From assembly GCA_946186185.1 (NCBI GenBank), contig CAMHMJ010000013.1, positions 1 through 64,000 of the forward strand: a stretch of DNA of 64,000 nt, given 5' to 3'. This stretch comes from an uncultured Treponema sp. (GTDB lineage Bacteria; Spirochaetota; Spirochaetia; Treponematales; Treponemataceae). Positions 1-64,000 of the stretch are shown in pieces. The notes under the pieces were generated by a model. The model saw nothing but the letters and a program-made list of their open reading frames with translations, was not told the origin of the DNA and did no database searches. The position numbers and the translations under genes were made by a program. Position 1 is the first letter of the stretch. Every line of letters starts with the position of its first letter.

Positions 1-578
1 AACATGCGGGCAGAAACGTTCATTTTGTATCCGTGGGTAAGGTGACCACCGCAAGAGTAGTCGAGACCCATCAGTTTCTGGTTTCCAAAGCGCTTTCTGA
101 GCATATCGAACTGTTCGTCAGTCAAATCATTCAGCGATTTTACGCCAAGTTCTTCAAGAGTTGGTGTTTCTACCTTTGCAGAAAGGATTGCCCAGTATGC
201 AACCAGGTTTGTATCAGCACCAGAGTGTGGCTGAACGTATGCATAGTCTGCACCAAAAAGTGCTTCTGCTTCGTGAGCGGCAACATTTTCAACAGCGTCG
301 ATGTTTACACATCCGCCGTAGTAACGGTGCTCAGGATATCCTTCTGCATATTTATCAGTAAGAAGGTTTCCCATAGCAGCCTGTACGTTCAAAGAACAGT
401 AGTTTTCAGAAGCAACAAGCTTTAAGTGGCTTCTCTGGTTTTCAATTTCATTTACGATTGAAGCAGCAATATCCGGACCAACTGCAGCAACCTGCTGAAG
501 GTTTGCAACATAAGCGCACATTGCAGCGTTTGGCTTTCCATTACAGCTGGCCAAATATTCTTCCAATGGTGTTGACAT
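1..578 (-). CDS. glyA: Serine hydroxymethyltransferase, N-terminal part (runs off window)
   Basis: This gene is absent from the ORF track because it has no stop inside the window. Reading the minus strand from the ATG at 578 gives MSTPLEEYLASCNGK, then the family signatures SENYCS, TDKYAEGYP, RYYGG and QPHSGADTN. The family makes glycine and 5,10-methylene-THF from serine and THF, using PLP in the cytoplasm. The YAEGYP.RYYGG block binds substrate and PLP; the PLP lysine lies beyond the window edge. An AAGGAGAC ribosome-binding site lies just upstream at about 583-590. The extra residues between the QPHSGADTN block and the HLTHG block fit the longer SHMT form I associate with spirochaetes; this comparison is from memory. 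The identification is secure; only the C-terminal part is unseen. Confidence 0.95.
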   Translation of the reverse strand, partial: MSTPLEEYLASCNGKPNAAMCAYVANLQQVAAVGPDIAASIVNEIENQRSHLKLVASENYCSLNVQAAMGNLLTDKYAEGYPEHRYYGGCVNIDAVENVAAHEAEALFGADYAYVQPHSGADTNLVAYWAILSAKVETPTLEELGVKSLNDLTDEQFDMLRKRFGNQKLMGLDYSCGGHLTHGYKMNVSARM

Positions 579-662
579 AAATGTCTCCTTAATAACGTTT
601 ATAAAACTAAAAAAATCCCGCGGTTAGCGAAAATTTAGGTAATTTTACTTATTTACGCTGCT

Positions 663-1160
663 TTATTCAACAAGAATTTTATCTATTTCTGCGATGTAAA
701 GCTGGTGAAGGTCGCCGTTTGTGTAGTTTTTGTTAAAAGGCTCTTCTTCCATAAAGCCCCGTTTTTCCATCTTCTGGCTGAAAATCTTTTTGCAGATAAG
801 GACAAGACGGGCTTCCTTGAAATACGGAACTTCCTCGTAGTGTTCAACAGTAAGGTCTGCTTCCTTCACCTTGTCGATGTCGCGGCCCGATTTTGTTCCG
901 CACATCGAAAGCATTCGTTTGTATTCACTTTTGAAAAAACACAATGAAAATCTTTCCTGAGAATCTACGAATTCCTTTGTGTATCTGCTCTGACGGATGT
1001 AAACGGTTGCACACGGCTTGTTCCAGAAAACTCCAAGAGCGCCCCAGCTTGCCGTCATCATGTTTACCTTACCGTCTTTTTCGGCAGTAATCAGCGACCA
1101 TTCATCTCCAATCAGAGAAAATACATTTTCGTTCAGCTGTTCTGCAAGAATTTCTTTCAT
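663..1160 (-). CDS. Flavin reductase-like FMN-binding protein
   Basis: A 165-residue cytoplasmic protein of the flavin reductase/flavoredoxin split-barrel family. The stretch NMMTASWGALGVFWNKP followed by a TVYIRQSRYT block matches the FMN-binding part of these proteins (NxMTxSW then a phosphate-binding R.SRYT). No membrane segment or signal peptide is present. It starts 15 bases after the stop of the upstream permease gene, with an AAGGAAA ribosome-binding site, so the two are probably co-transcribed. The redox partner and substrate cannot be told from sequence. A link to nucleobase metabolism is suggested only by the neighbouring transporter. Confidence 0.8.
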   Translation of the reverse strand: MKEILAEQLNENVFSLIGDEWSLITAEKDGKVNMMTASWGALGVFWNKPCATVYIRQSRYTKEFVDSQERFSLCFFKSEYKRMLSMCGTKSGRDIDKVKEADLTVEHYEEVPYFKEARLVLICKKIFSQKMEKRGFMEEEPFNKNYTNGDLHQLYIAEIDKILVE

Positions 1161-1175
1161 AGTGTTTTCCTTTTT

Positions 1176-2576
1176 TTAGTTTTTAGCAGTTTTCCTTGAT
1201 TTTCCGTCGTTGTCTTCATCCGGTTCGTTAGAAAGCATTGCGTTTGTAAGGATTCCAAGAATAAGTGCACATGCAACTGTTCGGATTTCAACGGCACCGA
1301 AGGTCAAAACCATTCCGCCGACACCGGTGATAAAGATTACGGAAGCAACAAAGAGGTTTTTGTTCTTGTTCAAATCAACGTTCTGGAACATCTTGAAGCC
1401 GGAAACTGCGATAAAGCCGTAGAGGGCGATACATACGCCGCCCATTACGCAGTGAGGAATTGTTTCAAGAAGGGCAACAAGAGGGCTGATGAGGGAAACT
1501 ACGATACAGAGAACTGCACAGCCCCAGATTGAAATTGTAGAAGCGTTTCGTGTGATTGCAACGCAGCCGATAGATTCACCGTAAGTTGTGTTCGGACAGC
1601 CGCCGAAGAGGGTAGAGAACATTGTACCGAAACCGTCTCCCAAAAGTGTGCGTGTGAGACCTGGTTCTTTAAGAAGGTCCTGTCCAACGATTGAAGAAAG
1701 GTTTTTGTGATCTGCAAGGTGTTCTGCAAATACAACAAATGCAACCGGAACATAGCCGGTGAAGATTGTGATGAGGTATTTTACAAGAACGTCGTGTGGA
1801 ACATTTGCAAAGGCATCTTTTCCTGCAAGAAGGAAGGTGAATTTAGGGAGTGAAATGTATCCGCTGATGCTCTTGAAATCAAGTGAAGTAAGGGCGCCGT
1901 AATCGATTACCTTGAGGGCTTCGTTTTCTGTTGCGTATCCGATGAGGGCAAAAATTGAAGCAAGAACATAACCTGAAAGAATACCGATGATGAAAGGAAG
2001 AAGCTTTCCAACTTTCTTTCCGTAAGTTGAACAGAGCATTGTAACTGCAAGAGTGAAAAGCCCGCAGATGAGGGTGATGTTGTGGCTTCCGCCAAGAACG
2101 TTGCTTCTCATAAGGTCGCCAACTGCGTTTCCGGAAAGGCTCAATCCGATGATTGCAACTGTAGGTCCGATGATTACCGGCGGCATAAGTCTGTCAATCC
2201 ATTTTACGCCAAAGATTTTTACGATAAGAGCAATGATTACGTAAACAAGACCTGCCATTGCGGCACCGATGATAAGACCCCAGTATCCAACCTGTTCTGA
2301 AAGGTCAAGAACGGCAGCGCCCTGGAATGCACTGAACATTGAGCCGATGAAGGCGAAAGAACTTCCCAGGAAAACCGGGCTTGAACTTTTGGTGAAAAGC
2401 AGGTAGATAATTGTTCCGATACCTGCGCCAAAGAGGGCTGCCGAAGCAGAAAGATTGTGTCCTATAATTGCAGGAACAGCAATCGTTGCGGCCATAATTG
2501 CAAGAAGCTGCTGTGTAGCAAATGCAAAAACCTTCAAAAATCTCGGTCTGTCTTTAATTCCGTAGATCAAATCCAT
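1176..2576 (-). CDS. uraA: NCS2-family nucleobase (uracil/xanthine) permease
   Basis: A 466-residue polytopic membrane protein with the long alternating hydrophobic pattern of the nucleobase:cation symporter-2 family (14 helices expected). The N-terminal QQLLAIMAATIAVPAI segment, the FLGSSFAFIG segment, and the GGCPNTTYGESIG motif in the second half are the characteristic substrate-pocket sequences. The glutamate in TYGESIG and the glutamate in VVFAEHLADH correspond to conserved family residues. The family imports uracil or xanthine with protons. The ending KSRKTAKN is a short charged cytoplasmic tail. An AGGAG ribosome-binding site precedes the ATG. Uracil specificity is the most likely reading, but xanthine cannot be excluded by eye. 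Confidence 0.88.
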   Translation of the reverse strand: MDLIYGIKDRPRFLKVFAFATQQLLAIMAATIAVPAIIGHNLSASAALFGAGIGTIIYLLFTKSSSPVFLGSSFAFIGSMFSAFQGAAVLDLSEQVGYWGLIIGAAMAGLVYVIIALIVKIFGVKWIDRLMPPVIIGPTVAIIGLSLSGNAVGDLMRSNVLGGSHNITLICGLFTLAVTMLCSTYGKKVGKLLPFIIGILSGYVLASIFALIGYATENEALKVIDYGALTSLDFKSISGYISLPKFTFLLAGKDAFANVPHDVLVKYLITIFTGYVPVAFVVFAEHLADHKNLSSIVGQDLLKEPGLTRTLLGDGFGTMFSTLFGGCPNTTYGESIGCVAITRNASTISIWGCAVLCIVVSLISPLVALLETIPHCVMGGVCIALYGFIAVSGFKMFQNVDLNKNKNLFVASVIFITGVGGMVLTFGAVEIRTVACALILGILTNAMLSNEPDEDNDGKSRKTAKN

Positions 2577-2754
2577 TTTTTTTTAACTCCTGTTTAATGG
2601 TGAAAATATCAAGTTTGAATTATTTTTATAAAACTCGAATTTTTGGTTAATAAATTATACGACTAAGAACGGAGACTTTCAAGAATTTAAATACCCAGAA
2701 TTTAAATGCCCAGCCCTATATAAAATACACTTCCGGGCCATAATCTGGGGTTTG

Positions 2755-4005
2755 CTATATTTCTTTCAGGGCTGCTTTAATTTCTTCTATATTAAATGAT
2801 GTTTTCTGTTTCTGTACTGCAAGAATTGCGGCCCGGTTTATTACGGATTCAATCTGGGCGCAGGAAAAGCCGTTAAAGAGAGAAGACAGGTTTTCAGAAG
2901 AAACACTTTCGTCAAATGATTTTCCGGCCAGGTACATATCGCAGAGCTTTTTTCTGGCATCTTTATCCGGATAAGGAACAGTGTATTTTGCGTCAAAGCG
3001 TCCCGGCCGGATAAGAGCCTCGTCTAAGGCGGCGCGGCTGTTGGTTGCGGCAACTACAATTATTCCAGGATTTGCTTCAAAGCCGTCCAGTTCATTTAAG
3101 AGGGCGGTAACAATCCGGGTATTTTCTGTTTCGATTGCAGAACCGGAATAATTTCTTTTTGTTCCGATTCCGTCAAATTCGTCGATAAAAACAATGCAGG
3201 GTGCTTTTCGCCGCGCCTTACTGAAGAGCAGCTTTACCTTCATTGGACCGATTGCCATAAACATGCTTTCAAAGTCTGTGGCCTTTGCGGGAATAAAGTT
3301 TACTTTTGCTTCACCTGCCAGAGCCCGGGCAAAAAGCGTTTTTCCGTTTCCCGGAGCCCCCTCTAAAAGAATGCCTTTCGGAAGTCGGATTCCCCGCTTT
3401 GCATATTCAGCCGGCGCCTTTAAAATCTGCACAATCTGAGAAAAATCGCTTTTAAGGTCGTCCATTCCTACGATGTCGCTGAATTTTACTCCGGTTTTGC
3501 GAACAACCTTAAAGGTATTGGGGCTTATGAACTTGAAGAAAACTGCGGCAATGATTCCGAAAAATACGATGTAGAACAGGGCGTCGAAAATCAGCGAAAA
3601 GATTTCTTCCGAGCTTTTTTCTTCCTTCACTTTAACGCCCTGTAAAAGCAGCCGCTCCTTCAGGTCGCTTGAACCCGGGTTTTCAGTTTTGAAGACCTTG
3701 TTCCCGGCGCTAGAAAGGTTTGCTGCATCCGGGGTGCCGGTTTCCGGGCTTGAGCTTTGTGCTTCCAGGGAACTGTTTCCAGTGTTGCAATTTTTGATGT
3801 TAAATAGAAGAATCTTGTCTTTTATGGTTACCCTGTCGATTTTTCCGCTTTCAAGAAGCCCGATAAAATCAGAATAAGGCATGGATTCGCTTTTTCCAAA
3901 TATTCCGGAAGATACGGAATCCGGAAGAAGCAGAAATACGCACGCCGCCACACAGAGGATCGCGGTCAAAAGTGGAATAATTTTTTTTGTCCTGATTTTT
4001 TTCAT
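2755..4005 (-). CDS. FtsH-like membrane AAA ATPase lacking the protease domain
   Basis: This 416-residue protein has the FtsH front end. There is one membrane helix near residues 9-28, a periplasmic stretch starting with the FtsH-like SYSDFIGLLE pattern (here MPYSDFIGLLESGKIDRVTI), a second helix near 130-158, then one AAA module. Walker A is GAPGNGKT, Walker B is CIVFIDEFDG, and the second region of homology ends in ALIRPGRFD with the arginine finger. The chain stops just after the AAA lid. The M41 peptidase domain with HExxH, normally about 200 further residues, is missing, and the 170 bases downstream do not encode it. The pore loop reads MFMAIG instead of the usual MFVGVG. An AGGGGA ribosome-binding site precedes the ATG. 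It may be an unfoldase or adaptor ATPase acting on membrane proteins; the role is inferred. Confidence 0.85.
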   Translation of the reverse strand: MKKIRTKKIIPLLTAILCVAACVFLLLPDSVSSGIFGKSESMPYSDFIGLLESGKIDRVTIKDKILLFNIKNCNTGNSSLEAQSSSPETGTPDAANLSSAGNKVFKTENPGSSDLKERLLLQGVKVKEEKSSEEIFSLIFDALFYIVFFGIIAAVFFKFISPNTFKVVRKTGVKFSDIVGMDDLKSDFSQIVQILKAPAEYAKRGIRLPKGILLEGAPGNGKTLFARALAGEAKVNFIPAKATDFESMFMAIGPMKVKLLFSKARRKAPCIVFIDEFDGIGTKRNYSGSAIETENTRIVTALLNELDGFEANPGIIVVAATNSRAALDEALIRPGRFDAKYTVPYPDKDARKKLCDMYLAGKSFDESVSSENLSSLFNGFSCAQIESVINRAAILAVQKQKTSFNIEEIKAALKEI

Positions 4006-4124
4006 TTTGCGAATCCCCTGTTATTTGTTCCCTGAGTTTTGTCGGCAAGAGAGAAACGGAATGTTTGCTTACTGCCCCGGGAGGGCTTTCTAAACTTTTT
4101 TGTTTCTGCCGGCCAGTCTGTTTT

Positions 4125-5075
4125 TTACAGGCCTTTTCCTTCGTCGATTCCCATGCGGATGTTCAGGCACTGAACGGCTGCTCCGGAAGCGCCTTTTCCA
4201 AGGTTATCAAAGCGGCTTGTGATTACGATTCTTTCGTCATTTCCGTAAACAAAAATCTGCATATTGTTGGTACCGGCCAGGGTGTTTGCAGGAATAAACT
4301 GTTCCGGAAGAACGCCTTCTCCCATAAACGGCGGAACTGTTACAAAATTTGAGCCGGAAGCCTTGTAGTGCTCAAAAAGAGCGTCCCGAACCTGAACTGC
4401 CGTTACCTTTTTTGGAAGAAGTCTTGTGTGAAGGGCAACAGTTACAGTCATTCCCTGGAAGTAGTCGCATACATAAGGCATAAAAATCGGTTCGTATTCA
4501 AGACCGCTGATTTTCTTCATCTCTGGAAGGTGCTTGTGCATCTGGGTAAGGGCGTAAAGCCGCGGAGAATTCAGTCCTTCGTCCCTTCCTTCTGCTTCAT
4601 ACTGAGCAATTGCTTTTTTTCCTGCTCCCGAATATCCGCTTACTGCGTGAACAGTTACCGGGTAGTCCTTCGGCATGATTCCAGCCTTCACAAGAGGGTA
4701 GGCGATTGCAATAAAGCCCGAAGCGTAGCAGCCCGGAACCGCAATTCTGTTTGATTTCTGAATTTTTTCCCTGAAAGAAGCGTCCAGCTCCGGAAAACCG
4801 TATGCCCAGTCCGGGTTTGTGCGGTGCGCCGTAGAAGCGTCGATAATTACAGTGTTCGGGTTTGTGCAGAGCTCTGCGCTTTCAATTGCCGCAGCATCCG
4901 GAAGGCACAAAAAAGTGTAATCCGAAGCATTTATCATTTTTGCCTTTTCAACCGGATCCTTTCGTTTGTCTTCATCGATCTGAAGAATTTCGATATCGTC
5001 TCTTTTGCTGAATCTTTCAAAAATCTTAAGTCCGGTAGTACCTTCTTTTCCGTCTATAAAAACTTTCACTGCCAT
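4125..5075 (-). CDS. argC: N-acetyl-gamma-glutamyl-phosphate reductase (short type)
   Basis: A 316-residue cytoplasmic dehydrogenase that reduces N-acetylglutamyl phosphate to the semialdehyde in arginine synthesis. The N-terminus has a dinucleotide-binding start (VFIDGKEGTTGLKI). The catalytic cysteine lies in PGCYASGFIA, and a histidine pair follows in ALTQMHKHLPE. Its length and the GKEGTTGL start match the shorter type-2 ArgC. The start is supported by an AGGAG box 8 bases upstream. No other arginine gene is nearby in the window. The gene ends about 120 bases before the start of the FtsH-like gene. Confidence 0.92.
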   Translation of the reverse strand: MAVKVFIDGKEGTTGLKIFERFSKRDDIEILQIDEDKRKDPVEKAKMINASDYTFLCLPDAAAIESAELCTNPNTVIIDASTAHRTNPDWAYGFPELDASFREKIQKSNRIAVPGCYASGFIAIAYPLVKAGIMPKDYPVTVHAVSGYSGAGKKAIAQYEAEGRDEGLNSPRLYALTQMHKHLPEMKKISGLEYEPIFMPYVCDYFQGMTVTVALHTRLLPKKVTAVQVRDALFEHYKASGSNFVTVPPFMGEGVLPEQFIPANTLAGTNNMQIFVYGNDERIVITSRFDNLGKGASGAAVQCLNIRMGIDEGKGL

Positions 5076-5171
5076 TATGGTTCTCCTGAGTGCGGCCGCT
5101 TGAGGCCTGTTAATAGTATGCCTAATATAGCGAAAAGTTGTGTTTTTGGGAATTCGTTTGTGATTTTTTGG

Positions 5172-5205
5172 AGGGACAGCTTGATTCCAGTCTACTGCTG
5201 TCCCT
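5172..5205. repeat. Perfect 9-bp inverted repeat between argC and Rpn gene
   Basis: AGGGACAGC and GCTGTCCCT flank a 16-base loop in the gap between the 3' end of the Rpn gene and the start of argC. There is no T-run on either strand after the stem, so a classical intrinsic terminator is not supported. It could be a transcript-stabilising hairpin or a regulator site for argC. Confidence 0.5.
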
Positions 5206-5237
5206 GGCTGAAGCAGCCTTATTTCTCCCTGAAATCC

Positions 5238-6206
5238 TTAGGAGTTTTCGGTGTTCAGTTCTTTTACCTGTTCAACAGTGAGATTGGTAAATTGAGAAAC
5301 TTTTTCAATCGGCATGCCATCTTTTAATAGATTGATGGCAATTTCCCGAGAAGATTCTGCAATGCCTTCAGAACGGCCACGTTCAAGTCCTTCTTCAATT
5401 CCTTTCTGAGTTGCCACATACAGCCTTGTTTTTTCATCAGAAACGTGCATCCAGTAGCGGCTTTCGTGGTACCAGTTTGCTTCGTCCTGACTGACATGAT
5501 CTAGAACTGTAAATGCCATAGAAATCCCCCTGTTTTGTTTCGCTAATTTCTGAATGTATTCCTGTTTTTCAGGATTCGCTCCGTACAAGAAGAATTTACC
5601 CCACATTTGGGCCGGTGTCAATGAATCAATATCGTCTGAGATTTTGGCAATTTTTGGAAGCTCCATAAAAATCACGTTCATTGTGCCGGAAATTCGGCGG
5701 CCATTTTCGTTCCGAAGGAGATAATGGTTCACGGAGTTTTCTTCATCCTTATCAAAGATAAAATTCAGCACAGAAATCTGAAATACTTCGGGAATATCAA
5801 GCCAGGCTGAACCTTTCGGCGTGTAGTGATTCAAAAGGTGGGCTACATGGTATTCAGCCCGCTTTCCGTAGTCTGAAGAATCGTTTCTGCCCTGCATTTC
5901 AATGTTTGCAATTTTGCCGTCCACCTTGCAATTGATGTCGAACTCGCTCTGCTTGTCGGAAATCGCCTCGCCGGAAAGCTCGTTGGGCTGCAAAACTACA
6001 TCGGTGACTGGCTTTCCGATTAAGTCGCACAAAAAACAGGTTAGCGCCTGGTGGGACTCTTCAGAATCAGTGGTAAACAAGATTTTAAAAATCGGGTCGA
6101 TACAGGGATTTAAAAGGGCTGTTGGGAATGGGCGCAAAGTTGGCTTCAGCGGTTTTGAAGGTTGAACCGAAGACGAGGTCTGCGGTGTAAAAGTCTGAGT
6201 ATTCAT
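5238..6206 (-). CDS. Rpn-family PD-(D/E)XK nuclease/transposase-like protein (copy 1)
   Basis: The ORF is open from 6254, but the preferred start is the ATG at 6206 (MNTQTFTPQ), preceded by GGAGCAC; that gives about 322 residues. The N-terminal PTALLNPCIDPIFKILF segment, the nuclease core (EFDINCKVDGKIANIEMQGR), and the C-terminal linker GIEEGLERGR.EGIAE followed by a helical tail are typical of the Rpn/PDDEXK_2 family. Some members promote recA-independent recombination. Cytoplasmic location is expected. A paralogue lies at 29228-30124 with the same order of segments and a shared 5' leader. Such proteins occur in many copies in treponemes (general knowledge). The cellular role here is unknown. 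Confidence 0.85.
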   Translation of the reverse strand: MNTQTFTPQTSSSVQPSKPLKPTLRPFPTALLNPCIDPIFKILFTTDSEESHQALTCFLCDLIGKPVTDVVLQPNELSGEAISDKQSEFDINCKVDGKIANIEMQGRNDSSDYGKRAEYHVAHLLNHYTPKGSAWLDIPEVFQISVLNFIFDKDEENSVNHYLLRNENGRRISGTMNVIFMELPKIAKISDDIDSLTPAQMWGKFFLYGANPEKQEYIQKLAKQNRGISMAFTVLDHVSQDEANWYHESRYWMHVSDEKTRLYVATQKGIEEGLERGRSEGIAESSREIAINLLKDGMPIEKVSQFTNLTVEQVKELNTENS

Positions 6207-6312
6207 AAGTGCTCCGAAAAATTGGATAAAGACACGACTGTGCCTTAAGTCCAACTGCCAATTTCAGAAGACCTGTGGTAAAACCCGTGCAGCGCAAAAA
6301 AAATGGTCGGGG
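6207..6312 (-). promoter_or_regulatory. Conserved 5' leader shared by the two Rpn genes
   Basis: Upstream of both Rpn genes lies the same non-coding block: a GACTG.GCCTTAAGTCCA segment, then CTGCCAATTTCAGAAGAC, then a TGGTAAA..CCGTGCAGC segment. In copy 2 it spans about 30125-30228. Conservation this strong outside the coding frame suggests a promoter or leader, or the end of a mobile cassette. The copies also share AACTGCAAC.TTTAC further out (about 6416 and 30254). Confidence 0.6.
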
Positions 6313-6394
6313 AATTGCCGGATAATAAATAGTTAATCGAAGCGTTCGTGTAGAAGCACACGGCCTCGTTACGCACTATCCGCAACCGGCAATT
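6313..6394. repeat. Palindromic insert in the Rpn copy-1 upstream region
   Basis: AATTGCCGG at 6313 and CCGGCAATT at 6386 form a 9-bp inverted repeat closing an internally palindromic segment (for example GTGT-agaag-CACAC). Comparison with the leader of Rpn copy 2, where AATTG is followed within about 12 bases by the shared AACTGCAAC, shows that about 90 bases containing this palindrome are extra here. This is consistent with an inserted element. No ORF is present. Confidence 0.55.
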
Positions 6395-6662
6395 AAAATT
6401 GGAATTTAAGAAAGCAACTGCAACTTTTACTTACTCAAAATTACTTACATTTTTGTTCGTAATCAAGAGAAATCTATTAAGTTTTTAAAAAATTTGCTTT
6501 TTCTCCAAACTGTGCGATAATGACTGTGTATGTCTGCGGTTTTAGATTGGAATTAGTCTGTCTGCATTCTCGCCCTTCATCATAAAAAGTGTAAGAAACC
6601 GTGAAATTTCGCCGAAATATATAGAAGAGAAGTATAGTCAGTTTTTTACAAGGGGGGCAAAT

Positions 6663-9600
6663 ATGAAAAAAAATGTATTCTCAATTTTCTCAATACTCTC
6701 AGTATTGGCTTTTTTGGTAACCGGTCTTTTCACTTCCTGTGAAGTCGGTCTTGGTGAAGCGGTAGATACCTATCCGCCAACTCTCACTCTGGATTACCCG
6801 GCTAACGATGGTATTACGGTAATGAATACCTTCCAGATGCGCGGTGAAGCAAAGGATGAAACCTATGTTAAAACCGTTGAGGTAATTGTAAAAACTATTC
6901 CTAAATCCAATAAGGAAGAAAGCACTGTTCTTCAGAAATATCTTGCTGAAGTTGATACCAAGGCTAAAACCTGGTCCTGTTCAATTAACAACAAGGATGA
7001 CGCCGGAAATTTTGAAATTCCTGACGGAGAATACACTTTCCAGATGATTTGTACCGACTCATCTGACCGTACAACTGAACTTTCCCGCGTATACAAAATC
7101 GATAACACTGCCCCTGTTGTCGTATTGAAGCGCCCTGGTCTTGATGACAGTTACGGACGAACAATCAAAGTAACTGGTGATATTTCCGATGAAAACGAAC
7201 TTTCTGCCCTTTATTTTACTGCCTACCGAAATAAGGGAACAGAAGACGCTCCTGAATTTGAATTAATCGGAACTCAGAAATATGAAAATATCTCCGGTGT
7301 CGGACTTGAACTTATCGTTGGACGCTATTTTGATTCTGAAGACGGTTTAAGCGACAGCGAAATCGCTCAGAAAAAGATTTACGATGCATATTATGACTCA
7401 ACTGTGGGAGGAACACAGAATTTCTACTGTATGGTAGAGGTTGCCGACAGCGCAAAAGAATATCGTGGAAACCTTAAAAGTACCACTGCAGCTTCCCCGG
7501 CTGCAACGCTTTCAGATGCACTGGCACCTGCAGGCGGAACTTACGAAGGTGAAGTAAGCGGAAACCTTTCAACCTGCTATTATCTTTACAGCTCAATCTA
7601 TGATGATATTTACTCAAAAAATGGATTTAACATCACCAACAGTGATCTTGTTTCCATTTATAACGGTTCTTTCACTGAAACCAGCAAGGTAAAGATTGCT
7701 AATGTAAAGGAAACCCTTGAAAAGTATGCAATTAATACTTCAGCAATTTCAGCAAGTGTTTCATCCTTCAGCTTGAACCCGGATAACTCTCCGCGCTTTA
7801 AGGTTCTTGGTCTTGGAGACGCTTCAAATGTAAAGTCAGTTATTAAAAACAGCGATATCAACATTGAAATTTCCCAGGGACGAGACGGAATTTCCCTTCG
7901 TTCAAACAGTATCAGGGTTGAATTGCAGGAAGCAGAGGCTCTTGCAAACGGAACCTACAAGAAAACTGGCAACAATATTGTACTTCTTGAATCTTACAAC
8001 AAATATACAGAAATGCTTTCTTCCGACGATGCTTCTGAAGCAAGAAAGGGTGAACTTTACAAAACCTACTGGACTTCACTGAAGAAGGATGAAGATAACG
8101 TATTTAACGATGAAGCCACAAAAATTACATTTGGTATTGAGTTAAACGGTCTTTCTCCATTAAGCGAAGTTTATAAAACCGGAAAAAAATACTATGTAAG
8201 CGTAGAAGGCTGCGACTACGAAGACAACGAAATTGAATCTGCTGCATCGGATTACATTCTTGCATTCCAGAACGGTTCTGCCCCGATTATCAATGTCACC
8301 GGCGGAACAGAAGACAACTCCGTTCAGAGAACCCCTGTGGATTTCTCTACCAGCCGCTCACTTTCTGTTTCTGGTGCTCCGATTTTCAATTATTCTGGAA
8401 CTCTTGATTCTGACTCAGGTATCGAAGATCTTAAAGTCTTCTATTACATAACTGTAAAAGACGAAAAACCTGCAAAGGGTGAAACTGTTAAAACCTGGTC
8501 AACAAAGAAAGAGGACTATGCAGACAGAACCGCTGTAATTACAGAAAATACAGATTCTTCTGTTGAAGTTCCTTTCCTCTGGAGTCTTGAAATTCCTGAA
8601 GGAAGCGAAGATTTTGCAGAGCTCTATGAAATGGCTCAGGCAGACGGCAAGGATCTTTCTGACGGACTTTACCTGTATACAATTTACTTCTACGGCTATG
8701 ACGGAAGCCAGAAAACTTCAACTGTAAGCCAGCGTGTTCATGTTGATACTCAGAAGCCAGTAGTTACCATGGATGGTGTTACTCCTCTTGTAGAATATGA
8801 GGAAGCATCTGACCTTCCGTACGAAGACATGGCTATAAAAACTGATTATGTTAACGGAACTGTTACATTCAAAGGAACTGTAAGTGATAACTACACCCTC
8901 AACAATACAATTGCCCGGGCATATCTTTTAGAGGCAGACGGAACTAAAACTTCTGAGACAGCCTTTGCAACTGAAGAATTTGGTGATTCAATGTCCTTCT
9001 CATTCGTGGTAGATACTTCCAGCGTAACAGAGCCGAAGGACATGCTTGTTGAAATTGAATCAACCGATAAAGCAGGAAACACGGGCGATGTTGTTACAAA
9101 AAAAGTCCGCATCGACCAGCGTACCGATGAACCTCGCTTTATTCCTTCCAATGCAGACAAGACAATTCTTGATGTTACAAAACTGAACGAAAGTACAAAC
9201 ATGTTCGGAAAAACCAGCAACAACAAAATCATGGGTACCGTAACCGATGATGATGGAGTATGGGGCTGGCAGGCATATTATTCAGCCGGAACTTCAGAGC
9301 AGACTGCAAGCGAATGGAAGCTCTTTGCTTCAAACACAGGTATTGAATCAACTTCTGCAAATATTACCGTAGATCTTTCAAAAATTTCCGGATTTACTGA
9401 AGGCATTTATAAAATCAAAATTGAAGTAAAGGATATTGTAAAGGGTAAAGGAGCCGTTGCAAATTCTCAGGTTACTTCTTCTGATGAATTCTTTATTGCC
9501 ATCGACGAAGCCGCTCCTGCTCTTACCATTACAACTGAACAGAACTCTTATGTAAGCGGGACTGAAGGTGCTACCGTTAAGGGAAAAATCAGCGACGGAA

Positions 9601-12600
9601 GCCAGGAAATCAAGAGCTTCAAGCGTACTGTTTACCGTGTCGTAACAACAACGAACGATGAAACAGGAGAAAGTTCTGTTACAGAAATTGCAATTCCAGA
9701 AAAGGATATTCTTTCAATATTGAGCGCACCCAGCGGCTCTGCAATTAAGAACGGTCTTGAGTTCACAGATGTAATCGATTTGAACGGCGAAAAAAATCCT
9801 GGCCGCGTAAAATATTATATTACAGATAAATACGACCGCGAAAGTACAGCGGAATTCACATATATCATCGATAATGAAGACCCGACAGTTACCCTTTCTG
9901 AAGATTTAGTTGATACAACAGTCTTCCTTGCAAAGGGAAATGCAATCAAGGGTATCAGCGGTACCGCAAGGGATAATATCGAAAACGGACTTTCAAAGGT
10001 TGAATACATTATTTCTGCCTCTGAAACTGCTGCAGGTATCACAGAAACAGACTGGACAGCCTTCACCGGAACAGGAAAATGGAATTCTACAATCAACTTT
10101 GGTGAAGAAGCCGAAGGAAAGAAATACGTTTACATCCGCGCACACGATGCTGCCGGAAATAAAACAGATGCTGAAAATTACGCGCGCATTCCGGTAATCA
10201 TTGATGCTGCTGCACCTGTATTCGATGCAAGTGCATTCAAGGTTGAATATGCTGATGAGAGTGGCGATGATGTTCCTTCTTCAGAAGACGGTGCTACACG
10301 CTATGCAAACAAACTCTTCAAGATTACCGGAAAAGTAACAGACGATTATTTTGCAAAACTCACCTGTTCTGTATCCGGAAACTTGAATACAGATGACATG
10401 AACGAAAACGGTGGAGTATTCACCTGGAAAAATTCTTCACTGGAGGATGGAAGCAAAACCTACAACTTTACGGCAACGGACAAAGCTGGCCAGATTACAA
10501 CTTATCCGGTTACAATCGTAATCGATAGAACTGCTCCAACGCCAAAGCTTGGTCTTGCTTCATACTACTCACTTACTGGCACAACCTACACAGTAAACGA
10601 AAAGATTACATTTACAGGAACCGTAACTGATGCAAATGAACTGAAATCTACTGTAATCAGCGCTGTAAAAGCTGATGACGCAACAGAAACTCCTGTAACT
10701 GCAGGTGGAATTCTCCCGATAACCGCTTCAAATGCTTCTAACTTTACAGAAAGCTTTGATACAACAGCTCTTGAAGACGGCGTTTACATTTTCACTGTAA
10801 CTTCAACCGATGTTGCCGGAAACGTTGGAACTGCACAGATTAGGGTAAGCATTGATCAGGAAACTGATAAACCATTAATCACCTTCTCTAACGCAGATTC
10901 TGCTGTAACAGTTCTTTCAGATGTAAACGAACAGAGAAACCTCTTTGGTAAAACTTCAAACAATAAGATTCTTGGCTCTGTAAGCGATGACGATAAGGTT
11001 GGAACAATTACAGTTCAGTACACAACCGACTTTGACAACGCCGCCACAGAAATCCCTGCTGGCTCATGGCACACAATTGGAACCTACACCGCAACCGGTT
11101 CAACCTACAATCTTTCTATTGAACTGAAGGATGAAGACGGAAACAAGCTTTCTGAAGGTGACTACCGACTCCGTGTAATTGCAGAGGATTCAAAGAACCC
11201 TGAAGTAGACGGCACAGTTCCTGCTTCAAAACAGACCATCGTCGGTCCGTTCTACATCGGTATTGATGAGGGACTTCCTGTAATCGATATCAACAGACAG
11301 GACGGAGAAATGCTTGCCGCAGAACAGTCTGTTTCTGTAACCGGTAAGGTAAGCGACGGAAGCGGTGTTGTAACTCTCAGCCGCTACCGCCAGAAGGTAA
11401 AGAATGACGGATCCCTTGAAGAGGCTCGTGAAGAAACAACTATCACATCTGTAACTGGTAATACAAATGCAACAGAGTGGACCGATAACTTCACTTCCCT
11501 TGCTTCAAGCGAAGTTCTGACATATAAGGCAACCGACAAGTACGGCCGTGAGTCTACAAAGTCTTTCAAGTATCAGGTTGATGATGCTGACCCGACTATT
11601 GATGTAGCGGCTCCGGAAGCAGATTCCTTCCTTGGTTCTGCTTATGGAAACACAACAAAGGCATTCAGCGGAACTGCAGCTGATACAAATGGAACCGGAA
11701 AATCTGGTGTAAAGGAAATTCTTTATCGTGTAGGAACAATTAACGGTTCTTCCGTAGATTATGGAACAGCCCTGGCTGCCGGTACTGCAAACTGGCACGA
11801 CACATGGCTTAAGGCTGACGGAACAACAACCTGGAACGCCAACATTGAACTTGGAAATTCATCTTCTAAGAAGAAGGTTCAGATTCTTGCTGTGGATGGT
11901 GCAGACCGCATTTCTACAATTGAAGAAAGAACGGTAACTGTAGATGCTGTTATTCCGGTAATCACAATCAATTCTGTAACAGATACAGTGAACGCTGCTT
12001 CAAGAACTGTAACGGCTCAGGAAGGAACCTATTATGTTCAGTCCGGCTACACAATTTCCGGCACAATTACCGAAGAAAATCTTGATACTTTGAAGATTTC
12101 CGGTGTCCTTGTAACACCGGTAGATAATGGAGACGGAACCTATTCATTCTCTCATTCTGTAACTTCTCCAGATGCAGGACAGAGCACAATTTCAATTGTT
12201 GCCCTGGATAAAGCAGGACAGCAGAAGGATTTGAGCCTGAATGTGTTCTACGATACATCGGCTCCAACTCCAAGCTTTACCATTACCCCAATCTTCAGCG
12301 CAAAGGGCTGGGACGGAACGACCCGCGAAAACAATGTAAACGGAAACGTAACAATCAAGGGAACTTCTGTTGATGATGATAAGGTTGCTTCTTCTCACCT
12401 TGTAATTAAATATGCCAACGGTGCAAAAGCCGGGGTAAAGGTTTACGACAGAGACACAACTAACCCTACAAACTTTACAGGTGATGTACCTCTGTCTCTG
12501 TTCATCGAAGGAGACGGATACAATTACCTTGGAACAACTGTTAAGATTGATGACAGACAGTTGTATACAGTAGAACTTACTTCTACAGACCGTGCGGGAA

Positions 12601-15600
12601 GGGTAGGAATTGCTACTTCTGAGGTTTATGTTGATGAAAGCACGGATAAACCGATCGTAACTCTCTCTAATACAAATGTAGATATTAATAGTGCCGCTGA
12701 TGTTTCTTCTGAAAGCGGTCACAACCTCTTTAACCAGACTTCAAACAGCAAGATGCTTGGTACAATCACTGATGATGACGGTATTGCAAGCATCGTAGTA
12801 GAGTACGCAGCCGTAACAAACGGAACTGCTGCTTCTTATGAGACTGAACCGTTGTTCTCAGTTTCGAATGTGGGAACAACCTACAACTTTGCCGCAGATT
12901 TGAAGAAAAACGGTGCTTCCCTGAGTGAAGGCAAGTACAAGATCCGTATTACAGTTCTTGATACCACCGAAGCTGCTGCAAATCACAAGACTGTAGAAGA
13001 ATTCTATCTCGCTATCGATAACGGTGCGCCTTCAATTACCGTATCAACTGGCAGCGGATATATGAAGGATAACTTCACTGTTGAAGGAAAGGTAAGTGAT
13101 GCAGCCCTCAAGACAATCTACCGATATGCTGTAACACAGGGAATTCTTGCTTCAACTCCAAGTGCAAAATGGGAAGCAGGTTCTGCTTCAAATACAATTG
13201 AATATAACTCAACAACTAATGTATGGACGGACAGTTATTCTGGAATTACTGAACCAGGAACTGTAGCTTATATTGCTGCAGATGAATACGGTCAGAGCAC
13301 TGAAGTTTCGTGGTCTTATCTCTTTGATAATACCGCTCCAACAAAGGCTCCTGGATGGACACCTTCTGACATGAGCGCATGGAGCAAGAACAGTGCACAG
13401 CAGTTCAAGATTCCGGTATCTGATGAATGGAATGTAACCGGAGATTACCTGTATGATTCATGTTCAGGAATTTCTACTGTAAATATCAAGGTAGATTCAG
13501 ATGACGCTTCTACAATGGCATTGGGAAGTGCTTATGATGAATTTGAAAAGACTGTCCAGACATCAACAGGTCCTGAGCAGGTAAAACCATATAAGTACTA
13601 TAACTCAACACAGATTCTTAAGGACGGACATCATACCGTAGTAATTTCTGCTTCGGACAATGCAAATCCGGCAAATACAGCTGCAAATCTTGCAACCTAC
13701 GAAGTAAACATCGATACAACGGCTCCAAAGTATACTCTGTACACTGACGAAAATGACGAAACTAAAACATATGCCGTAAAGGCTTCTAAGTTCCTCCTTA
13801 CAGCCGCAGATGTTGCCGCTCTTGGCACAACTCCATTTACTCTCAAGGTAAAACCAAGCGATGCAAACGCTGAAGCAGTCGGTGGAGCAGTCAGCGGAAT
13901 CAAGGAATTCAAGCTTTACGACGGAAATACTCTCATTGATTCTTCAAAATATGAACTTAGCCCTGCGGCAAACGGCACAACTGGCATTTTTGCAAGCGGC
14001 GTTGAATACACCTTTACATTGAATGCTTCTGCCGTAAACCAGACCGGAAACCACAACTTCTACGTTGAAGCAATCGATGGTGCCGGAAACTCTGTAAAGG
14101 AAAGCGTAAGCGTAAGCATTGATACAACGGCTCCTGTAATTTCTGTAAATGACCCGAGCCCTTATGTTTCTGTAAGCGGAGCAAGAAAATACAATGGTAT
14201 CATCACAATCAGCGGTAAGGCTGAAGATGAAACCGAGCTTGGTACAACAGGTGCTCTTGAATACGAGGTTCTCTCAAGTGCAGGAGCATCCCTTTCTCCT
14301 CGTGTTACAGGAACTGTTGACCTTACAGGCGGAAAATCAAGCGACTTCAGCTTTGATATTGATACAACCGCCCTTACCGGAAGCAACGCAACCGGAACCT
14401 TCAAGATTAAGGTTACTGCAAAGGATAAGGTTCAGAATACTGTAGATAACTCTGCTGCTCTTGCAGACGGTTCTTCTAAACTGATTTTGAACGTAGACCA
14501 GACAACAGATAAGCCAGTTGTAAAGCTTTCTAACGCAAATGTTAAGGTTACAACAGAAGCCCAGATCAGTTCTACAACAGTTACAAGCGAAACTGCTAGT
14601 GCAAACAAAGGTAACCTCTTTGGTATGGGTAACGATTCAATCTTTGCAAGCGCAACCGATGATGACGGTATTGCAGGCATTGAACTCAAGGTATTCTACA
14701 ACGGAAGCTACAAGACTGTTCACAAAGTGGGAGACGAATCAAAGCCTTACTTTGAGGTAACAGACTCTCCTACAAGTTATCCAATGGAAATTGACCTTAC
14801 TAAGGTTCTTCCACAGGTAAGCGGCTCTACAACTCATTACGCCGGAACCTACAAACTTGCCATTGTTGTAACAGATATCTACAATACAAGCACAATGTCT
14901 AACAGGACATTTACTGTAAACGATGACGGCGTAAACGGCGTATACTTTGCTTACGATGATGACCTTCCGGTAATCAATGTAACTAAGATTAATGACAGCA
15001 CTTATGCAGATTCAATGTGGACTCAGACAAACTCTAAGGTTTACATTGTAGTAAGCGATTCTTCAAGTTCTGACAGCCACACAGGTCTTACTGTAACAAA
15101 CGATGTAATTCAGGTTTGGAACGGAACATCTTATGTTGATCGTGCTAGGGCTTCCGGAGAAAATGCAACAATTTCTTGGAGCTCAACTGATAACGCATTC
15201 ATCCATAATGCGGTAAACGAAAACTTTACTTATAAGCGAAAATACACCGTAACTGACAAGTACGGCCGAAGTTCAACCAAAGAAATTTCATACATGGTTG
15301 ATAATGAAAAACCTGTATTCCACACGGATAAGGTTTCTGTACAGGGAACAAACAACAGTGCAAGCAATACTGTAGCAACATCTTCCCTTGCTTCGACCTG
15401 GTTCAGTACAAGCTCACTTAAGGTTGTAGGTGATGCCGGTGCCCTTGTGGAAGCAAATCCGGAAACTGTACTTATTACAGTTGGTACTGATTCAACTCCT
15501 GTAAACCCGACAAATTCTGATTCAAATAAGGGCTTTGGAACAACGCTCCAGCTGTCAGAAGGTGCAAATACAATCAAGTTTGACGCAACAGATAAGGCAG

Positions 15601-18600
15601 GCTATTCAGCAGACCAGGTATCTATTACGGTTTATGTTGATACAGTTGCACCGACCTGTTCAAGCATTGCTGCAAGCGACAGCTTTATTTCAGGCGCAGA
15701 TGTTGCAGCCCTTGGTACAACTCCGTTCAAACTTTCTGTAACAGTTTCTGATGCAACAAGCGGAATTTCTTCATTCAGGATTTACGACGGAAATACGGAT
15801 ATAACCGAGCACTTTACAATTCCTGCTGCAAGCGGAAACAAAACTTATGAGTTTGCATTAAAAGCTGCTTCGGCTAGTACAGTAATTACTACAGGAACTC
15901 ATACATTTGCCGTAGAAACCTACGACCTTGCAGGAAACAAGGTAAAAGACACAGTTTCTGTTGCAGTAGATGTAACCGCTCCAACTCTTGAATTCAACGA
16001 AGTTTCTCCTTATGTAAATGTTACAAGCGGAGATACAACCGTAAGAAAGTACAACGGTGTTGTTACAGTAAGCGGAAGGGCAAAGGATGAAACTGAACTT
16101 GGTACAACTGGAGCCCTTACTTATGAAATCTTAAAATCTGACGGAACAAGCTTTAGTCCTAAGAAAGAAGGAACTGTAAACTTGGTCGGAGGACTTTCAA
16201 GTGACTGGACATTCGATGTAGATACAACTTCGCTTTCTGCAACGACAGGTACCTTCAAGGTTAAGGTAACTGCTCTAGATAAGGTTTCTAATGCAGCGGA
16301 TAACAGTTCAAGCCTAATTGTTCTGAACATAGATCAGACAACCGATAAGCCTGTAGTCAAACTTTCTAACGCAAACGTTCTTGTTACAACGGCAGCCCAG
16401 ATAAGCAATACAGCAGTAACAAGCACAACGGCAAGTGAAAACAAAGGTAACCTCTTTGGTATGGGTAACGATTCAATCTTTGCAAGCGCAACCGATGATG
16501 ACGGAATTGCAAGCATTGAACTTAAAGTATTCTATGATGACGGAACAGGTTCTGGCTCTTATGTAACCGTTCACAAAGTTGGTGATGCAACAAAGCCGTA
16601 CTTTGAAGTATCCGATAGTCCAACAAGCTATGCAATGGAAATTGACCTTACAAAGGTTCTTTCTCAGGTAAGAAATTCTAACACAAGCTACGCTGGAACA
16701 TACAAGCTTGCCCTTGTTGTAAAAGATATTTATAACCAGAGCAGTCTTACAAGCAATACTTATACTGTAAACTCAGACAGTGTAAACGGCGTATACTTTG
16801 CATACGACGACGACCTTCCAACAATCAATGTAACTAAGATTGGTAGTTCAAATTACACTGACGGAATGTGGACTACTGTTAATGCAGATGTTGTAATTAC
16901 AGTAAGCGATTCTTCAAGTTCTGATAATCATACAGGTCTTACTGTTACAAACGAGACAATTCAGTGGTGGGATGCTAATCAGAGTACTTATGTAACAGGA
17001 ACAGCTGGTACCGGCGAAAGTGCAACAGCTGTCTGGGACGAACCAAATAGCGTATTCAAACATTCAACTGTAAACTCTGATAAGACTTACAAGCGAAAGT
17101 ATCGCGTAACCGATAAATACGGCAGAAGTTCTACAAAAGAAATCTCTTACGTTGTAGATAACGTAGTGCCTGTATTCAATCTTGATAATGTTGCACTCTT
17201 CGGTTCAAGCCCGAGCATTGGAACTGGAGTAACTGCAGCTGACGGCGTTGTAATCGGAACTTCAAAAGATTACTGGTTCAATTCTGATGCTGTAAAAGTA
17301 ATTGGACGCGGAAGTGCAGCTGGACAGGCACTTGTTGAAGAGCACCCTGAAAGCGTAACAATTACTGCAGGTGGAACAAATTATCCTGTAAACCCAGGTG
17401 AATTTAATAAATTCAGTACAACAATCAGTTTTGCAGACGGTGAAAATACAATCAAGTTTAATGCAACTGATAAGGCAGGAAACTCTGCTGTCGAAGTAAC
17501 TCAAACTTTGAAGGTTGATACAAAGTCGCCTGTAATTTCAAGTGTAAGCACAAGTGCTGCTGCAATAAACGGTTCAAATATCAGTAATCCGTTCTATATC
17601 ACAGTAGCTGCTTCCGATGCAAATTCTTCTGCAACTGGTGGAAAAGTCAGCGGAATCAAGGGCTTCACGGTTTACGACGGAACTACAGAACTTGCTGCCG
17701 CTAAATACACAGTCCGAACAGGAACGGCGGCAACTTCTGCAGTAGCTTCGGCTACAAACGGCGTTTACGCAGACGGAACATATTACATCCATCTTGACTC
17801 AAGCGTACTTACAACCGGCGATCATACCTTCTATGTAGAAGTAACTGATAATGCTGACAATACCAGCAAGGAAAAAACAGCTCTCATAAGCATCGACGTA
17901 ACGCCTCCTACAATGAGCTGGAACGTTCCAAGTCCGTTCGTTCAGGGCGAAACTGATAAGCTTTACAACGGAATCATTACCGTTAGCGGTACAGTAACTG
18001 ACGAAACCCTTCTTGCAACAGACAATCCAACGGCCGCTGAAAGTGCTACAACACGAAGCGTAAGCTGGGAAGTTAAGACTTCAGCCGGTGCAAGCCTTGC
18101 AACTCCTGTTAAGGGATATGCAGTGCTCAGCGGAAACAAGACAAGTAGTTTCAGTTTTGATATTGATACAACAAGAGTTCAGACAGAAACTGGAACTTAC
18201 CGAATCTACATCACAGCAAAAGATAACGTAGGAAATACGGTATCTAAGGCAGGTAGTGGTTCTGGCGCCGGAGTAGATTACATCGAACTTAAGATTGACC
18301 AGACAACTAACAAGCCGAAGGTAGTTATTTCAAGTCTTGAAGAAGTAACTGAATACAGTTCAGAATACCCTGCAAGAAACCTCTTTGGTATGGGTAACAC
18401 TATTATTTACGGTACTGTAACCGATGATGATGGTGTTTCTGCTGTTACAATTAAGATTGATGATACAGTTATACAGGATGATACAATTCCGGATAATCAC
18501 CCGACAAGCTATGCAATTGCAATCAACCTTGAGGGAATCGAAATTAATGGTGAAAAGATTACATCCGGCGCTCATACATTCACAATCGAAGTAACAGACT

Positions 18601-21600
18601 GTTCAACGGGTCTTAGCGATACAAAGTATGTGGACAATAAAGACATTAAAGACATCTACTTTGCTTACGACAACGACCTTCCTACAATCAGTGTTGCCCG
18701 CTGTAACGATAAGGATTACACCAACAATATGTGGGGTAAAGCGGAATTCGACGTATACATTTCAGTTCAGGATGAAACTGATATGACCGGCGAAAATCTT
18801 AAAGTTGAATGTACAGAGATTAAGCGAAGTGATGACGGAAAAACAGGAACTTATGACGATTATACTCTTCCTGAAGGAACTGTTGAAACAGTCGTATGGA
18901 CACCAAGCTTAACAATTGACGATAATGGAACCCCTGGAGATACTTCAGACGATACTGTAATCACCAATGTATGGAAGTGTCCGACACACAGTAACGAAGG
19001 TTACTTCCAGAGAACTTACAAAGTAACCGATAAGTACGGACGAAGTACAACAACCGCGATTAACTACATAGTTGACGGTACGGTTCCTGAATTCAATAAC
19101 AGTTTCATAACTGTTCAGGGAACAAGCAACAGAGGAACAAGTGCTATTTCAATAAGCACCTTGAATACTGAAGAATACAGCGATACCTGGTTCTCAAGCA
19201 GTTCTATCAAGATTTCGGGATCTGGTTCTTCTTACACGGGTAACAATACTGCAATCAAAGAGCAGAACGTTGAAACTCTTGTAATCAACGCAAACGGCAC
19301 ACAGTATCCTGTAAATACCGGAACGAACAATAAATTCAATTCTACAGTTGACTTTGAGGACGGAAGTGCAAAACAGTTCAGCCTTACTGTAACGGATAAA
19401 GCTGGTAACTCTGCAAATGCAGGTCCATTCACAGTAAATGTAGATACAACTGCACCGACAGATGTAACAGGCGAACTTAAGAAGGCTGACGGAAGTACGG
19501 CAGTTTCTGATAATTCAATTATAAACGACACTGTATTGAAGCTTTCTGTAAAGGCAAAGGATACAACCAGTGGAGTGAAGACTATTTACGTCGGAAAAAC
19601 ACCGGGCTTCCCTAAGACTGAAGCAATCAAGACGGAAGTGCTTACAAGTGCAAATGCTACTGCTGCCGGATATTCTGGAATTATTACGCTTAATGTTGGT
19701 GACAGCACAAGCGGAAATAAAGAATACCTTGCAGATGGAACTTACTCTCTCTATATTCGCGTAGAAGACCTTGCTGGAAACATCACAGATGGTTCTACTG
19801 CTGTTGCAAGCTTCACAGTAGACCGCACGGCTCCGGCTGTAACGATTACAACACCAGTTCGCTCTACTGTAATCGATAACGAATGGAAAATCAGCGGAAC
19901 TGTAAGCGATAACAACTTTGTAGCAAATGGTTCTCTCCCAGAACTCTGGGTATACAAGAACAATGCATGGGTTAAGATTGATACTGCTAGTGGTTACGGA
20001 ACTTCTTCAATAGTTTCTAATTCTGCAGCACGCTCAGGAAACGATTGGCATATTACACTTGACTCAACTAAGATAAATGCCGCAAGCGGAAGTCCAACAG
20101 ACGCCTTCCTTGCAGTACGCATCACAGACGCTGCAGGAAACGTTACTGCACTCCCAACGGGAAACCCTTCTAAGGACAGCGAAACATTCTATTACCTCAC
20201 AGTAGATCAGGACAACGACCGACCAGTAATTAAATTCAGTGATGTAACGGGAGAAACCGGCTACACAAGCCTTTATGCATGTTACATCAAGGGAAATATC
20301 AGCGACCTCGATGGCGTAAATACATTCAAAGTTTCTCCAACTGCAAAAACAGAAGAAGAATGGGGAAGTTATGATTGTTCAAGCCTTCTTAAACTTTCTA
20401 AAAGCGGAGACTTTACTTATACTCCGGCTGATGCAACAGATGGTGAGCATACATTGTACTTCTATGTTGAGGATAAAGCTGGTACTAAGTTCTGGACAGG
20501 AAAAGATAACACAAATCATCTTACTCTTCCTTATGTTGTTTATGCAACTGAAGATGAGTCAGAAACAAAAGACGACAATACTGGTGTAATCAAGTTTACA
20601 AGTGATAGAACTCCTCCAAGTATCGACAGTCTTGTCTGTGGTGTTGGTGCAACTGCAGAGGCTGCTGTAAATAATGCTGTCGAAAAACTTTCTAAAGACG
20701 CAACAATGGGAGCAACGACGGTTGCAGGCGGAAATACCCGCAAGTTTATCGCTTTTGCAGTAAAAGCAAGTGATAAAAACGGTATTGCAAAAGTTATCTA
20801 CACAAAACCGACTGCATACAATTCAACTACAAAGGAATTTACTTACAGCGAAGTTGAACAAACAACGGCAGTAGAAAAGACTTATACAGTAACTGAAGGC
20901 GAAAATTCAACAGAATATAAAGCTACGGCATACTACTTTGATGCAATAGATATTTCTGAATTTACGGACGCTACAAATAAAGAAGTTACTCCATCAATTA
21001 CCTTTACTGCTGTCGACGGTTCTACTTTGGAACGAGAACAGGCTAAGTCATTGGTATTGACTATTGCAGGTCCTGAGGTAAATATTGATTCTCCAAATGC
21101 TTCGGATCCGTTGAGTGCAGGAAACACAGCTTATCTTTCAGGAAGCGTAACTGCACAGAACAATGTTTCTGTAAGCGACCTTAAGTACATTTATGTAAAC
21201 AACAAGGTTTACGATACTCTGGATTCTGCTGGTGCAAGCGGACGTTCTAATACAACGACAACCGGTTACACCTTCCCGACAACAGTAAGCTATGGCGGAA
21301 AGACAGGAGTTGAGGCAAAGATTGCATATATTAAGGCTCAGGCAGCTTCTCATACTGACGGACATCCTTCGGTATATGGTGTTGCAGATATGGAAACCAA
21401 CTATACCGCAAGCAGATTTAAGTGGGCTCTTAAGGGACATCTCCCTGATGAAAATACTGTCGCTGATACAGCAGTACATGCAAACGAAATATCTTATGTT
21501 AAACACGATTCAAAGGGTATTTACGAACTTCCTGTCTGGATTCTTGCAACAGATGAGCTTGGAAACGAAACATTGTCTGTTCATACCCAGCGATATAATC

Positions 21601-24600
21601 CTTACGGAGACCGTGCAACGACTAAGATAACGTATCCTGAGGCAAGGGCACATGATGGCGAATCTGTAGATTACGCAGAGCTTTCAGGTACAATCCGAGT
21701 TTCAGGTACATCTGAAGACAACGGTTCTGTAGGAAGCGTTTATATCCAGATAGATGCAAACGGTGACAATGCTTATGATGCTGCCGACGTTGCTCTTTTG
21801 AAAAATAAGTATTCGGTTTATACAAATACTGCTGCTAATGCAACAAAGTACGGAATCGATAGTACTAATATAATTTCTAATGGAAAATGGGAAAGCGATC
21901 CTGACTTCTGGGGAATTAAGGCAACAGGTACTGCAAGCTGGTACATTACTTTGAACAAAGAAAAAGAACTTCATAATGGTTATAATGTCGGAACAGATGG
22001 TAAACCGATTTATAAGGTAAAAATTCGAGCAGTTGCTATCGATGACGGCTTAAAACTTGGTACCTGGTCTGATGATATGCAGCTTAGAATTAATCCTAAT
22101 GCTCCAAAGATTGGTACAAACGTTCCGGCTTATATTCTTGATGCCGCTGGTAAACGACATGCCGTAACAAATGATATGTGGCTTAAAGGTGAAACATATC
22201 TTTGTGTTTCAGTTCAGCATTCTGCTGGCATTGCTGATTACTCTTATACTAGTGCTGTAAGTCAGGCTGGTCTTGCAAGTGCAGTTGAAGTACCAAAAGC
22301 AAGCATTATCACTATAGGAACAGGAACAAGTTATGAAACCTGGAAAGATATTACTGGTTACGTAGGTCCTAAATCTGATTATGATGAAAATTCTAAACCA
22401 ACTGATGCAAAAGATTCTGGATATGTATTGAAGATTCCTCTTAATACTGGATCAGGTTCTGGTACTCGAGCAATCAAAGTCTGGGCACAGGATGCTACTT
22501 CAAGTGGACTTGTTTCTGAAGAGCTTTATACATTCAATTACGACAATGACGCACCTGTTGTCGGCAAAGTTGAATACAATGGCATTGAATGGACAGGAGC
22601 ATCTGCATTGCAGAACAGTCAGGGCTCATTCAGTGTAGGAGGACAAATCGAAGACGTCGCAAGTGGCTTTAATATGGCTCTCTGGTATTTCTATCGCGAT
22701 GAAAATGGAACTGCTGGTAAGAACCGCCGTGTATACGATCCTACAAAGGATCATAAAAAGAATGCTTCTGCTTCCCGCGTTTATGTAACCGGCGATACTG
22801 CAAATACAACAGCAACTTCCGGCTATACTCTTAAAACTGGAATTAGCGAAAAGGTTTATGAAGAAGAAGTAGATGGAGAAAAAGTAAAATATCCGGTTTA
22901 TGGTGTAACTTATAATGCTTCAACAACAATAAAGTTGACTCGAACTAACTCTACAAGCCTTACACTTTCTGATGTTGATTCGCACATTACAAATGGCAGT
23001 GCAGTTTACATAAACGGCACCTGGCTCTTGCTTAAGGATTCTACAGATAATAAGACCTTCAGTCTTTCTGCAGAAGTTCCAGATACAGAAACAGAAGCCT
23101 TCTTCCCTTATGCAAAAGTTATCGATGTTGGAGCTATTACACAGGGTGAAAAGTGTACAGACTGGTCAGCTCTTACATATACAGATGATGATGGCGACGG
23201 AGTAATCGAAGGATGTAAGAAATCAGGTTCAATCTGGTCTTGGGATGCTTCATTCAGAAGTGATTACGTTCCGGATGGTAATGTAACGCTTGTACTTGTT
23301 GCAATCGATAATTCTGGTAATATTACCGCAACCAGCCGAACAGGTAAGATTCAGAATAATGCACCTCGTCTTGCAAAACTCCACCTTGCAACCGACTTGA
23401 ACGGTGATAGTAAGTTCGCTGACAGTGAGTTTGAAAGCTATGATATTCTTACAAGCGCAAGTGGTTACCAGAGCGATTACAACCTTGCAACTACTAATTT
23501 CGGTCTTTCTACAGAACAAATTAGTGCTGGAAATGCTCGCCCTGCATTCATCGTAAAAGATACTCTTGGTATCGTACCAGAATTTACAGGCGGAAACGGC
23601 GATATTGCTCTTGTTTATAAGTTGAACGATTCAACAGCACAGAGTACAGCTTCCCGCGATGTAAAAGATAAGACTTATGATAATACAAACGGTGGTATAA
23701 GACTTGATTTTGATACTGGAAACTATACAAGCGGAAATACTGAGTTTACGGATGGTAAACACAAGTGGCTTTATACGATGTCAAACAAAGCTGTAACCGG
23801 TAAAACAGGGGATGCAACACCTGTCGAAAGTGACGATGTAACAGGAAAGCACATCTCATTCACCTTCTGGGATAGCACTGAAGAATGTACTCAAGGTTTT
23901 GACAGCCAGAGCTGCTATGTTCAGATTACAGATTTGACTGTAGATGTAACTGATGGTGATGCTCCGAAAGTTGTAATTAATCCGTTCTACTGGAGTTCAT
24001 CTACTGTAAACAGTTTGTTCAAAAACAGTAAAGATAATGGACATATCGAACTTTCCGGCGATTTACCGACAGCGACATTCAATGTTGCAAATACAGCAAC
24101 AAGCGGTGAGTATGATAACGACCCTAAAGTTTCCGGAAAGATTACATTTACCGGAACGGCATACGACGAACATACGTTAGGAAGTCTTGCGTTCACGCTT
24201 AAAAATTCAAGCGGTACTGCGCTTACAGGCTTTAGTAATATTTCAATGGCAACATTTAGTGCTTTGAATACAGCAAATACAGCAAACGGCGGCTGGTCTG
24301 CAGTAAGCGGAAACAGTGGAAGCGCGCTTGCATCTGGCGGAAAGTACGAATGGACAATCAGTCAGGATAAGAGCGGTAGCGAACTCAAGGCTGGTTACTA
24401 TGATGATACTTATTACCAGAATCAGAAAGGACATAAGATTTTCTGGACAATCAGCATTGATTCAGCCCAGATTCCAAACGTTGCACAAAATGATATTACA
24501 CTTACCGTAACCGCAACCGATAAAGCCGGAACTTCTTCTGGTTCTGCCGTAACCGCTCCAAATACAACTGACGGTTATGTTGTGACAGACGGAACAACCA

Positions 24601-26399
24601 ATGTCCCAAGTTACAAGGTGGACGTTGTACCGTATATTACAGATATTCTTACTGGTGATCTTGATACAGGTACAACAAGGAAGCATTTGCGCCGTTCTGC
24701 AAGCGGAGCATTTGTAACAAGTATTGATGATGCAGCTACGACACAAAATGCAAATAATAATAAGATTATCGTAAATGGCTTTAACCTAAAAGGCGGAAAT
24801 GTTTACCTTGGTACTACTGCAAAAACCACTGCAGCTTCTGGAAATACTTTAACTGTACTTAAGAATTTACTTACTTCAGGTGAAATTAAAGTTGTAAATA
24901 ATTCCGTGAACAGTTTGAACAATGTAAACAATGATGCAAAGGACTATAATAAAGAACCTGCACAATATGCTCCAAATCTTGTAGATAACCGCTATATTTA
25001 CATGTGGGATACAACGACGACTACTTACAGTGGCGCTGAAGCTGTTATGAAACCAGAAATCAATACAAGTGGTGTTAAAACTGGAAATATGGTTTGGTAT
25101 TATGCAAGTAACATTGAGAAGATGTACCAGAATGACATGGAATTAACATCTTCTTGGGGTGGTGCCATAGTTGGTGGAAACTTCGCATATAATGATGTTG
25201 GTGTTCCTTCTTGGGTTTATTTGCATAATACTAGCTGGACTTCTAGTGCAACAAATAAAAAGAAATATTATGAATATGGTTCCGTTCACTGGGGTAAAGA
25301 ATGGTTCAACTATTCGGCAAAGAGTTGGAATGTTGGTAGAACCACTGATAATCATGGAAAACTTGGATTAGGAAATCTTTCTTTTGAAGGAAGCAGTAAT
25401 TACAATTTTAACGATACAGTAATGAGTCGTTATCAGAATATTAAGGTGTTGGCAAGCGGAAATGCTACAGATACATTAAACATGGTTGCGTATTTTGATA
25501 AATCAGACGTATCGCGTTCTATAGTTTTCTGGCGATTCCATGATGGAACAGGTATAACAAGTAAGAACTATGAGTTATCTCGTAACAACAATAATGTAAC
25601 TTCCTATTCAGATATAGGAAAGTCTGCTGGACAGACTCAAACATATGAAAATCGGAATAGTACAGCCTCTAATGGTATGGATACGCCACTTGGTCGTGAA
25701 AACCTAACTTCTGGTGGCGCAGACAGTAAGTATTTCGATATGGCTTATGACTCTGTAAAGAATGTTGCCTACATTGCTTACTATGATGAAGCCGCCGGTG
25801 CGCTTAAGATTATGTATCTTAATAATCCAAAGGCTGGTACATATGGTAACTGGACAAATTCATGGAGTAATGCCGTAGAAATTGACCCAGATGCGGCTGG
25901 TCAGTACATCGCAATGAAGACGGACGGTAGCGGTAACATACATCTAGCTTACTACGACTCAACTGGTTCCTACTTAAAATATGCTCTTATTACGCCTACT
26001 GGAAATACTGGAGCAATTACTGCTCTTACTGTTTCAAAGAAAGTTCTTGTAGACACGCTCTTCTCAAATGGTATGTATAACAGTATTACTCTTAAACAGT
26101 TTGCGACAGGTGATGTTCGTCCTGTAATTTGTAGTTACTCAATTTCATTTGGTGGAACAAAGTATTCACTTCGTACATCATGGCCACTTACAACTGTTGC
26201 AAATATAGAAGCAGGTGCAGATGATGATGGTTATACAGGAAAATGGGAAACTGTTGTTGTATGCTCTGCAAATGCACCTAGTCAGGATAATACCTATATT
26301 GAGACGAACAGCACTGGTTATACAGGAAATATCGTCGTAGGTTACACGGCATCAAAACTTGAGCAAGCTGAATTAAAAGGAGAGTTAAAGAAAGAGTAA
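6663..26399 (+). CDS. Giant Ig-like repeat lipoprotein (6578 aa)
   Basis: The start is a lipoprotein signal (hydrophobic FSIFSILSVLAFLVTG, lipobox LFTSC, lipidated Cys26), with a strong AGGGGGG ribosome-binding site. From about residue 45 to 5900 the chain is a train of beta-sandwich domains joined by linkers such as DTTAPV, DRTAPT and DQTTDKP, with TDKAGN and TDKYGRSS turns. I count about 35 such linkers. A higher-order unit of about 580-655 residues recurs seven times. From about residue 5980 the sequence changes: an IPT/TIG-like stretch (NKIIVNGFNLKGGNVYLG) and then propeller-like repeats (AYYDEAAGALKIMYL, LAYYDSTGSYLKYAL). No transmembrane anchor is seen other than the lipid. It is probably a surface or periplasmic adhesin-like fibre, held by the lipid and displaying the propeller at the tip. 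Ligand and function are unknown. No frameshift interrupts almost 20 kb of ORF. Confidence 0.9.
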   Translation: MKKNVFSIFSILSVLAFLVTGLFTSCEVGLGEAVDTYPPTLTLDYPANDGITVMNTFQMRGEAKDETYVKTVEVIVKTIPKSNKEESTVLQKYLAEVDTKAKTWSCSINNKDDAGNFEIPDGEYTFQMICTDSSDRTTELSRVYKIDNTAPVVVLKRPGLDDSYGRTIKVTGDISDENELSALYFTAYRNKGTEDAPEFELIGTQKYENISGVGLELIVGRYFDSEDGLSDSEIAQKKIYDAYYDSTVGGTQNFYCMVEVADSAKEYRGNLKSTTAASPAATLSDALAPAGGTYEGEVSGNLSTCYYLYSSIYDDIYSKNGFNITNSDLVSIYNGSFTETSKVKIANVKETLEKYAINTSAISASVSSFSLNPDNSPRFKVLGLGDASNVKSVIKNSDINIEISQGRDGISLRSNSIRVELQEAEALANGTYKKTGNNIVLLESYNKYTEMLSSDDASEARKGELYKTYWTSLKKDEDNVFNDEATKITFGIELNGLSPLSEVYKTGKKYYVSVEGCDYEDNEIESAASDYILAFQNGSAPIINVTGGTEDNSVQRTPVDFSTSRSLSVSGAPIFNYSGTLDSDSGIEDLKVFYYITVKDEKPAKGETVKTWSTKKEDYADRTAVITENTDSSVEVPFLWSLEIPEGSEDFAELYEMAQADGKDLSDGLYLYTIYFYGYDGSQKTSTVSQRVHVDTQKPVVTMDGVTPLVEYEEASDLPYEDMAIKTDYVNGTVTFKGTVSDNYTLNNTIARAYLLEADGTKTSETAFATEEFGDSMSFSFVVDTSSVTEPKDMLVEIESTDKAGNTGDVVTKKVRIDQRTDEPRFIPSNADKTILDVTKLNESTNMFGKTSNNKIMGTVTDDDGVWGWQAYYSAGTSEQTASEWKLFASNTGIESTSANITVDLSKISGFTEGIYKIKIEVKDIVKGKGAVANSQVTSSDEFFIAIDEAAPALTITTEQNSYVSGTEGATVKGKISDGSQEIKSFKRTVYRVVTTTNDETGESSVTEIAIPEKDILSILSAPSGSAIKNGLEFTDVIDLNGEKNPGRVKYYITDKYDRESTAEFTYIIDNEDPTVTLSEDLVDTTVFLAKGNAIKGISGTARDNIENGLSKVEYIISASETAAGITETDWTAFTGTGKWNSTINFGEEAEGKKYVYIRAHDAAGNKTDAENYARIPVIIDAAAPVFDASAFKVEYADESGDDVPSSEDGATRYANKLFKITGKVTDDYFAKLTCSVSGNLNTDDMNENGGVFTWKNSSLEDGSKTYNFTATDKAGQITTYPVTIVIDRTAPTPKLGLASYYSLTGTTYTVNEKITFTGTVTDANELKSTVISAVKADDATETPVTAGGILPITASNASNFTESFDTTALEDGVYIFTVTSTDVAGNVGTAQIRVSIDQETDKPLITFSNADSAVTVLSDVNEQRNLFGKTSNNKILGSVSDDDKVGTITVQYTTDFDNAATEIPAGSWHTIGTYTATGSTYNLSIELKDEDGNKLSEGDYRLRVIAEDSKNPEVDGTVPASKQTIVGPFYIGIDEGLPVIDINRQDGEMLAAEQSVSVTGKVSDGSGVVTLSRYRQKVKNDGSLEEAREETTITSVTGNTNATEWTDNFTSLASSEVLTYKATDKYGRESTKSFKYQVDDADPTIDVAAPEADSFLGSAYGNTTKAFSGTAADTNGTGKSGVKEILYRVGTINGSSVDYGTALAAGTANWHDTWLKADGTTTWNANIELGNSSSKKKVQILAVDGADRISTIEERTVTVDAVIPVITINSVTDTVNAASRTVTAQEGTYYVQSGYTISGTITEENLDTLKISGVLVTPVDNGDGTYSFSHSVTSPDAGQSTISIVALDKAGQQKDLSLNVFYDTSAPTPSFTITPIFSAKGWDGTTRENNVNGNVTIKGTSVDDDKVASSHLVIKYANGAKAGVKVYDRDTTNPTNFTGDVPLSLFIEGDGYNYLGTTVKIDDRQLYTVELTSTDRAGRVGIATSEVYVDESTDKPIVTLSNTNVDINSAADVSSESGHNLFNQTSNSKMLGTITDDDGIASIVVEYAAVTNGTAASYETEPLFSVSNVGTTYNFAADLKKNGASLSEGKYKIRITVLDTTEAAANHKTVEEFYLAIDNGAPSITVSTGSGYMKDNFTVEGKVSDAALKTIYRYAVTQGILASTPSAKWEAGSASNTIEYNSTTNVWTDSYSGITEPGTVAYIAADEYGQSTEVSWSYLFDNTAPTKAPGWTPSDMSAWSKNSAQQFKIPVSDEWNVTGDYLYDSCSGISTVNIKVDSDDASTMALGSAYDEFEKTVQTSTGPEQVKPYKYYNSTQILKDGHHTVVISASDNANPANTAANLATYEVNIDTTAPKYTLYTDENDETKTYAVKASKFLLTAADVAALGTTPFTLKVKPSDANAEAVGGAVSGIKEFKLYDGNTLIDSSKYELSPAANGTTGIFASGVEYTFTLNASAVNQTGNHNFYVEAIDGAGNSVKESVSVSIDTTAPVISVNDPSPYVSVSGARKYNGIITISGKAEDETELGTTGALEYEVLSSAGASLSPRVTGTVDLTGGKSSDFSFDIDTTALTGSNATGTFKIKVTAKDKVQNTVDNSAALADGSSKLILNVDQTTDKPVVKLSNANVKVTTEAQISSTTVTSETASANKGNLFGMGNDSIFASATDDDGIAGIELKVFYNGSYKTVHKVGDESKPYFEVTDSPTSYPMEIDLTKVLPQVSGSTTHYAGTYKLAIVVTDIYNTSTMSNRTFTVNDDGVNGVYFAYDDDLPVINVTKINDSTYADSMWTQTNSKVYIVVSDSSSSDSHTGLTVTNDVIQVWNGTSYVDRARASGENATISWSSTDNAFIHNAVNENFTYKRKYTVTDKYGRSSTKEISYMVDNEKPVFHTDKVSVQGTNNSASNTVATSSLASTWFSTSSLKVVGDAGALVEANPETVLITVGTDSTPVNPTNSDSNKGFGTTLQLSEGANTIKFDATDKAGYSADQVSITVYVDTVAPTCSSIAASDSFISGADVAALGTTPFKLSVTVSDATSGISSFRIYDGNTDITEHFTIPAASGNKTYEFALKAASASTVITTGTHTFAVETYDLAGNKVKDTVSVAVDVTAPTLEFNEVSPYVNVTSGDTTVRKYNGVVTVSGRAKDETELGTTGALTYEILKSDGTSFSPKKEGTVNLVGGLSSDWTFDVDTTSLSATTGTFKVKVTALDKVSNAADNSSSLIVLNIDQTTDKPVVKLSNANVLVTTAAQISNTAVTSTTASENKGNLFGMGNDSIFASATDDDGIASIELKVFYDDGTGSGSYVTVHKVGDATKPYFEVSDSPTSYAMEIDLTKVLSQVRNSNTSYAGTYKLALVVKDIYNQSSLTSNTYTVNSDSVNGVYFAYDDDLPTINVTKIGSSNYTDGMWTTVNADVVITVSDSSSSDNHTGLTVTNETIQWWDANQSTYVTGTAGTGESATAVWDEPNSVFKHSTVNSDKTYKRKYRVTDKYGRSSTKEISYVVDNVVPVFNLDNVALFGSSPSIGTGVTAADGVVIGTSKDYWFNSDAVKVIGRGSAAGQALVEEHPESVTITAGGTNYPVNPGEFNKFSTTISFADGENTIKFNATDKAGNSAVEVTQTLKVDTKSPVISSVSTSAAAINGSNISNPFYITVAASDANSSATGGKVSGIKGFTVYDGTTELAAAKYTVRTGTAATSAVASATNGVYADGTYYIHLDSSVLTTGDHTFYVEVTDNADNTSKEKTALISIDVTPPTMSWNVPSPFVQGETDKLYNGIITVSGTVTDETLLATDNPTAAESATTRSVSWEVKTSAGASLATPVKGYAVLSGNKTSSFSFDIDTTRVQTETGTYRIYITAKDNVGNTVSKAGSGSGAGVDYIELKIDQTTNKPKVVISSLEEVTEYSSEYPARNLFGMGNTIIYGTVTDDDGVSAVTIKIDDTVIQDDTIPDNHPTSYAIAINLEGIEINGEKITSGAHTFTIEVTDCSTGLSDTKYVDNKDIKDIYFAYDNDLPTISVARCNDKDYTNNMWGKAEFDVYISVQDETDMTGENLKVECTEIKRSDDGKTGTYDDYTLPEGTVETVVWTPSLTIDDNGTPGDTSDDTVITNVWKCPTHSNEGYFQRTYKVTDKYGRSTTTAINYIVDGTVPEFNNSFITVQGTSNRGTSAISISTLNTEEYSDTWFSSSSIKISGSGSSYTGNNTAIKEQNVETLVINANGTQYPVNTGTNNKFNSTVDFEDGSAKQFSLTVTDKAGNSANAGPFTVNVDTTAPTDVTGELKKADGSTAVSDNSIINDTVLKLSVKAKDTTSGVKTIYVGKTPGFPKTEAIKTEVLTSANATAAGYSGIITLNVGDSTSGNKEYLADGTYSLYIRVEDLAGNITDGSTAVASFTVDRTAPAVTITTPVRSTVIDNEWKISGTVSDNNFVANGSLPELWVYKNNAWVKIDTASGYGTSSIVSNSAARSGNDWHITLDSTKINAASGSPTDAFLAVRITDAAGNVTALPTGNPSKDSETFYYLTVDQDNDRPVIKFSDVTGETGYTSLYACYIKGNISDLDGVNTFKVSPTAKTEEEWGSYDCSSLLKLSKSGDFTYTPADATDGEHTLYFYVEDKAGTKFWTGKDNTNHLTLPYVVYATEDESETKDDNTGVIKFTSDRTPPSIDSLVCGVGATAEAAVNNAVEKLSKDATMGATTVAGGNTRKFIAFAVKASDKNGIAKVIYTKPTAYNSTTKEFTYSEVEQTTAVEKTYTVTEGENSTEYKATAYYFDAIDISEFTDATNKEVTPSITFTAVDGSTLEREQAKSLVLTIAGPEVNIDSPNASDPLSAGNTAYLSGSVTAQNNVSVSDLKYIYVNNKVYDTLDSAGASGRSNTTTTGYTFPTTVSYGGKTGVEAKIAYIKAQAASHTDGHPSVYGVADMETNYTASRFKWALKGHLPDENTVADTAVHANEISYVKHDSKGIYELPVWILATDELGNETLSVHTQRYNPYGDRATTKITYPEARAHDGESVDYAELSGTIRVSGTSEDNGSVGSVYIQIDANGDNAYDAADVALLKNKYSVYTNTAANATKYGIDSTNIISNGKWESDPDFWGIKATGTASWYITLNKEKELHNGYNVGTDGKPIYKVKIRAVAIDDGLKLGTWSDDMQLRINPNAPKIGTNVPAYILDAAGKRHAVTNDMWLKGETYLCVSVQHSAGIADYSYTSAVSQAGLASAVEVPKASIITIGTGTSYETWKDITGYVGPKSDYDENSKPTDAKDSGYVLKIPLNTGSGSGTRAIKVWAQDATSSGLVSEELYTFNYDNDAPVVGKVEYNGIEWTGASALQNSQGSFSVGGQIEDVASGFNMALWYFYRDENGTAGKNRRVYDPTKDHKKNASASRVYVTGDTANTTATSGYTLKTGISEKVYEEEVDGEKVKYPVYGVTYNASTTIKLTRTNSTSLTLSDVDSHITNGSAVYINGTWLLLKDSTDNKTFSLSAEVPDTETEAFFPYAKVIDVGAITQGEKCTDWSALTYTDDDGDGVIEGCKKSGSIWSWDASFRSDYVPDGNVTLVLVAIDNSGNITATSRTGKIQNNAPRLAKLHLATDLNGDSKFADSEFESYDILTSASGYQSDYNLATTNFGLSTEQISAGNARPAFIVKDTLGIVPEFTGGNGDIALVYKLNDSTAQSTASRDVKDKTYDNTNGGIRLDFDTGNYTSGNTEFTDGKHKWLYTMSNKAVTGKTGDATPVESDDVTGKHISFTFWDSTEECTQGFDSQSCYVQITDLTVDVTDGDAPKVVINPFYWSSSTVNSLFKNSKDNGHIELSGDLPTATFNVANTATSGEYDNDPKVSGKITFTGTAYDEHTLGSLAFTLKNSSGTALTGFSNISMATFSALNTANTANGGWSAVSGNSGSALASGGKYEWTISQDKSGSELKAGYYDDTYYQNQKGHKIFWTISIDSAQIPNVAQNDITLTVTATDKAGTSSGSAVTAPNTTDGYVVTDGTTNVPSYKVDVVPYITDILTGDLDTGTTRKHLRRSASGAFVTSIDDAATTQNANNNKIIVNGFNLKGGNVYLGTTAKTTAASGNTLTVLKNLLTSGEIKVVNNSVNSLNNVNNDAKDYNKEPAQYAPNLVDNRYIYMWDTTTTTYSGAEAVMKPEINTSGVKTGNMVWYYASNIEKMYQNDMELTSSWGGAIVGGNFAYNDVGVPSWVYLHNTSWTSSATNKKKYYEYGSVHWGKEWFNYSAKSWNVGRTTDNHGKLGLGNLSFEGSSNYNFNDTVMSRYQNIKVLASGNATDTLNMVAYFDKSDVSRSIVFWRFHDGTGITSKNYELSRNNNNVTSYSDIGKSAGQTQTYENRNSTASNGMDTPLGRENLTSGGADSKYFDMAYDSVKNVAYIAYYDEAAGALKIMYLNNPKAGTYGNWTNSWSNAVEIDPDAAGQYIAMKTDGSGNIHLAYYDSTGSYLKYALITPTGNTGAITALTVSKKVLVDTLFSNGMYNSITLKQFATGDVRPVICSYSISFGGTKYSLRTSWPLTTVANIEAGADDDGYTGKWETVVVCSANAPSQDNTYIETNSTGYTGNIVVGYTASKLEQAELKGELKKE
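9111..22560 (+). repeat. Higher-order repeat (about 1.74-1.97 kb units) inside the giant lipoprotein gene
   Basis: The marker linker [IV]D[QE]..[TN][DN][KER]P begins units at 9111, 10851, 12630, 14493, 16329, 18294 and 20202. Spacings are 1740, 1779, 1863, 1836, 1965 and 1908 bases. Inside most units the order is NLFG..SN/GN, DDDG (specific calcium-like loop), a D[DNEG]..P linker such as AYDDDLP, TDKYGRSS, then TDKAG and further DTTAP linkers. Units starting at 14493 and 16329 are the closest in DNA, with a 64-base perfect match at offset 1836. The last unit degenerates after about 22560. Confidence 0.8.
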
Positions 26400-26432
26400 T
26401 TTTTCCTATATAAAGAATTTGAAATATTTCAC

Positions 26433-26456
26433 AAGCCGGACAAAGACCGGCTTTCA
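26433..26456 (+). terminator. Hairpin after the giant lipoprotein gene
   Basis: AAGCCGG-acaaaga-CCGGCTTT forms a stem 34 bases after the stop codon. It is followed by only three T in total, so it would be a weak intrinsic terminator. It lies just before the first toxin-antitoxin module. Confidence 0.5.
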
Positions 26457-26523
26457 GACAGCTGCATTGCAGTAAAAAAAAATCCCCCTTGCTTTTTATA
26501 GGTAAGTGGGGTATATTAGAAAA

Positions 26524-26610
26524 GAAAGGCACTTCGCAGTTTAGCGTCTTGCCTCACGTTTTAGGTTCAAGACCGCCACATGGGTTGAAGACTGTGGCGG
26601 TCTTATTTTT
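26524..26610 (+). ncRNA. Module 1 antitoxin-like antisense RNA
   Basis: Promoter TTGCTT (26489-26494), 17-base spacer, TATATT (26512-26517). The RNA begins near 26524, opens with AAAGGCACTTCGCAG...CTTGCCTC (5' hairpin AGGCA/TGCCT) and ends in the hairpin GACCGCCACA/TGTGGCGGTC with a T-run. It lacks the middle hairpin found in most other modules. It is antisense to the 3' UTR of toxin 1. Confidence 0.65.
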
Positions 26611-26704
26611 ACTCAGATTTCTTCTTTTTGGGAAGGCTCTTAAGTATTTCAATGATGAGTATAGCAAGGTTAATTGCTAACGAAAGAATTTCGTACAAAC
26701 TCAT
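26609..26704 (-). CDS. Small hydrophobic toxin-like peptide 1 (31 aa)
   Basis: MSLYEILSLAINLAILIIEI then LKSLPKKKKSE: one hydrophobic helix and a lysine-rich tail, as in holin-like type I toxins. It is below the ORF-track cutoff. An AGGAGG box lies 6 bases before the ATG. The stop codon lies opposite the T-run of the antitoxin terminator. Its promoter is complete: TTGTAA (26837-26832), 17 bases, TATACT (26814-26809). The leader is the short type, about 98 nt. Confidence 0.7.
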   Translation of the reverse strand: MSLYEILSLAINLAILIIEILKSLPKKKKSE

Positions 26705-26970
26705 ATCGAGCCTCCTAGTCAATTATTTCCATGCAAGCACGGATTGAGTTCGGAGACAAGACCGCCAAGTTCGCTTTTGCGAACTCTAACTACGAAGTGC
26801 CAATACAAAGTATACTATATTTCTTTTGGTATTACAATACAAAAATAAGGTATAATCGGTAATCGAGTAACATATCCAGGTGTGTATTAGCATCACTAGT
26901 TTACAGACTGCATTGCTGTAGTAAAAAAATCCCCCTTGCTTTTTACAGGCAAGGGGGGTATATTAAAAAA

Positions 26971-27072
26971 GGAAGGCACGTCGCAGTCTAGCGTCTTGCC
27001 TCACATTGGGTATGCTCTATAAAGAGCGTTTGCCCGCCGATGTGGTAACGACACAAGGCGGGCTATTTTTTT
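26971..27072 (+). ncRNA. Module 2 antitoxin-like antisense RNA
   Basis: Promoter TTGCTT (26936-26941), 17 bases, TATATT (26959-26964). The promoter lies in a CCCCCTTGC/GCAAGGGGG palindrome, which is a terminator for the minus strand. The RNA has a 5' stem GGCA../TGCC, middle hairpin GCTC-tataaa-GAGC and terminator GCCCGCC/GGCGGGC followed by TATTTTTTT. Confidence 0.7.
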
Positions 27073-27172
27073 ATTCGTTACCTTTATTCCGTCTATGGAG
27101 AAGGTTCGTAATAATGTCGATGATAAGCTGAATGACGGCAATTGCCAGCATCAGAATTTCATACAGACTCAT
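27071..27172 (-). CDS. Small hydrophobic toxin-like peptide 2 (33 aa)
   Basis: MSLYEILMLAIAVIQLIIDI, then ITNLLHRRNKGNE. It is nearly identical to peptides 4 and 7. An AGGAGGCTGCT ribosome-binding site precedes the ATG. It has the long leader with GGCAGCC/GCTGCC and AAAATTGC..GCAATTTT inverted repeats. Its own -35/-10 is missing: the leader runs straight into the module 3 promoter/terminator at about 27330, so it can only be expressed by read-through from toxin 3 or an unseen promoter. Confidence 0.65.
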   Translation of the reverse strand: MSLYEILMLAIAVIQLIIDIITNLLHRRNKGNE

Positions 27173-27376
27173 AGCAGCCTCCTGTGGAAGGCTGCTGGCA
27201 GCCGGTGTTCTATAGCAAAGCGTTAAAAAAATTGCGAAAGCAATTTTTAGCTTTACCTACATGTGCAAGAATCTGCCCTTGCGAACAGTCGAATTTCGGA
27301 GACAAGACCGCCATTCAATTGCGAATGTAAAAAAAATCGGCTTGTCATAAACAACAAGCCGTGGTATATTAATAAA

Positions 27377-27476
27377 GAAAGGCATTCGCAACTAAAGCGT
27401 CTTGCCTCCATTGGTTAGGTCTGATTACTCAGACATTTTGCCCGCCGGTGGTGCAACACGAGGCGGGCTATTTTTT
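27377..27476 (+). ncRNA. Module 3 antitoxin-like antisense RNA
   Basis: Promoter TTGTCA (27342-27347), 17 bases, TATATT (27365-27370), one of the best sigma70 matches in the window. The RNA has 5' AAAGGCATTCGCAAC..GCGTCTTGCCTCC, middle hairpin GTCTGA-ttac-TCAGAC and terminator GCCCGCC/GGCGGGC plus T-run. Confidence 0.72.
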
Positions 27477-27576
27477 ATTCGTCCTTTTTTATCCATCTGT
27501 GGAAGAGGAGCGAAATTAAGCTGATTACCAGCTGAGCAATGGCAATAGCCAAAACCAGCTTTTCATACAAGCTCAT
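27475..27576 (-). CDS. Small hydrophobic toxin-like peptide 3 (33 aa)
   Basis: MSLYEKLVLAIAIAQLVISL, then ISLLFHRWIKKDE. This is a second sequence subfamily, shared with peptide 9. An AGGAGACGCT box precedes the ATG. The short leader holds hairpin CTGCTC/GGGCAG. Promoter TTGACT (27694-27689), 17 bases, TATGAT (27671-27666). The stop codon overlaps the antitoxin T-run. Confidence 0.72.
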   Translation of the reverse strand: MSLYEKLVLAIAIAQLVISLISLLFHRWIKKDE

Positions 27577-27868
27577 AGCGTCTCCTAATTTATGAATCTG
27601 CCCTTGCGAGCAGTCGAATTTCGGAAGTAAGACCGCCATTCAATTGCGAATGCCACAGTAAAAGTATCATAAAATAAGTAGAATTACAAGTCAAATAAAT
27701 AGAAGATTTTACTATACAGTGTGATAGTTTTGTAACGGAATGAAATATTGATAACGATAGGAATTAAATAAAGCTCTGGAGTTTGTATATACCTTTCGCA
27801 TGCTTCCTGATTACCAGCTTTCAAAAATCCGGCTTGTCATAAACAGCAAGCCGTGGTATATTAAACAA

Positions 27869-27972
27869 GAAAGGTATTCGCAATTACAGCGTCTTGCCTC
27901 CAGTTTAAGTTACGTCCTTTCGGACCGTACCCCGCCACTGAGGGTCGAAGCTAAGTGGCGGGGCTATTTTTT
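27869..27972 (+). ncRNA. Module 4 antitoxin-like antisense RNA
   Basis: Promoter TTGTCA (27834-27839), 17 bases, TATATT (27857-27862). Middle hairpin GTCC-tttc-GGAC. The terminator stem is CCCCGCCACT/AGTGGCGGGG, extended compared with other modules, followed by TATTTTTT. Confidence 0.72.
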
Positions 27973-28072
27973 ATTCGTCACCTTTATTCCGTCTACGGAG
28001 AAGGTGCGTAATAATGTCGATGATAAGCTGAATGACGGCAATTGCCAGCATCAGAATTTCATACAGACTCAT
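27971..28072 (-). CDS. Small hydrophobic toxin-like peptide 4 (33 aa)
   Basis: MSLYEILMLAIAVIQLIIDI, then ITHLLRRRNKGDE. The ORF-track entry starting at 28159 includes leader; the ATG at 28072 has an AGGAGG box 6 bases before it and matches the length of all other copies. It has the long leader. Its promoter is complete: TTGTAA (28265-28260), 18 bases, TATACT (28241-28236). Confidence 0.75.
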   Translation of the reverse strand: MSLYEILMLAIAVIQLIIDIITHLLRRRNKGDE

Positions 28073-28398
28073 AGCAGCCTCCTGTGTAAGGCAGCTGGCT
28101 GCCGGTGTTCTATAGCAAAGCGTTAAAAAAATTGCGTAAGCAATTTTTAGCTTTACCACCTTTCAAGTAATCTGCTCTTGTGAGCAGTCGAATTTCGGAG
28201 ACAAGACTGCCGTTCACTGCGAAATGCCAGTATAGAGTATACTATATTATTTTTTGATATTACAATACAATAATAAGGTGAAATCGGTGTTCGAGAAATA
28301 TATCCTGGTGTGTATTGGAATCACTGGTTTGCAGACACCATTGCTGTATTAAAAAAAATCCCCTTGCTTTTTACGCGCAAGTGGGGTATATTAAAAAA

Positions 28399-28499
28399 GA
28401 AAGGCACTTCGCAGCCTAGCGTCTTGCCTCCAGTTAGGTCTGCTTCAATTCGAAGCAATGCCCGTCTAGTGGTTACGACACAAGGCGGGCTATTTTTTT
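28399..28499 (+). ncRNA. Module 5 antitoxin-like antisense RNA
   Basis: Promoter TTGCTT (28364-28369), 17 bases, TATATT (28387-28392). Middle hairpin TGCTTC-aatt-CGAAGCA. Terminator GCCCGTCT/AGGCGGGC with one G-T pair, then TATTTTTTT. Confidence 0.7.
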
Positions 28500-28502
28500 A
28501 TT

Positions 28503-28598
28503 CTAATCGTCTTTCCGTCTGCGAGAGAGGAGCATAATGATGCTGACGATAATTGAGGTTGCCTGTAATAGCAAACTCAATTTTTCGAACAAACTCAT
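28503..28598 (-). CDS. Small hydrophobic toxin-like peptide 5 (31 aa)
   Basis: MSLFEKLSLLLQATSIIVSI, then IMLLSRRRKDD. This is the third subfamily, with peptides 8 and 10. It stops two codons earlier than they do, at TAG. GGAGGCAGCT precedes the ATG. Short leader, with hairpin CCATTC/GAATGG replacing the usual CTGCTC/GAGCAG. Promoter TTGTAT (28715-28710), 17 bases, TATACT (28692-28687). Confidence 0.7.
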   Translation of the reverse strand: MSLFEKLSLLLQATSIIVSIIMLLSRRRKDD

Positions 28599-28849
28599 AG
28601 CTGCCTCCAATTTTCATAGAATCCATTCTCGCGAATGGTTGAATTTCGGAAGCAAGACCGCCATTTACTACGAAGTGTCAATATGAAGTATACTATATAA
28701 TTGCAAGAAATACAATACAGTAATAAAGTAGAATCGATATTCTAGAAACATATCCAAGTGTGTATTGGAATCACTGGTTTGCAGACTTCATTGCTGTATT
28801 AAAAAAATCCCTCTTGCTTTTTTATCTGCAAGTGGGGTATATTAAAAAA

Positions 28850-28941
28850 ACGAAAGGCACTTCGCAGTCTAGCGTCTTGCCTCCAGTTTGAGTTGATAAC
28901 CCGTCACACTGAGGTCGAAACACTGTGGCGGGCTATTTTTT
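28850..28941 (+). ncRNA. Module 6 antitoxin-like antisense RNA
   Basis: Promoter TTGCTT (28814-28819), 18-base spacer, TATATT (28838-28843). No clear middle hairpin. Terminator CCCGTCACA/TGTGGCGGG then TATTTTTT. Confidence 0.65.
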
Positions 28942-29041
28942 ATTCGTTGCCTTTATTCCGTCTACGGAAGAGGTGCAGAATAATTGTGATGATAATCTGA
29001 ATTGCTGAAATCAGCAAATCAAGAATTTCATACAAATTCAT
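28940..29041 (-). CDS. Small hydrophobic toxin-like peptide 6 (33 aa)
   Basis: MNLYEILDLLISAIQIIITI, then ILHLFRRRNKGNE: a diverged member of the first subfamily. AGGAGGCTGCT precedes the ATG; long leader. The -10 is weakened to CATACT (29212-29207) and the -35 position falls inside the end of the Rpn gene and no longer matches, so this copy may be silent. Confidence 0.65.
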   Translation of the reverse strand: MNLYEILDLLISAIQIIITIILHLFRRRNKGNE

Positions 29042-29227
29042 AGCAGCCTCCTGTGTAAGGCAGCTGGCAGCCGGTGTTCTATAGCAAAGCGTTAAAAAAA
29101 TTGCGTAAGCAATTTTTAGCTTTACCTACTTGTGCAAGAATCTGCTCTTGCGAGCAGTCGAATTTCGGAAGCAAGACCGCCGTTCACAGCGAAGTGCCGA
29201 TATTGAAGTATGCTATTTATAATCCAA

Positions 29228-30124
29228 TTATTTTATCTTTCTTTCAAGTTCAAGAACTTCTTCAAGAGGTAATTCTGTTGCCTGAGCAATCTGATCTGCG
29301 GTAAGCACATTCATTTTAAGCAGGTTTGTCGCAGCTTCAATTGCCTTTTGCCGTGCCCCCTGTTCAAGTCCTTTCTTGGTGGCGTTTTCCATTTCTGTGT
29401 TGCGGTCGCGGATGAAGGTGTCGATTGAGTTCTGGCGGAACCAGTTTGATTCTTCTTCGCTCATTCTTCCGATAAGTCTGTTTGCTTCCATAATTCCAAC
29501 CTCACTTTCAGCGATCTGATTGATGTAGTCGACTTTGCTTTCGTCGTCTGCGTACGAAAAATAAAGACCCCATTTCTGTAAAGGCGTGAGCTGGTCTACA
29601 GGTGTTCCAAGAAGTTTTTTGATTTCAATTAAATCGATGTGAATGACATTAAGATAGCCTGCAAGCTCATGTCCGTACTGACTTTTCATAGTATACCATG
29701 ACATTTCGCGCTTGTCATCTTTGGGGAGGTGGAAGTTCAGAACGGAAATCTGATATACCTTGTCCGCGCTCCAGTTTTCTCCCTTTTTGGCAGTCGTGTT
29801 CAGAAGGCGGGCAACTTGAATTTCACTGCGGACCTCAAAATTGTATTCTCTGTCGCGCCCCTGCATTTCAATTGCGGCTTTTTCGCCGTCCTCGAAGGTG
29901 ACCGCGACATCAAAAGACATCTGAAGCTGAGTCGGAAAATCGACTGGCGGTTCATTGTTCGTGAGTTGAACATTCTTGATTTTGCGTCCAAGAACGCTCG
30001 ATAAGAACGAAAGCAGGGCTTCGTCGGATTCCTTAGTTTCCTGAGTGAAAATTGCCTTGAAGTTCACGTCAAGGCGCGGGTTTAAGAGTGCCGTCGGCGA
30101 CGGGCGTAGGGTTGTTGTATTCAT
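29228..30124 (-). CDS. Rpn-family PD-(D/E)XK nuclease/transposase-like protein (copy 2)
   Basis: The ORF opens at 30181, but the ATG at 30124 (MNTTTLRPSP) has an AGGATG box and aligns with the chosen start of copy 1, giving 298 residues. The family landmarks are PTALLNPRLDVNFKAIF, the nuclease core MSFDVAVTFEDGEKAAIEMQGR and the tail GLEQGARQKAIEAATNLLK. A conserved 5' leader is shared with copy 1 (about 30125-30228). The stop lies only about 15 bases from the decayed promoter of toxin 6, so the gene appears to have arrived between modules 6 and 7 and displaced the upstream part of that promoter. Function is probably DNA cleavage or recombination; the role is unknown. Confidence 0.85.
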   Translation of the reverse strand: MNTTTLRPSPTALLNPRLDVNFKAIFTQETKESDEALLSFLSSVLGRKIKNVQLTNNEPPVDFPTQLQMSFDVAVTFEDGEKAAIEMQGRDREYNFEVRSEIQVARLLNTTAKKGENWSADKVYQISVLNFHLPKDDKREMSWYTMKSQYGHELAGYLNVIHIDLIEIKKLLGTPVDQLTPLQKWGLYFSYADDESKVDYINQIAESEVGIMEANRLIGRMSEEESNWFRQNSIDTFIRDRNTEMENATKKGLEQGARQKAIEAATNLLKMNVLTADQIAQATELPLEEVLELERKIK

Positions 30125-30228
30125 ACATACATCCTGAAAATGGAATAAACGGCGCGACTGCGCCTTAAGTCCATCTGCCAATTTCAGAAGACATATGGTA
30201 AATACCGTGCAGCCTGTAAAAATAATGG

Positions 30229-30600
30229 TTCGTATAATTGGGCTGTTTGTCAGAACTGCAACCTTTACAATTTATAAAATAATAATGAAATTACGTGAAG
30301 TCAAGGGAAATTATAGGAGAATCAGCGGGGCTTTTGGTGGAATTGCTGGTTTGAAAGAATAGCTTAGTGCGCGCCTATGGAAGGGTTGGAGGCGAGAGCG
30401 GAGCGGGAGCCGACAAGGCGAGAGGGGCTTTTTCGGGTATTGATTTCGACGAGGGGTTACGGGGGTGTGAAGGGCCGGTATTATGGGTTTAGAAAAAATC
30501 TAGATTAGAGAGATGAGAAAAAGACACGCGAGACCGAGCCTTTGGCGGGCCCTGGAACAGGCGTAGGTGGATGCGGTCGCACCCAGAAAAAAGAAGAAAA
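30229..30600. other. Intergenic region with GC-rich repeat fragment
   Basis: No gene is seen. The segment about 30361-30571 is GC-rich (GGAGGCGAGAGCGGAGCGGG; GAGACCGAGC; GGGCCCTGGAACAGGCGT). It resembles the stretch before the amylase gene (44695-44876), which shares GAGACCGAGC and CCTGGAACA..CGT. Probably relics of one intergenic repeat family. Confidence 0.35.
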
Positions 30601-30684
30601 TGGGGTGGTCTTTAGGTTTGCAGACTGCATTGCTGTAATAAAAAAAAACTTGCTTTTTACTGGCAAGTGGGGTATATCAAAAAA

Positions 30685-30788
30685 GAAAGGCACTTCGCAG
30701 TCTAGCGTCTTGCCTCTATTGGTTTTTGCTCGTCTTTACGACGAATGCCCGCCTATAGTGGTGCGAACACTTGGCGGGCTATTTTTTT
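30685..30788 (+). ncRNA. Module 7 antitoxin-like antisense RNA
   Basis: Promoter TTGCTT (30650-30655), 17 bases, TATATC (30673-30678). The GGGG half of the usual promoter palindrome has lost its CCCC partner, so the overlapping toxin terminator is weaker. Middle hairpin TCGTC-ttta-GACGA; terminator GCCCGCC/GGCGGGC plus seven T. Confidence 0.68.
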
Positions 30789-30888
30789 ATTTGTTGCCTT
30801 TATTCCGTCTACGGAGAAGGTGCGTAATAATGTCGATGATAAGCTGAATGACGGCAATTGCCAGCATCAGAATTTCATACAGACTCAT
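30787..30888 (-). CDS. Small hydrophobic toxin-like peptide 7 (33 aa)
   Basis: Identical to peptide 4 except for the end (NKGNK). AGGAGGCTGCT precedes the ATG; long leader. No promoter of its own: the leader abuts the module 8 promoter/terminator at about 31045. Confidence 0.7.
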   Translation of the reverse strand: MSLYEILMLAIAVIQLIIDIITHLLRRRNKGNK

Positions 30889-31091
30889 AGCAGCCTCCTG
30901 TGTAAGGCAGCTGGCTGCCGGTGTTCTATAGCAAAGCGTTAAAAAAATTGCGTAAGCAATTTTTAGCTTTACCACCTTTCAAGTAATTTGCTCTTACGAG
31001 CAGTCGAATTTCGGAGACAAGACCGCCATTCAATTGTGAGTGCAAAAAAAATTGGCTTGTCATAAACAGCAGGTTGTGGTATCTTTAACAA

Positions 31092-31194
31092 GAAAGGCAT
31101 TCGCAACTAAAGCGTCTTGCCTCCTAGTGGTCTAGTCTGATTAATCAGACATTTTGCCCGTCGGTGGTGTCAGCATTGGCGGGTGCTTTTTTTT
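31092..31194 (+). ncRNA. Module 8 antitoxin-like antisense RNA (decaying promoter)
   Basis: Promoter TTGTCA (31057-31062), 17 bases, but the -10 is TATCTT (31080-31085), and the spacer half of the palindrome reads CAGGTTG instead of CAAGCCG. Middle hairpin GTCTGA-ttaa-TCAGAC. Terminator CCCGTC/GGCGGG then eight T. Confidence 0.62.
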
Positions 31195-31294
31195 ATTCTA
31201 TATCGTCTTTCCGTCTGGGAGAGAGGAGCATAATGATGCTGACGATAAGTGAGATTGTCTGTAAGACCAAACTCAACTTTTCGAACAAAGTCAT
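31193..31294 (-). CDS. Small hydrophobic toxin-like peptide 8 (33 aa)
   Basis: MTLFEKLSLVLQTISLIVSI, then IMLLSPRRKDDIE; one residue different from peptide 10 (Pro for His). AGGAGGCAGCT precedes the ATG. The long leader contrasts with the short leader of peptide 10, so leaders and toxins have been exchanged between modules. No own promoter; it abuts module 9 at about 31450. Confidence 0.68.
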   Translation of the reverse strand: MTLFEKLSLVLQTISLIVSIIMLLSPRRKDDIE

Positions 31295-31496
31295 AGCTGC
31301 CTCCTGTGTAAGGCAGCTGGCTGCCGGTGTTCTGTAGCAAAGCGTTAAAAAATTGCGAAAGCAATTTTTAGCTTTACCACCTTTCAAGTAATCTGCTCTT
31401 GCGAGCAGTCGAATTTCGGAGACAAGACCGCCGTTCAATTGTGAGTGCAAAAAAAATTGACTTGTCATAAACAACAAGCCGTGGTATATTAAACAA

Positions 31497-31599
31497 GAAA
31501 GGCATTCGCAACTAAAGCGTCTTGCCTCTAGGTTTATAATTTTGTCCTTCTGGACAAAGCCCGCCTAGTGGGTCTGAAGCACTGGCGGGCTATTTTTTT
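31497..31599 (+). ncRNA. Module 9 antitoxin-like antisense RNA
   Basis: Promoter TTGTCA (31462-31467), 17 bases, TATATT (31485-31490). Middle hairpin TTTGTCC-ttc-TGGACAAA. Terminator GCCCGCC/GGCGGGC plus T-run. Confidence 0.72.
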
Positions 31600-31699
31600 A
31601 TTCGTCCTTATTTATCCATCTGTGGAAGAGGAGCGAAATTAAGCTGATTACCAGCTGAGCAATGGCAATAACCAAAGCAAGCTTTTCATACAGACTCAT
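31598..31699 (-). CDS. Small hydrophobic toxin-like peptide 9 (33 aa)
   Basis: MSLYEKLALVIAIAQLVISL, then ISLLFHRWINKDE; subfamily of peptide 3. AGGAGGCAGCT precedes the ATG; short leader. Promoter TTGTCA (31813-31808), 17 bases, TACATT (31790-31785). As the nearest intact promoter upstream of promoterless toxins 8 and 7, it may also serve them by read-through. Confidence 0.72.
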   Translation of the reverse strand: MSLYEKLALVIAIAQLVISLISLLFHRWINKDE

Positions 31700-31963
31700 A
31701 GCTGCCTCCTAGTTTAAGAATCTGCCCTTTCTAGCAGTCGAATTTCGGAGACAAGACCGCCATTCAATTGCGAATGCCATGGTTAATGTAGCATAATTTT
31801 ACTATACTGACAAGTTAAATAAAATAATGGTAATCCTATACAATGTAAAAGGTGATATTTGTTACTCTTTTTAAAAAGCAGGTTATAATGTCGCTCTGGT
31901 CGGTTCACCAGTTTTCAAAAAATCAGGCTTGTAATAAACAGCAAGCCGTGGTATATTAAATAA

Positions 31964-32066
31964 GAAAGGCATTCGCAATTATAGCGTCTTGCCTCCTATT
32001 GAGTTTGCCTAGATAACTAGGTCTTACACCCGTCGGTGGTAGTGACACTGGCGGGTGCTTTTTTTT
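31964..32066 (+). ncRNA. Module 10 antitoxin-like antisense RNA
   Basis: Promoter TTGTAA (31929-31934), 17 bases, TATATT (31952-31957). The 5' GGCATTCGCAATT is identical over 13 bases to the start of the toxin 10 leader. Middle hairpin CCTAG-ataa-CTAGG. Terminator CACCCGTC/GGCGGGTG then eight T. Confidence 0.72.
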
Positions 32067-32166
32067 ATTCTATATCGTCTTTTCGTCTGTGAGAGAGGAG
32101 CATAATGATGCTGACGATAAGTGAGATTGTCTGTAAGACCAAACTCAACTTTTCGAACAAAGTCAT
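32065..32166 (-). CDS. Small hydrophobic toxin-like peptide 10 (33 aa)
   Basis: MTLFEKLSLVLQTISLIVSI, then IMLLSHRRKDDIE. AGGAGGCAGCT precedes the ATG. The short leader contains hairpin CCACAA/TTGTGG in place of the usual CTGCTC/GAGCAG. Promoter TTGTCA (32280-32275), 17 bases, TACATT (32257-32252); about 80 bases of this region are the same as upstream of toxin 9. Last module of the array. Confidence 0.72.
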   Translation of the reverse strand: MTLFEKLSLVLQTISLIVSIIMLLSHRRKDDIE

Positions 32167-32330
32167 AGCTGCCTCCTAGTTCATAGAATCCACAAAAATT
32201 GTGGTCGAATTTCGGAGACAAGACCGCCATTCAATTGCGAATGCCATGGTTAATGTAGCATAATTTTACTATACTGACAAGTTAAATAAAATAAAGTTTT
32301 ACCAATACATTAAGATAGTTTTCGAAAACT

Positions 32331-32520
32331 CCTTTTCTGTACATTGTAAAAGTGTTTCTATAAAGTAAAAATAACACGATTATATCGGTTACAAAGACAG
32401 GCTTGGTTTAGGTGTAAGAAAGGTTTTTACCTGCTCAGAAAAAATTATTAGTTAAGTGATAAAAGATAGAAAATTGACGCAGGAGCAATTGTCAAATCAA
32501 GTTTGAATCAGCCCTCATTA
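32331..32520. other. Intergenic, no gene seen
   Basis: AT-rich sequence between the toxin array and the sod terminator. I see no module remnant with both promoter and peptide, no ORF with a ribosome-binding site and no RNA structure that I can support. Confidence 0.5.
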
Positions 32521-32524
32521 CAAA

Positions 32525-32575
32525 AAAAACACCCGAGCCCAAAAAACTCCTGAAAGACTCGGGTAGCATTTTATA
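32525..32575 (-). terminator. Intrinsic terminator of sod
   Basis: On the minus strand ACCCGAG...CTCGGGT is followed by GTTTTTTTT. It lies about 30-80 bases after the sod stop codon. Confidence 0.85.
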
Positions 32576-32603
32576 ATCTGCTCTGTCGGCTCAATATGCT
32601 GTT

Positions 32604-33227
32604 CTATTTTGCAGCTTTTTCGTAAAGCTCTTCAACTTTCTTCCAGTCGACGATTCTGAAAAGTTCCTTTACATAGCTTGCCCTCAGATTTTTATACTGA
32701 AGATAATAGGCGTGCTCCCATACATCGATGCAGAAAATCGGAGTATTGCCGGTTTTCAAACTGATCGGGTTATCCTGATTTGCGGACTGACTTAAAACCA
32801 GCTCTCCTGAAGGAGTAACGCTAAGCCATGCCCAGCCTGAACCGAACTGAGTGAGTGCCAGACTGCTGATTTTTTCTTTGAATTCCTCAAAACTTCCGAA
32901 AGCGGAGTTAATTTTTTCAGAAAGCTTTCCTTCCGGCTGTTTTTTGCATTTTGCTTCAGGTGCAAGAACGGAAAAATACAGGTTGTGATTAAAATATCCG
33001 CCGCCGTTATTTCTTAAACCGTTTCGAAGCGCAGTATCGCTCACTGAATCAAGATTTTTGAAAATTTCTTCAGCTGTTTTATTTTCCAAGCCGGCCTTCT
33101 GTGCCAGCTCGTTAAATGTCTTTGTGTATGTTGCATGATGCTTTGAATAATGAGTCTCCATTGTAAGCGCATCCAGAACCGGCTCAAATTCATTATACGC
33201 ATAATTCAATTTTATCTGTTCAAACAT
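32604..33227 (-). CDS. sodB: Iron/manganese superoxide dismutase
   Basis: 207 residues, usual length for the Fe/Mn family. Metal ligands are visible: His26 (METHYSKHH), the histidine in FNHNLYF, and the Asp and His of DVWEHAYYLQY. The FGSGWAWL segment is the conserved core helix end. It converts superoxide to peroxide and oxygen in the cytoplasm (no signal peptide). An AGGGG box lies 8 bases before the ATG. An iron enzyme is likely (the sequence GGGGYFNHNLYF-like and FGSGWAWL), but metal choice cannot be fixed by eye. Stands alone with its own terminator; presence suggests transient oxygen exposure in an anaerobe. Confidence 0.93.
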   Translation of the reverse strand: MFEQIKLNYAYNEFEPVLDALTMETHYSKHHATYTKTFNELAQKAGLENKTAEEIFKNLDSVSDTALRNGLRNNGGGYFNHNLYFSVLAPEAKCKKQPEGKLSEKINSAFGSFEEFKEKISSLALTQFGSGWAWLSVTPSGELVLSQSANQDNPISLKTGNTPIFCIDVWEHAYYLQYKNLRASYVKELFRIVDWKKVEELYEKAAK

Positions 33228-33398
33228 AGTCTACCCCTGTTTTAAGTGAATATAAATTCAATGTAACACGGTTTTATTCAGTTGGCAAGTTTTTTTGAAA
33301 TGCTTTTTGTGGGAGTTTTTGAAGTGCTTTTTGTGGGAGCGGGTACCATTGAATACTGCTCTGCGGATAAGACTTTGGGTAAAATCTCTGTAACACAA

Positions 33399-33433
33399 TT
33401 GCTAAAAATCCTTGTTTTTTCTATAATACGGGT
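33399..33433 (+). promoter_or_regulatory. gatC promoter placing +1 at the ATG (leaderless)
   Basis: TTGCTA (33399-33404), exactly 17 bases, TATAAT (33422-33427), then six bases ACGGGT and the gatC ATG at 33434. A start 7 bases after the -10 is the A of the ATG. There is no room for a ribosome-binding site in the transcript. Confidence 0.7.
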
Positions 33434-33742
33434 ATGAGTACTCACAAACAAATCGACGAGGAGACGCTGAATAATCTCCTTTATCTTTCACGACTTTCAC
33501 CGGAAAGTACGAATCTTGAAACTTTGAAGAAGCAGGCGAATGAAATCGTCGGCTATTTTGACATCCTTTCTAAATATGACGACAGCGAAAATCCCTATGA
33601 TGCATATCCTTCTACTGAGGCAGAAAAGCTTCGTGAGGATGAAATTGTTCAGGGGCTGGATATCCCGAATGTTAAGAACGTAAGCGAAAACTTTATGGAC
33701 GGATATTTCCAGGTTCCGAAGGTTCTTGGGGAAGGTGCATAA
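33434..33742 (+). CDS. gatC: Asp/Glu-tRNA amidotransferase subunit C
   Basis: A 102-residue protein with the GatC pattern: N-terminal LLYLSRLSPES helix, LKKQANEIVGYFDIL, and the C-terminal tail ending in MDGYFQVPKVLGE. GatC wraps around GatA and stabilises the GatCAB complex that amidates mischarged Glu-tRNA(Gln) or Asp-tRNA(Asn). It is followed two bases later by gatA. gatB is not in the window. Confidence 0.92.
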   Translation: MSTHKQIDEETLNNLLYLSRLSPESTNLETLKKQANEIVGYFDILSKYDDSENPYDAYPSTEAEKLREDEIVQGLDIPNVKNVSENFMDGYFQVPKVLGEGA

Positions 33743-33743
33743 T

Positions 33744-35243
33744 ATGTATACAATAGAAGAAACTGTAAAAGCTTTGAAGGCGGGCGAGGTAACTAGTGCC
33801 GCTCTTGTAAAAAAATCAATCGATACTTTTGAATCGGATAAGGGCTCTGAAAAACCGCTGAATGCCTTCCTTGAAATTTACGAGGACGCACTTTCTAAGG
33901 CTGAAGAAGCTGATAAAGAAATTCAGGTTGCCAGAACAGCCGGAGCAAAGGCTCTGGATGAACTTTTTGAAAAGAAGCCGCTTCTTGGTGTTCCCTTTGC
34001 AAATAAGGACAACATCAGTTCAAAAGGGCATCGCCTTACCTGCGGTTCAAAAATTCTTGAAGGCTACAAGGCTCCTTACAACGCAACTGTAATCGACCGT
34101 CTTGAAAATGCGGGTGCAATTACTCTGGGACGCTGTAATCAGGATGAGTTCGCCATGGGTTCTTCAACCGAATACTCTTCTTACGGGGCAACCCGCAATC
34201 CTATAAACCGCGAATATGTTTCCGGTGGTTCTTCGGGTGGTTCTGCTGCGGCTGTAAGCGGAAATCAGGCTCTGTTCGCTCTGGGAACTGAAACCGGTGG
34301 TTCTGTTCGTCTTCCTGCAAGCTACTGCGGTATTTATGGTCTTAAGCCGACTTACGGTGTTTTGAGCCGCTGGGGCGTTGTTGCTTATGGTTCTTCCCTG
34401 GATCAGGTTGGTATCATGGGCCACACTCCGGATGACATTGCTCTTCCTTTGAGCTGCATGGCCGGCGTTGATTTTTACGATGACACAAGTGCAGATTTGC
34501 CGGATGCCGCTTCTTTAAAGCAGCTTAGCGCATACACTGATTTTTCTTCACTTAAAATTGCTATTCCAAAGCAGTTCCTTGAAACGAAGGGTCTTGATAA
34601 GGATGTAAAGACTGCATTTGATGAAACCCGCAGCTGGTTTGAATCAAAGGGTGCTAAAATTGACGAGGTTGACCTTCCTGTTCTGGATGCTTCCATTGCA
34701 AGCTACTATGTAATCGCTCTTTCTGAAGCTGCCAGCAACCTGAGCCGTTTTGACGGTATCCGCTATGGCCGCCGTGTTGATAACGAAAAGGGTTACGATG
34801 AGCTTTATGTTGATACCCGAAGCGAAGGCTTTGGTCCGGAAGTAAAGCGCCGAATCGTAATCGGAAACTATGTTCTTTCTGAGCAGTTCTCCGGAGACAC
34901 ATACAAGAAGGGAATGACTGTTCGCGCCCGCATTCAGCGTGAAATGGCAAAGCTCTTTGAAAGTTATGATATCGTTTTGTGTCCAACTTGCCCGACACCT
35001 GCATTTAAGCTGGGACAGAAAGTGGATGATCCTCTTGAAATGTACCTGAGCGATATGTATACGGTTTTTGTAAACCTTGCCCGCATTCCGTCCATCAATG
35101 TTCCGGCTGGAAAGGCAGCTGGAACAGACAATATGCCGATTGGTATGCAGTTTGCAGGTCCTATGTTCAGTGAGGCAAAGCTTTTGAGTCTTGCAAAAGC
35201 CTGGGAAAACGACCACAAAGGCTGCGGAATTCAGGTAAAATAA
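33744..35243 (+). CDS. gatA: Asp/Glu-tRNA amidotransferase subunit A
   Basis: The ORF opens at 33726, but the start is the ATG at 33744 (MYTIEETV), with GGGGAAGG upstream; the gatC stop lies immediately before. About 499 residues, amidase-signature family. The glycine/serine-rich catalytic signature reads YVSGGSSGGSAAAVSG, with downstream ALGTETGGSVRLPAS, and the catalytic lysine in PFANKDN. It hydrolyses glutamine and passes ammonia to GatB. Cytoplasmic. A strong terminator follows. Confidence 0.95.
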   Translation: MYTIEETVKALKAGEVTSAALVKKSIDTFESDKGSEKPLNAFLEIYEDALSKAEEADKEIQVARTAGAKALDELFEKKPLLGVPFANKDNISSKGHRLTCGSKILEGYKAPYNATVIDRLENAGAITLGRCNQDEFAMGSSTEYSSYGATRNPINREYVSGGSSGGSAAAVSGNQALFALGTETGGSVRLPASYCGIYGLKPTYGVLSRWGVVAYGSSLDQVGIMGHTPDDIALPLSCMAGVDFYDDTSADLPDAASLKQLSAYTDFSSLKIAIPKQFLETKGLDKDVKTAFDETRSWFESKGAKIDEVDLPVLDASIASYYVIALSEAASNLSRFDGIRYGRRVDNEKGYDELYVDTRSEGFGPEVKRRIVIGNYVLSEQFSGDTYKKGMTVRARIQREMAKLFESYDIVLCPTCPTPAFKLGQKVDDPLEMYLSDMYTVFVNLARIPSINVPAGKAAGTDNMPIGMQFAGPMFSEAKLLSLAKAWENDHKGCGIQVK

Positions 35244-35262
35244 CAATTTAAAAGATGACTAC

Positions 35263-35294
35263 AACTCCGGGCACAAAGTCCGGAGTTTTTTTTT
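35263..35294 (+). terminator. Intrinsic terminator after gatA
   Basis: ACTCCGG-gcacaaagt-CCGGAGT followed by nine T, 20 bases after the gatA stop. Confidence 0.92.
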
Positions 35295-35403
35295 ATCACA
35301 CTTGTCAGAGTTTTCAGTATTTTTCATAATATTTCTGTGATTTTCTTTTATTTTCCTATTGCACTTTATCTGTTAATTAGTTATAGTTTGCTAACTTTAT
35401 AAA

Positions 35404-35548
35404 AGTTAGTTAATGCTAACAAAATATAGCTTTCATTTATCAGAAAAACAGCACAGCTGTTTCTAGATGAAGGACAGCCTGAAAATTGCTTTCGCAATTT
35501 TCTTAACGGCTTCCGATAAATCAGAAAACAGCACAGCTGTTTTTCTCA
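35404..35548 (+). promoter_or_regulatory. Structured leader of the outer-membrane protein gene
   Basis: Two direct copies of the palindrome AAACAGCACAGCTGTTT lie at 35446-35462 and 35526-35542, the second directly before the AGGAG ribosome-binding site. Between them GAAAATTGC-tttc-GCAATTTTC (35481-35502) forms a hairpin, and GTTAG/CTAAC lies at 35404-35419. They could be operators or, if transcribed, alternating hairpins that hide the ribosome-binding site. Confidence 0.5.
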
Positions 35549-35558
35549 GGAGTATTTT

Positions 35559-36638
35559 ATGAAAATTTCAAAAATCTCTGCTGCGGTTGCAGCATTCGCT
35601 CTGGTTTCTGGGTTTGCATTTGCAGATTCAGAAGTTAAGTTTTCAAACAAGGTTTCCAGTGACATCGTAGAAATCGTTTCAAACGACGACGATACTGAAA
35701 CTGAATTTGCCGGAATCAAAAACAAGACAGTTTTTGAATACGCATCTGACAATCTTGATGCAATGATCGAGCTTGTTTTCTGGTCAAAGAAGGAAACTGA
35801 TGAAAAAAATCCCCTTGATGCAGATGATGACAAGGATTATTTTGCAATCGGTACCGGTGGTTTTGATTTTGGTGATACTTTCATCGAATTCCGTCCTTTT
35901 GAAGTTCTTGGCTTTGAATTCCATGAAAAATTGAATACAGCAGGTTCATATCTTCCAGTTTGGGACGACAATCTTTCAACCGGAAATATGGGAAGTGATT
36001 TTGGTGTAGTTGTTCGCCCTGTTGAAGGACTGGTTTTTGGTGCCGGTGTTGATTTTATGTCAGCCTTTGGCCACGATGACAGAAAACCGATTTTCAACTT
36101 TGGTGTTGAATATGCAAACGAGGATTTCGCAATCGGTGGTGCTTTAAGAAATGTTGCCGGTGATGAAGATGAAGATACAGGAACTGACGAACTTGCTTTT
36201 GGTGTTTACACAAGCCTTCTTATGGTAGAAAACTTCAGCTTCAATCTTGGTTTTGCATACAACGATGCAGTTGAACCGGATGTTGGAACTGTAGACGGAA
36301 ATCTTCTGACAGCCGGCATCATGTTTGAAAAGGATGCCGTTACCCTGAATGTGGATGCTGCTACAAACTTCGGAAACTCTGACGACAAGGAATTTGACCT
36401 TTACTCAGCAGTTCAGTTTGGTTTTGCAGTAAACGATAATTTTTCAGCAGAACTGACATTTGCAAATGCCCTTGATTTTGAATCTGACGATGACAAAAAA
36501 GAAAAGGCAATGTTTGAAATCAATCCTGCTGTAACACTTACATTTGACCGCCACGAATTTGGTGCCGGTGTAAACGTTTTCTTCAATGAAGACGGTTCAA
36601 AGGTATGCTTCCCGGTTCACTGGAAGTACAGCTTCTAA
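35559..36638 (+). CDS. Outer-membrane beta-barrel protein (porin-like)
   Basis: 359 residues with a cleavable signal peptide (KISKISAAVAAFALVSGFAFA, cut before DSEVKFSN). The mature chain is a run of amphipathic strands (for example DFGVVVRPVEGLVFGAGVDF, FNFGVEYANEDFAIGGALRN), separated by Asp/Glu-rich loops, and ends in HWKYSF. A C-terminal aromatic is the usual barrel-assembly signal. Very acidic loops (LDADDDKDY, GDEDEDTGTDE) suggest cation binding or exposure to cations. No named family is recognised. AGGAG ribosome-binding site; structured leader; followed by two hairpins. Confidence 0.75.
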   Translation: MKISKISAAVAAFALVSGFAFADSEVKFSNKVSSDIVEIVSNDDDTETEFAGIKNKTVFEYASDNLDAMIELVFWSKKETDEKNPLDADDDKDYFAIGTGGFDFGDTFIEFRPFEVLGFEFHEKLNTAGSYLPVWDDNLSTGNMGSDFGVVVRPVEGLVFGAGVDFMSAFGHDDRKPIFNFGVEYANEDFAIGGALRNVAGDEDEDTGTDELAFGVYTSLLMVENFSFNLGFAYNDAVEPDVGTVDGNLLTAGIMFEKDAVTLNVDAATNFGNSDDKEFDLYSAVQFGFAVNDNFSAELTFANALDFESDDDKKEKAMFEINPAVTLTFDRHEFGAGVNVFFNEDGSKVCFPVHWKYSF

Positions 36639-36654
36639 TTTTTAAAAGTCAAAG

Positions 36655-36693
36655 TTTTACTGTTCAGGCTGATGGTCTGAACAGCAGTAAAAT
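36655..36693 (+). terminator. Hairpin after the barrel gene
   Basis: TTTTACTGTTCAG-gctgatggt-CTGAACAGCAGTAAAA forms a long stem with one bulge, 17 bases after the stop. It has A/T-rich flanks but only a short T-run. Confidence 0.6.
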
Positions 36694-36716
36694 TTAAAAC
36701 AATTAAGTCCAGATTG

Positions 36717-36757
36717 CCGTCTTCGTTCAGATTTCTTTTCGAAGGCGGCTTTTTTAT
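36717..36757 (+). terminator. Second intrinsic terminator after the barrel gene
   Basis: GCCGTCTTCG...CGAAGGCGGC followed by TTTTTT. It backs up the preceding hairpin. Confidence 0.75.
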
Positions 36758-36907
36758 AAACAAAACCTACTTCTTTATCATTTTCCGATATTAATTATTC
36801 AGGATTTCGTCGGAAGATATATTCTTCCTTTAAAAAATCCGCCAAAACCTGTATACTTCTTTCAGGTTAAAAACTGTCAGACTGAAGTTTTTGCCGGGAG
36901 GTGCACA

Positions 36908-37357
36908 ATGACTCAAAATATGAATAATGCTTCCAGTTCAACAGGAGGAGAGCTTAAAGATCCTGAAATCCAGAGCCTTATTTCAAAGGCCTTAGGCATG
37001 CTGGATTTTTCATATTCGCCCTATTCAAATTTCAGGGTGGGTGCGGCACTTCTTTCAAAAGACGGGAAAATCTGGGGAGGCTGCAATATTGAAAACGCTG
37101 CCTATGGACCCAGTAACTGTGCTGAGCGGACGGCAATTTTTAAGGCGGTAAGCGAAGGCGTAAAGGATTTTAAGGCAATCTGCATCGTTGGCGGAATGGA
37201 AGGTGTTGTAACGGATTTTTGTCCGCCCTGCGGAGTGTGCCGTCAGGTTATGCGGGAGTTCTGTGCACCGGATTTTAAGATAATTCTTGCAAAATCGGAA
37301 AAAGAATACAAGATTTATACCCTTGCTGAGCTTTTGCCGGAAAGTTTTTCCCTGTAA
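36908..37357 (+). CDS. cdd: Cytidine deaminase
   Basis: 149 residues. The zinc-deaminase motifs are NCAERTAIF (catalytic Glu, first Cys ligand) and CPPCGVCRQVM (two Cys ligands). The SYSPYSNFRVGAAL and GCNIENAAYGPSN blocks bind the nucleoside. It converts cytidine and deoxycytidine to uridines for pyrimidine salvage. About 20 low-complexity residues (MTQNMNNASSSTGG) precede the usual N-terminus. GGGAGG box 8 bases before the ATG. It ends 10 bases before ribD and probably leads that transcript. Confidence 0.93.
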   Translation: MTQNMNNASSSTGGELKDPEIQSLISKALGMLDFSYSPYSNFRVGAALLSKDGKIWGGCNIENAAYGPSNCAERTAIFKAVSEGVKDFKAICIVGGMEGVVTDFCPPCGVCRQVMREFCAPDFKIILAKSEKEYKIYTLAELLPESFSL

Positions 37358-37367
37358 GGTTTGCAGA

Positions 37368-38681
37368 ATGAACGAAAAATTGGATGAAAAACAGGTAGAG
37401 CGCTCTTGTCTTGGGCAGGCAGGTACTGCAGCGAATGAAACGGTGTGCGGTGTCTCTGTACATTGTGACGGAGGGCAGGCTGGCTCCGGGAATGACGCGA
37501 CTTCTTTTATGCGCCGTGCAATTGAACTTGCAAAAAATGGTGAAGGCTGGACAAATCCCAATCCCCTTGTGGGCGCCGTAATTGTAAAGGACGGCGTTAT
37601 AATTGGAGAAGGGTATCATCATAAGTACGGCGGCCTTCATGCGGAACGGGAAGCGCTTTTAAACTGTAAAAACCGCGGCTGCGATGCCCTGGGGGCTACA
37701 ATTTATGTGACTCTGGAGCCCTGTGCGCATTTTGGAAAGCAGCCGCCCTGTTCCCACGCCCTTGTGGAAGCGGGAATAAAGCGTGTTTTTGTTGGAAGCC
37801 GGGATCCGAATCCTCTTGTTGCGGGAAAGGGAAATGCGTATCTCCGTGAGCAAGGCATTGAAGTGACGGAAGACTTTTTGCGGGAAGAATGCGATACCCT
37901 TAATCCGATTTTCTTTCACTATATAACGACCAAAACTCCTTATGTTGCCTTAAAGTATGCAATGACAGCGGACGGAAAAATTGCAACCTCTGCCGGAAAG
38001 TCTAAGTGGATAACCGGTGAAAAATCCCGGGCCTTTGTTCATCAGCTGAGGAACCGCTACGCTTCGATTTTATGCGGAATCGGGACAGTTTTGGCGGATG
38101 ACCCAATGCTGAACTGCCGTCTGGGAAATTCTTCTGAAGACGGTGGGGAAAGTGTCCGTGGAAATGAAACGGAAGCAGGTCTAGAAGGCGGTTCTGATAA
38201 CGGCAAAGCGGGAAATAACCCGATTCGGATAGTGCTGGACAGTTCGCTGCGGATTCCCCTTGAAAGCCGCCTGGTAAAAACCGCCCGGGAAATACCTCTG
38301 ATTGTGGCCTGCTGTGAAGGCTCGGATTCTTCAAAAAAACAGGCTCTTGAAAGTGCAGGGGCTGAAGTGCTTATCCTTCCATCCGACGCTTCCGGGCATC
38401 CGGATATTCCGGCTTTGTTAGCGGTACTTGGAGAGCGAAAAATAGACAGTGTGCTTGTGGAGGGCGGTGCCGGCGTAAATTTCTCATTCCTTGAAAGCGG
38501 AGTTGTGAATTGCATTTATGCTTTCATTGCGCCAAAGCTTTTTGGTGGAGAGGCTTCTAAGTCTCCTGTTGGGGGCTCTGGAGTTCAGGAAGTCCCTCAG
38601 GCCTTCAATTTTGAAATAGCGGACATTAAGCGTTTTGATAAAGATGTTATGCTGGAGATGAAAAAATGTTTACAGGAATAA
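37368..38681 (+). CDS. ribD: Bifunctional riboflavin deaminase/reductase
   Basis: The ORF opens inside cdd at 37287; the ATG at 37368 follows the cdd stop with an AAGG box and gives 437 residues. The first 45 residues are not family-like; homology begins at FMRRAIELAKNGEGWTNPNPLVGAVIV. Deaminase zinc motifs: HAEREAL and LEPCAHFGKQPPCSHAL. The reductase half starts near AMTADGKIAT and ends in LVEGGAGVNFSF. A Gly/Ser/Glu-rich insert (about 25 residues after DPMLNCRLG) interrupts the reductase before NPIRIVLD. It carries out the second and third steps of riboflavin synthesis. It overlaps ribE by 16 bases. Confidence 0.93.
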   Translation: MNEKLDEKQVERSCLGQAGTAANETVCGVSVHCDGGQAGSGNDATSFMRRAIELAKNGEGWTNPNPLVGAVIVKDGVIIGEGYHHKYGGLHAEREALLNCKNRGCDALGATIYVTLEPCAHFGKQPPCSHALVEAGIKRVFVGSRDPNPLVAGKGNAYLREQGIEVTEDFLREECDTLNPIFFHYITTKTPYVALKYAMTADGKIATSAGKSKWITGEKSRAFVHQLRNRYASILCGIGTVLADDPMLNCRLGNSSEDGGESVRGNETEAGLEGGSDNGKAGNNPIRIVLDSSLRIPLESRLVKTAREIPLIVACCEGSDSSKKQALESAGAEVLILPSDASGHPDIPALLAVLGERKIDSVLVEGGAGVNFSFLESGVVNCIYAFIAPKLFGGEASKSPVGGSGVQEVPQAFNFEIADIKRFDKDVMLEMKKCLQE

Positions 38682-39334
38682 TAGAAGAAACTGGAAAAAT
38701 TGTTTCCTGCGGTGGCGGAAAGCTGACGGTGCAGGCAAAAAAGGTTCTGGAGGGAACTAAGGTTGGGGACAGCATCGCGGTAAACGGCGTGTGCCTTACG
38801 GTGACCAGTATGTCTGGAGGTGGTGCGGCTGCGGGCGGTTCCGGGGCAACAGCCGGTTCTTTTACTGCGGATGTTATGAATGAAACCTTGAGCTGCACAA
38901 ATCTAGGTTCCCTCAAAAAGGGAAGTCCGGTAAATCTTGAACGGGCAATGGCTGCAGACGGTCGCTTTGGCGGACACATCGTTTCCGGTCATGTGGACGG
39001 AACCGGCCGCATTCAGAAAATGCAGAAGGACGGAAATGCAGTCTGGGTTTACATCGAATGTTCTGCCAGCGTTCTGGCACTTATAATAGAAAAGGGTTCC
39101 ATTACAATTGACGGAATAAGCCTTACTGTGGCAAAGCTTTCGGATGCCGGCTGGTTTGCAGTCAGCGTTATTCCTCATACAGGGGAAGAAACAACCCTTC
39201 TTTCAAAAAAAGCAGGGGATATAGTAAACCTTGAAAACGATATTGTGGGAAAATATGTAAAGCGTCTTTTGCAGTGTGGAGAACTGACTCAGAGTGCCCG
39301 GGATGAAAAACTTCTGAACTGGCTTTCTTCCTAG
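38666..39334 (+). CDS. ribE: Riboflavin synthase (alpha chain)
   Basis: 222 residues with two lumazine-binding repeats: MFTGIIEETGKIV opening the first, with VNGVCLTV; FGGHIVSGHVDGTG and IDGISLTV opening the second. It joins two lumazines into riboflavin. A Gly/Ala/Ser-rich insert (SGGGAAAGGSGATAGS) sits in the first repeat, where the family normally has a short turn. It starts inside the end of ribD, with GGAG upstream. Confidence 0.94.
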   Translation: MFTGIIEETGKIVSCGGGKLTVQAKKVLEGTKVGDSIAVNGVCLTVTSMSGGGAAAGGSGATAGSFTADVMNETLSCTNLGSLKKGSPVNLERAMAADGRFGGHIVSGHVDGTGRIQKMQKDGNAVWVYIECSASVLALIIEKGSITIDGISLTVAKLSDAGWFAVSVIPHTGEETTLLSKKAGDIVNLENDIVGKYVKRLLQCGELTQSARDEKLLNWLSS

Positions 39335-39379
39335 TGCAGACATGTTGCATTTGCCCCCTTTTTTGTGGTAAACTGTGTC

Positions 39380-39580
39380 TAACTTCAGGGCGGGGTGAAA
39401 ATCCCCACCGGCTGTAAGCACTTTTTGAGTGTAAGCCAGCGAGGAGCGAATGCTTCATGACGCGGTGCAATTCCGCGGCCGACGGTATAGTCCGGATGAA
39501 AGAAGTAAGATGCTGTAAAAACGGCATTTGATTAAACTGATTTCTTTTAAACTCCCTGAAGCCTTTCGGGGAGTTTTTTT
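39380..39580 (+). promoter_or_regulatory. FMN riboswitch with downstream terminator
   Basis: The RFN consensus is clear: TTCAGGGCGGGGTGAAA-TCCCCACCGGC, then AGCCAGCGAGGAGCG, CATGACGCGGTGCAATTCCGCGGCCGACGGTATAGTCCGGATGAAAGAAG (quoted in parts only by family blocks; end about 39508). A terminator ACTCCCTGAA-gcct-TTCGGGGAGT plus seven T (39551-39580) follows. FMN binding is expected to favour termination. It controls ribBA and ribH but lies downstream of ribD-ribE. Confidence 0.95.
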
Positions 39581-39602
39581 ATGCCCGAAATAAGAGGTTT
39601 TT

Positions 39603-40814
39603 ATGGCTGATTTTAAATACAATACGATTGAAGAAGCGCTGGAAGCATTAAAGGCCGGCGAAATTATCCTTGTAAGCGACGACGAAAGCCGGGAAAACGA
39701 AGGCGATATGATTTGTGCGGCCCGTTTTGCAACTCAGGAAAATGTAAACCTGATGGCAAGCTATGCGAAAGGCCTGATTTGTACTCCGATGAGCGCAAGC
39801 CTTGCTAGAAAGCTGGATCTTTATCCTATGGTGGCAGAAAATACGGACAATCACGAAACGGCATTTACTGTGAGCATTGACCATGTTTCAACTACAACGG
39901 GAATCAGTGCGGCGGAACGATCTGTAACGGCCCTTAAGTGCATAGATCCTGAAAGTAAGCCTACGGATTTCAGGCGGCCGGGACACATGTTCCCCCTTAT
40001 TGCAAAGAGGGGTGGTGTTCTGGTTCGGGACGGGCACACGGAAGCAACAGTGGATTTGTGCCGTCTTGCTGGGCTTGAAGAATGCGGTCTTTGCTGTGAA
40101 ATTATGCGTGACGACGGAACCATGATGAGAACTCAGGAGCTGCAGGAGTTTTCTAAGAAGATGGGCTTTAAGTTCATTACGATTAAGGCGCTGCAGGATT
40201 ATCTTCGGGTTCATGAAAAGCATGTAGTCCAGGAGGCTAAGGCAAAGCTTCCGACGGAATACGGTGATTTTGATATTTACGGCTATGTGAATGATATTAC
40301 CGGGGAACACCATGTTGCCCTTGTTCGTGGGGATTTGACGGACGGCGAAAATGTTCTGTGCCGGGTTCATTCGGAATGTCTTACAGGGGACGTTTTTGGA
40401 AGCCAGCGCTGTGACTGCGGACCTCAGCTTCATGCGGCAATGGCCCGGGTTGCAGAGGAAGGCCGGGGCGTAATCCTTTATATGCGTCAGGAAGGCCGGG
40501 GTATCGGGCTTATCAATAAGCTTAAGGCTTACACTCTGCAGGAGCAGGGGCTGGATACTGTAGAAGCCAATGTAAAGCTGGGCTTTAAGCCGGACTTACG
40601 GGAATACTGGATTGGTGCCCAGATTCTGCGGGATCTTGGCTGTAAATCCCTCCGCCTGCTTACAAACAACCCGGAAAAAATCTACGGTCTTGACGGTTTT
40701 GGACTGAAGGTAAATGAGCGTGTTCCTATCGAGATTGCCCCTCAGGACTATGACCGCGCCTACCTTAAAACCAAGCGCGACAAAATGGGCCACATTTTTA
40801 TGGAGAAACTTTAG
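39603..40814 (+). CDS. ribBA: Bifunctional DHBP synthase / GTP cyclohydrolase II
   Basis: 403 residues. The RibB half (1-200) has the [11 protein letters not shown] acidic loop, [12 protein letters not shown] and RRPGHMFPL. The RibA half has the zinc cysteines of [21 protein letters not shown] and the arginine/glutamine active-site run [12 protein letters not shown], then LLTNNPEKI. It supplies both precursors of riboflavin (from ribulose 5-phosphate and GTP). AGAGG box before the ATG; expressed under the FMN riboswitch. Confidence 0.96.
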
Positions 40815-41024
40815 CATTGATATCGGGTTTGCTAATATAATATAAAATTGGCGGTAGGGTAGCGAAATGCGGGCAAAAAAACTCTGTCTGTGGCTGCCGC
40901 GTAAGCGGCAATTAATGAGTTCCCTTGCCACAGACAGCGTTTAGCACGCTAGCGTGCGGTTTTGACCCGCAGGACGCGACCGGTAGCCAATTTTGAAGAA
41001 TAATATAAAACCCGATATCAATGC
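40814..41024. repeat. Palindromic element A with perfect 17-bp flanking inverted repeat
   Basis: The core, 40845-40994, has ends AAAATTGGC and GCCAATTTT. Inside are GGCTGCCGCGTAAGCGGCA-type hairpins and CTGTCTGTGGC/GCCACAGACAG. Outside the core, GCATTGATATCGGGTTT (40814-40830) and AAACCCGATATCAATGC (41008-41024) are perfect reverse complements that occur only here. It fills the gap between ribBA and ribH, and so would be transcribed as a large hairpin in the riboswitch-controlled mRNA. No ORF. Confidence 0.8.
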
Positions 41025-41046
41025 ATAATAATAAAAGAGGAATCTT

Positions 41047-41520
41047 ATGAATACTATTAATCTTGTTGAAGGAAAACTTGTTGCCCCGGAAGGAATGAAG
41101 GTTGGAATCATTGCTTCCCGTTTTAATGAAATTATCGTGAACAAGCTCTTAGGCGGAGCTGTTGACGGTCTTGTTCGCCACGGCGTTGAAGAAAAAAACA
41201 TTACGGCTGTCTGGGTGCCGGGAGCTTTTGAAATCCCTGTGATTGCGGACAAAATGGCAGCCAGCGGAAAGTACGATGCAATTATCGCTGTGGGAGCCGT
41301 TATCCGCGGTTCAACAACCCACTACGATTATGTGTGCGCTGAAGTTTCAAAGGGAATTGCACAGGCCAGTATGAAAAACGGAATCCCGGTTATGTTCGGC
41401 GTAATTACAACTGAAAATATTGAGCAGGCCATTGAACGGGCCGGAAGCAAGGCCGGAAACAAAGGCTACGACTGCGCCCTTGGTGCAATCGAAATGGTAA
41501 ACCTTATTAAAAAACTCTAG
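41047..41520 (+). CDS. ribH: Lumazine synthase
   Basis: 157 residues, normal length for the capsid-forming family. Substrate segments: [36 protein letters not shown] (with the catalytic His), then [16 protein letters not shown] and [14 protein letters not shown]. It condenses the products of RibD and RibBA into lumazine. AGAGG box before the ATG. Likely on the ribBA transcript across element A. Confidence 0.95.
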
Positions 41521-41539
41521 TCTCGCCAATTTTTAGTTG

Positions 41540-41838
41540 AGAAATCCTTCTTCTGGTCTTATAATGAACTATTAGACTTAATTTTGAGTGTTTGAACTTT
41601 AATAAAAAATTGGCGTAAGCGGGGTTCCTGTTTGAAGGTACGACAAAGCGGAGCAAATGACAATGCTTGCATTGGCACTTGTGGAGCGACTCGTGACTAC
41701 CCGTTAGGTAAAACACTCAGCCACCGCGAAGCGGTACTGCCGTTTTTCAAACAGGGTTCCCGCTGAGAGCCAATTTTTGGATTAAAATTTACTAGTTCAA
41801 GATTTAGACTAATATAATTGAACGAAAGAAGGATTTTT
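41540..41838. repeat. Palindromic element B (long form) with flanking inverted repeats
   Basis: Core 41604-41778: ends AAAAATTGGCG and GCCAATTTTT, stems GCGTAAGCGGGGTTCCTG/CAGGGTTCCCGCTGAGAGC and CACCGCGAAGCGGT, with an insert of about 75 bases absent from the short form. Outside the core AAATCCTTCTT (about 41542) pairs with AAGAAGGATTT (about 41826), and ATTAGACTTAATTTTGA pairs imperfectly with TCAAGATTTAGACTAAT. The right arm contains the ribosome-binding site of the next gene. A relic end GCCAATTTTT lies at 41525, directly after ribH. Confidence 0.75.
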
Positions 41839-41839
41839 T

Positions 41840-43477
41840 ATGCCTATAACAAGTTTTCTTGAAAAAAATGCACTGGATTTTCCAAACGATGTTGCTCTTG
41901 TTGAGCTGAACCCGGAGGTTCGGGAAACCATGCGTATTACCTGGAAGGACTACGATCTTACTCAGCCTGAGCCGAACCTTCCTTACCGCCGGGAAATTAC
42001 CTGGCACGTTTTTAATGAAAAAGCAAACCGCTGCGCCCACTATCTTCTGGAACGTGGCGTTCGAAAGGGAGATAAGGTTGGAATTCTTCTGATGAACTGT
42101 CTTGAATGGCTTCCGATTTATTTTGGAATCCTTAAGACCGGCGCTCTTGCAGTTCCCCTTAATTTCCGCTACGCCAGCGACGAAATCGAATACTGTATGA
42201 ACCTTGCTGACATCAGCGTGCTTTTCTTTGGTCCTGAGTTCATCGGACGAATGGAAGCTATCAGCGACAAGGTTATTGCTCACCGGCTTTTGATTTTCGT
42301 AGGTGAGGGAAGCGCCCCTACCTTCAGCGAAAACTATTTTATGTCCGTAATGAACTATTCAAGCCAGAATCTGAACCAGCCTATCACAGACGAAGATTAC
42401 GGTGCAATCTACTTTTCTTCCGGAACTACGGGCTTTCCAAAGGCTATTTTACACAAGCACAAGGCTCTTGTTCATTCCGCAAAGGTTGAGCAGAACCATC
42501 ACGGACAGACAAAGGATGATGTATTCCTGTGTATTCCGCCGCTTTATCATACCGGGGCAAAAATGCACTGGTTCGGATCCCTTATAAGCGGAAGCAAGGC
42601 TGTTCTTCTTCGCGGTACAAAGCCTGACGTAATCCTTAAAGCCGTAAGCGATGAAAAATGTACTATTGTATGGCTTTTAGTTCCGTGGGCGCAGGACATT
42701 CTGGATTCTCTTGACCGAAAAGACCTTGATATTCAGTCTTACACCCTTTCTCAGTGGCGTCTTATGCACATCGGAGCTCAACCTGTTCCTAAAAAACTCA
42801 TTGAAGACTGGAAAAAATACTTCCCGCATCACGATTATGACACCAACTACGGACTTTCAGAAAGTATCGGACCTGGCTGCGTTCACCTTGGAGTTGGAAA
42901 CGACCATAAAATCGGTGCCATCGGAAAGGCCGGTTACGGCTGGAAGGTTAAAATCGTGGACGAAAACCGTAAGGAAGTCAAAAAAGGCGATGTGGGCGAG
43001 CTTGCAGTTTTTGGACCTGGTGTAATGGTGGAATACTACAAAAATCCGGAAGCCACAAAAGAAGTTTTGGACAAGGAAGGCTGGCTTTATACCGGAGACA
43101 TGGCAATGGAAGACAAGGACGGATTTATCTACCTTGTTGACCGAAAGAAGGACGTAATCATCACGGGAGGAGAAAATATCTATCCTGTTCAGATTGAAGA
43201 CTTCCTTCACAGAATGGAAGCCGTAAAGGATGTTGCGGTAATCGGACTAGCAGACAAGCGCCTTGGTGAAATTTCCTGCGCAATCATCGAAGTGAAGGAA
43301 GGCTTTACCTGCACGGAAGAAGAGGTTAATAACTTCTGCTTAGAGCTTCCAAAGTACAAGCGTCCTAAGAAAATTATCTTTGCGCCGGTACTCCGTAACC
43401 CAACTGGAAAAATCGAAAAGCCGAAGCTTCGGGAAATGTACAGAACGGAGAACCCGTTTGACGCAATGCTAAAATAA
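41840..43477 (+). CDS. Acyl-CoA synthetase (class I adenylate-forming ligase)
   Basis: 545 residues with the family motifs in order: P-loop-like YFSSGTTGFPKAIL (A3), YGLSESIG (A5), YTGDMAMEDKDGFIYLVDRKKDVIITGGENIYP (A7-A8) and the C-terminal lysine in NPTGKIEKPKL (A10). It activates a carboxylic acid as acyl-AMP and then acyl-CoA. The nearest relatives by pattern are medium/long-chain fatty acyl-CoA ligases; the substrate is not determinable. No membrane segment. GAAGGA box before the ATG, within the arm of element B. Confidence 0.88.
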   Translation: MPITSFLEKNALDFPNDVALVELNPEVRETMRITWKDYDLTQPEPNLPYRREITWHVFNEKANRCAHYLLERGVRKGDKVGILLMNCLEWLPIYFGILKTGALAVPLNFRYASDEIEYCMNLADISVLFFGPEFIGRMEAISDKVIAHRLLIFVGEGSAPTFSENYFMSVMNYSSQNLNQPITDEDYGAIYFSSGTTGFPKAILHKHKALVHSAKVEQNHHGQTKDDVFLCIPPLYHTGAKMHWFGSLISGSKAVLLRGTKPDVILKAVSDEKCTIVWLLVPWAQDILDSLDRKDLDIQSYTLSQWRLMHIGAQPVPKKLIEDWKKYFPHHDYDTNYGLSESIGPGCVHLGVGNDHKIGAIGKAGYGWKVKIVDENRKEVKKGDVGELAVFGPGVMVEYYKNPEATKEVLDKEGWLYTGDMAMEDKDGFIYLVDRKKDVIITGGENIYPVQIEDFLHRMEAVKDVAVIGLADKRLGEISCAIIEVKEGFTCTEEEVNNFCLELPKYKRPKKIIFAPVLRNPTGKIEKPKLREMYRTENPFDAMLK

Positions 43478-43517
43478 CGCGATAATAGCAGTATTATTTT
43501 TTATAAGGTGATTTGAA

Positions 43518-44615
43518 ATGGAAAAGAAAATTGCATTGATTCCTGGTGACGGAATCGGTCCTGACGTAGTAGCTGAGGCTGTAAATGTCCTCGACGTAAT
43601 TGCCAAAAAATATGGTCACAAATTTGAATACCAGACAGTTCTTGCTGGTGGTTGTGCAATCGATAAGTTCGGAAAGCCTCTTCCTGAAGAGCAGCTTGAA
43701 ATTGCAAAGAACAGCGACGCCTGCCTTCTTGGAGCCGTTGGCGGTCCAAAATGGGATACTCTGGCATCTGAACTGAGACCGGAAAGAGCTCTCCTTGGTC
43801 TTCGCGGTGCCCTCAAGGTATATGCAAACCTTCGCCCTGCTGTAATGTGGCCCCAGCTTAAGGAAGCCTGCCCTCTTAAAGACGAAATTGCAGGTGAAGG
43901 AATCGATATCCTCATCGTTCGCGAGCTTACCGGCGGTATCTACTTTGGTGAAAAAGGTAAGAGCGACGACGGAAACGTTGCCTGGGATACAGAAAAATAC
44001 AGCCGCCCAGAAATTGAACGCATCTTAAAGCTTGGTTTTGAATATGCTCAGAAGAGAAATAAGAAGCTTACTCTTGTAGACAAGGCAAACATTCTTGTTT
44101 CAAGCCAGCTCTGGCGAAAAGTTGCTGACGAACTTAAACCAAATTATCCTGATGTAGAATTCAGCTGTCTTTACGTAGACAACGCTTCAATGCAGCTGGT
44201 GAAAAATCCACGCCAGTTCGATGTAATCGTAACAAGCAATATGTTCGGCGACATTCTTTCTGACGAAGCAAGCCAGATTACAGGAAGTATCGGTATGCTG
44301 GCTTCTGCAAGTATCGGAGACGGAACTGGTCCTGGACTTTACGAGCCGATTCACGGTTCTGCTCCGGATATTGCAGGTCTTGACCTTGCAAACCCTCTTG
44401 CCACAATTTTGAGTGCCGCAATGCTCTTAAGATACGACTTCGGTCTTGAAAAGGAAGCCAGCGATATCGAAAAGGCTGTTTCTGCAGTTCTGGACGACGG
44501 CTGGAGATGCCGCGACATTGCAGGAAGCATGCTTGAAGAATGCAAGAAAGCCGGAAAACTGGTTGGAACCAAGAAAATGGGGCAGCTGGTTGTAAGCTAC
44601 CTCGGCCGTTCGTAA
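43518..44615 (+). CDS. leuB: 3-isopropylmalate dehydrogenase
   Basis: 365 residues. The start KIALIPGDGIGPDVV, the family-specific LRPERALLGLRGALKVYANLRP, RELTGGIYFGEKG, the metal/substrate Asp segment NMFGDILSDEASQITGS and the NAD loop HGSAPDIAG match LeuB rather than isocitrate or tartrate dehydrogenase. It oxidises 3-isopropylmalate in leucine synthesis. AAGGTG box before the ATG. leuA, leuC and leuD are not in the window. A terminator follows. Confidence 0.95.
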   Translation: MEKKIALIPGDGIGPDVVAEAVNVLDVIAKKYGHKFEYQTVLAGGCAIDKFGKPLPEEQLEIAKNSDACLLGAVGGPKWDTLASELRPERALLGLRGALKVYANLRPAVMWPQLKEACPLKDEIAGEGIDILIVRELTGGIYFGEKGKSDDGNVAWDTEKYSRPEIERILKLGFEYAQKRNKKLTLVDKANILVSSQLWRKVADELKPNYPDVEFSCLYVDNASMQLVKNPRQFDVIVTSNMFGDILSDEASQITGSIGMLASASIGDGTGPGLYEPIHGSAPDIAGLDLANPLATILSAAMLLRYDFGLEKEASDIEKAVSAVLDDGWRCRDIAGSMLEECKKAGKLVGTKKMGQLVVSYLGRS

Positions 44616-44640
44616 GTTGAATTGATTAGCGATGAAAAAT

Positions 44641-44672
44641 AAAGACTGTCTTTTTGAGAGGGCAGTCTTTTT
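44641..44672 (+). terminator. Intrinsic terminator after leuB
   Basis: AAAGACTG-tctttttgagagggCAGTCTTTTTT: AAGACTG pairs with CAGTCTT, followed by T-run, about 25 bases after the stop. Confidence 0.85.
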
Positions 44673-44900
44673 TGTTTTAACGGCAGTGCCGGGCCGGGTA
44701 TGGAAGGGGTGGGCGGAAGCCTTTTTTGTTTTGTTTGGATAAAAACTGGTTTTAGGCTTCCGCTCTGTTTTTCTTTCGAAAAACAGAAATAACGAAGTGG
44801 AAAAAGGCGGAAGCCCAGGCGAGGGCGGAGCCGGAGACCGAGCGTGAGCGGGCCCCTGGAACACCCGTGGGAAAAACAGTTGCCCCAAAAAATAAAAAAA
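44673..44900. other. GC-rich intergenic segment with inverted repeats
   Basis: No gene. GCGGAAGCC (44712) and GGCTTCCGC (44754), plus CTGTTTTTC-tttc-GAAAAACAG, make hairpins. The right part (GAGACCGAGCGTGAGCGGG, CCCTGGAACACCCGT) resembles 30529-30571 upstream of module 7. Confidence 0.4.
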
Positions 44901-44936
44901 GTGACAGAATAAAAAATCTGGTATAAAATAGACTTT
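44901..44936 (+). promoter_or_regulatory. Amylase promoter, apparently leaderless
   Basis: GTGACA (44901-44906), 17 bases, TAAAAT (44924-44929), seven bases, then the ATG at 44937. The bases before the ATG (GACTTT) offer no ribosome-binding site. Confidence 0.55.
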
Positions 44937-46337
44937 ATGAAAAAGATTTATTTAATTATTTTGCTGGTCGCGCTGACTTTTACCGCTGGAGCGCAGACAA
45001 AAAAAAGTATTAAGGAAGGGGCCATTCTCCACTGTTTCTGCTGGTCTTTTAAGACGATTGAAGAAAAACTTCCTGAAATTGCCGCCGCTGGATTTACCGC
45101 TGTCCAGCCGTCTCCTGTAAACACCTGTCTTGAGGGCGATTACGGCGGACTTGATTTTCTAGGTGCCGATTTGACAGGTAAATGGTACTTTCATTATCAG
45201 CCGGTTGACTGGAAAATCGGAAACTATCAGCTTGGAACCCGGGACGATTTTATTTCCATGTGTAAAAAGGCTGAAGAGCTTGGAATCGGTGTAATAATCG
45301 ATGTTCTTCCAAACCACACGACTCCAAGAAAAAAGGATATCGCAAAGGATTTTCTTGATGCTGTAGGCGGCATCGATAATCTTTATCATGAAGGCGAAAA
45401 GCGCGGAATTACAAATTACGGCGACCGCCTTCAGTGTACAACCTATTCCATGGGCGGACTTCCTGATGTAAATACTGAAAATCCTGATTTTCAGGCATAT
45501 TTTATGAAGTTTATGAACGATGTAATCGACTGCGGTGCAGACGGCTTCCGTTTTGATACTGCAAAGCACATCGGTCTTCCTGATGATCCTCGTGACCCGA
45601 GATCTCCTGAAAATGACTTCTGGCCGATTTTTACCGGAAGAAAGGCTATTCGTGGTGAAAAGCTTCACCGCGCAGATGAACTTTTCATTTATGGAGAAGT
45701 TCTTCAGGGTGGAGGAGCCAGAGAAGATGCTTACGGCGAATTCATGAGCGTTGTTGCAAGCAGCTACGGCGCAATCCTGAGAGCCGATACAAAGAACCAC
45801 AAATTTCAGGCTTCCGGCCTTAAGGATTTTAGAAACGATGCAGGTCCAGACAAGCTTGTAACCTGGGTTGAGTCTCACGACACTTATGCAAACCAGGGTG
45901 AATCTGCTGGTCTTACAAACTTCCAGCTTCGCTGCGGCTGGGCTGTAATCGCTGCAAGAAAAGATGGAACACCGCTTTTCCTTTCAAGACCTAAGGGACC
46001 GGAAGGTGTTCAGTTCCCTGGAGTAAGCCAGATTGGTGATGCCGGAAACGATGAATTCAAAAATCCTGAAGTTGTAGCCGTAAACCTTTTCAGAAAAGAA
46101 ATGGTTGGTGAAGATGAAGAGATGTTCAATGGAGACGATACTTCCATTCTGGTTATCAAGCGCGGTGACCGGGGCTTTGTTGCCTTCAACTGCGGAAAGA
46201 AAAGTACAACTTTGAACTTCAAGATTAATCTTCCTGACGGAACTTATCAGGATAAAGCCCACGGAATCAAATACAAGGTTTCCGGCGGTATGCTGAAAGG
46301 CAAGCTCCCGAAGAACAAGATTGTAGTTGTTTACTAA
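44937..46337 (+). CDS. Secreted alpha-amylase (GH13)
   Basis: 466 residues with a signal peptide (KKIYLIILLVALTFTAGAQ, cleavage near residue 19-21). GH13 barrel motifs: GVIIDVLPNHTT (region I), GFRFDTAKHI (region II, nucleophile Asp), FIYGEVLQGG (region III, acid/base Glu), WVESHDTYAN (region IV). A short beta domain closes the protein. It would hydrolyse starch or malto-oligosaccharides outside the cytoplasm. Size is that of compact bacterial alpha-amylases. No carbohydrate-binding module is seen. Confidence 0.92.
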   Translation: MKKIYLIILLVALTFTAGAQTKKSIKEGAILHCFCWSFKTIEEKLPEIAAAGFTAVQPSPVNTCLEGDYGGLDFLGADLTGKWYFHYQPVDWKIGNYQLGTRDDFISMCKKAEELGIGVIIDVLPNHTTPRKKDIAKDFLDAVGGIDNLYHEGEKRGITNYGDRLQCTTYSMGGLPDVNTENPDFQAYFMKFMNDVIDCGADGFRFDTAKHIGLPDDPRDPRSPENDFWPIFTGRKAIRGEKLHRADELFIYGEVLQGGGAREDAYGEFMSVVASSYGAILRADTKNHKFQASGLKDFRNDAGPDKLVTWVESHDTYANQGESAGLTNFQLRCGWAVIAARKDGTPLFLSRPKGPEGVQFPGVSQIGDAGNDEFKNPEVVAVNLFRKEMVGEDEEMFNGDDTSILVIKRGDRGFVAFNCGKKSTTLNFKINLPDGTYQDKAHGIKYKVSGGMLKGKLPKNKIVVVY

Positions 46338-46354
46338 TTTTGTGGAAAATATAA

Positions 46355-46602
46355 ACAGGTCGAAAATCGAGTTGCTTAGATCAATTAAAAATTAGCGTAA
46401 GCGGGGTTCCTGTTTGAAGGCGCGACAAAGCGGAGCAAATGTCAATGCTTGCATTGGCACTTGTGAAGCGACTCGTGACGGCCCATTGGGCAAAACACTC
46501 AGCCACCGCGAAGCGGTACTGCCGTTTTTCAAACAGGGTTCCCGCTGAGAGCTAATTTTTGAGTGGAGATTTTAATATTCGATATTCGGCCTGATTTTTT
46601 TT
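46355..46602. repeat. Palindromic element C (long form) with flanking inverted repeats
   Basis: Core 46386-46560, almost the same as element B, including the 75-base insert, but its ends read AAAAATTAGCG and GCTAATTTTT, a paired change from TTGGC/GCCAA. Outside it, CAGGTCGAAAATCG (about 46357) pairs with CGATATTCGGCCTG (12 of 14). It lies between the amylase gene and radC. Confidence 0.75.
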
Positions 46603-46652
46603 TAAAAACGGTATTTTTTTCATTTTTTTTTACAATAATATTATAAGGAAAA

Positions 46653-47315
46653 ATGAAAATGAGACCTGATATAAGAGAATTAACAATAAAACGCGGGCTC
46701 CGTTATGCTTCCGATACGGAGCTGGTAATGCTGATTCTGGGGAGCGGAACAAAGACTTGTCCGGTTGAAAGGCTTTCTTCAATGGTTATGAATGCCATTA
46801 TGATATCGGACGAGAATAGCCTTGTTGAAAATTTATTAAAAATTAAGGGAATGGGGCAGGGAAAAGCCCTTCAGGTGGCGGCTGCCTACGAACTGGGGCG
46901 CAGATTAAACTCCAAAAACGCTGCAGTGGTAAAAAAGCCTTCTGACATTGTTCCTTTTATAAAAAACTATTCTGTTCAGCAGAAAGAGCATTTCTTGTGC
47001 ATAACGCTGACGGGTGCCCACGAAATAATTCAGATTCGGGTTATTTCAATCGGAACAGTGAACAGAACCTATGTACATCCCAGGGAAGTTTTCTGCGAGG
47101 CAATAAAGGAAGATGCCGCTGCAATAATTGTGGCACATAATCATCCCAGCGGAAACTGTAATCCTTCAAAAGATGATATCGTAACAACTGAAAACCTGAT
47201 AAAGTGCGCAAACCTTCTGGGAATTGAGCTGTTAGATCATATTATTTTTGATAAAAACTCCTATTTCAGTTTTATGGAAAACAATCTTCTGTTTGCAGAA
47301 CGGAGCGCAGGGTAG
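46653..47315 (+). CDS. radC: RadC-family JAB metalloprotein
   Basis: 220 residues. N-terminal helix-hairpin-helix (LLKIKGMGQGKALQVAAAYELGRR) followed by the JAB/MPN domain with the metal-binding AHNHPSGNCNPSKDD motif. The domain order and length match RadC. Despite the name, the repair role is disputed; a DNA-linked hydrolase is expected. AAGGA box upstream; a second in-frame ATG lies two codons later (46659). It stands between element C and the PEGA gene. Confidence 0.9.
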   Translation: MKMRPDIRELTIKRGLRYASDTELVMLILGSGTKTCPVERLSSMVMNAIMISDENSLVENLLKIKGMGQGKALQVAAAYELGRRLNSKNAAVVKKPSDIVPFIKNYSVQQKEHFLCITLTGAHEIIQIRVISIGTVNRTYVHPREVFCEAIKEDAAAIIVAHNHPSGNCNPSKDDIVTTENLIKCANLLGIELLDHIIFDKNSYFSFMENNLLFAERSAG

Positions 47316-47429
47316 AATAACGGAGGCCTGGCTAGCAGTTCCGGAGGGATAACCTTGTGTCTGGCTGTACTCCTGATACGCGATTTTTTTTGTTTACTTA
47401 TAAAAAAAACTTCAGTATAATTTATTGTT

Positions 47430-49253
47430 ATGAGAATGTTTAAGAAAATTTTACTGCTTTCGGGCGCTTTTATATTATTGAACTCTTCTGTTTCTGCTAT
47501 CACAAAGCTTGGCAGTCAGACAAAGAGCGTGTCTTCTGTGAATAAGACTGCAACTCCGGCTTCTTCAACCTTCACTTCTTCTGAAAAAAGTGAAAAGAGC
47601 CTTTCACCCTCTGATAAGGAAAAGCTTTCTGAAAAGAAAATTTCTTTGAATAAGGGAAGCAGTACAAAGGATCCGGGAAAATTAAGTTCTCAGAAGATTT
47701 CTCTTTCCGGAAAAGATTTACCAAGCGGGGAAACTCATCTTACTGTCCGCACAAATGTAACGGGCGCTTCTGTTTATGTGGACGGAAGCTATGCCGGAAA
47801 AACACCGGTTACTATCAAAACAATTTCTGCAGGTACTCACGAAGTTAGAATTGAGGCTCCGGGTTATGAAACTCAGGTTGTGCCGGCCTATGTTGTTAAG
47901 GGAAAGTCTAATTTCTGCTATGCTGTTCTTGAAAGAAATAAGGGTATTATCGATATTCATACAAATGTTGACGGCTGTCTTTTCTACTGTGACGGAATCA
48001 GGCTTCCGTTCAGCATGGCGCGTATCGAAGAAGGTATGCATACCATCAAGGTCCGCAAATTCGGTTACCGGGATTTCGAAGCCCAGGTAATGATTAATGC
48101 CTTTATGGTTCGAAGCATTTATGTTTCCCTGGACGAGGCTCCTTTTGAAGTAACAAGTCTTACCGCAAGCCGCAATGCCTTTAATCCGAATTATCAGGGA
48201 GCCCTTGGAAAATGTGTTATTACCGGTTCTGTTACAAACAAGGGAAGCGGACGAACTGTTGTAAAAAATGAAGCCGGAAAAACGGTGGCTAAAAAAGAAT
48301 TCAGGGAATTTACAACCTGGGATCAGGTTTTCAGCTGGAACGGTCGTGATTCCGGCGGAAATAAATGTCCGGGTGGAACCTATACAGTAACCTTTACGGC
48401 GGAAGGACAGTCTCTTACTGTAAAAACTGTGATTGACTATACCCTCACTTATTATCTCTACGACTTTGCCGACGGTGGTTTAGGTATCGGTTCAGTTCCG
48501 GTTGCTCTTTCCGTGCCGGATGACTCTCTTTATGTTGGACTTACCGGAAAGGCTCTGTTTAATACTCAGGGTTCAATTTCAAATCTTCCTGTAGGAGGAG
48601 CTTTTGCTTATTCTCCTTTTAAGGGACTGGATTTTGATTTCAATCTCCAGTTCTATCCGGATAAAGAGCCTCGAATTGAAACGGATGCAGACGGCGTTGA
48701 ATATGAAGTGCCGATGTTCCTGGTTGGCGGATCCGTTCGCTATGCGGCAAAGGTGATTTCTGCCGGTCCTGTAAGCATCAATGCGGGCGGTTTTGCCGGT
48801 TATGGCTGGTCGGAGCAGAAGGTTTATTCACCATACGGTCTTGCTGATGGTCGCGGTATAAATCTTGGTGCCATGGTTGGTGCCGATATGTCCATGCTTT
48901 TTGTTGGATTTACTTCTCAGTATTTTATGGGTGCAACTACATCAAATCCTTTCTTTGGGGATAATACCTGGAAGAATTCTGTTGCCCTCATGTTCAGACC
49001 TATGCCGGAAATCGCATTGAGCGGCTGGGCAAGCCTTCACAGCTCAACCGGTTACTTCAGTATGGGTGAGCGCGGTAAGGATGAGCATGTTGAAACAGGT
49101 TTTGTTTATAACCGGGCACTTGAATTAGGAGCAGAGGCATCCTTTATGATTCCTACCACATCATTGTATGTAACAGCCGGCGGACTTTTGTACTGCTATC
49201 CAAAGAAGAAGATGTATTACGGTGCTTCACTGGGACTTAAGTACATCTTCTAG
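47430..49253 (+). CDS. PEGA-domain outer-membrane/surface protein
   Basis: 607 residues; ATG at 47436 is an alternative. Signal peptide (FKKILLLSGAFILLNSSVSA). Ser/Lys/Thr-rich low-complexity linker to about residue 100, then two PEGA domains (VRTNVTGASVYVDGSYAG and IDIHTNVDGCLFYCDGIRL). Next is a FlgD-like Ig segment (FSWNGRDSGGNKCPGGTYTV) and a C-terminal half with beta-barrel character ending in LGLKYIF. So it is likely anchored in the outer membrane by the barrel with PEGA domains facing the cell wall; this is inference. TATAAT lies 8 bases before the ATG with no ribosome-binding site. The next gene starts 12 bases after the stop. Confidence 0.8.
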   Translation: MRMFKKILLLSGAFILLNSSVSAITKLGSQTKSVSSVNKTATPASSTFTSSEKSEKSLSPSDKEKLSEKKISLNKGSSTKDPGKLSSQKISLSGKDLPSGETHLTVRTNVTGASVYVDGSYAGKTPVTIKTISAGTHEVRIEAPGYETQVVPAYVVKGKSNFCYAVLERNKGIIDIHTNVDGCLFYCDGIRLPFSMARIEEGMHTIKVRKFGYRDFEAQVMINAFMVRSIYVSLDEAPFEVTSLTASRNAFNPNYQGALGKCVITGSVTNKGSGRTVVKNEAGKTVAKKEFREFTTWDQVFSWNGRDSGGNKCPGGTYTVTFTAEGQSLTVKTVIDYTLTYYLYDFADGGLGIGSVPVALSVPDDSLYVGLTGKALFNTQGSISNLPVGGAFAYSPFKGLDFDFNLQFYPDKEPRIETDADGVEYEVPMFLVGGSVRYAAKVISAGPVSINAGGFAGYGWSEQKVYSPYGLADGRGINLGAMVGADMSMLFVGFTSQYFMGATTSNPFFGDNTWKNSVALMFRPMPEIALSGWASLHSSTGYFSMGERGKDEHVETGFVYNRALELGAEASFMIPTTSLYVTAGGLLYCYPKKKMYYGASLGLKYIF

Positions 49254-49265
49254 GGTTTATCTGAA

Positions 49266-50189
49266 ATGAAAATGACTTTAATGGGGACAGGAACCAGTCA
49301 CGGGATTCCCTGTATCGCCTGTGACTGTCCTGTCTGTCGTTCAAAAGATAAGCGCGATAAACGCATGCGGTGCAGCGCCTATGTTACCCACAAAAATAAG
49401 GATAAATCCGAGACTTCTATTCTGGTTGATATCGGACCGGAATTCCGGCTTCAGGCCTTAAAGCACAAAATCAAAAAAATCGACGCAGTATTGCTGACTC
49501 ACAGCCATGCCGACCACCTTCACGGTCTGGACGATATCCGTATTTTCAGTCACACCATTTCATCCAGTCACTTAAAAAATCCGGATTTGGGAAAGGAAAC
49601 AGAAGGCAAGGGAATTGCTATCTACGGAAATAAAACGACTCTCAAAGATTTACGGAGCCGCTTTTCCTATGTTTTTAAGGAAACCCAGATAGGCGGAGGA
49701 AAGCCTAAACTTCACCTGGAGAGGGCCAAAGCTCTTGATGAGGAAAATGCGGAAGAGTTTAAGGATGTTCGTGTGCTTCCGATTCCATTGCTTCACGGGG
49801 AACTGAAGACTACGGGCTGGCTTTTTTCTGTGACTGGAAAAGATAAACTGGTTCATTCAATTGCGTATCTGACCGATTTGAGTTTCATAAAAGAAAAAAA
49901 CGTGCAGAAAATAATCGAAAAGGGCGGAATAATCGACCATCTTGTGATTGACGGCCTTAGGGTTGATCCTCATGCCACTCATTTTTCCTTTGGGCAGGCA
50001 ATGGAGGTGGCAGAAAAAATTAAGCCCCTTCACACCTGGTTTATTCATATCTGCCATCTTAATTTTCATACCCAGATTCAGGAATATGTTGAAAAGCATT
50101 TACCTGAGTTTCCTGCCTTGAGCGACATCGTAAAAAACGGTGGTTCTGTGGGCCCTGCCTGGGACGGCCTGACTATTTCTGTAAACTAA
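49266..50189 (+). CDS. PhnP-like metallo-beta-lactamase-fold hydrolase
   Basis: 307 residues. It begins with the PhnP-type TLMGTGTSHGIPCIACDCPVCRS segment, whose cysteines bind a structural zinc. The metal-binding LTHSHADHLHGLDD follows, with further His in LLHGEL and DGLR..PHATHFS, and a C-terminal WFIHICH. The family includes phosphodiesterases of the phosphonate pathway, and a similar fold acts in tRNA and lipoyl metabolism; no phn genes are near. Cytoplasmic. Probably co-transcribed with the PEGA gene. Confidence 0.85.
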   Translation: MKMTLMGTGTSHGIPCIACDCPVCRSKDKRDKRMRCSAYVTHKNKDKSETSILVDIGPEFRLQALKHKIKKIDAVLLTHSHADHLHGLDDIRIFSHTISSSHLKNPDLGKETEGKGIAIYGNKTTLKDLRSRFSYVFKETQIGGGKPKLHLERAKALDEENAEEFKDVRVLPIPLLHGELKTTGWLFSVTGKDKLVHSIAYLTDLSFIKEKNVQKIIEKGGIIDHLVIDGLRVDPHATHFSFGQAMEVAEKIKPLHTWFIHICHLNFHTQIQEYVEKHLPEFPALSDIVKNGGSVGPAWDGLTISVN

Positions 50190-50218
50190 CGCTGATTCCG
50201 GGGTTACTGATATAAAAA

Positions 50219-50285
50219 ATTATTGGCGGGAGATAGCGGATTGACGGCAATAAAAACTCTGTTTGTGGCTGCCGCGTCAGCCCGT
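50219..50285. repeat. Left-end fragment of a type-A palindromic element
   Basis: ATTGGCGG.AG.TAGCG..TG.CGGCAA followed by AAAAACTCTGTTTGTGGCTGCCGCGT matches the left part of element A (40848-40920). The right half is missing. Confidence 0.55.
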
Positions 50286-50319
50286 TGTTTTGATTTAGAG
50301 AGCGCAGTCCGTTAAATAA

Positions 50320-50348
50320 AAAACCGCCCTGTAAAAAGGCGGTTTTAT
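50320..50348 (-). terminator. Intrinsic terminator of rpmB
   Basis: On the minus strand AAAACCGCC-tttttaca-GGGCGGTTTTTT, about 20-45 bases after the rpmB stop. Confidence 0.88.
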
Positions 50349-50367
50349 AAAAGCCATATATCCAGAT

Positions 50368-50589
50368 TTAGTTTTCTGCAACAGCTTTTGGTACTTTAAC
50401 TTTCTTGTCAAGCCAGTCGCTCTTGTAGCATCTTGTGCATACTTTAAGAGTGCGAACTGTTCCGTTTCCAAGATCAGCTTTTACTGTGATGAGGTTTGGT
50501 CTCCAAGTACGATGTGTATGATTGTAAGACTTACTTACTTTGTTACCGTGCATTACACCTTTACCGCAAATATCACACGCTCTAGACAT
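50368..50589 (-). CDS. rpmB: Ribosomal protein bL28
   Basis: 73 residues, MSRACDICGKGVMHGNKVSKSYNHT then RTWRPNLITVKA, the standard bL28 sequence. CxxC pairs (CDIC and CTRC) mark the zinc-binding form. Part of the large ribosomal subunit. AAGGTAGG box before the ATG. Monocistronic with its own terminator. Confidence 0.97.
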   Translation of the reverse strand: MSRACDICGKGVMHGNKVSKSYNHTHRTWRPNLITVKADLGNGTVRTLKVCTRCYKSDWLDKKVKVPKAVAEN

Positions 50590-50713
50590 ATTTATACCTA
50601 CCTTAATTAATTTTCTATAATAGTTTTAGAATAATAAATGTTTTTGCGCCGAGTGTCAATAGATGAATTTATCTATTGTGCAATACTAAATCTGGTTGCC
50701 GATGCCTGAGTTA

Positions 50714-50742
50714 CAGCCCGGACACTTTACGCTGTCCGGGCC
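50714..50742. terminator. Strong GC hairpin after uvrB
   Basis: GCCCGGACA-ctttacgc-TGTCCGGGC, about 25-50 bases downstream of the uvrB stop (minus strand). No T-run follows on the minus strand (GGGC is followed by TGTAACTC), so it may stabilise the 3' end rather than terminate. Confidence 0.5.
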
Positions 50743-50763
50743 CCCCCTGTGCCGGAACTCAAA

Positions 50764-52761
50764 TCAGGAACCGTACTGCTCCTGGATTTCTTTTATCTGA
50801 TCCCGGATGGCGGCAGCCTGCTCGTATTCCAGGTGTTCCGCAAGCTCCATCATTTCTTTTTCAAGGGCCTTAATAAGCTTTGTTCTCTGCTTTTTGTCAA
50901 AGAGGTTTGCAGTTTTCTTCAGGATATCAAGCTGGACCTTTGCATTTTCCTTGGCTTCTTCTTCCTGATGCTCCAGAATATCCTGAACGGCCTTTTTGAT
51001 TGTGACCGGTGTAATTCCGTGTTCCTTATTGTATGCTTCCTGAACTTCCCGGCGGTGCTTTGTTTCGTCAATGGCTTCCTTCATAGCGTCGCTCATTCTG
51101 TCGGCGTACATGACAACCTTTCCGTCCGCATTTCGGGCTGCCCGTCCGATTATCTGAATTAGGGAGGTGGTTGAACGCAAAAAGCCGATTTTATCCGCAT
51201 CAAGGAGTGCAATAAAGCTTACTTCCGGAAGGTCAATTCCTTCCCGTAACAGGTTAATTCCGATTAGCACGTCAATCTTTCCGGTTCGAAGTTCTTTAAG
51301 TATTTCAACCCGCTCAAAGGTATCAATTTCGGAGTGAATGTAGCGGACCTTGAGTTCAAGCTCTGTAAGGTAGTCGGTTAGATCCTCGGCCATCTTTTTT
51401 GTCAGGGTCAGGACAAGGCTTCGTTCATTCTTTTCGATGCGGTCTTTGATTTCCCGATAGATGTCTTCCATCTGTCCTTCCGTCGGACGAACCTCAACAA
51501 TCGGGTCAAGAAGGCCGGTAGGGCGGATAATCTGTTCTACAACCTGGGTACTCTGTTTTATTTCTTCTTTTCGCGGAGTTGCAGTGACATAAATCACCTG
51601 GTTCATTTTTTTTGTGAACTCGTCGATTTTAAGGGGGCGGTTATCCAGGGCGCTTGGAAGACGGAACCCAAAATCCACAAGGTTCTGTTTTCGGCTTCTG
51701 TCCCCTTCGTACATGGCTCCAATCTGTGGAACCGTAACATGGGCTTCGTCTATCATGCACAAAAAGTCATCCGGAAAATAGTGGAGGAGGGTAGCCGGCG
51801 GTTCTCCTTTTTTGCGGCCTGCAATGGGTGCCGAATAATTTTCAATTCCGGAGCAGTAGCCCATCTCTTTCATCATTTCGATATCGTAGGTAACCCGGGT
51901 TTTCAGTCGTTCGGCTTCAAACAGTTTCTTTTCTGCATGTAAAACTTCAAGTCGTTCTTCAAGCTCCTTTTGAATCCGGTCCGTTGCCTGGTTCAATACA
52001 TCCGGGGGAACAACAAAGTTTTTTGCAGGATAAACCGAGGTTTCATCCAGTTCCTCCGTGATTTTTCCGGAAATTACATTAAAGCGCTTTATATCCGTAA
52101 TTTCGTCCCAGTCCAGCTGAATCCGGTAGGCTTCGTCAAATTCCATGTATGGCGGATAGATTTCGATGGTATCTCCCTTTATTCGGAAGGAACCACGGTC
52201 TAAAATTGCGTCGTTTCTGGTGTATTGAATCTGGCTTAAGTCCAGGGCCAGCTTGTGGGTGTCCAGGGTTTCCCCTTTTTCAAGATGAACCCGCATGCTT
52301 TTGTAGAGTTCCGGCATTCCAAGACCGTAGATACAGGAAACCGTGGCAATTACGATGACGTCCCGGCGCTCCATAAGGCTGTAGGTTGCCTTCATTTTCA
52401 GAATGTCGATTTCTTTGTTGATTGATGCGTCTTTTTCGATATACAAATCCCGGGCAGGAACGTAGGCTTCCGGCTGGTAGTAGTCGTAGTAAGAAACAAA
52501 ATATTCTACCGCGTTGTTTGGAAAGAAGGTTTTGAATTCCCGGTATAGCTGTGCGGAAAGTGTTTTGTTGTGGCTGATAATGAGGGTAGGGCGCTGAACC
52601 TTTTCAATGATTTTTGCCATTGTAAAGGTTTTTCCTGAGCCGGTAACGCCCTTTAAGGTCTGATATTTGTCGCCCCGTAAGAAGCCCTCTGCAAGGCGGT
52701 CTATGGCCTGTCCCTGATCTCCGGAAGGCTCGAAAGGTGAATCAACTACAAATTTTCGCAT
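50764..52761 (-). CDS. uvrB: Excinuclease ABC subunit B
   Basis: 665 residues, full length. Helicase motifs: TLKGVTGSGKT (Walker A), the beta-hairpin segment FVSYYDYYQPEAYVP, DEAHVTVPQ (Walker B), TATPRKEE, and IQIIGRAARNADG (motif VI). The C-terminal UvrC-binding coiled coil is at LIKALEKEMMELAEHLEYEQAAAIRDQI. It loads onto damaged DNA with UvrA and recruits UvrC. It starts with a promoter that leaves no leader. Confidence 0.97.
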   Translation of the reverse strand: MRKFVVDSPFEPSGDQGQAIDRLAEGFLRGDKYQTLKGVTGSGKTFTMAKIIEKVQRPTLIISHNKTLSAQLYREFKTFFPNNAVEYFVSYYDYYQPEAYVPARDLYIEKDASINKEIDILKMKATYSLMERRDVIVIATVSCIYGLGMPELYKSMRVHLEKGETLDTHKLALDLSQIQYTRNDAILDRGSFRIKGDTIEIYPPYMEFDEAYRIQLDWDEITDIKRFNVISGKITEELDETSVYPAKNFVVPPDVLNQATDRIQKELEERLEVLHAEKKLFEAERLKTRVTYDIEMMKEMGYCSGIENYSAPIAGRKKGEPPATLLHYFPDDFLCMIDEAHVTVPQIGAMYEGDRSRKQNLVDFGFRLPSALDNRPLKIDEFTKKMNQVIYVTATPRKEEIKQSTQVVEQIIRPTGLLDPIVEVRPTEGQMEDIYREIKDRIEKNERSLVLTLTKKMAEDLTDYLTELELKVRYIHSEIDTFERVEILKELRTGKIDVLIGINLLREGIDLPEVSFIALLDADKIGFLRSTTSLIQIIGRAARNADGKVVMYADRMSDAMKEAIDETKHRREVQEAYNKEHGITPVTIKKAVQDILEHQEEEAKENAKVQLDILKKTANLFDKKQRTKLIKALEKEMMELAEHLEYEQAAAIRDQIKEIQEQYGS

Positions 52762-52796
52762 GCAGAAAGTTTACCACAATTGTGCTGGATGGGCAA
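52762..52796 (-). promoter_or_regulatory. uvrB promoter, apparently leaderless
   Basis: Minus strand: TTGCCC (52796-52791), 17 bases, TAAACT (52773-52768), six bases TTCTGC, ATG. No ribosome-binding site between the predicted start and ATG. Confidence 0.6.
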
Positions 52797-52865
52797 ACTG
52801 CTATTAAAGTGCTGCTCAGTGCGCTCGCTCAAAGCGTGTCGTTTTTGAAACCGGCGGAAGTCCTT

Positions 52866-54179
52866 TTAAATACCGTAGGTTTTGGTCTTTGTTTTTTCAG
52901 TTTTTTCGGTACCTGCCGGGTCTGCAAGGCGAACCTGGATAATCTTGTCTTTTCCCTCTCTGTGAACCGTTACATTTACAAATTCTCCAGGTCTTTTTGA
53001 TTCCAGGGCTGAATAGTAGTCGGCAATGGAAGCGATATTAATTCCGTCGATGGCGGTAATGATGTCTCCTCCAAGATAAATTATGCTTGAGCCGTACCTT
53101 ACAGCCTGTGTTCCTGCGGAAATTCCTGCCACTTCTGCGTTACCGCCTTTGGTAAGCTGGCTTACAAGAACGCCCTTTGAAATATCAAGCTTAGCATAAT
53201 TTGCAATCGTGTTGTTCAGCTGAACAAGGGAAACCTGAATTACACCACGGCGAACCCGTCCGTATTTTAAGAGGTCGCTGGAAACCCGGACAGCTGTTTC
53301 TGCCGGAACTGCAAAGCCAATTCCTGCATTGCTGCCGGAAGAAGAATAAATCATGGTGTTAATTCCAATCATTCTTCCGTTTGTGTCCAGAAGAGGTCCG
53401 CCGGAGTTTCCCGGATTGATTGCCGTGTCAGTCTGAATCATATTCCGGATAATTCTGTTGCTGGAGTTTTTAATAGGTCGGCCCAGGGCTGAAACAATTC
53501 CCGTTGTCATGGTTCGTTCAAAACCAAAAGGGTTTCCGATGGCAATAACCTTTTGTCCAACCTTAAGGCTTGTTGAGTCCCCGAAGGCGATTGTCTGAAG
53601 AATAGTTCCTTCCGGCGGAGTGAATTTGATTACCGCAAGATCCGATTCGTCGTCTTTTCCCACAACCTCTGCTTCGTACTGGGTACCGTCGGAAAGGGAA
53701 ACATAGATTTTTGAAGCACCCTTTATAACGTGAACATTTGTAAGGACGTAGCCCCGCTTGTCGATAATTGAGCCGGAACCGCTTCCTCCGTCCTGAACCA
53801 CCGGTTCAAGAAACCAGTTTACGCCCACAACCTGAGTATTGATGTTTACAACAGCTCCGTTACATGCGTCGTAAACCCGGATATTCTGAAGCTCATCCTG
53901 GGTGTAGGTATAGGAGGTATCGTTTAAAACCTGATACTGGTTTTTAAGATTATTATTTTCTTCTTCGGATTCGGCAAGCTGAATGGAGGCGTCGTCGTTA
54001 AAAACAGAAGGTTCTTCCAGCGCATCAGAAATACTGGTGGTTTCAGAAACTGATGATTCGATGCTGTCCGTTTTTCCCTTTTTGAAAGCTGCGGAAAATA
54101 TCAGTGAAGAGATGAGGAGCGAAAAAACAACGCCTGAAACCGTGGAGATGATTATCTGACCTTTAGTATATAACTTCAT
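52866..54179 (-). CDS. HtrA/DegQ-like membrane-anchored serine protease with PDZ domain
   Basis: 437 residues: an N-terminal anchor helix (IIISTVSGVVFSLLISSLIF), a polar linker, a trypsin-like domain with catalytic His (LTNVHVIKG), Asp (DDESDLAVIKF) and Ser (INPGNSGGPLL), then one PDZ domain (VSQLTKGGNAEVAGI ... IIYLGGDIITAIDG). It works in the periplasm on misfolded envelope proteins. One PDZ domain resembles DegS/HtrA-single-PDZ rather than DegP, so a regulatory role is possible. The last residues GTEKTEKTKTKTYGI are a polar tail. Confidence 0.93.
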   Translation of the reverse strand: MKLYTKGQIIISTVSGVVFSLLISSLIFSAAFKKGKTDSIESSVSETTSISDALEEPSVFNDDASIQLAESEEENNNLKNQYQVLNDTSYTYTQDELQNIRVYDACNGAVVNINTQVVGVNWFLEPVVQDGGSGSGSIIDKRGYVLTNVHVIKGASKIYVSLSDGTQYEAEVVGKDDESDLAVIKFTPPEGTILQTIAFGDSTSLKVGQKVIAIGNPFGFERTMTTGIVSALGRPIKNSSNRIIRNMIQTDTAINPGNSGGPLLDTNGRMIGINTMIYSSSGSNAGIGFAVPAETAVRVSSDLLKYGRVRRGVIQVSLVQLNNTIANYAKLDISKGVLVSQLTKGGNAEVAGISAGTQAVRYGSSIIYLGGDIITAIDGINIASIADYYSALESKRPGEFVNVTVHREGKDKIIQVRLADPAGTEKTEKTKTKTYGI

Positions 54180-54214
54180 ACAACAAATATAATGAATAAA
54201 CGGCTAAAAGTCAA
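54180..54214 (-). promoter_or_regulatory. Promoter of the HtrA-like gene, apparently leaderless
   Basis: Minus strand: TTGACT (54214-54209), 17 bases, TATATT (54191-54186), six bases TGTTGT, ATG at 54179. Confidence 0.65.
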
Positions 54215-54262
54215 AAAATAGAAGGATTCCAGAGCTTTCGTATTATAATTTATATATAGAAA

Positions 54263-54299
54263 AAAATTGGCTACCGGTCGCGGCCTGCGGGTCAAAAAA
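54263..54299. repeat. End fragment of a type-A palindromic element
   Basis: AAAATTGGCTACCGGTCGCG then CCTGCGGGTCAAAA is the reverse complement of the right end of element A (40962-40994). Only this end is present, next to element D. Confidence 0.6.
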
Positions 54300-54309
54300 T
54301 CATGCCGGC

Positions 54310-54460
54310 GAATGTCGAGTTTTATATTTCTAATTCTAAAATTGGCTCTCAGCGGGAACCCTGCTTGGAAAACGGCAGTACCGCTTCGCGGTGGCTGAAT
54401 GTTTTCCAACCAGGAACCCCGCTTACGCCAATTTTATATTATGTTTACAAACTCGACATT
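54310..54460. repeat. Palindromic element D (short form) with perfect flanking inverted repeat
   Basis: Core 54338-54434 with ends AAAATTGGC/GCCAATTTT and stems TCTCAGCGGGAACCCTG... and CCGCTTCGCGG. It lacks the 75-base insert of B and C. Flanks AATGTCGAGTTT (54311-54322) and AAACTCGACATT (54449-54460) are perfect complements unique to this site. Lies between the HtrA-like gene and the glucosaminidase gene. Confidence 0.78.
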
Positions 54461-54470
54461 CTCCATCCTG

Positions 54471-55097
54471 CTATTTTTTTGAGGTCCTGAATTCCTGCAT
54501 CTGGGAAAGGATTCGGTCGATTTTTGTACCGTAGTCGGGGTCTGTGGCCCAGTTTCCGGCAAGGGCGTAAATGTCTCTGGCGAATTTTGCCTTGTGGGGC
54601 CAGCTGTAACGGGGGTCTACAAGTTCGTTTTTCAGGCTTACATCCTGGGTGGTTGCGTATGCCTGAAGATGCTGGATGTGTGCCCGTACTCCAATCTGTT
54701 CAGTTTCAAACCATTCGCCGCGGTGTTCGCTGTCCATTGCTCCCAGTCCGCAGTAATTGTGCATTTCAGGAACAACAAGATTTCCAAAGGTCAGGTAGCC
54801 GGTTTCGTGGCACATCTGGGCGAAGGCAACATCTGAATTGATGTTTTCATCCCGGGCTTCATCTATGTAGTATTGCGCAAAGGCTTTCATGTGTTTTTTA
54901 TCGGCTGAGGAATTATTCTTGCAGAAAAACTCTGCAAGTTCATCGGCAGTTAAAAGTCCCTGTCCGGTTAGTTCCCGTGAAATTTGAGGCTGTTCCGGAG
55001 GAAGGGAACGGCAGGAATAAAAGCATAAGAAACATGCGGTAAACAGCAGAAAAAACAGAATATAAAAAAGTACGATGACAAAATAATTCTTTTTCAT
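54471..55097 (-). CDS. Glucosaminidase-family peptidoglycan hydrolase (putative lipoprotein)
   Basis: 208 residues. The N-terminal helix (YFVIVLFYILFFLLFTACFL) ends in a possible lipobox LCFYSC, so it is either lipid-anchored or simply membrane-tethered. The mature part has the glucosaminidase signature: FAQMCHETGYLTF with the catalytic Glu, NYCGLGA, GVRAHIQHLQAYA, then a conserved YALAGNWATDPDYGTKI ending. It cleaves between GlcNAc and MurNAc in the cell wall. No ribosome-binding site is visible before the ATG. Confidence 0.85.
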   Translation of the reverse strand: MKKNYFVIVLFYILFFLLFTACFLCFYSCRSLPPEQPQISRELTGQGLLTADELAEFFCKNNSSADKKHMKAFAQYYIDEARDENINSDVAFAQMCHETGYLTFGNLVVPEMHNYCGLGAMDSEHRGEWFETEQIGVRAHIQHLQAYATTQDVSLKNELVDPRYSWPHKAKFARDIYALAGNWATDPDYGTKIDRILSQMQEFRTSKK

Positions 55098-55199
55098 ATT
55101 TCTATTTTCGGCGTTTTTATTCGCAAATCTGAAAGAAAAAGTTTAAGTCCCCAGCCTGTATTGTAAACTGCCTGATTTTTATGCAGGACCAGTCCTGTC

Positions 55200-56228
55200 T
55201 TAGAAAAGTATTGTGCACTGAACCGGAAGATGGTCGGAATAGCCCTGCCCGCTGTAAATCTGAAATTTTACCGGGACGCCTTCATCTGTGCTCCAGGCTC
55301 CCTTTAAGGGGGAGAAATCCAGAATTTTTACGGCGGGAGAAACAAAAAAACTGTCGATTCGTTCGAAGCTTTCATTGAAGTAATAGGAACCGGGTTCAAG
55401 AAGCTGGTCTTTTTCATTGTACCAGGGATTAATTACGGGGGTGTTTTCTACCTGTCTGTAGCTTCCGCCGGGTTCAGGATGCAGTTTCCTCAGGCAGAAA
55501 TTTGCTTCTCCTCCTGTTTTTAAGAATTCCTTTATATCCCGGTTAAAATCACCGCAGGCAATTACATTTTGATTTTCTGCACGGGCTTCATTAAAGAGCT
55601 CTGAAAGATTTGATTCCTGCCAGTCCCGCCAGATTTCAGATTTTTCTTCCCCTCCGGATTTTGATTTCCAGTGATTTACAAGAAGGGTGAGGGGTGTTCC
55701 GTTTATATCCAGAATCACCCTGATAATGGGTCTCATTGCCGGCTGTTTCTGGCTGTCGATGCGAATATCCAGATTATGGAGAGTGTATTCCTGAACCGGA
55801 TGTCGTGAAAGAACTGCGCAGCCAATGGATTCTCCCGGGTTTTTGGCAAATACCGCGTAATTCCAGTTTTTTTTGCGGTTAAAACTGAAGTCTGAAAGCA
55901 TGTTGGAAATATCCATGATAACATTCTGATTTTCAATTTCCTCGAATACAAAAATATCTGCATTGATTTTTTTAATGCTTTCCGAAAGCCGCTGGAGTCT
56001 TGTCTGATAGGCATCCTTTCCCCAGTTTTTTGCTTTCAGGAATTCTGTGTATTCTGTTCCTTCTGTTACTGAATCAAAAAAACACTGAAGGTTCCAGTTC
56101 ACGATGGTCAGAGTTGAGTTTTTTGTTTGAGCCGGCAGGGGGAAGGTTTTGCAGCAGGAAAAAATAGTTATGATTAAAAGCTTCAGGGCTTTCATGATTT
56201 TGTTGTAGAGTTTCGTTATTAAATACAT
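55200..56228 (-). CDS. Endonuclease/exonuclease/phosphatase-family protein
   Basis: The ORF track starts at a GTG (56234); the ATG at 56228 has GAGGTG at the right distance and is preferred. About 342 residues. Signal-like N-terminus (ALKLLIITIFSCCKTFPLPAQ). The EEP fold is shown by IVNWNLQCFF, IFVFEEIENQ (metal Glu), LLVNHWKSKSGG, VIACGDFNRD (metal Asp) and the closing YSDHLPVQCTIL with the catalytic His. It is exported, so it may degrade nucleic acids or phospho-compounds outside the cytoplasm. The exact substrate is unknown. Confidence 0.85.
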   Translation of the reverse strand: MYLITKLYNKIMKALKLLIITIFSCCKTFPLPAQTKNSTLTIVNWNLQCFFDSVTEGTEYTEFLKAKNWGKDAYQTRLQRLSESIKKINADIFVFEEIENQNVIMDISNMLSDFSFNRKKNWNYAVFAKNPGESIGCAVLSRHPVQEYTLHNLDIRIDSQKQPAMRPIIRVILDINGTPLTLLVNHWKSKSGGEEKSEIWRDWQESNLSELFNEARAENQNVIACGDFNRDIKEFLKTGGEANFCLRKLHPEPGGSYRQVENTPVINPWYNEKDQLLEPGSYYFNESFERIDSFFVSPAVKILDFSPLKGAWSTDEGVPVKFQIYSGQGYSDHLPVQCTILF

Positions 56229-56359
56229 TTTCACCTCACTTAAAAAATTGAATGTTTACATATATATTTGGGTGAAAATTCAAAAAAATACCCTTTTCTG
56301 AAAAAATAATTTCAAAAAAGGGTAAATATAACAGAATATTATAAATTTTGAAAATGCTT

Positions 56360-57490
56360 TTATACGTTAAACTTGAAGAAAAGAACGTCTCCGTCCTGAA
56401 CAACGTATTCCTTTCCTTCCTGACGGTATTTTCCGGCTTCCTTGATCTTTGCTTCGCTTCCGTACTTTTTAAGGTCTTCGATGGAATATGCTTCCGCCTT
56501 GATGAAGCCCTTTTCAAAGTCTGTGTGGATTACGCCGGCAGCCTGAGGAGCCTTGTAGCCCTCGTGGATTGTCCAGGCGCGGCATTCGTCAGCTCCGCCT
56601 GTGAAGAAGGTTCGTAAGCCCATAAGGTGGTAAGCCTTGCGAGCCAGGGTTGTAAGGCCGCTTTCAGTAAGTCCTACGGCGTCCATAAAGTCCTTTCGTT
56701 CTGCCGGATCTGTGATTTCAGAAAGATCTGATTCAAATTTTCCGCAGATTACTACGACTTCAGAATTTTCAGAGTCTGCAATTTTCTTTACCACTTCAAC
56801 ATATTTGTTTGTACCGTCGGCAATTGAATCCTCGTCGATGTTTGCAACGTAAAGGGTAGGCTTCATGGTCAGAAGGAACATATCCCGGATGGCAAGTTTT
56901 TCGTCATCTGTAAGGTCGGCTGTTCTTGCGCATTTTCCGTCCTGGAGAAGGGGTTTGATTTTTGCCACAGCGCTGTTCCACGGAGCAAGCTGTTTTTCAG
57001 CTTCTTTACCAAGGGCGCGAACGGTTTTTACATTTTTTTCTTCGCGCTTTGCAATTGTCTGCAAGTCTGCCTGAGCAAGCTCGTAGTTTATGGTAAGAAT
57101 ATCGCTTTCCGGGTCGATGGCTGCTTCCGTATTAGCATCTTCACGAACGTGCATGATGTCCGGGTTGTCAAAACAGCGTACAACATGAGCGATACAGGCT
57201 GTTTCCCTGATGTTTGCAAGGAACTGGTTTCCCAAACCTTCGCCCTGGCTGGCACCTTTAATGAGACCTGCAATGTCAACGAATTTTACGCTGGCAGGAG
57301 TTTTTTTCTTTGGATTATTAACCTGACACAAAAAATCGAGCCGTTCATCCGGAAGTTCAACAATTCCCACGTTCGGGTCAATTGTACAGAATGGAAAGTT
57401 TTCTGCCGCAGCAGGAGCTGCCGTTAAAGCTGAAAAAATTGTTGATTTACCAACATTTGGTAATCCTACGATACCGCAATCTAAAGACAT
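56360..57490 (-). CDS. ychF: YchF/OLA1-type ATPase
   Basis: 376 residues, slightly longer than the usual 363. The P-loop is GLPNVGKST; DIAGLIKGASQGEGLGNQFL is the switch region, and NYELAQADL lies in the helical insert. The G4 motif is the altered NIDED form (usual NKxD absent), which is why the family prefers ATP. The C-terminal TGS domain has FFTGGADECRAWTIHEG and IHTDFEKGFIKAEAYS. It binds ribosomes and is redox-sensitive. GAAGGA box before the ATG. Confidence 0.96.
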   Translation of the reverse strand: MSLDCGIVGLPNVGKSTIFSALTAAPAAAENFPFCTIDPNVGIVELPDERLDFLCQVNNPKKKTPASVKFVDIAGLIKGASQGEGLGNQFLANIRETACIAHVVRCFDNPDIMHVREDANTEAAIDPESDILTINYELAQADLQTIAKREEKNVKTVRALGKEAEKQLAPWNSAVAKIKPLLQDGKCARTADLTDDEKLAIRDMFLLTMKPTLYVANIDEDSIADGTNKYVEVVKKIADSENSEVVVICGKFESDLSEITDPAERKDFMDAVGLTESGLTTLARKAYHLMGLRTFFTGGADECRAWTIHEGYKAPQAAGVIHTDFEKGFIKAEAYSIEDLKKYGSEAKIKEAGKYRQEGKEYVVQDGDVLFFKFNV

Positions 57491-57660
57491 ATTATTTCCT
57501 TCAATAAAAAATAGTTTTCATAGTATAGTTATTTTTTGCCCCCTCTGCAACATACAGAGGAGAGCTTATCTGGGTCAGACACAGAGGAGGGCGAGCCTGG
57601 GGCAGGCATACTGCGCTGGACGGTGGAGACTTTTGGAGTTTTGGAACAGCTTTATCACGG

Positions 57661-60600
57661 CTACTCAAACAGAACAAAGCTTGCCCAGTAATAAGGATTG
57701 TCCCAGTTCTTTTCAAGCTTTAATTCTTCCTTGGATTCCCTGAAGGCTGCCGCCCAGGAAAGTTCTCCGGTTCTGAAGGCTTTTGTCTGAAGCTTTCTGT
57801 ATAAGCGTTCAAAGAAAATGCAGGTGGCTTCATCGTCTACATTCCAGAGGGCAAGACCTACCCGGTTTGCGCCGGCAAAATTGAAGCTTTCTGCAAGACT
57901 TGTAACGCTTTTTCCGTTTGTAAGCTCCTTTATGTCTGTCTGGCAGGCTGAAATCATAACCAGATCTGCATTCAGGTTCAGGTTTGCAGCTTCCGGAAGG
58001 GTAAGGTAGCCGTCCTCTGTGTTCACGGTTCGCGCATCCGAGGCGTCTGAAAAAACCAGGCTTGTCATCAGCGGGAAAGTGTTGTCGATGTAGGTATGGC
58101 ATGCAAAATGGATTATTGAGTTTTCCCCAAGAGAGCCCTTCTTTGAAAGCTCCTTTAAGGTTTCTTCCGATGCGTTGATTCCTTCTATAAGAGTAACGAT
58201 GTTTCCGCTTATTGCAGAGGCCGGAGTTCCACCCTGACTTCCACTGTTAGCTCCGTAACCAGAATTGCCTGCAGGGGAAGCAAAAATCTTGTCCTGCAAT
58301 TTGTGCAGTTCGCTTCCGGTTCCAGGAAGATTTTTCCAGGTTACACCGTTTGCATTAAAATATGCTTTCGCATTCTGAACGGTAGCAAGGTCTTTTATCT
58401 TTAAGCCTTCCGTGGTTTCTGCTCTTGTCTGGGTGTGGGAAATGATTCCCCTGTTGTTTCCCTGTCCGATTCTGCTGTAAATCGGGTTTCCAAAGGCAAG
58501 AACCCGGTAATTTCCCTTTGGTTTGTTTCTCTGCTTTTTAAGGGAAAGGGAAATACAGCCGCTGAAGCTGACCGCGTATTTTTCGCCGAAATCCAGTTCT
58601 TCCCCGTTTCCAAGAATGTCGAAGGGTAAATAGGAGAGGGAATTATCCGGTTCGATTAAAACCTCTGTTGTGAAATCAGGAAGAGCGTTTTCAACCGGAT
58701 GAATCAGCCTGTCGTATAAAGCCGTTCTGTATTCCGAAAAGCGTCCTTCTGAAAGCTCCTTTCTGTTCAGGAGAAGGTTTCTGAGGTTTGTTACAGTTGT
58801 TCCGTAATCAAAATCACTTTCGATTGCAGTAAGAGTTGTGCCGGATCTGGAAATAACCAGACACCAGGAGTTTATCTTTTCCCTTGGAACGGTTGTGGTT
58901 ACGGTAATCGTTTTTTTGTCGGTAACAGTTTCTTCTTCAAGAACCTTTGCGGCCAGTTCTTCAAGTGAAAAAATCTTGAAGCTGTCTTCAGGCTTTGTCT
59001 TAAGGCAGTCTGAGTATTTTTCTTCCCAGATAATATATTCCAGAATTGCCTTACCCTCTGTGCACCAGGTCCGTACTTCGTCAAGGCCGGCAATATTGTT
59101 CTTTTTGAGGGGAATGTAGGCCGGAACCCGTTTTGCAATATCCCGTTCCAGAATTTCAAGGCTTCGTCTGTTTTCAGTCAGCTTCTGGCTCATTGCATAG
59201 ATTGAAGTTTCGTCCCTTTCACCTTCTTTTTTCAGGCTCTGAAGAACGATTCCCGTTGAAAACTGCATGATGCTGGAATTCAGCTCTGCGAGAGTTTTTT
59301 TGTCTTTGTCCGTAAGCCCCGGAAGATTTTCCAGTTTTTCTTTTCTGAAGTTTTCCGGGCTTCCGTATAATTTTATCATCTGAGCGTACTGGAAGGCCTT
59401 CTGGCTGCTTTTTCGCTTTGCCCAGTAATCCAGTGCAATATAATTGAAGGCAAGGCATTTTTCATCAAGGGGTTCCTTTACCGAAGGTGTAAGGGACATA
59501 GTGCTCACTTTGGAAACGATGTCCATTGCCGTATTCAGACAGGAAATTTTCATGGATTCGTAGGAGGCCCTGTGCTTTTTTGGAGCCGTCTGCCAGTTCA
59601 TGTACAGGTCATAAAGAATGTCCAGGGCCTCACCATATCCCTGGGTCTGGGAGCAGGCAGAAAAGAGCATGCTGAGATAAGTAGCCCCGTCCTTGTAGTT
59701 CTTTTTTTGAAGCCAGGAGAGGATGGCAAGGTTTTTAAGTGAGTAAAGGGTTTCCGGGTGAGTCTTTCCCCAGATAATCCTGTTCAGGGTATAACTTTTT
59801 GAAGCAAAGTCCAGAGCCTTTGCGTTTTCGTTCATCTTGTAATAGATTCCGCAGAGAAGAACATTTGCCCGGGCTGTGAGTTCAACCGGTTCAGAAGAAA
59901 AATGCTCTGCAAGGCTCAGGGCTGTCTGTGCATTCTGAAGTGCCGTTTCCAGCTCTTCCTTTGTTTCTCCAAAATAATAAATCCGGGCAAGATTCAGGTA
60001 TTCCCAGGCACTTTCAATGGATTCCGTGTCTACTTCAATTGCTGCATCACCCGTGTCTGTGTCGTCATCGGAAACAACTTCTCCTGCTCCTCCGTCTTCC
60101 TCATCGCTTTCTGAAAGGCTGTCATCCAGAGCTGCAAAGGCATTTCCGATTGTTGCAGCTGCCTGATAGAAAACAAGGGCTGTTTCGTAATTTTTTATTG
60201 CTTCCGGATAGTTTTTGCTTTCTTCCGCAATTTTTCCAAAGCTGTCGTAGATTTCTGCCTTGTCCGAAGGGGTTGAGTTTTTAAGCTTGTCCAGTTTCTG
60301 AAGAACTTTTTCGTAAGATTCCTTTGATTTTTCGTATTCGCCGTTTAAAAGCTGAATTTTTGCAATGCTTTTTGTGAATTTGAAGGAATCTTCCGTCTGA
60401 TTTCCGTGAAGGAGTTCGGAAATTTTTAAGGCCTTTCTGTAGTTTTCAAGAGCTTTTTCGTATTCTTCCTGAATCGTATATACTTCACCGATGTCTGCAA
60501 GAAGTGTAACAACCCGGTCATCGTATTCTCCGTAGTAGTTCCGGTTTGCTTCCAGAATTGAACTGTAGTAGTGAAGGGCTTTTGTAAAATCCTGTTCAAC

Positions 60601-60984
60601 TCCTTTTCCGTTTTTGTAAAGACCTGCCAGCTGGTAAATTGAACCCGTGTCACCTGTCTTTTCGCCCTTCTGGTAGTAAATGGCAGCCTTTGCAAAGTCC
60701 TGAGGGGCTCCGACTCCGTTTTCAAAACACCAGCCTACATAGTAATAGGCCTCCGGATAATCCACGGTTGCTGCGCGAAAGAAATTCTCGTAGGCTTTTT
60801 TATATTCTTCGTCTTTTAAGGATGATATACCCATTTCAAAGAAGGTTTTTCCGTCGTCCTTTGCGGTATTTTCCTTTTTGACAGCTTTTTCACTGTCTTC
60901 AGCGTAGAGATTTACATTTGTTAGAAAAATTGCGGCAAGCAGTAAAAGAGAGCCTGTTTTGCGCTTTTTAAAAAACGTAATCAT
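57661..60984 (-). CDS. Secreted TPR/Sel1-repeat protein with CHAT protease domain
   Basis: 1107 residues. Signal peptide (LLLLAAIFLTNVNLYA, cut before EDSEK). Sel1-type repeats (AYYYVGWCFENGVGAPQDFAKAA, YQLAGLYKNGKGVEQDF) lead into about ten TPRs to near residue 520. A helical region follows, then a CHAT domain (about 720-1107) with the histidine in IHFACHTYID, the cysteine in VMISACQTDIK, and the typical ending PYYWASFVLFE. CHAT is a caspase-like cysteine protease fold. Both catalytic residues are present. Export of a CHAT protein is unusual. An AGAGGA box lies 10 bases before the ATG. The target is unknown. Confidence 0.88.
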   Translation of the reverse strand: MITFFKKRKTGSLLLLAAIFLTNVNLYAEDSEKAVKKENTAKDDGKTFFEMGISSLKDEEYKKAYENFFRAATVDYPEAYYYVGWCFENGVGAPQDFAKAAIYYQKGEKTGDTGSIYQLAGLYKNGKGVEQDFTKALHYYSSILEANRNYYGEYDDRVVTLLADIGEVYTIQEEYEKALENYRKALKISELLHGNQTEDSFKFTKSIAKIQLLNGEYEKSKESYEKVLQKLDKLKNSTPSDKAEIYDSFGKIAEESKNYPEAIKNYETALVFYQAAATIGNAFAALDDSLSESDEEDGGAGEVVSDDDTDTGDAAIEVDTESIESAWEYLNLARIYYFGETKEELETALQNAQTALSLAEHFSSEPVELTARANVLLCGIYYKMNENAKALDFASKSYTLNRIIWGKTHPETLYSLKNLAILSWLQKKNYKDGATYLSMLFSACSQTQGYGEALDILYDLYMNWQTAPKKHRASYESMKISCLNTAMDIVSKVSTMSLTPSVKEPLDEKCLAFNYIALDYWAKRKSSQKAFQYAQMIKLYGSPENFRKEKLENLPGLTDKDKKTLAELNSSIMQFSTGIVLQSLKKEGERDETSIYAMSQKLTENRRSLEILERDIAKRVPAYIPLKKNNIAGLDEVRTWCTEGKAILEYIIWEEKYSDCLKTKPEDSFKIFSLEELAAKVLEEETVTDKKTITVTTTVPREKINSWCLVISRSGTTLTAIESDFDYGTTVTNLRNLLLNRKELSEGRFSEYRTALYDRLIHPVENALPDFTTEVLIEPDNSLSYLPFDILGNGEELDFGEKYAVSFSGCISLSLKKQRNKPKGNYRVLAFGNPIYSRIGQGNNRGIISHTQTRAETTEGLKIKDLATVQNAKAYFNANGVTWKNLPGTGSELHKLQDKIFASPAGNSGYGANSGSQGGTPASAISGNIVTLIEGINASEETLKELSKKGSLGENSIIHFACHTYIDNTFPLMTSLVFSDASDARTVNTEDGYLTLPEAANLNLNADLVMISACQTDIKELTNGKSVTSLAESFNFAGANRVGLALWNVDDEATCIFFERLYRKLQTKAFRTGELSWAAAFRESKEELKLEKNWDNPYYWASFVLFE

Positions 60985-61003
60985 ATTCCAAATCCTCTAT
61001 TAG

Positions 61004-61161
61004 ACCTAAATTCGAATTTAATAATTATAACTCAAAAATTGGCTCTCAGCGGGAACCCTGTCTGGAAAACGGCAGTACCGCTTCGCGGTGGCTGAGTGTT
61101 TTCCAGACAGGAACCCCGCTTACGCCAATTTTCAATTAATATTTCAAATTCGAATTTAGAC
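61004..61161. repeat. Palindromic element E (short form) with flanking inverted repeat
   Basis: Core 61034-61132, 99 bases, nearly the same as element D. The stem CCTGTCTGGAAAAC/GTTTTCCAGACAGG differs from other copies but stays paired. Flanks CTAAATTCGAATTT (about 61006) and AAATTCGAATTTAG (about 61146) are complementary. Lies between the CHAT gene and the first rSAM lipoprotein gene. Confidence 0.75.
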
Positions 61162-61259
61162 TATCAATATACTATCGGAAGAAAAGAGAATAGTCAGCAA
61201 TTATTTTTTTTTGAGGGGGTGTTTTCCGGGAGGGCTGGCGGAGGGCTTGTGTCGGCTTG

Positions 61260-61294
61260 TTGACAGCCTGTGCTTTCAGTCCTATACTGAAAAT
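61260..61294 (+). promoter_or_regulatory. Consensus sigma70 promoter, leaderless
   Basis: TTGACA (61260-61265, perfect), 17 bases, TATACT (61283-61288), six bases GAAAAT, then ATG at 61295. No ribosome-binding site. Confidence 0.75.
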
Positions 61295-61699
61295 ATGATT
61301 AAGTTAAAGAGAGATTTTAAGAAGGTTATTGCAGGTGTTGCGGCTTTCTGCGGCATGGGAGTTCTTACTTCCTGCTACGGCTGTCCGATGACTGACGAAA
61401 GTGTTTTCCCGGTTTCGGGAACGGTGATGGGTGCTTCAGAGAAATCTGTTTCTGGAATTAGTGTGGTTTCGGGAATCAAGGTTACCCTTATGCGGGACGG
61501 AAAAGAAATTGCCAGCACGGAAACCGATGATTCCGGTGATTATTATATGGAGTTCTTCTATAACGAGCTTGAGGAAGCGGAATATCAGCTGGTATTTGAA
61601 GATATAGACGGCGAAGAAAACGGAACTTACAAGACTAAGGTTCAGACCGTAAATGCAGACGGAAAGAAGTACATCCGCCTTGATGTTCAGCTGGACTAA
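61295..61699 (+). CDS. Radical-SAM-associated lipoprotein 1
   Basis: The ORF opens at 61211, but the promoter sits between, so the ATG at 61295 (MIKLKRDFKK) is the start: 134 residues. Lipoprotein signal (KVIAGVAAFCGMGVLTSC, lipobox LTSC), then CYGCP and a carboxypeptidase-regulatory-like beta domain (SGTVMGASEK ... SGIKVTLMRDGKEIAST ... DDSGDYYMEF). It fits the small lipoproteins encoded beside radical SAM/SPASM enzymes in Bacteroidetes and treponemes (rSAM/lipoprotein system, family recalled as TIGR04134). The enzyme is two genes downstream. The YGCP motif may be the modification site; that is inference. Confidence 0.8.
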   Translation: MIKLKRDFKKVIAGVAAFCGMGVLTSCYGCPMTDESVFPVSGTVMGASEKSVSGISVVSGIKVTLMRDGKEIASTETDDSGDYYMEFFYNELEEAEYQLVFEDIDGEENGTYKTKVQTVNADGKKYIRLDVQLD

Positions 61700-61705
61700 G
61701 CGCGA

Positions 61706-61745
61706 CTGAGAGCCAATTTTTGGATTATCAACTATAAAAATTGGC
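61706..61745. repeat. Relic ends of palindromic elements
   Basis: CTGAGAGCCAATTTTTGGATTA copies the right end of element B (41763-41784), and AAAAATTGGC follows at 61736. The order is tail then head, so these are leftovers of two copies or one scrambled copy, lying between the two lipoprotein genes. Confidence 0.5.
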
Positions 61746-61768
61746 ATTCGTCTTTATTCGGAGCATAT

Positions 61769-62221
61769 ATGGGAGTTCGATTTTCATCCTTCTGGAAAAG
61801 ATTTATAGTTTCTCTCCTTGCTGTTTTTGGAAGCGGGAAGATTATGTCCTGTGACCGTAACGGCATTGTAAGGGACAGAATGGTCTGCATGTACGGAGTT
61901 CCGGATCCGGTTGCGATGTATGGTTCTCCCTATATCATGGAACGGGCTTCCCTGAACGGGCAGGTTTACTGTGAAGGAAAAGCGGTAAGCGATGTTAAGG
62001 TTCGGCTTTTTGTGGATGGAAAAGAGGTTGATTCCTGTCTTACTCAGAGTGACGGAAGCTATTCCGTTGCCGTCAGAAATCTTTACGAAGAGCCGCAAGA
62101 GGTTCTGGTTCGCATCGAAGGACTTTCAGAAGACTCCGAATATCAGGTTTTTGAACAGACTGTTACCATAAATACGGATAATAATTCTCTGACCATGGAT
62201 TTTGAAATTAAGAAAAAATGA
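61769..62221 (+). CDS. Radical-SAM-associated lipoprotein 2
   Basis: 150 residues. Signal (RFIVSLLAVFGSGKIMSC) with the predicted lipidated Cys in IMSC, then VCMYGVPDPVAMYGSPY and the same kind of beta domain as lipoprotein 1 (LNGQVYCEGKAVSDVKVRLF, QSDGSYSVAV). The MYG(V/S)P repeats are candidate peptides for modification. GGAG box 8 bases before the ATG. Its stop overlaps the start of the radical SAM gene (ATGA), so the two are translationally coupled. Confidence 0.78.
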   Translation: MGVRFSSFWKRFIVSLLAVFGSGKIMSCDRNGIVRDRMVCMYGVPDPVAMYGSPYIMERASLNGQVYCEGKAVSDVKVRLFVDGKEVDSCLTQSDGSYSVAVRNLYEEPQEVLVRIEGLSEDSEYQVFEQTVTINTDNNSLTMDFEIKKK

Positions 62222-63330
62222 AACGGAATAATCACCTTTCCCTGCGGGATATAATTTTGCGGCATCTTTTCAGCTCCTACAGAAAAATCGAGACCCGGGA
62301 ACACCGTTTGAACTATCTTTTCTGGGAATGTACCCTTCGCTGCAATTTGAGTTGCCGTCACTGCGGTTCCGACTGCCTGAAAACTTCCGGTGTGGAGGAC
62401 ATGCCGGCTTCCGATTTTATCCGCGTTCTTGACAATATTAAGAAAAACGGAGTCCAGCGGCTTATGGTCTGCATTACGGGGGGCGAGCCTCTTCTGCGAG
62501 ACGATCTTGAAGAGGTTGGCAGGGCTGCCCGTCAGCGTGGCTTCGGCTGGGGAATTGTTACCAACGGTCTTTATATGACGGAAGAGCGCTTTTCTTCACT
62601 TTGCGAAAGCGGAATGGGCTCTTTAAGCGTAAGTATCGACGGACTTGAAGAAGAGCACAATGCCCTCCGGGGAAATCCGGAATCCTTTAAGGCAGTTGAA
62701 AAGACCATCGGACTATGCGTTGAAAGAAAAAAACGGCTTCCTAAGGGCTTTGCTTATGATGTCATAACCTGTGTTCATCATGGAAATATAAAAAAACTTC
62801 CCCTTCTGCGGGACTATCTTCTTGAAAAAGGTGTCAGTGACTGGCGGATTTTCTCGATTTTTCCCTCCGGAAGGGCAAATCAGAACGATCTTTCGCTGAC
62901 TCCTGAAGAATATAAGCAGCTGATGGATTTTATTGCGCAAACCAGAAATTACGTAAGCCCGGAAGGAAGAAAAATTCACCTGAATTACGCCTGTGAAGGC
63001 TATCTTGGCCGCTACGAACTGAAGGTTCGGGATTATTTCTTTTTCTGCCGGGCCGGAATCAATGTTGGCTCTGTGATGTGCGACGGTTCCGTTTCTGCCT
63101 GCCTTAGCGTGAGGGCAAAGGATTTTATTCAGGGAAACATCTATCAGGAAAACTTCGATTTTATGAAAATCTGGAATGAGCGTTTCTTGAATATGCGTGA
63201 CCGCCGCTGGGCAAAAACCGGAATGTGCAGAAAATGCAAAAGCTGGAAGTGGTGCCTGGGAAACGGAATTCATCTTCATAAGGACGCAAAGAGTGAGTGC
63301 GCCTACTGTAATAAAGCCATGCTGGAGTAG
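62218..63330 (+). CDS. Radical SAM/SPASM enzyme of the rSAM/lipoprotein system
   Basis: 370 residues. The [4Fe-4S] motif is CNLSCRHC, followed by CITGGEPLLRDD and IVTNGLYMT, SVSIDGLEEEHN. The SPASM region holds auxiliary-cluster cysteines: CRAGINVGSVMCDGSVSACL then CRKCKSWKWCLGN and CAYC. SPASM enzymes usually modify peptides. Direct coupling to lipoprotein 2 makes the two lipoproteins the likely substrates, in line with the known gene pairing (family recalled as TIGR04133). Cytoplasmic, so modification would precede export. Confidence 0.88.
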   Translation: MKRNNHLSLRDIILRHLFSSYRKIETREHRLNYLFWECTLRCNLSCRHCGSDCLKTSGVEDMPASDFIRVLDNIKKNGVQRLMVCITGGEPLLRDDLEEVGRAARQRGFGWGIVTNGLYMTEERFSSLCESGMGSLSVSIDGLEEEHNALRGNPESFKAVEKTIGLCVERKKRLPKGFAYDVITCVHHGNIKKLPLLRDYLLEKGVSDWRIFSIFPSGRANQNDLSLTPEEYKQLMDFIAQTRNYVSPEGRKIHLNYACEGYLGRYELKVRDYFFFCRAGINVGSVMCDGSVSACLSVRAKDFIQGNIYQENFDFMKIWNERFLNMRDRRWAKTGMCRKCKSWKWCLGNGIHLHKDAKSECAYCNKAMLE

Positions 63331-63418
63331 AGTAGTGTGGAACCGGAAACGCCGGCGAGTCTCTGTCAGCGGATTTGATTTGCTGGAAAAGTAATAAAAA
63401 AACTGTTACACTCCATTT

Positions 63419-64000
63419 ATGTCTAATTATCTGTGTATTTGTCTTAGTCCTACACTTCAGAGAACGGTTGAATTTGGAAGCTTTCAGAAGAATGCCGTTA
63501 ACCGTGCAAAAAAATACCGGCTGGATGCCTCCGGAAAGGCTGTGAACTCAGCCCGGGTACTTTCCCAGCTGATACAGGCATCCGGTGATTTTTCTGGAGA
63601 TGCGGCAGGCTCAGTTACCGGGAAGCTTTCTGGCACTGGCACGGAATGTCTATCCAAAAACTGTAAGTCCGCAGTTCGGGTTCTTTGTCCCCTTGGCAAA
63701 ATGAACAGTCCGGAGTTTTGCGAGCTTGCGGAAAGAGACAAATTAGATGTCCGCTCAGTTCAGATTCCGGGGCGTGTGCGGGAATGCCTTACACTTTTAG
63801 ACAGCAATGGCGGAACAACGGAAGTTGTGTGCCCGGAACCTGCTTCTGAAAATGAGTTTTCAGGTGAGGCGGAGGCTTTTCTTTCGGCTCTTTCAGAGGA
63901 GCTTGAAAAATGCGACGCCGTGCTTTTTGCGGGAAGTACACCTCCGGGCTGGCCGGAGGATTTTGTTTCCCGAATTTCTGAAAAAATCGCCGCTTCTAAA
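63419..64000 (+). CDS. PfkB-family sugar kinase (5' part; runs off window)
   Basis: Not in the ORF track because it has no stop before the window edge. From the ATG at 63419 it reads MSNYLCICLSPTLQRTVEF, then NRAKKYRLDASGKAVNSARVLSQL and LFAGSTPPGWPEDF. These match the N-terminal substrate loop (here SGKAVNSARVL for the usual GGKGINVARVL) and the SGSLPPG segment of 1-phosphofructokinase/tagatose-6-phosphate kinase-like members. A Ser/Gly/Thr-rich insert (about 30 residues) sits in the lid region. The GKG glycine is changed to A, which is odd. TACACT lies 6 bases before the ATG and no ribosome-binding site is seen. Confidence 0.75.
   Translation, partial: MSNYLCICLSPTLQRTVEFGSFQKNAVNRAKKYRLDASGKAVNSARVLSQLIQASGDFSGDAAGSVTGKLSGTGTECLSKNCKSAVRVLCPLGKMNSPEFCELAERDKLDVRSVQIPGRVRECLTLLDSNGGTTEVVCPEPASENEFSGEAEAFLSALSEELEKCDAVLFAGSTPPGWPEDFVSRISEKIAASK

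Follow-up and report, generated by a model that had tools for sequence, protein, structure and literature searches.

The window considered here (the whole 64,000-nucleotide stretch of DNA from an uncultured Treponema species) contains, at 6663..26399 of its forward strand, a giant lipoprotein gene. A single ATG-initiated open reading frame encodes 6578 residues (~702 kDa, pI 4.5), and the reading frame, which an earlier sequence-only reading had described as an uninterrupted 19.7 kilobases, is indeed open throughout. A strong ribosome-binding site (AAGGGGGG) is located immediately 5' of the ATG at 6663. The GC3 of the gene is 0.32 and drops to 0.25-0.28 near the region encoding the tip, as compared to higher values (0.39-0.46) in neighboring genes.

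The nearest gene-size open reading frame upstream, on the opposite strand at 5238..6254, encodes an Rpn-family recombination-promoting nuclease (T_den_put_tspse; TIGR01784, E 1.5e-27), and a second Rpn-family gene (E 7e-20) is found downstream at 29228..30181, also on the minus strand. The giant is followed immediately, at 26609-32166 on the minus strand, by ten tandem units of approximately 400-500 bp each, with conserved flanking stretches, and each unit encodes a hydrophobic peptide of 31-34 residues (M[ST]L[YF]E..L.LAIAIAQLI..I..LL.RR.K). These peptides resemble type I toxins of the Hol_Tox/TxpA-BsrG type (one of them matches Pfam Hol_Tox at E 0.046, below the cut-off), and the array would, judged by its sequence, resemble a ten-copy type I toxin-antitoxin system.

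Anchor, stalk and tip

The protein begins with a hydrophobic signal peptide followed by the lipobox LFTSC (6663..6740), in which the cysteine at residue 26, as that reading had proposed, corresponds to the lipid-accepting position; we infer that Cys26 would be lipidated. Every family member whose N-terminus is intact has the same arrangement. Directly 3' of the lipid-Cys codon runs a motif shared by the family, C-x(1-5)-GLG-xx-[VI]-D (6738..6770; here CEVGLGEAVDT), that was found in 44 of 48 5'-complete reading frames and, the remaining four being frames that lack a proper N-terminus, in all 44 intact ones. The N-terminal region that follows (aa 27-817; 6741..9113) is Ig-like, with Ig-domain matches that range from weak to clear at aa 36-213 and 539-817.

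Domain profiles placed 37-42 non-overlapping Ig-like domains in the protein, with Pfam matches to Big_13 and Big_3_3, and an Ig-type linker pattern was matched 30 times, against a mean of 7.7 and a maximum of 17 in shuffled sequences; ~35 linkers had been counted previously. The markers that open the super-units were recovered exactly where they had been placed, at aa 818, 1398, 1991, 2612, 3224, 3879 and 4515, with a spacing of 580-655 residues. A modelled super-unit was then split into its five domains, and one profile for each was searched over the whole protein. The profiles occur in the register 1-2-3-4-5 six times without a gap between aa 818 and 4514 (9114-20204), which accounts for 30 domains and establishes the repeat as six-fold, while the Ig matches outside that range are weaker and out of order. 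Past aa 4515 the register is gone (profile scores of 2-15 bits, versus 41-95 bits within the repeat), and the putative seventh unit reaches just 16-21% identity to the other units, which share 23-57% among themselves. The seventh super-unit of the earlier count was therefore rejected, its marker at aa 4515 opening unrelated sequence, and the end of the repeat was moved from ~22560 to near 20204. The sequence beyond (aa 4515-5555; 20205..23327) is divergent and weakly Ig-like.

By the same register, the super-units, all on the plus strand, correspond to aa 818-1397 (unit 1, with five Ig domains; 9114..10853), 1398-1990 (unit 2, with 32-33% amino acid identity to unit 1; 10854..12632), 1991-2611 (unit 3; 12633..14495), 2612-3223 (unit 4; 14496..16331), 3224-3878 (unit 5; 16332..18296) and 3879-4514 (unit 6, the final one; 18297..20204). 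Units 4 and 5, which are 57% identical in amino acid and 63% in nucleotide sequence, are the youngest duplicate pair. The copies are too divergent for a collapsed or stuttered repeat in the assembly to be a likely explanation of the array.

Structure prediction of one super-unit, which had been proposed as a check, yielded beta-sandwiches: the AlphaFold model of unit 4, calculated from an alignment of 41 of its own and related units, is a string of five such domains (mean pLDDT 84, pTM 0.68). Foldseek comparison against the PDB returned the Ig domains of PrgB and the extenders of RTX adhesins among the best matches of this unit, including the tetra-repeat of an Aeromonas RTX adhesin. A likeness to the OmpL47-type domain of Leptospira amounts to one match in the giant, where the NCBIfam model covers a single stalk Ig stretch at 46.9 bits (cut-off 40); the full OmpL47 equivalog scores far below its cut-off (40.6 versus 250).

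Beyond the divergent region lies the most conserved part of the protein in a 62-sequence alignment, a pre-tip (aa 5556-5995; 23328..24647) carrying the motifs FTFWDST, GHIEL, PKVSGKI and DVVPYI. FTFWDST is located at aa 5733 and VVPYI at aa 5988, and this FWD..DVVPY block precedes the tip as it does across the family, where a DVVPY-type motif is found ~550-860 residues before the C-terminus of nearly all complete members. The tip itself (aa 5996-6578; 24648..26396) comprises an IPT-like domain and a propeller-like head and ends in LEQAELKGELKKE, whereas most relatives end instead in ...NPVLGYAI..IETAQMK.

Alignment and model both bear out the view that the C-terminal ~600 residues differ in type from the stalk. 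In an AlphaFold model of the C-terminal 1023 residues, built with 62 relatives aligned (pLDDT 77, pTM 0.77), the pre-tip sandwiches are well predicted; IPT-like and propeller-like parts appear as anticipated, with less certainty than the pre-tip, portions of the propeller being below pLDDT 50. Sialidase-type, lectin and integrin propellers were the best PDB matches of the tip in Foldseek, at modest target-normalized TM-scores of 0.4-0.57, and the top matches include neuraminidases, a pseudaminidase and a Treponema denticola sialidase. No curated Pfam or NCBIfam family covers the tip, and no PDB sequence matched it, even at E 5-10.

Distribution and mosaicism of the family

The source genome holds three paralogs, of 3823, 4899 and 4538 residues, and a scan of 85,462 species retained 74 loci whose titles all name Treponema or another member of the Spirochaetota, so that the notion of a unique protein was discarded. 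(Adjoining the 4538-residue paralog, at L010:688-8415 of G000:C5, is a 2575-residue lipoprotein with BspA-like leucine-rich repeats that is unrelated to the giants.) Species named among those loci include T. ruminis, T. saccharophilum, T. zioleckii, T. berlinense and T. porcinum; most relatives are derived from guts and rumens, and ~70 of them display the same architecture. Family members were found in 41 of 59 sampled genomes of the giant's genus, with 1-9 matches per positive genome and a longest open frame of 10,197 residues, in 98 of 145 genomes of its taxonomic family, and, at a loose cut-off, in 63 of 247 genomes and 37 of 125 genera of the phylum. A search of the open-access literature returned no paper on such a family in treponemes, and it apparently represents a previously undescribed, spirochete-wide family of lipid-anchored Ig fibers with a propeller-like head.

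The five-domain super-unit of the giant is present in zero to three copies in other members, the six described here being the most among complete ones. The incomplete member L078 repeats a three-domain unit instead, and members of 10,197, 7,564 and 6,986 residues display different internal periods; since members differ in what they repeat, length grows by local duplication of different groups of domains. Among 20 relatives, none is a near ortholog of the whole 6578-residue protein. Its closest relatives in the tip are L012 (64% amino acid identity) and L013 (58%), and the comparison with L012 gives a dN/dS of ~0.2 for the tip (dN 0.29, dS 1.46).

Comparisons between loci demonstrated recombination, across species boundaries, of the N-terminal region, the stalk and the tip. 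The C11 paralog of the source genome (L006, G000:C11) and its T. porcinum counterpart (L080) are 97.5% identical in nucleotide sequence over a stretch that begins inside an ABC-ATPase gene upstream and covers the first ~800 codons, and again 97.2% identical from the last ten codons through a downstream Rpn gene; between these conserved ends the two are unalignable save for one 400-nucleotide patch at 71%. The ATPase gene is whole in T. porcinum, whereas the C11 locus retains only its truncated 3' end, at the border of the locus, and a HigA-like antitoxin gene lies outside. The genes that flank the 6578-residue giant are 70-75% identical in T. porcinum and scattered there, an observation that led us to reject a sister-strain relationship and that, together with the truncated ATPase gene, argues for reading the C11 locus as laterally acquired. 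The simplest reading of these alignments would be that the locus was acquired laterally and that one of the two lineages also exchanged its stalk-tip cassette.

The same mosaicism is seen elsewhere in the family. The first part of L047 is 89% identical to L043 of T. saccharophilum and its later part 90% identical to L024 of T. zioleckii; identity between L028 and L032 climbs stepwise from 66% through 80% to 95%; and L012 and L013 share high identity (86.5%) in the tip only. In 12 of 21 cases with a downstream Rpn gene, that gene is situated within 300 bp of the giant's 3' end, and it is our guess that Rpn proteins may take part in the exchange of segments.

A co-inherited protein with an Ig string and a probable barrel

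One class of gene adjoining the giants encodes proteins of ~1,500-2,300 residues with a signal peptide, a string of Ig domains and a C-terminal part of ~200 residues that ends in phenylalanine. From its length, its pattern and the terminal Phe, this C-terminal part is probably a small (8-strand-sized) outer-membrane beta-barrel. The protein returned no match to PDB sequences, even at E 5-10, and its match to the NCBIfam OmpL47-type domain is below the cut-off. In 13 loci the barrel gene directly neighbors a giant on the same strand, at a gap of 0-485 bp, and such adjacency is seen again in further families and classes; the copy in the source genome (G000:C23:16340-22411, 45% identical over its full length) is not adjacent to a giant.

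Profile searches of identical genome samples for the tip and for the barrel protein established that giants are almost always inherited together with it. In the taxonomic-family sample, 96 genomes held both, 2 a giant only, 5 a barrel only and 42 neither (phi 0.89, from raw counts that ignore kinship), and in the phylum sample under strict cut-offs the corresponding numbers, again irrespective of kinship, were 41, 0, 4 and 202. Several genomes of the giant's genus lack both genes, beside congeners that hold both. Two other neighbors served for comparison: cl3, which is substrate- or sugar-binding-protein-like (phi 0.67), and cl9 (phi 0.37). The latter was rejected as an obligate member of the module; the former is a possible one. 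Genes of the cl3 type encode a sugar-ABC-binding-protein-like protein with an N-terminal membrane anchor and often lie opposite and next to giants (L013:15310-16566 and 15 other loci; the source genome's own copy is at G000:C16:55040-56359), with which they are partly co-inherited.

Proposed arrangement and alternative readings

The giant is best read, by analogy, as a modular surface fiber or adhesin that may work like the Lig proteins of Leptospira. In the arrangement that we propose, and consider moderately probable as a whole, the fiber would be anchored to the outer membrane by lipid on its N-terminal cysteine, and its stalk would be formed by ~40 Ig sandwiches, of which the 30 in the six super-units would have arisen by internal duplication. 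Beyond the stalk and the conserved pre-tip, the propeller-like head would most likely bind a ligand (glycan or protein) away from the cell. The Ig-string/barrel protein would be needed by the giants, or work with them, and would help to place or hold them at the outer membrane; super-unit duplication and the recombination of segments across loci and species, often beside Rpn genes, would vary both the head and the length of the stalk. The very long lipid-anchored fiber with a distinct tip that the sequence-only reading had envisaged is consistent with all that was computed, namely the lipobox and its motif, the Ig model, the conserved tip and the architecture shared by relatives; the seven-fold count of that reading does not hold.

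An Ig domain is roughly 4 nm long, and ~40 of them would span about 160 nm, a length that exceeds the spirochete periplasm several-fold and makes it likely that the fiber is exposed at the surface or runs along the cell. It is considerably less probable that the giants are periplasmic, held in the inner membrane or in the outer membrane's inner leaflet as a structural element or scaffold along the cell that the barrel protein would anchor to the outer membrane; the long Ig string of that protein could itself face the periplasm, the pre-tip is the most conserved part, and the periplasmic substrate-binding-like cl3 partly co-occurs. The estimated length argues against such a location, variable and exchanged stalks and tips suggest an exposed position, and 1-9 copies of 3-10 thousand residues would be odd for a scaffold. 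A similarly modest chance is given to the view that giants and barrel protein are associated merely through shared ancestry and joint loss with large accessory regions, and have no joint function: the co-occurrence counts ignore phylogeny, and the syntenic cl3 and cl9 correlate with giants too. Nevertheless, the barrel is much more tightly correlated than these syntenic neighbors, its link stays tight where it is physically unlinked from giants (as in the source genome itself), and its adjacency to giants extends to other families and classes.

We regard as very unlikely that the head is an enzyme, a sialidase-like propeller on a stalk that acts on host or plant glycans. The neuraminidase, pseudaminidase and sialidase matches of the tip and the gut and rumen origin of most relatives would be in keeping with that role, but propeller likeness is general, the Pfam and NCBIfam scans contained no glycosidase match, and neither of the features of GH33 sialidases that were sought, the Asp-box SxDxGxTW and the FRIP-type motif, occurs anywhere in the protein. 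Lacking the Asp-box, the head of the proposed fiber is likelier to bind than to cleave.

Several known systems share parts of this design. Large RTX adhesins and PrgB-type stalks likewise join a long Ig extender to a ligand-binding end, and a type I secretion plug or a cell-wall anchor retains them; the giant instead carries a lipid anchor at its N-terminus and lacks an RTX C-terminus, and the Pfam and NCBIfam scans gave no RTX match that would indicate RTX repeats or a type I secretion signal. Intimin and invasin (inverse autotransporters) resemble the barrel partner in combining Ig domains with an outer-membrane barrel, although the partner's barrel, at ~200 residues, is C-terminal and only of 8-strand size, the opposite of intimin. 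LigA, LigB and LigC are, like the giants, spirochete lipoproteins built from Ig-like domains in tandem, LigB and LigC having a C-terminal extension as well, and the giant shares with them a signal peptide with lipobox and the tandem bacterial Ig-like domains. Lig proteins contain 12-13 Big_2 domains of ~90 residues, whereas the giant contains ~40 Big_13-like domains of 110-140 residues in five-domain super-units; as Pfam returned Big_13 and no Big_2 match, the giant would work like Lig and not belong to that family. A propeller-like tip has not been described for Lig, and the giants additionally have a barrel partner and several loci per genome, the comparison being with Lig as described. LigA and LigB have in common the six and a half domains at the N-terminus and differ from there on (PMC7821625, PMC12183334), a pattern that resembles the exchange seen among giants.

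A bolder and more doubtful extension is that these genes constitute a two-part outer-membrane display system, in which one barrel protein might export or dock several interchangeable giants while adjacent Rpn proteins help to shuffle stalk and head cassettes between species. To our knowledge, gut and rumen treponemes are abundant and their surface is hardly characterized, and we know of no large secretion machines in spirochetes. Proteins of 3,000-10,000 residues, encoded several per genome with a near-obligate barrel partner and subject to exchange, would represent a major part of the treponeme surface; with a head domain that is common to the family and lies outside all curated families, they would offer a concrete test of how spirochetes deliver very large proteins to the cell surface.

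Follow-up and report, generated by a model that had tools for sequence, protein, structure and literature searches.

The radical SAM/lipoprotein gene pair TIGR04133/TIGR04134 is catalogued and named in NCBIfam and is unexplained, as the family description gives neither chemistry nor site. In the literature searched we found no paper on the chemistry of TIGR04133/TIGR04134 or on lipoprotein splicing, and no reported product of a TIGR04133 enzyme, which agrees with a preliminary description of the locus studied here that took such pairs as a recognised system with an uncharacterised modification; some such systems may already figure in the splicease survey of Scott et al. 2022 (Chem 8:2659). The published site of the spliceases is X-Y-G (PMC10533398). 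In nature spliceases act at MYG and LYG; LYGLP is part of the splice tag GGPIRPLYGLPI, and the leader is not needed (PMC10533398, PMC11002830, PMC10373908). Spliceotide products are reported to inhibit proteases (PMC11117315), and 939 predicted splicease systems are given for Scott et al. 2022, as cited in PMC10533398.

We analyzed a window of 64,000 nucleotides (the whole stretch of DNA) from an uncultured Treponema species, and found lipoprotein 1, lipoprotein 2 and a radical SAM/SPASM gene in tandem on the plus strand (Table 1). The end of the lipoprotein 2 gene (62221) and the start of the enzyme gene (62218) overlap by four bases (ATGA, 62218-62221), and the preliminary description of two small lipoprotein genes with YG(C/V/S)P motifs, the second overlapping the enzyme gene by four bases, was correct in coordinates and content. 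The enzyme scored over the curated TIGR04133 cut-off with a profile match at residues 13-367 and lies beside a TIGR04134 lipoprotein (lipoprotein 1), so the pairing is one already catalogued by NCBI. The Pfam SPASM score was 28.6 bits against a cut-off of 21.5. The enzyme model had a pLDDT of 87.6, and the closest folds were SuiB, SkfB, BlsE, CteB, PqqE, and anSME. The nearest named relatives of the enzyme are Treponema, mostly from rumen and gut, which places the genome in that genus; the host genome has one TIGR04133 enzyme over the cut-off, and the enzyme occurred in 43 of 196 Treponema genomes and 66 of 295 Bacteroidales-order genomes sampled, gut and rumen species included. Culturable hosts of a TIGR04133 gene include Treponema saccharophilum (pTS1 genes) and Parabacteroides distasonis.

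Besides the lipoproteins, no neighbor recurred beyond a few loci when ORFs of at least 130 codons were compared, some large clusters in that comparison being antisense shadows. The CHAT-TPR gene (57661-60984) and the PfkB gene (63419-) were both rejected as functional partners, as neither is a recurrent neighbor of the enzyme elsewhere. The former runs divergently on the minus strand and encodes a 1107-aa protein whose N-terminus resembles a signal and which has TPR/Sel1 repeats, with a CHAT (caspase-like) domain at its C-terminus. A palindrome (AGCGGGAACCCTGTCTGGAAAAC plus the inverted copy) was also observed at four sites of the window (61048-61120, 54351-54373, 46524-46546, and 41742-41764; chance expectation 0), the first of which sits just upstream of the lipoprotein genes.

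In lipoprotein 1, the lipobox LTS-C27 is followed directly by Y28-G-C-P. Lipoprotein 2 is a paralogue of it (29% identity) with the lipobox IMS-C28, and its motifs MYGVP and MYGSP start 13 and 22 residues downstream. Against TIGR04134 (cut-off 39.8 bits) lipoprotein 2 was below detection, with no NCBIfam match, and still keeps the C, Y, and G of the partner alignment. The AlphaFold2 model of lipoprotein 2 showed a signal helix, a low-confidence tether at about residues 26-59 holding both motifs, and a well-predicted β-sandwich; the pLDDT was below 50 at residues 31-43, 45-66 in the blocks of residues 31-60, and 86-98 in the C-terminal sandwich. Foldseek matched the sandwich to transthyretin-like, carboxypeptidase D TTR-like, and CnaB domains. 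At least two motif lipoproteins per enzyme were also found at four other loci (L010, L015, L039, and L051), so the doublet of the window is not unique. We also sought unlinked substrates in the same genome: TIGR04134 gave one match over the cut-off, the CYGxP DNA pattern was matched 14 times, compared with 9 times for the reversed control, and none could be claimed as a substrate.

Table 1. Features of the cassette in the window and of related loci in other genomes (locus names precede positions that lie outside the window).
Feature	Position	Strand	Description or basis
Lipoprotein 1 gene	61295-61699	+	134 aa; ORF; TIGR04134 47.4 bits against cut-off 39.8
CYGCP, predicted modification site 1, lipoprotein 1	61373-61387	+	Lipid Cys plus Tyr-Gly-Cys-Pro; Y and G invariant in partner alignment
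Lipoprotein 2 gene	61769-62221	+	150 aa; ORF; no NCBIfam match; aligns with partners
MYGVP, predicted modification site 2a, lipoprotein 2 residues 41-45	61889-61903	+	Sequence; disordered tether after Cys28
MYGSP, predicted modification site 2b, lipoprotein 2 residues 50-54	61916-61930	+	Sequence; Y51-G52 are invariant alignment columns
C-terminal β-sandwich of lipoprotein 2, residues 60-150, transthyretin/prealbumin-like	61946-62218	+	AlphaFold2 model, Foldseek
Radical SAM/SPASM enzyme, TIGR04133	62218-63330	+	370 aa; 457.7 bits against cut-off 425; Pfam Radical_SAM and SPASM over cut-off
CX3CX2C (C42, C46, C49), SAM-binding cluster, then G50-S51 common to splicease clade	62341-62364	+	Sequence
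SPASM domain, C277, C295, C337, C340, C346, C364	63046-63309	+	Sequence; fourth Cys of CX2CX5CX3C absent, GNG instead
AY(M/I/A)GP pair	L147 1504-2318	+	
AY(M/I/A)GP pair	L163 4316-4711, 4853-5251	-	
KYGYP-repeat protein, 230-250 aa	L143 4180-4872	-	Repeats at C-terminal side; about 1.3-2.4 kb from TIGR04103-like enzyme
KYGYP-repeat protein, 230-250 aa	L142 3095-3850	-	As for L143
RiPP operon of Treponema G102	L187 338-9856		C39 peptidase/ABC exporter, HlyD-like protein, S41 peptidase, precursors, TIGR04133 enzyme, second SPASM-domain protein

The motif was followed across 80 loci of public genomes, to which searches at genus, order, and phylum level added more. Among 102 distinct TIGR04133-like genes with enough flank, a script that allowed all carriers found an X-Tyr-Gly partner within reach at 99, and inspection by eye at 101, the script misses being KYGMP about 700 bases upstream at L099 and EYGTP at L100. 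Only L111 had no X-Y-G partner by script or by eye. In control windows of the same loci, X-Y-G was present in 25 of 400 and X-Y-G-x-P in 3 of 400. The 101 loci with a partner are spread over Treponema, other spirochaetes, Bacteroidales, and Fibrobacter.

Y-G lay at most 50 residues from the Cys in 89 of 96 distinct adjacent lipoprotein-like ORFs; the other seven resemble chance frames or unrelated genes. Among these 89 adjacent partners, YGxP was found in 71 and C-Y-G in 56, where shuffling gave means of 0.8 (maximum 6) and 0.46 (maximum 4), respectively. These counts are non-independent owing to relatedness, which the shuffled null leaves in, and they come from a wide taxonomic spread. In the first motif of each, X was C in 57, M in 13, E in 11, A in 3, L in 3, and V in 2, the +2 residue was M, T, V, S, P, A, C, or G, and Pro stood at +3 in 66, being common and not invariant. 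An alignment of 36 partners, with a mean column identity of 24%, was invariant only at C28 (lipobox), Y51, G52, G64, and G96, of which G64 and G96 are domain glycines. The MYGVP/MYGSP repeats had been put forward as the likely site, to be doubted if no motif were shared across genomes; the shared motif was found and X-Y-G is kept across partners. The suggested invariance of Y-G-x-P held for Tyr-Gly and failed for Pro, leaving X-Y-G as the core.

More distant enzymes gave related patterns. Among the loci covered, a subfamily with 34-40% identity to the window enzyme had C-Y-G-x-P near the enzyme at eight (L225-L232); the partner at another distant relative (L234) carries SCFPVYYGP, and no partner was recognised at the locus of a further one (L233). 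In two genomes of the phylum search, near relatives of TIGR04133 (about 318 bits) accompany lipoproteins with AY(M/I/A)GP, in which Tyr is kept and Gly is shifted by one. Across the TIGR04133 partners and their carriers, the Tyr-Gly tag is the one constant feature, and it is not a product of chance.

The carriers themselves differed. We found lipoproteins with a transthyretin-like domain, as in the window; mini-lipoproteins of about 60-70 aa, composed of a signal, CYG(M/T)(P/V) and a short, mostly acidic tail; secreted proteins without a lipobox Cys, with the motif VYGGR.N; and, in one Treponema (G102), double-glycine RiPP precursors after a TIGR04133 enzyme (457.9 bits). At L192, L193, L195, and L208, the apparently secreted partners lacking a lipobox Cys have VYGGR.N and later LYG or LFG. 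G102 has three precursors with double-glycine leaders, ending in LGLGPCYGCPSR, YCVGYGGLPAR, and IYFGPYAGPFGR, and a possible fourth with CCAPYCHAGN; one core reads ...PCYGCPSR, and its CYGCP is identical to that of lipoprotein 1 in the window. Such a precursor was present in 1 of 196 genus genomes. The G102 enzyme is nested inside a Treponema-centred clade (support 100/100), which suggests that the RiPP carrier was swapped in locally. Since relatives of the enzyme pair with secreted non-lipoproteins or with a double-glycine RiPP, the lipoprotein is not an essential part of the system.

X-Y-G, the substrate hallmark of PlpX-type spliceases, is present in the window's lipoproteins. We took PlpX (IPR026482) to be TIGR04103. 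The window enzyme scored 125.8 bits against TIGR04103, far below the cut-off of 725, and so is not filed as a member. Profile rank was rejected as proof of kinship: with some TIGR04133 members, heme-type SPASM families come close to the TIGR04103 score or exceed it (NirJ2 in the case of G102). As rank was equivocal, trees were used instead. In a 34-row tree whose rows did not include PlpX itself, TIGR04133, its near relatives and the TIGR04103/TIGR03913 enzymes fell on one side of a branch with support 100/99, the splicease clade used being the sister of TIGR04133 and not its parent. Joining either TIGR04133 (AU p 0.0003) or the splicease group (p 0.0001) to the phylum-wide SPASM clade, an outgroup probably of heme type as judged by sequence resemblance only, was rejected. 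MftC and PqqE fell outside the X-Y-G clade in this tree and in a larger one. C-G-S after CX3CX2C, W209, and GYxGxYE are common to the clade and largely absent from MftC, PqqE, NirJ, and the phylum-wide SPASM clade. The fourth Cys of CX2CX5CX3C is missing in TIGR04133 (GNG for GGC), whereas PlpX-type relatives keep it, and no PlpY-like RRE partner gene was found between the lipoproteins and PfkB at 63419 or elsewhere in the window. The case for a splicease is built on tree and motif.

Substrates beside other members of the clade were also inspected. A Nostoc TIGR04103 enzyme (853 bits) lies downstream of a Nif11 precursor ending in RGSIALYGLPPELF and upstream of a 71-aa protein in the PlpY position. 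Precursors of the GDL system beside TIGR03913-type enzymes have LYG or PYG, or Tyr without Gly, with YAA or YMA in some. A spirochaete TIGR04103-like enzyme (227-232 bits) has in its neighborhood a protein in which KYGYP is repeated six to eight times, the distance being about 2.4 kb for a protein with six repeats; the L143 copy of this protein had no Pfam or NCBIfam match.

From the above results, the enzyme very probably acts on the Tyr of the Tyr-Gly tag. We propose that the three genes would form a substrate-enzyme cassette, in which the cytosolic enzyme would recognise the X-Tyr-Gly-(x-Pro) tag in the flexible tether of both lipoprotein precursors and, like PlpX-type spliceases, may excise a tyramine equivalent (C8H9NO) from Tyr and rejoin the chain. 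Residue X of the site, Cys27 in lipoprotein 1, would be altered by splicing to a ketoamide, the predicted mass loss being 135.07 Da in lipoprotein 1 and at most 270.14 Da in lipoprotein 2. Modification probably precedes export, because the enzyme is cytosolic and the substrates are secreted; the modified precursor would then be exported, lipidated, and anchored, and the reactive ketoamide would be shown at or near the membrane. Tyramine splicing is our best single guess for the reaction, with an even chance of being right, and we would place the cassette model as a whole, splicing of lipoprotein precursors included, at the same balance point. Several observations count against splicing, among them the low TIGR04103 score, the equivocal profile rank, the lack of a PlpY-like gene and the missing SPASM Cys; in addition, X in the C-Y-G class is the lipobox Cys, an unusual residue for a splicease, some GDL precursors have YAA/YMA, and near relatives of TIGR04133 have AYxGP.

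The same Tyr could instead be cross-linked, through a Y-G-x cyclophane or ether (triceptide or darobactin type) or a Tyr-centred C-C bond as in the PQQ and mycofactocin systems. The invariant Tyr and a +2 residue that is usually Met, Thr, Val, Ser, Pro, Ala, or Cys are compatible with this, the cross-linkers SuiB and PqqE are among the closest solved folds, and MftC and PqqE, not far off in the tree, also act on Tyr. Triceptide maturases join an aromatic residue to the beta carbon of the residue at +2. In several partners (VYGGR, VYGGQ, AYGGP, and GYGGLP) that position holds Gly, which has no beta carbon, and in others Pro; a Gly there is unusable for such a link and makes a Y-G-x cyclophane less likely, the remaining partners being compatible with one. 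Gly at +1 is invariant in the partners, while cyclophane- and darobactin-type enzymes are not known to need it. Neither of these families ranked near the top of the NCBIfam matches for the window enzyme, and the position of MftC and PqqE outside the X-Y-G clade points the same way, so that cross-linking appears rather unlikely.

Alternatively, X-Y-G-x-P may be a recognition tag only, with the chemistry elsewhere (a thioether, epimerisation, or a Cys modification at or near the lipidated Cys) and an effect on lipoprotein sorting. Of the 89 partners, 56 have the motif immediately at the lipobox Cys, which makes a role in anchoring or sorting conceivable, and the thioether makers SkfB and CteB are among the closest folds. 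Against this, the E-, M-, A-, and L-YGxP partners, the non-lipoproteins, and the RiPPs have nothing else in common with the lipoproteins, and with the motif as the single feature common to all carriers, there is no target residue elsewhere that they share; we consider a change elsewhere distinctly improbable. That the genes are linked for regulation or assembly with no covalent modification agrees with the unreported product and the lack of any paper found on the family, but is barely credible given that the genes lie together in 101 of 102 loci, that CX3CX2C is intact, that the SPASM fold is of a peptide-modifying kind, and that unrelated carriers conserve the motif alone.

If tyramine splicing is the reaction, its likely use, reasoning from spliceotides, would be to capture serine or cysteine proteases covalently or to inhibit them; such a protease-directed role is possible rather than probable. 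A broader and tentative reading, with somewhat less than an even chance, is that TIGR04133 enzymes are lipoprotein spliceases that may form a ketoamide in the tether of surface lipoproteins, the commonest class having it on the lipidated Cys, that membrane-anchored covalent protease traps may be displayed by roughly one in five of the Treponema and Bacteroidales sampled, and that members of the family may change from lipoproteins to secreted RiPPs as carriers and back. Within the reach of the tools used, three findings are new: the invariance of X-Y-G, the exchange of carriers (RiPP operon included), and the tree placement with spliceases; Scott et al. 2022 may cover part of them. The splicease link reduces an orphan pair to one question for mass spectrometry, whose expected answer is fixed at -135.07 Da per motif. 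If true, it would mean that backbone splicing reaches beyond peptides to lipoproteins of the bacterial surface.

Compared with the known systems, the window enzyme is similar to SuiB, SkfB, CteB, PqqE, and anSME in fold (TM-score 0.59-0.69 by query length) and cluster architecture, and differs from them in identity (17-20%) and substrate motifs; they are outside the X-Y-G clade where tested (PqqE). The GDL-motif peptide system (TIGR03913 with DUF1843 peptides) belongs to the same tree clade, and several of its precursors have X-Y-G near the N-terminus, whereas the GDL peptides are short, lack a signal sequence, have YAA/YMA in some cases, and are encoded in another operon. With the TIGR04133 and TIGR04134 system, the window shares adjacent genes that pass both cut-offs, and it differs in having two lipoproteins instead of one, the enzyme-proximal one having two motifs and escaping TIGR04134. 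From the PlpXY spliceases (TIGR04103, nif11-class radical SAM maturase 3), the window system differs in its score far under the TIGR04103 cut-off, the lack of a PlpY-like partner, one SPASM Cys fewer, and substrates that are exported lipoproteins without a Nif11 leader; it is like them in being a SPASM radical SAM enzyme of the same clade paired with X-Y-G sites, often X-Y-G-x-P, of which there are several per substrate.
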